Positions 1 to 35,000 of a stretch of 35,000 bases of DNA are shown here, piece by piece; position 1 is the first letter of the stretch, and each line of letters begins with the position of its first letter. A program made the position numbers and the translations under genes. This stretch comes from Chromera velia (lineage: Eukaryota > Sar > Chromeraceae): assembly GCA_018398765.1 (NCBI GenBank), contig JAHBMJ010001683.1, positions 32,317 through 67,316 on the forward strand, in the 5' to 3' direction. The notes below the pieces were generated by a model, which worked only from the letters and a program-made list of their open reading frames with translations, was not told the DNA's origin and ran no database searches.

Positions 1-1
1 C

Positions 2-3000
2 CCCGACCCTTCAGACTCCCTCAGTCAATCCATTGTGGGGTGTGACACTGGCGGTGCAACCAATGCCTTTGAGAACACATCCTACACTCTGTCAGTTCCG
101 CCCCTTGTAATAGGGGGTGGCACCATTGACTTTGGAATCGGTACCCTGGGCTTGCCCGACATTGGCGAAGTCACATTCAGAGACTATAATTTCACAGCTG
201 AGGATGCGTTGAATGCAGTAGCTGACGGTGCATCGAATTCCACAGATGACTCTGACTCAGACAGTGAAACTGAGCAGAATAGCACCTTCAGTCTCCGCCG
301 AGAAGCAGAGGCTCTCTTCCGGGCTGCCCTTGGAGAGGCCGCCAACTTTTACGAATCGCTCCCCATCGACATTGACGCTTTTGAAGCTGTCAATTGCACC
401 AACGAATTGCTTTTTCAGACTATCGGGTTGGAAGAGGGAAGCGGATACGACCGTCTGTTTCCCTCTGGAGTAGAGGCACCAGAGGACGGCACTTTACGCG
501 AGGAGGCACTCAAGGGAGGGTGCCTAGCTAGTCGCAGAGCAGAGGATCTCCGTGCCGTGTTTGCAAGCACGCTGCTCGAGATAGCATCCGAGGCCGTGTG
601 TACTGCAGCTGCAGTTCTGCCTGGGGGATTTGGCACGATCTGTTATCTTGCCTCGTTCCTCCCCCCCTGGGCCACATGGCTTGGCAAGCTGCATCTCGGG
701 CAGTGCAAAATTCTGAATAATGCGCTTTCCAGCGCGTTTGTTGAGTCGGCATTTGAGAACTCAAAGATTGCCCTGGAGGGTGTGCAGGGGGCAGAGACAA
801 CAGACGACGGCGCAGCGTGCAGTCTGACGGCATTGCAACAATCGGTCCGTCTGATCGTGACATGTATTGATTTTGTTTTGAAAGAATGATTGCGATCTAT
901 GTGTTGGTTTCATTTTGCTCCCCCACCAATTTGATTGATGAAATACTGGTCTGTCGATTCTTTTTCAGGAAGAAAACACTTGCCACGATTGAAATACAGA
1001 GAGTACAAAGACAATCAAGTAGGCATTGGCCCGGCATTGTGTCGAGAGGTAATTTCTCTCTCTGTGTGGAAATTTGCTTCTGGACTCCAGAGCGTTGTGC
1101 TTGCCCAAGAGTCCTAAATCGTTTGTACGTGCACTTCGAGAAAGGGACAGAAAAAGAAGCAAGAACACAGAAAACAGCCTCTCGTAAATTGCTCTCACAG
1201 TCCATGTGAAAGCCCTCATGGTGGCCCCTTCTCTCTGTTTTCCCCTCTGCATTCCCTGAAATTTTATCCTTGCAGATTCAGAGGCTCCACCAAGAGACCA
1301 GGCAAAACGTCAGTGAACAGACTCGTGTATCAATCAGCTCTTCTTTTCTGCTCTTCTGCATTGCCCGCCTTCCCGTACCTTCACCGACAGCCAACAGCCT
1401 TTTTGTTTCCTTCATCACAGCTGACTGCCTACTTGACGCCCGAAAGGCTCCTTCTAGTGTTCCTCAGGCATACCCACAGTGCCTGTCTGCAGGGCACTGC
1501 CAGAGAACAACACCATCTCCCTTCTGGCTGTGCCTTTCTCTTGTTAGACTTCGATCTACTTTCAGTTTGCTGCCGTGTCCTTTCTCGAATGCATGCATGG
1601 ACAAATTCGTGCAGACTGGAGGCTCCTCGCTTGATTCTCTCAAGGACGCCCTTCTCTCTTTCGAAAAGACAAAAAAGGAGGCACAGAAAGAGACGGCAGA
1701 CAACCTGGAGGGCCTCCTGGGCTCTCTCCGCACCGCCCAGCGCCTCTCTCTCTCTTCAGAGAGCGATCGTCCTTTCTTTGGGGATGCCGATTTTGACTGT
1801 GGAAGAGAAAACACACAGAGAGATGCTAGGTGCCCACCCCCCCCTCCCCGTCCAACCTCCGAAGCGCAGTGCGAACGCGGGGAACCTCTGTGTGTCCCTG
1901 TCGCTCCAGATTCGAACTCAACGAGGGCAGCTCAGAAGAGGCTTCAAAAGGCCAAAGAAGCCCTTGAGGCGTCTGAAGGGTGGCTGACGTACGTGCAGGA
2001 GAAATTAGGAGGGACTTTCTACGGAGAGGATCAATGGAAAGGGCAGGAAACGTTGAAGTCGCTCTTCGACTGGCAGAAGTCAAGTGAGTGGATAAAAAGT
2101 TTTCTCTCTCTGTCTCAGCAAGTTTCTCTTCTTCTTCATTCGGATTCGTCCCTGCCTTATATTTTTGCTGTTGTTGATGCTGTTGCGGACTCTTCAGTCT
2201 TTTTCTCCTTGTGCCTACCTCCTTGCCTTTGTTTTTCGCACTCTCTTCTCCAGGATGCTCGCCTGTTCACTGACTTTTACTCGAGACGCATATATTCGAT
2301 GTGTATGCAATGCCTTCCTTCTTTCGATCTGCAGCTGGAGAGGCTCTCCCTCGCAGACTGCTCGACCTAGATTTCGCGTCTCTGCAAGAGATGGACCTTG
2401 AAGATCTCAACAAATACTTCCCCTCTTCCAACACCCCCAATTTCAAATTTGCCTTCAAAGACGAAGGAAAAGCGCCTCCCTCTTCATTCGCAATCCCAGA
2501 AAGACCGCAGGTGCCAGAGGGCACCACCATCACCTCCGGCACAACCACCACCACCACCACCGACAGCACTACTACGATTAGCACGACTACAATCTCCACC
2601 ACCACCGAGAGTACTACCACGATGAGCACAACCACTCAGAGCAGTACGAACACAGACACAGACACAAACACAACCACCAACAGCAACAGCACGGCAGACC
2701 CTGTGGGGGTCTGTGCAGGACCCGTCACGAACTACGCAGAGTACCTCTTACGCCGAGGGTGCGACGCAGTGGAGTCCATTTCCATCACCTCAGATTCCGA
2801 CTGGCCCGATGACGTGCCCATTGCAGAGCTGTACTTTCCCGTACTGCTCTCTGTGATACCAGGGGGTGTGACAGTAACCGACACGACAAAGATCATCAAT
2901 GTGTACCTTCCCTGGTTGACAGACGTTGGTGCAGAGGTGGAGATTCGAAGAAATACAGTCCTAGAATCGATCTCCCTGGCTTCACTCAGGCGAGTCGGTG

Positions 3001-4037
3001 ACTTTCTTCGCATTGCCCGAAACCAAGAGTGCGAGTACGTAGACCTCAGTCTCTACTATGCTTACGAAACCGACATGCCTCCCCTGGAAATCGGGTGCAG
3101 CCGATCGACAGCCGTCATAGATATCGTTTTAGGCACACGGGCTCAGACGAACAATCTGAATGTGACCTTTTTCGAAGATTTGTCGGGGGCCGACGACGGC
3201 TTTCCGACAGACACAACGTGTCAGGACAACGATCTTGATTACGAAGACTGCGGCCCCGACAGACATGGGCCTGTCAAGTCCCGGTCCCAATATCTTTCCT
3301 CGGGCATACGCAAGTGCAGCGTTATCGGGACAATGAGATTCCAGGGATACCGATCACAAAATCCCCGAAGAGCAGTGACTACACCGGGCGAGAGCCCCTA
3401 CCAGATTCCGGTCAATACAGGTCAAGGTCAAATAAATTCGTTTGTTGAAATGTTCTTTCCCCGCCTGATTCACGCAGGGAGTGTTCGCTCCTTTGCGATG
3501 CCGTTCGTGAAGGTCCTCAAGCTGGAGTCCCTCCGCCGTGTGCAGCCGCATCCCCTCTACGCAGAATTGTTTGATTCTGGCCCGACGGCTACGGCTCAGA
3601 TAGGGGACCCACAGGTAGATGGGAATTCATTTGAGATTCCGGGGGCGTTGAATCGTCTCGGTGATTTGATCATCGACGCTTTCGACCTTTTCCAGGTTGA
3701 CCTCCGATCCGTTGAATACGTTGAGAACATTCTTGAAGTCCGGTCAAGCCAATTTGCCAGAAGCACCGCAATCAACCCCTACATTGTTGACAGCAGTGAA
3801 CCTCGCTCGTTCCTTCGACTCGACTCCCTCGTTGAGTTTTGCGAACTTGAGATTGACTGTGGGAGGTTGAGGAGGAGGGACCCCAACCAAAACAGGTTCG
3901 GGCGATATGTGACGAGCAATGAGGGGTTCGGAGATTCCATAATAGAACAGCTGGTTCCGTTGTACATCCCGGAGGCTGCCTACAATGCAGCTAAGGTGGT
4001 GCGAGGACCGGAGCGTTGTGAGACCATTTTCACATAG
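2..4037 (+). CDS. Paralogue A: secreted-family protein with Thr-rich stalk and L-domain-like C-terminus (5' partial)
   Basis: The frame is open from base 2, so the gene starts left of the window. The proposed exons are 2 to about 844 (donor after LTALQQS, uncertain), 1615-2083 (acceptor GTGCAG, donor GTGAGT) and 2335-4037 (acceptor TCTGCAG, stop TAG). The 2083/2335 junction is phase-matched (phase 1). Exon 1 carries the family block GSGYDRLFP and the KLHLGQC block. Exon 2 carries a helical segment followed by the CPPPPP...C...C cluster. Exon 3 begins with LLDLDFASLQ, similar to the end of paralogue B. It then runs through a Thr/Ser-rich stretch into about 440 residues of repeated hydrophobic strands such as SISLASLRRVG and KLESLRRVQ, which resemble receptor L-domains. 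Many N-x-S/T sites suggest an extracellular protein. There is no obvious C-terminal membrane segment. If the exon 1 donor is not used, the frame stops at 887-889 and the gene would be two genes. Family homology is seen directly; the function is unknown. Confidence 0.7.
2519..2697 (+). repeat. Thr/Ser-rich low-complexity coding stretch in paralogue A
   Basis: Imperfect ACC/ACN codon repeats encode about 55 residues dominated by Thr, with Ser, Asp and Asn, including runs such as TTTTTT and repeated STTT units. Stretches like this commonly act as O-glycosylated, extended stalks. Here it separates the family body from the L-domain-like C-terminal part. The glycosylation is inferred. Confidence 0.85.
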
Positions 4038-5580
4038 CGACTCGATCAGCATGGCCGGCCTACCTAGCTCTTTCTTGAAGGCCGAGCGTGCAATGGAAAA
4101 TGGTAGATGGATGGATGTGTGGGTGGAGGGATCTGATGAAAGCAGGGATCGATTGACTGTTGTTTCGACCCAGGCAATGGAATTGTGAAATGCCGATTGG
4201 CTGCGAAGAATTTGAAAGACTCGGAGAGAGAAACTTTATGACGTACCACACTCGAGTCAGGCAGTGTCCTGAATTCTATTGCTTAACTAAGCGCCCAGGC
4301 TTTCGGCTTAACCGCACAACTTGAAGGATCCCCATCCATGTCTTTGATTTCCAACACCTCCCATAGCATGATAAAAGATTGGTTCGCGTGCATGCATGCA
4401 TCTCGGATTCCTCCCCAACCCTTCGGCAAGTACGGCATCTGGGGTGAAACAACTTGAGTGGCGTTGAGCAACTTGTTCCAAAGGGTTTTCTATTAGCACT
4501 GCAGGGTGCCAGCTGATTTGACCAAATTTGCTGGCTTGAGCCAACCAAAACCAAGCAGGGTGCAATACAGATGTTTGTATGTATACGTACATCATCTGTG
4601 TACTAGTCTGTGTATCAATTGTCTAGTTAATTGTTAAAAATTTTTTGTATTGATAAAAATTTTAAACATTCAAGCTAGCATTCAAGTTACTAGAGGCTAT
4701 TTATTAATTGATGTCAACCCAATCGCCACAAACGGATTCTAGATCGGATTGTGAAGAATGAAGTTAATAATGATTATTATGATCAATCGATGTCTTTTAA
4801 CTTAAAATTTACTGAATATGTTTTGTAAAAAACAATTATTTAAAAAATATTCAACTTTAAATAACATGTGATAATTTAAACAACATCTATTGAATATAAC
4901 TTTAAATTTAAACTTTGCTATTTTTTGCTTCCGATTTCTTCTAAATTAATTAAGGTTTTATTATTAACTTTTATAGTTTAGAGATGTAGATAAACTTAGT
5001 ACTATAAAGTCATATGATACATGAAATAAATCATATATGCAAGTTTCAAGTTTTAAATATGAACTCAATGAAACTTTTTCTTTGTATTTACAACTTTAAA
5101 ATTTGTATTACGAATGGTATCATTTTTAAAGCATTATAAAATTTTAGAGTTGTGCATGTTAGAATTAGAACTTTATAAGTTAAACCAAGCTGTCTGTCAA
5201 AGTTTTAGTAAATAACCAATGCTATTAACCATTTATTTATCTTTCTGTTTCAACTTTTTTCTCCCTTTTCCCTTATGTCTTTGGAGTGCAATGAACAGTT
5301 CGATCGCGCTGAGAACATTAAATATGGTGTTTGTATTCCTTTTTGCATTGAACGAAGCCATCTACAGCAGGTGCTCTTACCTCCATTTCTAGCTGCTGCT
5401 CAATGAAGTTGAAGAAATAGAGTTGACAGGGAGTGAAACACCTCAATGGAGTACTCAATACGATTCACATGTTGCATGCTTGCACGCATGCGTTCATGCG
5501 TACAGTCTCATGGCATCTTTTCTGCCTCAAAAGTTGTGCCTTCCGGCCTCTGCTTCAAACTCAAAACCTGCAGAGCAATC
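4038..5580. other. Convergent intergenic region, AT-rich core
   Basis: This lies between the stop of A and the stop of B, so it should hold both 3' untranslated regions. Bases 4600-5400 are strikingly AT-rich compared with the flanking genes. They contain no reading frame I can support and no recognisable terminal repeats. A TGCATGCATGCA run lies at 4389-4400, and mixed GCATGC-like motifs lie at 5474-5500. Confidence 0.7.
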
Positions 5581-8500
5581 TCATACGAACTCCAAGATTC
5601 CCTCCTTCAGACTGTCCAAATTCAGATCCACGAACTTCCCCTTCCACTCTTCCGTATCCTTCCCCCCGTTGTTCCTCATCCTCACCTGAACATTCCCTCT
5701 CGGGTCATCGTCTTCTCCCTCCTTCGCCTCCACCCAGTCCCACCCTTCCCTTTCCTTTTTCGCACTCCCACTGGCACTCCCAGCATCACCCAACCCAAAA
5801 GAAGGCATCATCTTGCCCAGACTCTCTGAAAACCCCTTCAAATCCAAAGCAGCCCCAGGGCTCTTCACGTCCCCAGAATCTAAACCTTCTGTCGATGCCC
5901 CAGTCAAACTGCTCACCTTGAATGAGCTGGAAAACCCAATTTCATTCATCAATTTGCTTCCCTGATCGTCAGTAAATTTCGTAGGCAGTGTGTCATGCAG
6001 AATGTCTTTGAACGTGTCGGAAGAGAGAGCGCCCTCTACCGAAAGGGGTTTTTGTCTGGGCATTTGCAATTTGGGCATCAGGTCCTCTAGCTTCATCTTG
6101 GGGAGTTTCGTTTGTGGGAAAACTTTTTGGGGGTTTTGTATGATTCCCTTCTTGGTTTTGGAAGACGAGGTAGCGGTGCAAAAATCCTCAACAACGCAGG
6201 CCTCTTGGGATGAGTTGATGGGAGGGGGAGGGGGGCAACTGGAAACAGAGACAGACTGCTCACAGCCAGCAGAGCCGAAACCTGGCCTCTGGTCCAACTC
6301 CGTTACTGTGAGTCTTCTCAAAATTCGTGAGGCCTCACCAAGGTCAGTCAATTTGGCGTCGATCTTCTTCTCTCCCTCCTCTGCGCTCTTGATCATCATT
6401 CCGACAACGGACTCCAATTCCGTCAGCTTCTTGGCTCTCTGGAACGCGTCGGGCTCAGATACGCTTCCTGAGAGCTGCATACCAAATTGAAAGTGTCAAG
6501 GTACATGGATATCCTCCCTCACTTGTCTGCTTGGAACTTCAGAAACAAATACAGGCAAAACCAAGAGTTCTTGCTGTGAGTGCTGCTGGTTATGTCCGCG
6601 AGTGAAAAGCAAAGAGAGTGAAGTTAAATCCTGGCTCACGCAGGCTGCTGCCTTTCTTGCCGTCGTCTTTTTCTTTCCAAAGCTGGCCAGGAAGAAATCA
6701 CTCTGACGTCTATTGATGGTAGACAGTGAAGAGCCGTGGGAAGAGGGACAGATAGGGGCCCACCCTCGCTCTCGTTGTCTTGTGCTCGATAATGATCTGC
6801 AGGGTGCATTTAGACGGCGGAAGGGAGGAAAACAACGGAGTGCACCTGAATTTTGAGAGGAAGCTGATTCAGAAGACAGGAAGGGCCACAGTAGCATGGA
6901 CGTGTCTTTGACGACAAGAGGAAGGTGAGAAATGACAAATTTCCGAGAGACGGGATAGAGCCCCCTTTCCCCATTTGAGCGCTTCTGACCTGTTGCTCAA
7001 GTTGGTCCAAGGCCCTGAGGGCGGTGTCAGAATTTTCAAAGGTCGCCTCGATTTCTGCGCGTCCACCAAACCCCTCTGCAACTCGCACTGCGCAATGTGG
7101 AGCTCCGCTGCCCACTCGGCCATCATCGGAATCGGCAACACGACCAGACAGGCGGGGTTAAATCCTGCACACATGCGCATAGACGCAGAACACTGTTTTT
7201 TTTTCTTTGACTCACCAGCCCTGATATTTTCGTCATCAAAGAGTTAGGAGGGTCATTATGAAATCGTGCAGACGGCCGTCGTAGGTTCTCGCCCTCTACA
7301 TCAGGGCTCAGCCTCAAGCAGCAAGTCTCAAAACACATGACCAGACGAGCACATATGCGTAGACTCACAACACATACGAGTAATACCACCGATAAGGGAA
7401 GAGTGATCACGAAAGTAAACATGCAATCGGTCGGACAGACCGACCAATCAAAGGTGTTCTGGGAGCGCTTGCGCAAATGAAGTTGGAGATCGTCTGAAGA
7501 GACTGCTGGGTCTGGAAGGCTCTAAAGTCGTCTCCCTCTTTGCTGACGTCACACCTGCATGCATCCAGGGGAGCGATCCGTGAATGACTGATTGCAGAAG
7601 AGAAGATCAGAATTGTTGCTCAGCAAGAATCCGTTCATACGAATCAGTGCAAGCATCACTCTCGCAACATGCACCTCCGCCAAAAGAACGTGTCCAGAGT
7701 CTCTTCCGTTGGAAGGAAGGAAGGCAAAGAAGCATAGCAAAAGAAAAAGTGAACCAGTGTTGTATGCATAGCTAGGTGCTTCGATCGTCCCCCGCGAAGG
7801 AAGGCAGCGGACAGGCAATCTCCATTTCTCCCTTTTCCCGTCCGTCTTTCAGTCTTCTTCTTGCACACATCCCTTGCACATGAAAGCAAGAGTACACGAT
7901 CTTGAAACCCAGACATCCTGCTTCTGTATGACAGACACGACTGACCGATTCATCAGTAGCCCATTAATTTCGTCTTCGTTGTCATCTGTGAGCTCGATGC
8001 TCTCTCTGGTATCCTGCCGGGGAATGAGACGCGAGAACCCATTTCCTTGGTTGATTCCAACAGTCTCAAAGATAAATTGCTCAGCCGTCAGACGCCACTT
8101 GTCGAGGTCAATGTCCACCGAGAGCTTGTTGCTCAAGAATTCCTCAAATTTACTCTTTGATGACCCTGTCTCTGTGTCTGTATCTGTTCCCGTCTCTGTC
8201 TCCTCCCCTCCCGCCTCCCCCCCACAGTTGAGAAAGCTAAACGGCCCCTCCCCTTCGGTATCTGATGTCAGGCTTATGTTCCCAAGCTCTGGAGCGGGGA
8301 TGTCCCAATCATCGTCCGTGAAGGTGTCGATCGACAGGCTGAAGACAGTCTTGAAGTCCGCGAATGGGTTGCCGAGAGCGCTGTTGCAATTGCATTCAAA
8401 AACACACATAAATTTACTCAACATTTGCGTATACTTCCTTCATATATATTCATTTGCATATGTTTTCTCTTCATAGGCTGCATGTATTAACTATTCGGAG

Positions 8501-9165
8501 TACCATAGAGGGACGACAACACACACAACCATTTTTTGTAACTCTTAACACTGATCCGGGCCCACTTACCTCTTGAGGCTCGCCATTGTGTCGTAGAAGA
8601 AATTTCCTGCCCGATCTAAAACGCCGCCTTGTCTGAGAGACGAAATGTTGAAGGCCGAGCTAATGCAGGACTCGAATTGGCTCTGTGCGGTCTCATTCTC
8701 ATTGTCTCCCCCCAGGCTGACGCCCTCAGGAATAAAGTCTGCAACTCCGAAATTTGTGGGAAGAACCTGATTGGCCTCTGCAGTGGAGTCACTTGACAAG
8801 GATTGGAAGAGCTTCACTTTCGAAGCTGTGGGATAAGAAGGGACTGCTGACTGGAATCCATTCAAGTCCCCTACCGAGCCCAGCTCTCCTTCCTCGTCGG
8901 TCTCATTCTTTTTCTGGCGCTTGAGCGCATCGCAGCTCTGCCCAACAGCGAGAGAGAATTTTTTGTCTGTTTTGAGAAAATCGTGAAGAGACTGAAAGTC
9001 TTGTATCGATGCTCCTTGGATCTTCTCTGCATCTATCTCCAGGCTCTTCGCTTGGTTCTTGAAACACTCGTAGAGGTCATCGATCGAAAGAGGCTCTGGG
9101 ATGATGGCAGTGCGTAGTTCAATCCAGCAGAGCCCCAAAAGGGTGCACAGAGCCGCTGTTCGCAT
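5581..9165 (-). CDS. Paralogue B: secreted-family protein, five exons, with a one-base frameshift in exon 4
   Basis: Exons in transcript order are 9165-8570, 8380-7946, 7702-7641, 7164-6990 and 6474-5581 (stop TGA). All have GT-AG ends, and the phases at successive junctions (2, 2, 1, 0) agree except for the defect in exon 4. The start at 9165 puts the signal peptide MRTAALCTLLGLCW at the N-terminus. An in-frame ATG at 9237 would bury it behind 24 charged residues. Family blocks are GNGFSRLIP in exon 2, NPACLVV and AELHIAQC in exon 4, and CPPPPP...C...C in exon 5. Exon 2 also has an acidic/Thr run of about 20 residues. In exon 4 the frame that gives AELHIAQC shifts at about 7059-7060 to the frame that gives AEIEATFENSD. 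Both halves match A and C. The gene is therefore either a recent pseudogene or affected by a base-calling error. Exon 3 is short and its donor (ATTC|GTATGA) was chosen by phase. The product would be about 720 residues; its function is unknown. Confidence 0.72.
7059..7060 (-). other. Apparent 1-nt deletion (frameshift) in paralogue B exon 4
   Basis: On the minus strand the codons read GAC, then two bases GC, then GCA GAA ATC. Paralogue C at 15200-15211 reads GAC TCT GCA GAA ATC. One base is missing from the middle codon. The gap is too short for an intron, and a TAA near 7160 closes the downstream frame if it is read from the exon's start. Confidence 0.75.
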
Positions 9166-9338
9166 GTCACGACGAATGACTTTTTCTCCCTTTGTTTTAG
9201 CTGTCCTCTGTGACAATGATTCGCCGCTGGAAGACAAAGACGAGCAGCAAAACTCAAGATCGATCCTTCTGTCATCCGTGAAGAATTTAATGGTGACTTA
9301 CTGAAATTGGTCGTCGGAGAAAGGAACGATGAAACGGC

Positions 9339-9346
9339 ATATATAC
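9339..9346 (-). promoter_or_regulatory. TATA-like element upstream of paralogue B
   Basis: The minus strand reads GTATATATG about 175 bp before the chosen ATG. Between them the minus strand has a donor-like TTTCA|GTAAGT near 9302 and an acceptor-like TCTTCCAG near 9231, so a short 5'-UTR intron is possible. This is inferred from motif and position only. Confidence 0.35.
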
Positions 9347-9789
9347 AAGTCATTGACCTGCACGACAGATTCCTGCAGGCAGAACAGGTTGCCTTCGTGC
9401 ACATCATTGCATGCATATTTTCGCATACATTTTTTTAGACCCGGCCGGGCCTGAGGCTCGATCATGCATGCAATTGCATGCAGGTTTCGACAGACTTAAT
9501 TTACACAGAGTGCATATATATATATAGTTCTCGATCGAGTTTTCATCTCAGTTTTGCGAATTGTTTAATTTCCAGTCGAAAAAATTGATTGAATTGAATT
9601 GATTTTGGGGATTTTATTCACAATTCACGACTTTGCCCGGGGGCTTGCATATGGCTTGCATGTATCCTGGCTATGCAGGATACCACTTCCACAGGCTCCA
9701 GTGGCATGCCGGGGCCTAGCAAAAAATCGTCTAGACCAAGTATTAATCCTCAGGGCCGTCTTGCAAAAAGACTGTCTGGAGTCTGGACG

Positions 9790-9940
9790 ATGAAAGTGGA
9801 AAGACTATCATGCAAACAGACAGAAAGATAGAAGTGGAGAGTTCGTTATTCAAGCACGAAAGATGAAACTTCATCATGAAAGTGAAGAGAAGTTCAATGT
9901 TTGCATGTTTATCTTCATAAATGGGAGTTCTGGTGTGTTC
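9790..9940 (+). repeat. Detached degenerate copy of the 38-bp array with its 3' flank
   Basis: The motif CAAACAGACAGAAAGAT appears here, followed by AGTTCAATGTTTGCATG and TTTATCTTCATA. The same order closes the main array at 11490-11585. The segment is therefore a second copy of the array's right edge, separated from it by about 600 bp of AT-rich and degenerate sequence. Confidence 0.7.
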
Positions 9941-10539
9941 TTATACTATTCCACAACCATTCATAACTATTCAAACCATTTTAAGTTCTATCATTTTTTT
10001 TTTTGAAAGTTTTTTATCTATCTTTGTCAAAAGTATTCAAAATTTGGTAAATTACCCACAGTGGTACATAAATTATAACTAAAATTACGTAAGTTTACAC
10101 ATTTTTTTTTTCTTTTGTTTCTATCTCTAATTTTATATGTCCAGCTGCAAATGAGGCTTTGAATAAACGTAAGTCTTTTCGGTTTTCCTACTAAATCTGT
10201 CCCCAACAAGAATTTTATAGAAACGTAAACTCACAATGTATTGCTATGGTGAATATGTTAAAAATTCTGCTAGAAATTCCTTGTGAGGAAGTCTTTGTTG
10301 TTTTTTATTCAAATGTTGTAAACTCCATCCTCCATCCTCCTCCAAATGATTCTGCTTTAAATTTCACACTTTAGGAAGGAAAACATTCTCTGTGGTCCAG
10401 GAAAAGCTAACATCCAAGCATATGAAAACAGAAAAGAAAACCAGAGAAATGAAACTGGAACAGACGTCAGCTTTTGTACGGAATTATCAATCAGACGAGA
10501 TTTAGAGCATATTGTTTGTTCCAATGAGGGGTCATACAC

Positions 10540-11565
10540 GCAGACAGACAAGAAAGATGAAGACTGAAAGGTCGTTATGTGAGGAGATAAGGAAGATGAA
10601 AGTGAAGCGGACTTTCTGCAAGCAGATGGGCTAGCAGATAGGATGAAACTGGAGAGGCCCTTAACACGCAGGCAGGAAAGATGGAAGCTAGCGGAAAGTA
10701 GTCATGCAAGCCGGCAAGATAGACAAAAGTGGAGAGTCGTCATGTTCGACAGCGCACGACAGAAGAAAGTAGAGACCCACCAAGCAAGCCAAAAAGAAAG
10801 ATGGGAATATGAAAGTGGAGAGGCCGTCGTGCAAGAAGAAAGAAAGAAAGATGGAAGTGGAGAGGCTGTCATACAAACAGACAGAGAAACGGAAGTGGAG
10901 AGGCCGTTATGCAAACAGACAGAAAGATGAAAGTGGAGAGGCTGTCGTGCAAGAAGACAGAACGATTAAAGTAGAGAGGCCGTCATGCAAACAGACAGAA
11001 AGATGAAAGTGGAGAGGCCGTCGTGCAAACAGACAGAAAGATGGAAGTGGAGAGGCCGTCATGCAAACAGACAGAAAGATGGAAGTGGAGAGGCCGTCAT
11101 GCAAACAGACAGAAAGATGGAAGTGGAGAGGCTGTCATGGAAACAGATAGAAAGATGGAGGTGGAGAGGCCGTCATGCAAACAGACAGAAAGATGGAAGT
11201 GGAGAGGCGCCATGCAAACAGACAGAAAGATGAAAGTGGAGAGGCCGTCATGCAAACAGACAGAAAGACGAAAGTAGAGAGGCCGTCATGCAAACCAACA
11301 GAAAGATGGAAGCGGAGAGGCTGTTATGGAAACAGACAGAAAGATGGAGGTGAAGAGGCCGTCGTGTAAACAGACAGAAAGACGAAAGTGGAGAGGCCGT
11401 CATGCAGACAGACAGAAAGATGGAAGTGGAGAGGCCGTCATGCAAACAGACAGAAAGACAAAAGTGGAGAGGCCGTCGTGCAAACAGACAGAAAGATGGA
11501 AGTGGAGAGGCCGTCATTCAAGCAGGAAAGGTGAAAGTGGAGAGAAGTTCAACGTCTGCGTGTTT
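10540..11565 (+). repeat. 38-bp tandem repeat array
   Basis: The unit is 38 bp, with core words CAAACAGACAGAAAGATG, GAAGTGGAGAGG and CCGTCATG. The spacing was measured directly (for example the CGTC at 10981 and at 11019). Units are very uniform from about 10860 to 11520 and increasingly degenerate to the left. Because 38 is not a multiple of 3, each frame cycles through all three readings, so the small open frames on both strands are by-products. About 18-20 recognisable units follow 10800. Confidence 0.93.
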
Positions 11566-12296
11566 ATCTTCATATAGGACTTCTGGCCTGAAGATTTGAT
11601 CCTCTCACCACGTGTCCAGACAGAAGCTTGATTGAACTGTGTATGCAGAGTTCGTAGCAAGGTCAGTCAAAAAGCTGCTGCTTAGCTGTATGCACAGACG
11701 CAGGATTGACTGCAAATTTGGACCTACTGGTGGGCCTGTTACCTCCATCCTACAGATGTACAGGAGAATATGCAGCTATGTCTGTCCCATACCAGTTCTT
11801 TTTTGCCATCGAAGATCCTATAGCTTAATTGAATGCATTGGCGTGCCGAGATCGATCTTGTGCCATGCACTGGCGTCCCGCACAAAGAGTTAATCCCGCA
11901 CAGGTTGCTTGAGGGGCACGTTTCTTGAAGTTTTCGCGGATACAGTTATGCGCATCACTCGAACTTTCCGCGACCGTTGGCACGAACTGTCCGCGATCGT
12001 TCGCACAGAGCTGTTGCATTGCACGTTGCGTGACGGATGGGTGTCGCGATCAGGCTTCACTCGCGCGCGTTACCCTTTGAGCCAGGTCGCGGGGGTGTAC
12101 AGAGCTAGACAAGAACCGAGGCCCTGGGCCCCGGCACTACATGCCCGACCGGGTCCATGCATGTATATTCTTCACAGAGCAAGTCGCAGTGCGCATGTTG
12201 TATCGGTTTTATTCACTTTCATCGACTTTTTTTCAGAAATTACATTCTGTATACACGCATGCATGCATGTTCACATGTATTATTCATAACATATCA

Positions 12297-12320
12297 TATA
12301 TATATATATATATATATATA
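12297..12320. repeat. TA dinucleotide microsatellite
   Basis: An uninterrupted TA run of about 24 bases sits some 250 bp upstream of the C start codon. Confidence 0.95.
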
Positions 12321-12470
12321 TGCCAGCTCATCGCTTTTATCACGTATAGGTCATATGCCAGCTCCACGTAGAATTCAGTCGATCTCTTCTTCCTTCAAGT
12401 GCAACTTTGCACTGTACTTGGTACAAAAAAGAGCGGAGACGTGCGTCGAAAGGAGAAAAGCAACTCGTGA

Positions 12471-12477
12471 TATATAA
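12471..12477 (+). promoter_or_regulatory. TATA-like element of paralogue C
   Basis: TATATAA lies 96 bp upstream of the signal-peptide ATG at 12567. Its position and orientation suit a core promoter. No transcription start can be seen from the sequence. Confidence 0.45.
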
Positions 12478-12566
12478 GCCTGGCGAAGTTGTGCGGCAGC
12501 CTGTTCGTGTCTTTTTCGACTGCATGCCAGCCACGTTGCCGAAACCCGACCCGCACTACACCGAGA

Positions 12567-15500
12567 ATGTTCCCCGGGAGGACACTGCTGTTAGCGGTGT
12601 GTTTAGTGAGCCTCGGTGCTCTGGGAGAAGGCCCCGTATCTGGCACAGAGGGGCAGGGGGCATCTCTGACTCCCTCAGCCCTGCAGAGGTGCTACAGGAC
12701 CCAGGCAGAAGCCCTCGGCATTGAGTTCAAGCTGACAGAAGAAGACTTTGTCGCCTTCACAGACAGAGTCAACTCCCTTGGCCCTGCTGCCGTTCTCATT
12801 GCCAGAGCGTGTGAGCACATGGATGCCTCACGATTGCGACGCTTGATGGGAAAGGCCGCTGTCGGTGCTCAGTCTCACGGACCAGCGAAACGGAAACTTC
12901 AGCAGAGAGAGTTTGCTGGTGCAGTGCCTGAATATCCGACTGTAGCAGAGGTCAGTGCAAAGCCTGCAGCAGAGACTGTTTTGGAAAGAGATGCAGAAAT
13001 GCAGAGTGACCAGTGCACGACAAGAGAAAGGAGACGGCATGAAGACTATATGGTCACTTTGCGGCGACACGTGCATGCGGACAGCGAGCCAAGCGGACGA
13101 CTCGAAACAAGACCTGCCAGACAGCTAGTCAGACTCACCGTATCAGATGCGAAACTGGGGCACAATCGTACACGTTGAAGACATCACAGTTGGAGTGCCA
13201 GACAAATACCTGTTTAGCAGCAAATGCAGGCAGAAGAGCATAGAGACCAGCAGCTGTCAGAAAGACAGACACACGACAGACAGCAAGACAGGCAAAAAAG
13301 AAGTAAATAAATAAGATCACAGGCAGGTAAGCAGACATGGGATCCAGGTGTCGGCCTGATGTGCACACTTACACCCAAAGCTTGAGCAACCGATGATTGT
13401 GTCTCGAATTTCTGACTGCGTCTATCCCCGTACGCAGGTTGCATCCTTCTACAACATCTCCTCAGCCACCGACGCGCAGGAGACCCGTGATTTTATTCCC
13501 AAAACTTTTGGCCTGTCCGATTTCGGTCTCGAAGGATTTGACGTCACGAAGCCTTCCATTCCCCAGGTGGTGCAGTCAATTTTTTCGAACGAGTCCAGAA
13601 ATGATTTACCCTCCGAGGCCAATTTTGAGGGCCTCGAACAATACTCAGGAGCCGATCTTTCGGGGCTTCTGAATGATACCGAAGGATCCAGCGGCCCAAC
13701 AGACGATATCATCAACTTTCAAATCGTTGTGGAATATCCCGAAATTAATATTCCACGAACGCGATTCATTGCTGCATTTGAGCCCGTTGAGCAGAGAGAC
13801 CCGGAACAATTCACAATCAGCGTACTTCTTCCCGAGCTGTCCTATCAGCTTCCCGACTATGTTATCACCAGTCGCGACTTATTTGGGAATTCGATCTCTG
13901 CAGCAGATTCCAAGTCAACGGGAGACATTCGATTGACAGACCTCTTCCAAACGTTGGCAGAGAAGGTGGAGGAGGCAAGCGCTGCTGCAGGTGGAGAGGT
14001 ACGAAACGCAACCAACGAGACTTTGTCCAACGCAAGTCCGAGTCTTCGAAGAGTTGTGGATGTTTTGAAGAACACCACGGTGGAACTCTCGATCGCCTCC
14101 GGAGAGTCCCTCGAGTGCGCTGCTGACTTCTCTTTGACCTCGTCAGGTTGCAGCAAGGTGGGCTTGCGTGTGTGTGTGTGTGTGTGGACTTACTGGTTCA
14201 GGGCACAGAAGGACAAGAGCACGCCTTTGATGAGGAGGTAATCTAGTCTGCAGGGCAGCAGGCCACTTCTGCAGAACGAAACTTCGCCCTAGCGTTTTGT
14301 GATGCTCTGTCAAAAAGACGGAAGGAAGGACAGAAGCAGGGTCGACTGAAGGCGTGTGCATTCCCATCGGCATTCCCATCTAAAACATAGGTGCGCACGT
14401 AGAGAGGGAAGGGGTGAGGGAGGGAAACACATACGCACATGCCATGCTTGTTCAGTAATGCGTTACCCTGACATGTGCTGTGACAGCCAAAACCTTCAAT
14501 TCTCCGTTTCCGTTACACAGCCACTTACCTGGTTTTTTTCTCTCCTTCTGTCACAGGTTCTGGATTCGACCGTCTGTTTCCAAAAGACTCAGCAGCCCCT
14601 GACGACTGTGGAGAGGAGTGCCTCAATGGGGCTCTAATGGAACGGTGGGATGGGAGGGGAGGGGGGAAGGGGGATACATGGACGGTGGGAGGTGTGATGC
14701 ATCCTTTAATCTGATGAGACGCGAACACTTGAGCGTGTCCATCGCGCAAAACACAAACTCTGACAACTCCTCCATGCGCCCAGACATGAGAGAGAGAGAG
14801 AGATGCGCTTTTCCGTCTCGTGGTGTCCTCCTTACTGCGTGCCTGTCGGATTCTTCATCTCTCTTTGTTTTGTTTCGGTACCCTGTTTCGGTCTGTATCC
14901 CTGGGCCTCTCTCAGCATTGTGTGCAAACGCCATCAATCAACCCCAACCCAACAAGCCGTTTGCTTGCTTGCTTGCTTGCTTGCAGGTGCGACACCCAAT
15001 TTGAGACAGACGACATGTACTCCCTGGTGGCTGCCAAGTTGCTCGTGCAGGCTGCCGAGGTCATCTGCAGAGTCGCCCCTACTCTTGGGTCTGTGGACGT
15101 GAACCCTATCTGCCTGGTGGTCAAACCGCTCCCTTTATTGACCTACAGGTTCGCGGAGCTGCACACTCGGCAGTGCTCCATGCAGGACACAGCGGTGGAC
15201 TCTGCAGAAATCAGGGCAGCCCTTGAGAACTCGGAGAGAATTCTTGAGGGGGTTCATCAGCTAGTGGAGACGGTAGGTCGGTTAGTTACATTGTCTTCTT
15301 TCTTTTTCTTCTTTCTTTTGGTGTTCTCCTAAGCTGTTGGAGATACGGAGATGATTGGGCCTTTTCTGTTTTTTTTTTTTTTTAAATTTCTGCCTCATGA
15401 GACAGACATGTAGACTCTCAGGAATTTCCGATTGGTCCATCAAAACCAATTTTCGTGCATCTCAAGATTGATCTGCATCTTCTTATTCAACAAGATCCGG

Positions 15501-16845
15501 CGCACATTCAGGAGACACTAAGCTGTATGGAAGTCAAGCACTCAGAACAGCAGCAGAAGCGCCTCAAGTTACAGTTGTCCTGGCTGCATGTCTGATTCGC
15601 GTCCCCTGTCGGTCGGTCCATTTTCTTTTCCAATCGCAGGCAAAGGAGCAGCACGCTGCCACACGTGCAGCTACTCCCATGGAGGTCAGCAGAAAGGCAG
15701 AGAGACAGGCAGAAGCTCATGGTGGCCGGTTTGTGGGGCACACTGGCGGCGTGGGAAGGGAAGGGCATGCAGGCAATGCAGGTTGAAGGAAGCAAGTGCA
15801 TGTGTCGGTTGCTCTGCTTTGGCATCGACTTAATTTTAAAGACAAAGAAAGAATCAAGAGTCTCTTAGAAGACACATGGCTGCATGAAAGGTCTTGTTGA
15901 ATTTTCTCCACACCGAACAGATCAGGGGCACAGCAAGCGGGGAGATAGGCGACAGGCAAAACACCGGGAAAGGGATAGAAAGAGCCCTGTGGTTTGGTCA
16001 GTAGACATCTGATGAGCTGGCCGGTGAATCATTGATCCCACCAGTCTGGAATCATTGTCCTGTCTGAAGTCTTTGAATTGACTTCATCGAAGCCACTGTC
16101 CTGTCTGAAGTCTTTGAATTGACTTCATCGAAGCCACTGTCTTGAGAAAGACCGTCCTGAAGAGAGAGGGAGTCAAACGAAGCGTCATGCTTTGAAGACT
16201 CGATCTTTCAAGCACGCCTTCTTGTTCCTCCCCTTTCCTTTCATTTCTTCTGATCTGCAGGCGGAGGAGCAAGATCCCCTTCTTGCCATTGAGACGAATA
16301 TCACCAAGGGCGCCTCATCGAAGGGTCAAGGCGAATACGAAGAAGAGAAAGAGAGTCTGCTGAAGGGGTTGCAGCCTTCGGAAGAAACTGTAGAAGAGCT
16401 TGCAGACCCCAAAGTCGCTGAAGAGATTGACACAAAGAGGCTGCGAGAAATCCGGGAGGTCTACCGTTCCTTCGTTCGCAAGCGGAGAGAGAAGGGTGAG
16501 CAATGGAAGGAGGAATTGGGAGACATAGAGGAGTCTCTGCGCATCACACGACGTCTCCTCATAACCCCTCCGGAGGCGATACGCGACTCTCCCGACCTTG
16601 TCGCTTCCGGGTGCTCTGAAGGGGGATCCGATCCTTCCTCAAAGGACCCGAGTTTCTTTTCTGGGTTGGGGAAGATTGGGGAGATGATGGGAGGGGCCCT
16701 GAACATTGGAGACTTGGCAAAGCCTTTCATAGGGGGGGATGACTCTCCCAAACCTCCAACGAATCCAAAGGGATCCTGTCCACCTCCTGCTTTGAATCTT
16801 TGCGAGGCAAGCACAGAGCGGCTCTGCAGCAAGGTGTCCCAGTAA
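12567..16845 (+). CDS. Paralogue C: secreted-family protein, five exons
   Basis: Proposed exons are 12567-12950, 13438-14146, 14557-14644, 14987-15272 and 16261-16845 (stop TAA), giving 683 residues. The start at 12567 gives a clear signal peptide (MFPGRTLLLAVCLVSLGALG). Longer in-frame starts upstream lie before the TATA-like element's expected transcript and lack such a leader. Exon 1 and exon 2 align with B exon 1 (AVPEYPT...FIP). Exon 3 carries GSGFDRLFP, exon 4 NPICLVV and AELHTRQC, and exon 5 a charged helical segment then CPPP...C...LC. N-x-S/T sites are frequent. The exon 2 donor is the weak point. TCAG|GTTGCA gives the phase needed by exon 3, whereas the better-looking AAG|GTGGGC 11 bases later gives the wrong frame. 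All other junctions are phase-consistent. The enzyme or binding role is unknown. Confidence 0.75.
16059..16140 (+). repeat. Perfect 41-bp tandem duplication in intron 4 of paralogue C
   Basis: Two identical 41-bp units occupy 16059-16099 and 16100-16140. Each contains GAAGTC, an 8-base spacer and GACTTC, so each unit can fold as a short hairpin. Confidence 0.97.
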
Positions 16846-18646
16846 ACACTCGATTCGTCGATCTGCAATGAATCTGACCAACAAAGAAAAGGGGATCGAG
16901 GGCCTCGATTGTGGCTTGGTCGAGCATGCGCTTTCAGTCAAGACGCATGCACGCCAAAACGTAGACCCAGACATCCCCACACAATTGATAACTTTATGAT
17001 ATCTCATGTACACACATGATCGAATTCCACTATGAAAAAAGTGCGATACAGCCCCTCGGTATTGGCGTTCCCGTCTGCAACCTCCAGATGCATCCTTCTC
17101 TCAGTTAGAATCGACACTGTATTTGAAAGAATGTTGATGTGATTGAATAATTTGAATTCGATTCATAAAAAAAAGAACACCTATCAGTATTTGATTGAGT
17201 GGGCTTAACGTGGGCCTAAACGTGGCTTTATCATAAATACAATGAATTGTCATATATTTTTGCATACCTATATCTATTTAGTTATATATACTCTCCTAAT
17301 ATGTACTCTCTTTCTTTCTGTTTTTTATAATTTTATTTTTTTATGAAAAAACATTTTCAATTATAGTTTGATAAGTTCGTATGTTTGTCGAACAGTTTGT
17401 CAGTCTGACACTGAGCCATTCCAGAAACTAAGATAAAAAAATGAATTCCTGTAGAAATTGAAGGGAACAGACCCAATCACATCACAGAAAAAATATAAAA
17501 ACCTTAGAATTTTTTATCACTGGCAGTGCATGTTAGAGAGTGTGAAGTTATAACTTGGCCAGTCCAGAAAATATCCAAAGATTACTAAAAATCTTCAAGA
17601 AATGCAAGCCGTGAGATGCGCAGTAACTATAGGGGTCAGATCGATATCAGGCTTAATTTGCATGCTCCTGGCGCTCCGGTCTACTCCGGTCATTCATCTT
17701 ATATAGTGTATCAATATAACTTTAATATGACGATCCGTACAATTAAAAACATTATTTTTACAGAATACTTACCTTTAGGTGAGTGTCAAGTTCACTGCCA
17801 ACGGTCAATACTTTAAAATTTTTAGTATGCCGAACTTTTATATAAATTTCCAAGATTTAAGTCCCGCGGGTTTACCCGCGAACCGTAGTATGCTGGGACG
17901 TGCTATGAAGTTAGTATAAAAGGCCCGAAGCTCAATAAAAAGATTTATCTATGCCTCAAAGAACTTTAACTTACTTCAACTTAGTGATACTCTAGGATAC
18001 ATGCATGATGATCGAGTTTTTTTTTTAAATTGAGGTTTTTGTTATGGATGGCGCGTCCTAGCGCGTCCCCATATATGAAGGGCGGATCTAGGCGGATCAA
18101 GCCCAGTCTGTCTAAAGGTTCCGCTAGCTTTTTCCTGTTAGTCTCGATTCTAGGAGCAAGCTTTACTTTAGGATACTCCTGTATAAGAGATAATAAGAGA
18201 TGCGTGCACCACCTATCCATCTAACACGTATTTAATATATCGATATACAACGAGACCTGCGAGCTGCATGCCCTATACAAGGGCGCACAAACTTAATTCT
18301 CACTCTTACCTTCGCGCGCGCGAATGCGCGCGAACAAAATTGTCTACGATCCGGCATATCATGCACACATGCATGCATGCAGATTTCATTTAATTGAAGA
18401 CCGGTTATATAAATTTAATGCATGCAGTTAATCTATATGTATATATACGTCTCTTTCTTTAATTTGCAACTCTCGATGATCAGATCAGATCCATCTGAGT
18501 CTCTCTTTGTGCTCTCCTCTCAGACCAATCTGTCTGTACAGTCAAGGGCGGCATTGGGTTCCTCCAATTTTCAGAGACCTTTTTGTGGCCAGTGGTGGCC
18601 CAAGAATCTCAGTATTACGATATATATCAATCCCAGAAACAGCGCA
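16846..18646. other. AT-rich intergenic region before the hydrolase gene
   Basis: GC content drops after about 17000. The visible elements are the inverted repeat GCGGGT-TT-ACCCGC (17867-17880); TATAAAAG at 17917-17924 followed by AATAAA at about 17934; duplicated words (GCGCGTCC twice near 18050-18066, GGCGGATC twice near 18082-18098); and a CG-rich palindromic patch CGCGCGCGAATGCGCGCG at about 18314-18331. TGCATGCA runs lie at 18368-18381 and 18418-18426. No supportable coding region was found; short open frames here have no family features. Confidence 0.65.
17862..17960 (+). promoter_or_regulatory. Hairpin plus TATAAAAG/AATAAA cluster, possible promoter or solo-LTR remnant
   Basis: A 6-bp GC stem with a 2-base loop precedes a textbook TATAAAAG by about 40 bp, and an AATAAA follows within 20 bp. 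A TATA box close to a poly(A) signal is typical of an LTR R region. It could also be a distal promoter of the hydrolase gene or chance in AT-rich DNA. Confidence 0.25.
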
Positions 18647-20332
18647 ATGGTGGAGTCTACTCCGCTAGCTTTGCTCCGGAAGCCTCCCGTCTTTGACGAG
18701 TGCGTCCGTACCTCGGAAATTCATGTCACGGCTGATCAGTCTGATTTGCTGGACATGCGGTCAGTCATCGAAAAGAGCGCAGCTGTAGCACAAATGAGCG
18801 CAAAATCAGCACATGCAGAAGAGACCCGAAACGCCACAGGCAGTGCAGTCAATGCCACAACCCAGCAAGCGTCCGATCAAAAGTCCGAGTCCGCAATACC
18901 GACACGCAAAGTCGCTTACTGTGTGGTCGAAACGGGAAGACCCCTCGTGACAGAAGGGAATGAACAGGCAGTCACTGCACCTGAGACACGCTTGAGCGGT
19001 TGTCATGCTCTGCTGATGTCTGTGCCGCTCGGAGGGACAAAGGAGCTTGTCTGGAGCTTTCTGGACGCTTTAGAACAAGTTCCTGATCTGCCTCAGAACC
19101 TCAAAATCATCTGTGTGGACCGCCCCACTGCAGGTGACACCGACCCTGCCCCCCCCATACCCAGTCAGCAGTTACTGAAACAAAACTCCGACTTCATAGT
19201 CGAAACATGCCCCCAAACAGATAGTGAGGGTCTGCAAACAGGGCGCGGTGTGTCAACTGAGGTCTATAATCGTGCTACCTGGCGTTTGTATGTGTCGGTG
19301 CGAGATGCACTTGAAGTATTGCTCGCAGAGGGTGTGAGCAGCGTCCACGTTCTCGGCAAGTGCCTTGGACACCCCCAGGCAGCAGCCTTTTGTCATCTTT
19401 TCGAAAAGATCACGGAAGGCTCTGCACCCGAGCTGCGCCCCCAACTCCTCTTGCCCCTCACATTGATCACTCCGTGGGCTTCCTGTCAGAAGAAGCCGCC
19501 GTCGTTGTTCACTCTGCAGGGAATGAGCCACTTCGCTGGCTCACAGCTGGGCGAAACAGTTCGAGGGGGGGTGGTCGGAGCACTCGGCGCTCTAGGCGGC
19601 GGGCTCATCAGCAGCATCGCACACTCAATGCCGCAGCCGCTAGCCTACGAGAAGCTGATGAAGAAGGAGCTTGTGCCTGAAGAGTTTGGGCAGTTCGACG
19701 AGGCGAATTTTCGGGACTTCTCGAGGCATGATGATCACGGTCTCATCGTCCGTATCCTCGCCGGTTCAGCCAAGGCACAGAGTGTCGACTTAGCCTACGG
19801 TTGTGACCCTCAGTGGATGGATGCGTTCGTTGGCCCCCTGGTTCGCAGTCAAAAGGGAGGTCATCTGGGTGGAGACAGTAGGAGAACTTTGGAAAAAATC
19901 GAAACAACCATTGCCGACCTCTTTTGTAGTTGCCCTCCCGAATTTCAGTCGCCCTCAGTACCACAACGTTTCCAGGCGTACATGCACTCCGCTGCAACGG
20001 TCTACCGCACTCAAGCCGGCTCTTGGGTTCGAATTTGGGGAGCTGTGGAGGACAAAATGGTCCGCAAGGAGGTCATGAAATGGACCATGCGAGAGTATGG
20101 TCTCACAGGCACCAGCCTCCACTGCGATGGTCTTGGTGAGGGGGGTGGTGCATCATCACCGGAGTGCGATTTTCCGATGGTGAAAGAGGCCTCACGCAAC
20201 GGTTTGTTGATGGGTGGTGGACCAATGAGGGATGCATGGCTGTCTCGGGCGGTGCTCAGAGACCTTGCACAGTCGTTTTCTTGTTGGAAACGGGACAATC
20301 GAGATGGAATCGTGTTTCAGCCGTCAAAGTAG
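18647..20332 (+). CDS. Alpha/beta-hydrolase-fold protein with Cys in the nucleophile elbow
   Basis: A single exon encodes 561 residues from the ATG at 18647. The frame is open further upstream, but that stretch is low-complexity and contains TATATAT at about 18621, so it is more likely promoter or leader. After about 100 polar residues comes a strand-helix pattern typical of the fold: LLMSVPLGG-x-KELVWSF, KIICVDRP, then VHVLGKCLGHPQAAAFC, then LTLITPWA. The elbow is G-K-C239-L-G where serine hydrolases have G-x-S-x-G. A cap region follows (HDDHGLIVRILAGSAKAQ), then VRIWGAVEDKMV, which fits the strand carrying the acid residue. The catalytic His is not obvious. The fold is inferred from this layout. 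The protein may be a Cys-dependent hydrolase, as in dienelactone hydrolases, or an inactive relative; the substrate is unknown. It lacks a signal peptide, so it is probably intracellular. Confidence 0.68.
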   Translation: MVESTPLALLRKPPVFDECVRTSEIHVTADQSDLLDMRSVIEKSAAVAQMSAKSAHAEETRNATGSAVNATTQQASDQKSESAIPTRKVAYCVVETGRPLVTEGNEQAVTAPETRLSGCHALLMSVPLGGTKELVWSFLDALEQVPDLPQNLKIICVDRPTAGDTDPAPPIPSQQLLKQNSDFIVETCPQTDSEGLQTGRGVSTEVYNRATWRLYVSVRDALEVLLAEGVSSVHVLGKCLGHPQAAAFCHLFEKITEGSAPELRPQLLLPLTLITPWASCQKKPPSLFTLQGMSHFAGSQLGETVRGGVVGALGALGGGLISSIAHSMPQPLAYEKLMKKELVPEEFGQFDEANFRDFSRHDDHGLIVRILAGSAKAQSVDLAYGCDPQWMDAFVGPLVRSQKGGHLGGDSRRTLEKIETTIADLFCSCPPEFQSPSVPQRFQAYMHSAATVYRTQAGSWVRIWGAVEDKMVRKEVMKWTMREYGLTGTSLHCDGLGEGGGASSPECDFPMVKEASRNGLLMGGGPMRDAWLSRAVLRDLAQSFSCWKRDNRDGIVFQPSK

Positions 20333-22477
20333 GCCACAAAATGTTCTGAGTACAAAAAATGACTTTAAAAGTCAACGTTTTGACTGTCATTCCCATTGTT
20401 CTAAACATAGTTCGGCTTTCTACAGTCATATAAGGTCAATCAAATTGCTACAAATTACATTTTCTTCGCAATATATCCGATCGAGTCTATAGTAATGTAC
20501 TATCTAATAATGTATTTGGTATTTTACTGTATGTAAAAGTCACGAAACGTACTTTGATAGCTATAGTTTGATACATCTACATACATCTTTATAATCAAAG
20601 TGAACTGTTGTTACTGCCTTGTACGTTAGCTCGTGCGTTACGTCCGAACGGTAGACGCCTACTAGGACACGTATTCACAGGCCGATGGCGATGACATATA
20701 ATAATGATGATGACGATATAATGGAAATTGAAGCCTGACTAGGCTAGGCCTATATATAAACAGTGTATTAAACATATAGCTAAGTGTAGAGTAGACTTAC
20801 CTGGGTTAAATACTAGGTTAGTAAATATCGGCCTAAATACAAATAATTTAGTATAAGATGCAATTTTCATAAAAAAAACCTAACTATAGCAACCTTGCCA
20901 ACGATAGATATATATAGAGAGAGAGAGAAAAAAAAAGTGTAAAAAAAGTACCTATATAGGTGATGTACGTATTTTATTTATAGTTTATGGCTATAAGTTC
21001 AGGGATGCTGATACAGATGACAATGTCACAATGTATATAAAGGAATTAAATAAGTCACTGTGACATGCATGTAACCACTGGAGCGCTTTGATGCGTTCCA
21101 CATAAGCTACCCCTACCCTCCTCCCCGCCCGCGAGGGAATGCACGCATGCACTTGAGCAAGTGGAAAGATCGACGCGCGACGTCGAGACTTGATCAATCG
21201 AAACCGATCCCTTCCCTAACCCGCTGCTTTCAAAACTCCCTCCCTCAACGATCGCGATCCATGCAGGCAGCTGGCACGCTACAGGTGGGCACTGTTTGCC
21301 CCCTTCCTTAGCCTCCTTCTGATTTCTGACAGTCTGATCGATGACTCAGTGAGTGGCTGGGTGGGTGGATGAGAGAGACAGGTAGGACGTGGGCAGACAG
21401 ATCGAGAGCGTCGTGCGTGCGTCGGCAGTTCAAGTGAGTTGGTCCCGACTGTATGGAAACTGTCGGTGGACCGTTGGACGGATGGATGAAGTGTGAATGA
21501 AGGTCGGCTCGTGTCTGTGGACGTTACGCACGCACATGCACTCTCATGCACAGACAGGCAGATGCACATGGAAGCAACGCATGTATGCATGGGACCACCT
21601 ATGAATCTAACGAGCAAACATAAATGAATGAACGGATGCATCTAGAGGCAAGGCAAGCAGACTGAAGAACCGACACGCATTTGGAATGTCATGGCATCAA
21701 TCACGCTCACCCATGCACAAACTGAAGGAGGAAGGAAGGAAGCATTCGTTCATTCAGTCATTGAAAAAGATTAGTCCGTCGAGTGCCCTGCTTGGAGGAG
21801 CACCGAGGAGAAGTGAAGGAAATGAAATGAAAGGAATCGATACAAAAATCATCCTCCAGCTCAGCTCCCTTCCCGTCTTGCCTTTTCCCTCTCTGCTTTC
21901 TTTCTTTTCTCACTCTCGCTTTTCTTGAATCTCTCTAGTTCCACTGGACTCCCGGAAGAAAAAGAGATTCTGGCGTGTGAAGTGAAGAGGGGCCCTGCAA
22001 CCTGACTGTGAAATTCACTCACTCACTCACGCAAGCAAGGTGCACACAGAGAATGAATACAGATGAAAACCACAGACAAACAGGAATGAATGAATGAATG
22101 AATAAATCCAAATCCCTCCCGACAACCTTGACCAAATCGATCGATCATTCATTCCTTCCCATTCTTGCTCCCTTTTTGCTCCAGAGCCTATATGACTGAA
22201 AGTCAGATCAGACAACACATACCGCTTACATCCCTTCCCTTCCCCCCCCCTTCAACCCAAACGACTACGTGCTGCCCTCTGGCAACCACGCATACGCATT
22301 CATTCACTCAATCAATCACTCTCTGCAGTTCCCTCTTATCCCTTCTCACTCTCTCCTTTCGAAACCCCCTTTTCTTGCCATTTCCCCCTCCCTTCCCTTC
22401 TTTCCCAATCGAAATCTCCCCCAGCGAGCCAGCTCTGAACAGAGGCCGCCGGGTCGCTACAGGTCCCCATTTCCCTT
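20333..22477. other. Intergenic region between the hydrolase gene and the MAPK2-like gene
   Basis: Bases 20340-21060 are AT-rich, with a GA run at about 20917-20936 and no gene. Bases 21060-22477 are GC-richer and full of short repeats, including ACTC/CACT near 22017-22031 and AATG near 22084-22103. They probably include the 3' untranslated region of the kinase transcript, which comes from the right. No supportable reading frame was found. Confidence 0.65.
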
Positions 22478-25410
22478 TCAGTTTGACCTTCCCTTCTCGG
22501 GTGCGGGAGGGATCTGGCTGGAGATCTCGGGGTGCAGTCTGGCGATCTCTCCGAGGAATGCTCTGCGGAGCTGCTGCTCGTCCATGTGCTCCCAGTCGTC
22601 GAAGGGGACGCGGACCTGCATTACGCACGCACGCACGCACGCACAGATGCACGTAGGGACAAGTACGCATGAATACCCCAAAAAACACAAATAACTAATG
22701 TACTTCAGGCAACAAGCAGGACTAGTTGATTGAAGCAAGAGAGGACCGGCAGCCAAGAGAAGGAAATCTTGCTCTGCAAGAAGTGGCTTCAATTTCAATG
22801 TCAGAAGAAGACAGTGGGTTCACAACAAAGGAAGTGGAGGCTATTTTTCATCTCAGTTCTCTCTCTGCGGCAGGAGACAGTCGATCTACGGAGAGAGATC
22901 AGTCCACGAACCCATGCAAACACCCAAAGCAACCAACCAACGAACCTTTTCACTGTCCATCTCCTCGATTTTGGGAGTGCGGATGTCCTTGAAGAGAGGG
23001 TGAGCGAGAGCGTCCTCGACAGTGATTCTCTTCTGGGGAACGAAAACGAGCATCTTGGAGAGAAGGTCGACTGCCTCCTTGGTGGAGGCGGGGAAGCGCT
23101 TCTCGAGAGAGGCGGCGGGACGGGGCTGGAAGAGAGACACGTACTTCTTAGCGTCGTTCTTCTCGAGGAATTCGGTTTCCTCGGGGGAGGGGGTTCCGAG
23201 GATGTTGAAGATCATCTGCAACTGATCCTTTGTGCCACGGGTGTGGAATTTGTAGTCAGTTGCGTGCTTCTTATCGGGGGAAAGGGGGAAGCAGGAAGAT
23301 CCAGGGAAGAGCGGACCTCTGTCGGTGTGATAGGGCACATTCTCCTTGATCATGTTCATCATCTCAGCGAAAATGCACCCGACAGACCAGACGTCAATTG
23401 CTGCTGTGTAGTTCTCCTGAAGAAGAATCAACTCGGGGGCCCTGTACCATCTGGTCACGACGTGGCCTGTCAACTGTCTCTTCATCTTGTTCGTTGCAGG
23501 AACGCCGACCATCTGCTCTCCGTTCTCCCCTCTGGGTGACTGGGGAAGGGGGGGAGCCTGGTCGACTGTTCGGGCAAGACCGAAGTCACTGCACACAGGG
23601 AAGAGACAGACATCACATACACAGGTGTAATCCCACAATTTTCTACTTATGAGATAAGTGCCCTCAACTTCACACTCACCCTCGGGCAAAAACGCAAGCA
23701 CGCCCACCCACCCAATTCTCCCCACACACATCGTCTCGCACTTTTGTCTGCCAGTAAAAGAAATCAGGCACCCACACAAGACCCCCAGAAGGCACGAGTC
23801 TCGTCCACAAGCTGTGCCGCCTCTCCCAATACTCTGACTGGGGCCCCTTTGCCCGTCAGCCATCCGTTCAAATTCCGCTTCCCTCTTCCGAACCAGCATC
23901 GTACTACAGCTCATCCATCGTAACCGTCTTGAAGCCCTTTGCAAGACTGTGCGACCCCTTCCCCTCTCCTGATTTTTTTTTTCTCTCTGCCTCCCTCCTG
24001 TCCCCCGTTTCATGCTCCAATGCATGTCTCCCCCCCCATCTGCTTGCCCTGCTGCCCTTAATCCCTCGTCTTCCTGCCTGTCACTTGTTGAACAAGCAGC
24101 TTGTCACGACGATGCAGTCTCTGATCAAGCATCCCACCTCGTCTTCCCAGCCCGCTCTGTCAGTCTTTCTCGCTCTTTCTACTTTCAGACCGACCACCTG
24201 ACTACGCCTATTTCCGCGAAGTAGCAGTGTGTCTGTACACATGCTCTCGCTGCACACCTGCCTGCCTGCCTGCCTGCCTGAGTGACTGACCAGATCTTGA
24301 CGGAGCAGTCCTGGTTGACCAGACAGTTGGCAGGTTTCAAGTCTCTGTGGAAGATTCCCTTCGAGTGGACGTACTTGACTCCGATCAGGAGGTTGTACAG
24401 GAGAGTCTTGATGTGAAGTTCCGAAAGGTGCACAGGGGTTCTGAACAGTTTCTTCAGGTCGGAGTCGGCAATCTCCAAAACAATGTACACCTCCTGTGAA
24501 GAGACAAGAGCGCAACACAGCAAAAAAAAATGCGAGGAGCCATGCCAGATGATCCCAATACAAGCACGCCAAATGGCCATTCGTCTTCTATCTGACATCA
24601 AGTGTAAGGGCAAAGATTCAAACCGCCAGCAATGGCAATAAAACATCAACCCTACCCTCGCCGAATCGTGTAGGATCGCACCATTCAGTCACGTAACTTC
24701 AAGCACCCAGATGAAATGGAAGGGAGACACTCAATTACTAGTCCCACCAGCCATGTACTCAAGCACAAACGACCACGGCAGGGGACTGTCTGGAGCTTTC
24801 CTTCCTCGGAAACCAACGCAACAGCTGTGGGATCAAAATCGGTTGTGGCGACTGAGGATTCACGTCTGCAGGTTTTGTGGCGAAAGAAGCTGAAAAGATG
24901 CTGACTTTTGAACACGTAAACAAGGAACTAAGTCAACTTACATCAAAGTGCTTCAGATCTCTCGGGACGGCGATGTCGAGAAGCTGCACGACGTGCGTAT
25001 GCTTCAGTCTGTTGAGGAGAGCAATCTCTCGGAGAATTCTCTTGCAGTCGACAAGATCCTCGAAGACTCTGTGCATTCGCTTGATTGCGACAATCTTTTG
25101 AGTCTTGTGGTCGAAGGCTTCGCACACGGCTCCTGCAAAAGTAATGTGAGGTACAGACAGGGGTGTGTAGGCGTCAGTCACGGGGAAGGGGCGAGGCGGG
25201 TTTAGGGAAGTGACTGACCGTAAGAACCGGTTCCGATCATGTGTTTCACCTCATACCTATCGGGGATCTGCCAGTCCGCGTGGGCACGCGGAATGGATGC
25301 CGGCTTTGCCTGCATGAAGGAAAGGGAGAGACACGTCAGTTGATGAGATAGGGTGGCGTGATTCCGCTCCCTTGCTGAAAATCGAAAAGGAAACTGACCT
25401 GTTGCGCCAT
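22478..25410 (-). CDS. MAPK2: MAPK2-type mitogen-activated protein kinase (alveolate TxH class)
   Basis: Six exons in transcript order: 25410-25399, 25309-25219, 25132-24942, 24493-24291, 23588-22946 and 22615-22478 (stop TGA). All have GT-AG ends with matched phases, giving 425 residues. The kinase landmarks are the G-loop GTGSYGAV (31-37), VAIK with Lys52, HRDLKPAN with Asp149, DFGLAR with Asp167, and an enlarged activation loop ending TGH (206-208) before VVTRWYRAPE. A long insert after the DVWSVG helix contains GPLFPGSSCFPLSP. TGH/TSH in place of the usual T-x-Y, plus that insert, mark the apicomplexan MAPK2 group (Pfmap-2, TgMAPK2), which is linked to cell division and centrosome duplication. 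The first coding exon has only 12 bases (MAQQ). The last exon gives a short charged tail. The protein is presumably cytosolic. Its promoter region is shared, head to head, with the glycosyltransferase gene. Confidence 0.93.
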
Positions 25411-26171
25411 CGCTGCCCAGACAAAAGCAACACTTGATTGGTGTTGTACTGATCGATCGGAAAGCTACTTACTGCGCTTGAAGGCTTGGTCAGATGAAGC
25501 ACGATTCAAATCAAAGACGCCTTCAGCAAGCAATACGGGTGAAGATGTCTTCAAAGCTATGGGAGCAGGGAAGAACTGCTACAATTCGAGAAGCTGAGAC
25601 CGAAATTAAGCCGACTTTCTGGTGTGCATGCATCCAAATTTTGACCGCCTCGATCGATTTCGACCGATAAAAAAAAGAGCCACCGTGCGTATGCGTGCGC
25701 CCGGACCGTGAAAGCGAAAAAAGCTTCTGCCGAGCCAGAAAATTGTCTCTTTCCGGGGCCGGGACGTGTCTGCCTCGAATGGCAGCTCCACCTCGTCAAC
25801 ATTCGGATTTCAGCATCCACCTATGAAAGGTCGGCAGCGGAGAAAATTAAAAAATGCCCGCGGAGCCATTTTGGAACTCAGACAATTTAGCTTTTTTCCG
25901 ATTTAAATTAAATGGGGTGTGTGACTCGGACGCAAGGTAAAGGCCCATATTGAAGCTCAACTGAAGCCTAAACCAAAAGCCAGCTCCGTCTACATCAGAC
26001 GTATCGAAAGAATCAGTTGTGTTCCGATTGAACGGTCTTGAACCACTTCAATTCCTTCTGCTGCCTGCAAGAGCTCTCGAAGCAGTCCATCCTTTCGATC
26101 AACTCCATCTCTCTGTGCCAAACACCAGACACTGGCTGACTGGACAGGCTCCTGAGTATCCAATCGGCGAA
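25411..26171. promoter_or_regulatory. Shared divergent promoter region of the MAPK2-like and GT16 genes
   Basis: About 760 bp separate the two start codons, which face away from each other. The region holds TGTGCATGCATCC at 25622-25634 and a palindromic TCGATCGA at 25650-25657. There is no clear TATA box. The glycosyltransferase frame is open from an ATG at 26019, so the true spacer may be shorter. Confidence 0.4.
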
Positions 26172-29100
26172 ATGGCGAAGCGTTGGCGCCTACCGCCACT
26201 CCACACTGCCGTATTCCTTGTGCAGCGTCTCCTGAATCTTCTGTTGCTGTGTTGCATTCGCAGTCTGGTTTGCACGATCCGTATTGGTCGCTTTCTATGC
26301 CGTAAGCGCCGCCTCTCCTGGTTGTTTGGATCGAGGCGGAAGGTCCTTGCGTGCACTGCCTTTTCTGCATTCGTCGCTGTGTGTCTTGCATCGTTTTGTG
26401 TTGTTTACTTGCAAAAAGATCTCCGAAACCGTCTCGCTCATGAACGCTACGAGGACCTCCAGCTGAAAGAAAGTTGGGTCCGCTATGCGATTGATCCTTT
26501 GAGAATACGGAATCTCGACAGATTCCCCCTGCGTGGAAAGATTGTGCCCATCGTTCTCTTCGTGTACAACCGGGTCCAGTACATCAGGCAAACTCTGGAG
26601 GGACTGAAGAACTGTACAGGTCAGGGTACCATATTCATTAGCAGAGAGAGCGTGCAGCAGGCTGCTCCAGAACAATGGCAGGCCGATAGTCAGACCTGCC
26701 AAGGATGCTGTTCGGAACGGACGACAGCAGGCGCTGTACACAATCGAACATTCCCGAAGGCACAAGCTGCGCTTCCAGGAAACCATCTATCACTCGAAAC
26801 ATACGGACAGGCAGGACTACGGACACGGCCTACAGATGTCCGGATGGGTAGAGTTGCACTGCCACAGAGGAGTGATAGATACTTCAACACCGGTCTGAGA
26901 GGGGAGAAGAGGACAAGAGGGGAGGAGAGGAGAAACGGAAAGAGAAAGAGAGGGGGGGAAAGGGAAGTGCGGTGGAAACATATTAAGGCAGGCACGAATG
27001 TAGTCAGACAGTCAGTCAATGAACAAGCAACGACGCACACTGCAATTTTCTCCCCGATCGCACAGCAGATTCCAGAGAAAGCTCTTGAGCATGGATGCCT
27101 GTTCCCTCTTTTTCCCCCCCTGCTTGTCTCGCCTGAATTGTGACCGCCTCGTTCTTACCCTTCCCTCTCCTTTGTCTCTTTCCCATTTTTGTTGACTCCT
27201 CTTGGCGTTCTTACTCCAGGTGTCTGTCCCTCCGCGGGACACTTTCTTTCTTTCTTCTCCTTCCTTGAGGTTGGTGTCCTGACAGATTCCTTTCGCGTGG
27301 GGGTTTTGGGCTTCCACGTTCTCTCTTGCCCCATCTCTTTCTCTCTGCATGCAGACATCCAAAACACTCTTCTGATTGTGTCACACGACGGGGACGAGAA
27401 GAGACTTGCGTCCACTTACGAGCTGACCCGGTCTGTCGACTTCATGCCTGTGCTTGAACTCGAACACCCTCGATGCGATGACTGTGTGGACATCTCCATG
27501 AAGACAAAAATGCTCCAGGGGAAACACTACAATCACCAGGTCCGACGTTCGGTCTGCCGAGCTTTCCATCAATTGGCATATCATGCGGTTTGCCCTGTCC
27601 TTCGTGACTGTGTGGCTTCACTGCAGTAGGACATGAAGACACATGTTGCAGTGTGTTTTTGCTTTCTTATTGGCCTGTCTGTCTTACCGCCTGGTTCACT
27701 CTTTCTTTGTCTGCGTTTCTATCTGTGGGCCTCTCTGATGGCTCAACTGTTCCTTTTCTTGGATGCCTGTTTGTCTGCCTGTCTAACCATGCGTATGCGT
27801 GCGTTTCGGCCCTCGTGTATGCTTCGCTGCATATGTTCTTGCGCTCCTCTCTTCCAGCCCTCTCTCGCCGATTAGCTGCCTGTCCCCGTCTCACAGGTTT
27901 GTTTCTCCCCGTGCCGTTTCTCAGCACAGAAATTATTACACGCAATCCAGTAAAAGAGGAGACAGACAATGAAGAAGCAAAATGAATACCTGTTTTCATC
28001 GTCAATTTATGAATTGCAGCAAGTGATAAATTTCAAGAAGCACTGGTGGTGGATGAACGAAATATTCTGGGGAGGAATACAGCCGAGGCTGCCTGTTGAG
28101 GCCTCGGCAGACTTTGCAATCTTCCTCGAGGATGACCATGTAGTTACCCCCGACTTCTATCAGCTGCTGCTGAAACTCACCCAGCTTCACGCATCAGTAG
28201 AGAGGAATTCCACACACCCCTCCCTCCCCCAGCTTGACCGTCCCTCAGATCACCTGGAAGGATTAACACAAGATGAAAAGCTCCAGGCTTTGTTGGCAGA
28301 CAGCTGGGGCGTGGCGATGTTCCCCCCCCATAAGAATACAAAAATCTTCGGGGCCCATGAAGCGGTGCCTGATCGGAGTGTTAGATTCTCTTTTGGGTTT
28401 CAACACGCATCCTACTGCTACAACCGCCGATTCTGGGATTTGGTGGTTGCAAACCGACACCACTTTTGGGAGTATGAGGGAGGGTACGATGTGACGATAG
28501 GGAGGTATCTGATGGGCACCTTGCGGCTTCTGCCACCCTTGCACATCTTTCCAGCAGCCTCCCGTGTGCGTGACATTGGAGAGATTGGTGTCACTGTGAA
28601 GACGGGGGATGACTGGGACAGGTGGGGGAGTGGAACGATGCCGCACTCTAGTCTTTCTAGCTTTCCGTATGAATTGAGAGTAGCTAGAAACGATACGCAG
28701 GCCTCTGCCTCTTTGGGTGTGGGAGTGATCAGACCAGAGGGAGAGGCGGTCATAGAGGTTGATAAGATTTTTGGAGTGGACCCAAGGGTGAGGGACAGGG
28801 AACGGCCACGTGAAGTGCCGGACCTTCCTATTTGGGATTTGGTGGTGCCTTCTTGTCCTGACCGAGTGGAGTGTTGGGCAGAAGACGGGGGGGGGAGGGA
28901 AGAGGGAATAGTGAAAGGAGGGAAGGAGGCCGGTGAGGGGAGAGAAGAGCCGAGTGAAGAGAGGGAGAATTTACGTTTCTGCGGTTGGTTTACTTCTTCG
29001 ACATGCTCAAGGCTCTTCAAAGACGGGTTCCTCTCATGTGAACTCTGCGAGTCGCCTGAGGTGAGTCAGTGAGTGAGTGGGCCGTTGGGTCAATGAGTGA

Positions 29101-30000
29101 GTGAGTGGGTCAATGACTGAAGGAGAGAATGATTGAGTGAGTCAGTGAGTGAGAAAGTGAATGAGTGAGTCAGTGGGGGAGAGAGAGAAAGAGTCAATGA
29201 GTGAGTCAATGAGTAAGTCAATGAAAGAGGAAAGGAGTGACTCTTTTCCCTCCTTGAGTGGTGGAGTGACCTTTTTCTCCAAATTTTCTATTGTTTTCTG
29301 TCCGTCTTGCAAGTTCCCTCTTGTCCCTGTTCCCACCCGTCTTTCCTTATCCCCCTTCCCTACCTGCATTTGCTCATCCCTCGGTCCAACTTTTTTCTCC
29401 AGCTCTCTCTCTTCCTACCTCCCGTCTTCCCTCCCTTCCCCCCCCACCCTCGCCTCTCCCCCGCCCTCCCCCTCGTTTCCCCCGCCCCCCACCTCCCTGT
29501 CTTTCTTTTTCTCCGCCTCCCGCTGCTCCCCCCCTCTGCGCCGACCTCCGTCTCTGCGTGTGCGCTCATGCTTACCTGTGTATCTCCCTCTGTGAGCATC
29601 CACACTTGTCTCGTGGTGAACACGGAAGCATGTCTGAGAATATGTGGAAGCACATTCTTGGCGAACCCTGGTCGGGTTTGTCTATCCATCTGTCTGTGTA
29701 AAGCCCACAATGTAATTGCCGATACGCTACGTCTAATTGTTTGTCTGTTTTCCAGGTCCGTTTATCGTCCAGGCCCATAAGGTTCTTTTCTATTCACTTG
29801 TTCTTTGTGTTTCTCAATACCAACCAATGCAGCTGGAGCCTGTCGCTCTTTTACGGAATCACACCGAGGCGTGCAACCGTGAGTTCCCGGGTTGCTGTAG
29901 GGCGGCTCCTGCGGGTCAGGCTGATGGGAGGGGAGAAGGTAGTGCGGGAGAGCACAGAGATCCCGGGTGTCGAATAAAAACTCCATTTCGTCGTGCATAG
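26172..30000 (+). CDS. MGAT2: GT16-family N-acetylglucosaminyltransferase II-like protein (MGAT2/GnT-II)
   Basis: Exons are 26172-26619, 27355-27539 and 28020-29060, phase-matched, plus a possible last exon 29833-30000 (stop TAG). If the strong donor at 29061 (CCTGAG|GTGAGT) is not used, the protein ends at 29072. The N-terminus is basic with two hydrophobic segments (about residues 13-37 and 57-79), fitting a type II Golgi protein. Catalytic landmarks are PIVLFVYNR, LLIVSHDG, KKHWWWMNEIFW and FLEDDHVVTPDFY (the metal-binding E-D-D-H), then a late DIGEIG block. All match the order seen in MGAT2, which adds beta-1,2-GlcNAc to the alpha-1,6-mannose arm of N-glycans using UDP-GlcNAc. The tail of exon 3 (from about 28790) is Gly/Glu-rich with clustered cysteines and is not conserved in known relatives. 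An alternative start is 26019. Family confidence is high; both ends are uncertain. Confidence 0.83.
29058..29235 (+). repeat. GAGT/CAGT tetranucleotide repeat region
   Basis: Imperfect GAGT, CAAT and CAGT units run from the end of exon 3 of the GT16 gene into the following sequence. The apparent GTGAGT donor at 29061 is itself part of this repeat. Confidence 0.85.
29400..29530 (+). repeat. C/T-rich polypyrimidine tract
   Basis: About 130 bases consist almost entirely of C and T with runs of 6-7 C. It lies in the putative last intron or 3' region of the GT16 gene. Purine/pyrimidine asymmetry of this kind can form unusual DNA structures; nothing here looks coding. Confidence 0.8.
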
Positions 30001-30250
30001 CAGGTCTGCACGACGACAGTGCACATGGCTTCAAGTTCCGTTGAATGTTTCGATCGCTGCTTCGCTTTGGCATATAGTTGATTCTAGGATTGATCTTCAT
30101 TTTTCATGTAACATGCAGACTATCAAGACTATGGTACATGATGTGTGATGTTTATGCTAGCGTTTATAGGAGTTAAATTTAGGCTCCCGGCGCCAGTAAA
30201 TTTAAAGAAAAAACTGGGTTTAGGTTGGCTTTGATTGATTGATTTACTTG

Positions 30251-30283
<33 letters not shown>

Positions 30284-30577
30284 AGGTCCAATTGATTATT
30301 GATATAAGTTTAAAACTAGAGGTATTTTTTTTTTTAAATTTAAATGACATTTTCACTTTTTTTTTTTTACTGATCGGAATTCGCTTTTTACTGGTAAAAT
30401 TACTGGGCCACCCTAGGGGTCACCAGTAAATTGACCAGGAATTTAATAGGGCAAGGGATAAAAATATCCGTAAATATGTTTAAATATCCCAGATCGATGT
30501 TTTGGTTTCTCCTAGGGTTTCTCATATTTCAATCATAGATGCATTGAACCACTGACAGTCCACTGTAGCGGTGCTAC
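30001..30577. other. AT-rich intergenic stretch
   Basis: The visible features are a TTGAT/GATT repeat (about 30230-30285, mostly GATT units) and T runs at 30327-30335 and 30358-30368. No gene is seen. Confidence 0.7.
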
Positions 30578-31312
30578 TTATTTGAGCGACTCTCCAAGGA
30601 GCTTTTCCACAGCCGCGTCCTCTGGCACTTCCCAGCCTCGCTGAACTGAAGCGCTAGCAGTCGCCTTCCCATGTAGCCACACTCCCTTGTCGACATCGGT
30701 AGGCGAAGCTGTAGCGTCCTTGCGACCCTCTTTGTACTAAAAGCCCCAGACAACTTTCTCTCCTTGCACGGGAACAACCACTATAAAGAGGTCGTACTGC
30801 TTGAACTGGGCGTGGTAAGGTACAATGAGGAAGGCCGTGGTAGTACCCTTCTTAAGCTGCAGCCGCTTATGTCCATTGAGTGTCTTCTAGAGCTCTGCAG
30901 CGTTCACGGCAGTTGCCTCTTCTACCACCCTCCCGAAGCAACTCCCGAAGAGTCTGGGAGGGAACAGCTCATCAACCGCATACCACTCGTCCCACTCAAG
31001 CAGCAGCAGGCGTATGGCGATACCCGTGGTCATAACTCCTTCCCACTGGTCTCTGCTGGCCGTCTTTACCTCATTTAGCTTTCGCAGCTGGTCAAAAATC
31101 ATTTTGCAGGTTGCGTTCTACTCGCGGAACACTTATAATTTAGAGTTGAAAACCGCTGCGAGATAGCATGGAGGCCACGCAGCTTTGCTTTTCTGCAGAA
31201 CGTTAACAAACGCCTGCCATCTCTGCGGGGCATCCATCCAGTTCCCCAAAATGGGGGACCGAATCACACCCTGAAGCTCTTCGGGCAGAGGTTCCCCATA
31301 AGGGGTTACCTA
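30578..31312 (-). pseudogene. Decayed reading frame, possible RHS/Crinkler-type protein remnant
   Basis: One minus-strand frame gives protein-like sequence across about 245 codons, ending at TAA 30578-30580. It is interrupted by stops at 30737-30739, 30887-30889, 31118-31120 and 31310-31312 (all TAG) and at 31133-31135 (TAA). Between stops the translation keeps normal composition, for example GNWMDAPQRWQAFVNVLQKS, EWDEWYAVDELFPPRLFG and FLIVPYHAQFKQYDLF. The end pattern VWLHGKA, then GWEVPED, then LLGESLK resembles the C-terminal blocks I associate with retrotransposon-hot-spot and Crinkler-like proteins. That match is from memory and tentative. No frameshift was needed over the whole span. 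Confidence 0.55.
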
Positions 31313-32009
31313 CCTCCCCCTATCATAGAGGAGAGGGAGAAAGGTCAGACTTACTAAGCTGATTGTCGCATGTCTGCACTGTGCAACACTTGAACAACAG
31401 TTGTTTACCTGTACGTTGACTGTTATGATAAATAAAAAAAAATCCTTTAGGATTAGGCTTTATATTCCAAGTTTGTCCCGAGGTCCACTGCCGGGGGACG
31501 GTTTGCACCGTTAAACAAAAAAGTTTTTTAATTTAATCTTTTATTTTTTTTTCTATAGTTTTTTTTTAATGTAGTGTAAGGCCTAGGTGGCTACTAGGTC
31601 GAATCCCAGTTGCAGGACTGTTACACAGAATGTTGTATGACTAGTTGTAAGAAAACTATACGTTTTTCCGTCCATAAATAAAAAAAGAAAAAAAAGATCA
31701 GAAACTTTCTTTTTTTTTTTCTTTTTTCTTTATGTGGAGAATCTTATGGAGTGCAGAGCGTATAGCCATTGACGTTTGGCTGGACTTAGGATAATCCTAG
31801 GGTTCAACTTTCTAGTAAACTTTTAATATTAAAAACTATAAACCCTCTAGATCTAGTCCTAGATTTTTTTTTATCATAAGATGATTAAAGGGTTTGTGTT
31901 CATTGCAACAAATAATGCTAGAGGTACTGCTTCCCGCCTCAGGGGTTTTTTGAAATGTAGGCAAACTTAGATGCAAAATTGAACATTGAATTTGATATCG
32001 ATCCTCTAA
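31313..32009. other. AT-rich region with homopolymer runs
   Basis: The sequence has long T and A runs (31548-31568, 31675-31735) and no supportable gene. GGTCGAATCCC at 31597-31607 resembles a tRNA-type B box but is not part of a foldable tRNA that I can find. Confidence 0.6.
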
Positions 32010-32265
32010 GTTTTTTCTGGTGGCTTTCAATCCTCTGCGTTAGGGAGACGCTTCTCTCTCTCCCCACCTATCACCCCACTCCATCCCCACTCCTCAGCCT
32101 GCAACAGGTTTTTTCTGGCGGTTTTCGGTTCTCTGCGTTCAGGAGACGCTTCTCTCTCTCCCCACCCATCACCCCACTGCTCAGCCTGCACCAAGTTTTT
32201 TTTGGCGGCTTTCAGTTTTCTGCGTTTGGGGCAGGCGGACCACCTCTGGAGCAGTGCTGAATTTA
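32010..32265 (+). repeat. Isolated block of the 87-bp satellite
   Basis: Between two and three units share the words AGCCTGCA, GTTTTTTCTGGCGG, CTCTGCGTT and GAGACGCTTCTCTC with the main array. They are separated from it by about 375 bp of unrelated sequence. Confidence 0.9.
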
Positions 32266-32640
32266 TGCTAAAGATCACCACAACTAGCATTGTGTGTTCC
32301 TCTCGTTTTGACTCCTTGTACTCTTTTCATCCGACTTTTCATCTTGTTATCCAACCTTTTTCTGCCTTGAAGTTCCCTTCGTGCATTGCATACCAATATA
32401 TAGTAGTATTAAATCACTTCAATCCTGAAGAAGTACGCCACCTGCTGACGACATAGCCCCACAGTAGCAACAGCTTTTCAGCAGCAAGGCCTCCAACAGC
32501 AACACAATGCACCTACCGGCACCGCCTGTGCCGCCGGCGCAACTCATCCCAACTTAGCAAGCACTAGTTACCCAACTCAAGCAACTAAAGAGGGGACAGC
32601 CAGTAACTACTTTTGGACAGCTCCCTCCGGCTCCCTCCCC
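32266..32640 (+). other. Non-satellite insert between satellite blocks, with a Gln/Pro-rich frame
   Basis: The left part is AT-rich and featureless. From about 32430 a plus-strand frame reads Gln-, Ser- and Pro-rich protein, for example QQLFSSKASNSNT and LVTQLKQLKRGQP, then enters the satellite in frame. It is broken by TAG at 32465-32467 and 32555-32557. It could be a remnant of a Gag-like gene, or chance in CAGCAA-rich DNA. Confidence 0.35.
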
Positions 32641-35000
32641 CCCACCCAACAATCCACCCCTCAGCCTGCAACAAGTTTTTTCTGGCGAGTCTCGGTCCCC
32701 TGCGTTCGGGAGACACTTCTCACCCCCCCCACCTATCACCCCATTCCTCAGCCTGCAACGGGTTTTTTCTGGCGGCTTTCGGTTCTCTGCGTTCGGGAGA
32801 TGCTTCTCTCTCTCCCCATCCATCACCCCAATCCCCAGCCTGCGACGAGTTTTTTCTGGTGGCTTTGGGTTCTTTGTGTTCGGAAGACGCTGCTCTCTCC
32901 CTCCACCCAACACCCCACCCCTCAGCCTGCAACGAGTTTTTTCTGGCGACTTTCGGTTCTCTGCGTTAGGGAGACGCTTCTCTTTCCCCTCACCTATCAC
33001 CCCACTCCTCAGCCTGCATGGGCCCTGTAATGAGTTTTTTCTGGCGGCTTTCAGTCCTCTGCGTTAGAGAGGCGTTTCTCTTTTCCCCCCACCTATTACC
33101 CCACTTCTCAGCCTGCAACAGGTTTTTTCCGGAGGCTCTTGGTCCTCTACGTTCGGGAGACGCTTCTCTTTCCCCCCGCCCATCACTCTACTCCTCAGCC
33201 TGCAATAGTTTTTTTCTGGCGGCTTTTGGTCCTCTGCGTTCGGAAGACGTTTTTCTTTCCTCCCACTCATTACCCCACTCCTCAGCCTGCAACGAGTTTT
33301 TTCTGCCGGCTCTCGGTCCTCTGCGTTAGGGAGATGCTTCTCTTTCCCCCCACCCATCAACCCACTCCTCAGCCTGCAACGAGTTTTTTCTGGCGGCTTT
33401 TGGTCTCCTGCATTAGGGAGACGCTTCTCTTTCCCCCCACCCATTACCCCAATCTCCAGCCTGCAACGAGTTTTTTCTGGCGGCTTTCGGCGGCTTTTGG
33501 TCCTCTGCATTAGGGAGACGTTTCTCTTTCCCCCCCTCCATCACCCCACTCCCCAGCCTGCAACGGGTTTTTTCTGGCGGCTTTCGGTTCTCTGCGTTCG
33601 AGAGATGCTTCTCTCTCCCCCCACCCATCACCCCACTCCTCTGCCTGCAACGAGTTTTTTCTGGCAGCTTTCGGTCCTCTGTGTTAGGGAGACACTTCTC
33701 TTTCCCTCCACCCATCACCCCACTCCCCAGCCTACAACGGGTTTTTTCTGGCGGCTTTTGGTTCTCTGTGTTCGGAAGATGCTTCCTAGGACGCTTCTCT
33801 TCCCCTTCACCTATCACCCTACTCCCCAGCCCTAGCCCCAGCCTGCAACAGGTTTTTTCTGGCGGCTCTCGGTCCTCTGCATTCGGAAGACACTTCTCTC
33901 TCCCCGGGCCCCACCCATCACCCCATTCCCCAGCCTGTAACGAGTTTTTTCTAGCGATTTTTGGTTCTTTTCGTTCGGGAAATGTTTCTCTTTCCCCCCA
34001 CGCATCACCCCACTCCCTAGCCTGCAACGGGTTTTTTCTGGCGGCTTTCGGTTCTCTGCGTTTGGGAGACGCTTCTCTCTCCCCCCACGCATCAACCCAT
34101 TCCCCAGCCTGCGGCCAGTCTTTTTGGGCGGCTTTCGGTCCTTTGTTTTCGGGAGATGGCTCCCTCTTATCCCACTCAACACCCCACAGCTCTACCTGCA
34201 ATGAGTTTTGTCTGGCGGCTTTCAGTCCTCTACGTTAGGGAGACGGTTCTCTTTCCTCCCACCCATCACCCCACTCCCCAGCCTGCAACGAGTTTTTTCT
34301 GACAGCTTTCAGTTCTCTACATTCGGGAGACGCTTCTCTCTCCCTCTACCCATTACCCCACCCCTCAGCCTGCAACAAGTTTTTTCTGGTGGCTTTCGGC
34401 GGCTTTTGGTCCTCTACATTAGGAAGACGTTTCTCTTTCCCCCCCTCCATCACCCCACTCCCCAGCCTGCAACGGGTTTTTTCTGGCGGCTTTCGGTTCT
34501 CTACGTTCGGGAGATGCTTCTCTCTCCCCCCACCCATCACCCCACTCCTCTGCCTGCAACGAGTTTTTTCTGGCAGCTTTCGGTCCTCTGCATTAGGAAG
34601 ACGGTTCTCTTTCCTCCCACCCATCACCCCACTCCCCAGCCTGCAACGAGTTTTTTCTGACAGCTTTCAGTTCTCTACATTCGGGAGACGCTTCTCTCTC
34701 CCTCTACCCATTACCCCACCCCTCAGCCTGCAACGAGTTTTTTCTGGCGGCTTTCGGTCCTCTGCGTTTAGGAGACGCTTCTCTTTTCCCTCATCCATCA
34801 CCCCACTCCTCAGCCTGCAACGGGTTTTTCCTGGCAACTTTCGGTCCTTTGTCTTCGAAAAACGCTTCTCTCTCTCCCTACCCATCACCCAACAACCCAC
34901 CCCTCAGCCTGCAACAAGTTTTTTCTGGTGGCTTTCAGTCCTTTACGTTCGGAAGATGCTTCTCTTTCCTCCCACCCATCACCCCACTTTCCAGCCTGCA
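32641..35000 (+). repeat. 87-bp satellite array, running off the right edge
   Basis: Roughly 27 units of about 87 bp repeat in the order CAGCCTGCAACGAG, TTTTTTCTGGCGGCTTTCGG, TCTGCGTTCGGGAGACGC, TTCTCTCTCC, then CACCCATCACCCCACTCC. Divergence between neighbours is mostly by point changes, with occasional 9-12 base insertions. The length is 29 codons, so several frames on both strands stay open for hundreds of bases. I do not call these genes. Confidence 0.93.

Follow-up and report, generated by a model that had tools for sequence, protein, structure and literature searches.

The extracellular proteins described for chromerids set the frame for the locus reported here. According to the available part of PMC4501334, mucin-like Thr/Ser-rich secreted proteins occur in chromerids and apicomplexans, numerous secreted proteins with sugar-binding domains are found in chromerids, and the OWP of Vitrella is built of arrays of a cysteine-rich domain. 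The same part of PMC4501334 describes a 'CAST multi-domain' family, amplified in chromerids, that is cysteine-rich and has a transmembrane segment and a cytoplasmic coiled coil. Here we describe a cluster of three genes (A, B and C) in Chromera velia that is best read as a small, lineage-restricted set of secreted wall or surface proteins.

The window, by which we mean the whole stretch of 35,000 nucleotides that was analysed, is eukaryotic in character, with genes in pieces separated by GT-AG introns, about 50% GC and AT-rich spacers. Gene models of A, B and C were rebuilt by hand from the six-frame translation (Table 1). They bear out the plus/minus/plus arrangement given in a preliminary description of this DNA, with A on the forward strand (2-4037), B on the reverse strand (9165-5581) and C on the forward strand (12567-16845). 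One correction to that description concerns A, which begins before the window: its first exons are missing from it, and any signal peptide with them. The part inside encodes 1004 residues and is open at its 5′ end. The product of C has 683 residues.

Table 1. Exons of genes A, B and C as modelled in the window.
Feature	Coordinates	Strand	Content and basis
Gene A exon	2..844	+	Conserved core; phase-0 donor; homology, codon score
Gene A exon	1615..2083	+	Charged helix and CPPPPP..C..C block; codon score
Gene A last exon	2335..4037	+	Tail, Thr/Ser-rich stalk, C-terminal module; ends in stop
Gene B exon 1	8570..9165	-	Hydrophobic N-terminus; ATG at 9165
Gene B exon 2	7946..8380	-	Acidic/Thr region and GNGFSRLIP
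Gene B exon 3	7445..7554	-	First two core cysteines
Gene B exon 4	6990..7164	-	NPACLVV, ELHIAQC, then ENS block in different frame
Gene B exon 5	5581..6474	-	Charged helix, CPPPPP..C..C, charged tail, stop
Gene C exon 1	12567..12950	+	Hydrophobic N-terminus; ATG at 12567; codon score barely favours frame
Gene C exon 2	13438..14146	+	Codon score
Gene C exon 3	14557..14644	+	GSGFDRLFP; homology favours, codon score does not
Gene C exon 4	14987..15272	+	Four core cysteines, AELHTRQC, ALENS
Gene C exon 5	16261..16845	+	Charged helix, C-terminal CPPP..C..C, stop

Codon scores support the exon models: of 14 exon pieces, 13 have the proposed frame as the best of the forward frames; exon 3 of C (88 bases) does not, and exon 1 of C is almost tied. 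In a comparison of all six frames the proposed one comes first for 11 of the 14 pieces; a reverse frame scores higher for B4b and C4, and C3 is outscored in both directions. The training set for these scores comprised 1132 codons from neighbouring genes, of which roughly half came from the frame at 18644-20329, which has no family match. All ten proposed introns run from GT to CAG, and seven of them end in TGCAG; since the boundaries were picked by looking for GT and AG, only the uniform CAG is informative. The least certain junction is the acceptor at 1615 in A, because pyrimidines make up 45% of its tract, a smaller share than in any of the other nine. With boundaries hand-chosen from sequence alone and with homology in view, all three genes have a phase-0 intron ahead of the charged-helix exon, a phase-2 intron ahead of the first core cysteine is common to B and C and not found in A, and the remaining five introns are private to single genes. 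The last intron of C holds a perfect 41-bp tandem duplication (16056-16141). Introns of Chromera are larger than those of Vitrella, according to the available part of PMC4501334.

Protein comparison makes it a near certainty, at the level of sequence, that A, B and C are true paralogues from one ancestor, as had been proposed. Smith-Waterman scores of 273 (A-B), 206 (A-C) and 321 (B-C) stand against maxima of 73, 69 and 65, respectively, in 300 shuffles per pair. BLASTP against a four-sequence subject set joins A to C (E 3e-18), the first piece of B to C (E 1e-24) and A to the first piece of B (E 1.6e-13). The paralogues are indeed strongly diverged, with identities of 31-41% in the core (42/134, or 31%; 45/125, or 36%; and 53/131, or 40%), where B and C form the closest pair. 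A DNA self-BLAST of the window (E 1e-3, low-complexity filter on, complete to about position 32000) found nothing that joins two of the three genes. This lack of DNA-level similarity fits an old duplication, which explains the distance among the genes equally well as the rapid divergence suggested earlier. No further copies of the family were seen in the window: two profiles built from A, B and C, run against all six frames, recovered only the genes' own exons, the next matches having E values of 0.94 and 2.3.

All blocks named in the preliminary description are found in A, B and C at the coordinates given above, in the order and on the strands it had reported. The shared core extends over about 130 residues and can be written as GSGFxRLFP ... 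C ... C ... C ... LHxxQC ... ENS. Its opening motif, G[SN]G[FY]xRL[FI]P, reads GSGYDRLFP in A, GNGFSRLIP in B and GSGFDRLFP in C, where the first glycine is formed by a phase-1 splice. The next block is NPxCLVV in B and C and takes the equivalent form GTICYLA in A, and the blocks LHxxQC, ENS and CPPP..C..C occur in all three genes. The core alignment has 124 gap-free columns, of which 25 are invariant, including four cysteine columns; at least three invariant cysteines appeared in 0 of 20,000 row shuffles, a test that flatters the result because the alignment itself was built to match. A hydrophobic stretch within the core occupies a homologous segment in each protein (KD 1.58 in A, 1.64 in B and 1.36 in C), and a membrane-associated hairpin may be conceivable here. 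After the core, A, B and C continue with a charged helix and then CPPP..C..C, beyond which they part company: C ends there, B goes on into a charged tail, and A is extended by a Thr-rich stalk and then by its C-terminal module. Ahead of the core, the leader of B and C is followed by a region with two alignable cysteines and then by an acidic Ser/Thr-rich linker.

The Thr/Ser-rich stalk of A has no comparable counterpart in B or C, and its C-terminal module of 441 residues (2712-4034) is likewise absent from both. The 125-residue stretch that opens this module shows a weak hydrophobic period of 23 residues (z 3.0, best of 17 lags), and about three units in it resemble LxxISLxSLxxVGxxLxIxxN, the consensus of the beta-solenoid repeats of Receptor L/ECM33 proteins. 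The module differs from these in having neither a Pfam match nor an above-chance PDB match, and Pfam-A presumably contains the Receptor L domain model. The two halves of the module align weakly over 47 residues (E 0.049), and its remainder does not rise above shuffles when compared with a profile built from those three units (of 2000 shuffles made, 1026 were scored, and 151 of these reach its score). A single-sequence structure model of the module (mean pLDDT 35.4) has repeating strands at residues 23-139, with ten-residue means of 42-55, and its best Foldseek match has an E value of 3.2. Placing the module among the Receptor L/ECM33 proteins thus found no support from profiles or structure.

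The preliminary description had placed the proteins in no named family, and this holds across Pfam, PDB sequences, NCBIfam and PHROGs (the last two searched with the core only), none of which gave an above-chance match. Pfam, queried with the first 506 residues of A, the C-terminus of A, two pieces of B, the whole of C and seven blocks, returned sub-threshold matches only (best 0.029, Mei5). Searches of PDB by sequence covered the whole of C (best 0.63) and the C-terminus of A (best 0.43 and 0.11) as single queries and an A/B/C core profile (best 0.21), and all stayed at chance level. The three core sequences gave two chance matches in NCBIfam (best 0.17) and no match in PHROGs. Scans of IMG/VR and GTDB used a handful of short peptide patterns, to which distant relatives would be invisible: in IMG/VR, 9 stretches fitted a pattern from the core of A, 38 fitted one from the core alignment and none fitted one from the C-terminus of A, and in GTDB genomes the core alignment picked out 54; not one of these stretches was confirmed. 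Phage records gave no match to the C-terminus of A, and Rfam gave none at gathering thresholds. In the part of the literature surveyed, which includes part of PMC4501334, we found no description of the family. The word 'undescribed' therefore has a limited sense here: it applies to the libraries searched and the literature surveyed, since eukaryotic proteomes were covered only via Pfam models and PDB.

With profiles made from three sequences only, the core could belong to a known fold, extracellular or enzymatic, from which it has diverged so far that sequence profiles no longer see the kinship, its novelty then being only distance. The structure models bear on this point. The core of A, modelled from exon pieces, comes out all-helical at low confidence (mean pLDDT 45.8), with residues 181-240 at pLDDT 62-74; the alignment behind the model used separate exon pieces, and exon 2 of C is visibly misplaced in it. 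Structure prediction, applied to the core and to the C-terminal module of A, yielded a tentatively helical core and two poor models (mean pLDDT 35.4 and 45.8), which allow no fair fold-level comparison. Foldseek matches to both, rows for MSP-1 included, are meaningless (best E 3.2 and 2.7). Set against the lack of an above-chance match in the four protein libraries, two of them searched with the core only, a hidden known fold seems to us rather unlikely, and we retain the reading of a lineage-restricted family.

Secretion had been claimed for the family as a whole. It is supported in B and C only, which by hydropathy begin with hydrophobic N-termini (KD 1.69 and 1.77, the top window of each protein) and on this ground are likely secreted; the N-terminus of A is outside the window. 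The frequent N-x-S/T sites also reported earlier amount to a modest excess in two of the proteins. The first 506 residues of A have 6 such sites against 2.6 expected (reached by 42 of 1000 shuffles) and C has 7 against 2.6 (9 of 1000), whereas the 5 sites of B against 4.2 expected are no enrichment (408 of 1000). The 441 C-terminal residues of A, taken without a shuffle control, contain one site. Judged by eye, none of the three proteins ends in a hydrophobic anchor signal.

A hydrophobic leader would also suit proteins that enter the secretory route and end in an organelle and not at the surface, either in the plastid through a bipartite leader or in a microneme-like vesicle. Chromerid plastid proteins, too, bear an N-terminal signal peptide. 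Structures reminiscent of micronemes are mentioned for both chromerids in the available part of PMC4501334. The cysteine pattern, the mucin-like stalk of A and the sequons of A and C would nevertheless fit an oxidising extracellular setting better, and we judge an organelle end-point improbable and keep the wall or surface as the proposed destination.

The exon models contain a single disruption, a frame change in exon 4 of B that had gone unmentioned in the preliminary description. It falls between the LHxxQC and ENS blocks, so that FNPACLVV..ELHIAQC is read in one frame and AEIEATFENS in another, although each is conserved; the pieces of B were accordingly handled separately or joined with X. 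A change of frame in the core implies that B is either a pseudogene, recently inactivated, or the product of an assembly error, and at least one member of the family may be non-functional. An additional small intron was considered as an explanation, but at about 28-34 bases it would be too short (judged by eye). That the whole cluster is decaying, with B and perhaps others pseudogenes and the family without function here any more, is very unlikely: the two displaced blocks of B would agree with it, but no other disruption is present, the remaining exons are open, 13 of 14 pieces have their best forward codon score in frame, and a single base-level difference also looks like an assembly error.

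The surroundings of the cluster hold recognisable genes and repeats. A MAP2-type MAP kinase gene of several exons lies at about 22886-25400 on the reverse strand; its C-terminal piece matches the PDB entries 3rp9, 3nie and 3n9x, Toxoplasma and Plasmodium MAPK/MAP2 structures, at 2.8e-91 to 2.5e-63, the next entry following at 4.5e-34. A multi-exon gene for an MGAT2-family N-acetylglucosaminyltransferase lies at about 25965-29072 on the forward strand. Its largest piece matches MGAT2 (PF05060) at 1.8e-10, above the cut-off, and two smaller pieces match below it; the MGAT2 family is not known from apicomplexans. In combination, the apicomplexan-type kinase and the glycosyltransferase point to a chromerid such as Chromera velia. 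An open frame at 18419-20332 (forward strand, 637 residues) has no Pfam match and contains VHVLGKCLGHPQA, which by eye resembles the nucleophile elbow of alpha/beta hydrolases in an altered form.

The heptamer TGCATGC, which resembles an apicomplexan AP2-type promoter element, matches 35 times in the window (both strands counted) against 4.45 expected, many of the matches being single TGCATGCA sites counted once on each strand. Positions 2-16845 hold 21 of the 35, none inside the exons of A, B or C. Groups lie upstream of the start codons of B and C and near the open frame at 18419 (for example at 9408-9482, 12257-12267, 12521-12527 and 18370-18426). Two minisatellites are also present: one of 38 bp in 19 copies at 10809-11544, with diverged copies at 9787-9933 as well, and one of 87 bp in 26 copies at 32638-35000, with open frames of up to 273 residues on both strands.

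Protists commonly have lineage-restricted clusters of genes for secreted proteins, and the A/B/C cluster is of this already familiar kind. We put at roughly 0.45 the probability that an anciently duplicated three-gene cluster here encodes a secreted multi-block family that serves the cell wall or surface, structurally or adhesively. The observations behind this reading are the paralogy, the block order, the conserved cysteines, the stalk of A and the hydrophobic leaders of B and C. From these, and presuming splicing as modelled, we infer a surface role in which the parts would act as follows. A leader and a cysteine-containing N-terminal region (both in B and C) and an acidic Ser/Thr-rich linker would lead into a putatively helical core with four cysteines, followed by a charged helix and then by a block rich in proline and bearing cysteines, to which A would add a mucin-like stalk and its C-terminal module. 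The core, if held by disulphides, would together with the Pro/Cys block provide anchoring or assembly in the cell wall or surface layer. The tails would give each paralogue a binding or spacing function of its own, and the Thr-rich stalk of A would present an adhesive head.

A bolder version, which we think has a slim chance of being right, would make this a chromerid-specific or alveolate-wide extracellular family in which a new type of disulphide-stapled helical core carries C-terminal heads swapped by exon gain, as a modular wall or adhesion scaffold; if true, it would be an example of the free-living stock behind apicomplexan surface proteins. Because chromerids inform the origin of parasite surface proteins, the family would matter if its core occurs in apicomplexans or builds the chromerid wall. 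What it offers at this stage is a clean family of proteins whose gene models can be put to use and whose cysteine signature is defined.

Compared with the systems described in the available part of PMC4501334, A, B and C resemble OWP and CAST in being cysteine-containing, lineage-amplified and, as proposed here, secreted or extracellular, and differ from them in that neither an array nor a clear transmembrane segment is present. As regards oocyst wall protein (OWP/COWP) arrays, no cysteine array was seen by eye and no match was obtained in a Pfam copy that may or may not include an OWP model. Cvel_967 of Chromera, compared by its description in the same part of PMC4501334 only, has no tandem array counterpart in A, B or C and is like them, on the reading proposed here, in representing an undescribed extracellular cysteine domain. 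The mucin-like proteins of chromerids and apicomplexans differ in that B and C have no comparable stalk and that their description, as far as that part of PMC4501334 gives it, has no cysteine core; their likeness is to A, which carries a long Thr/Ser-rich stretch between its other parts.
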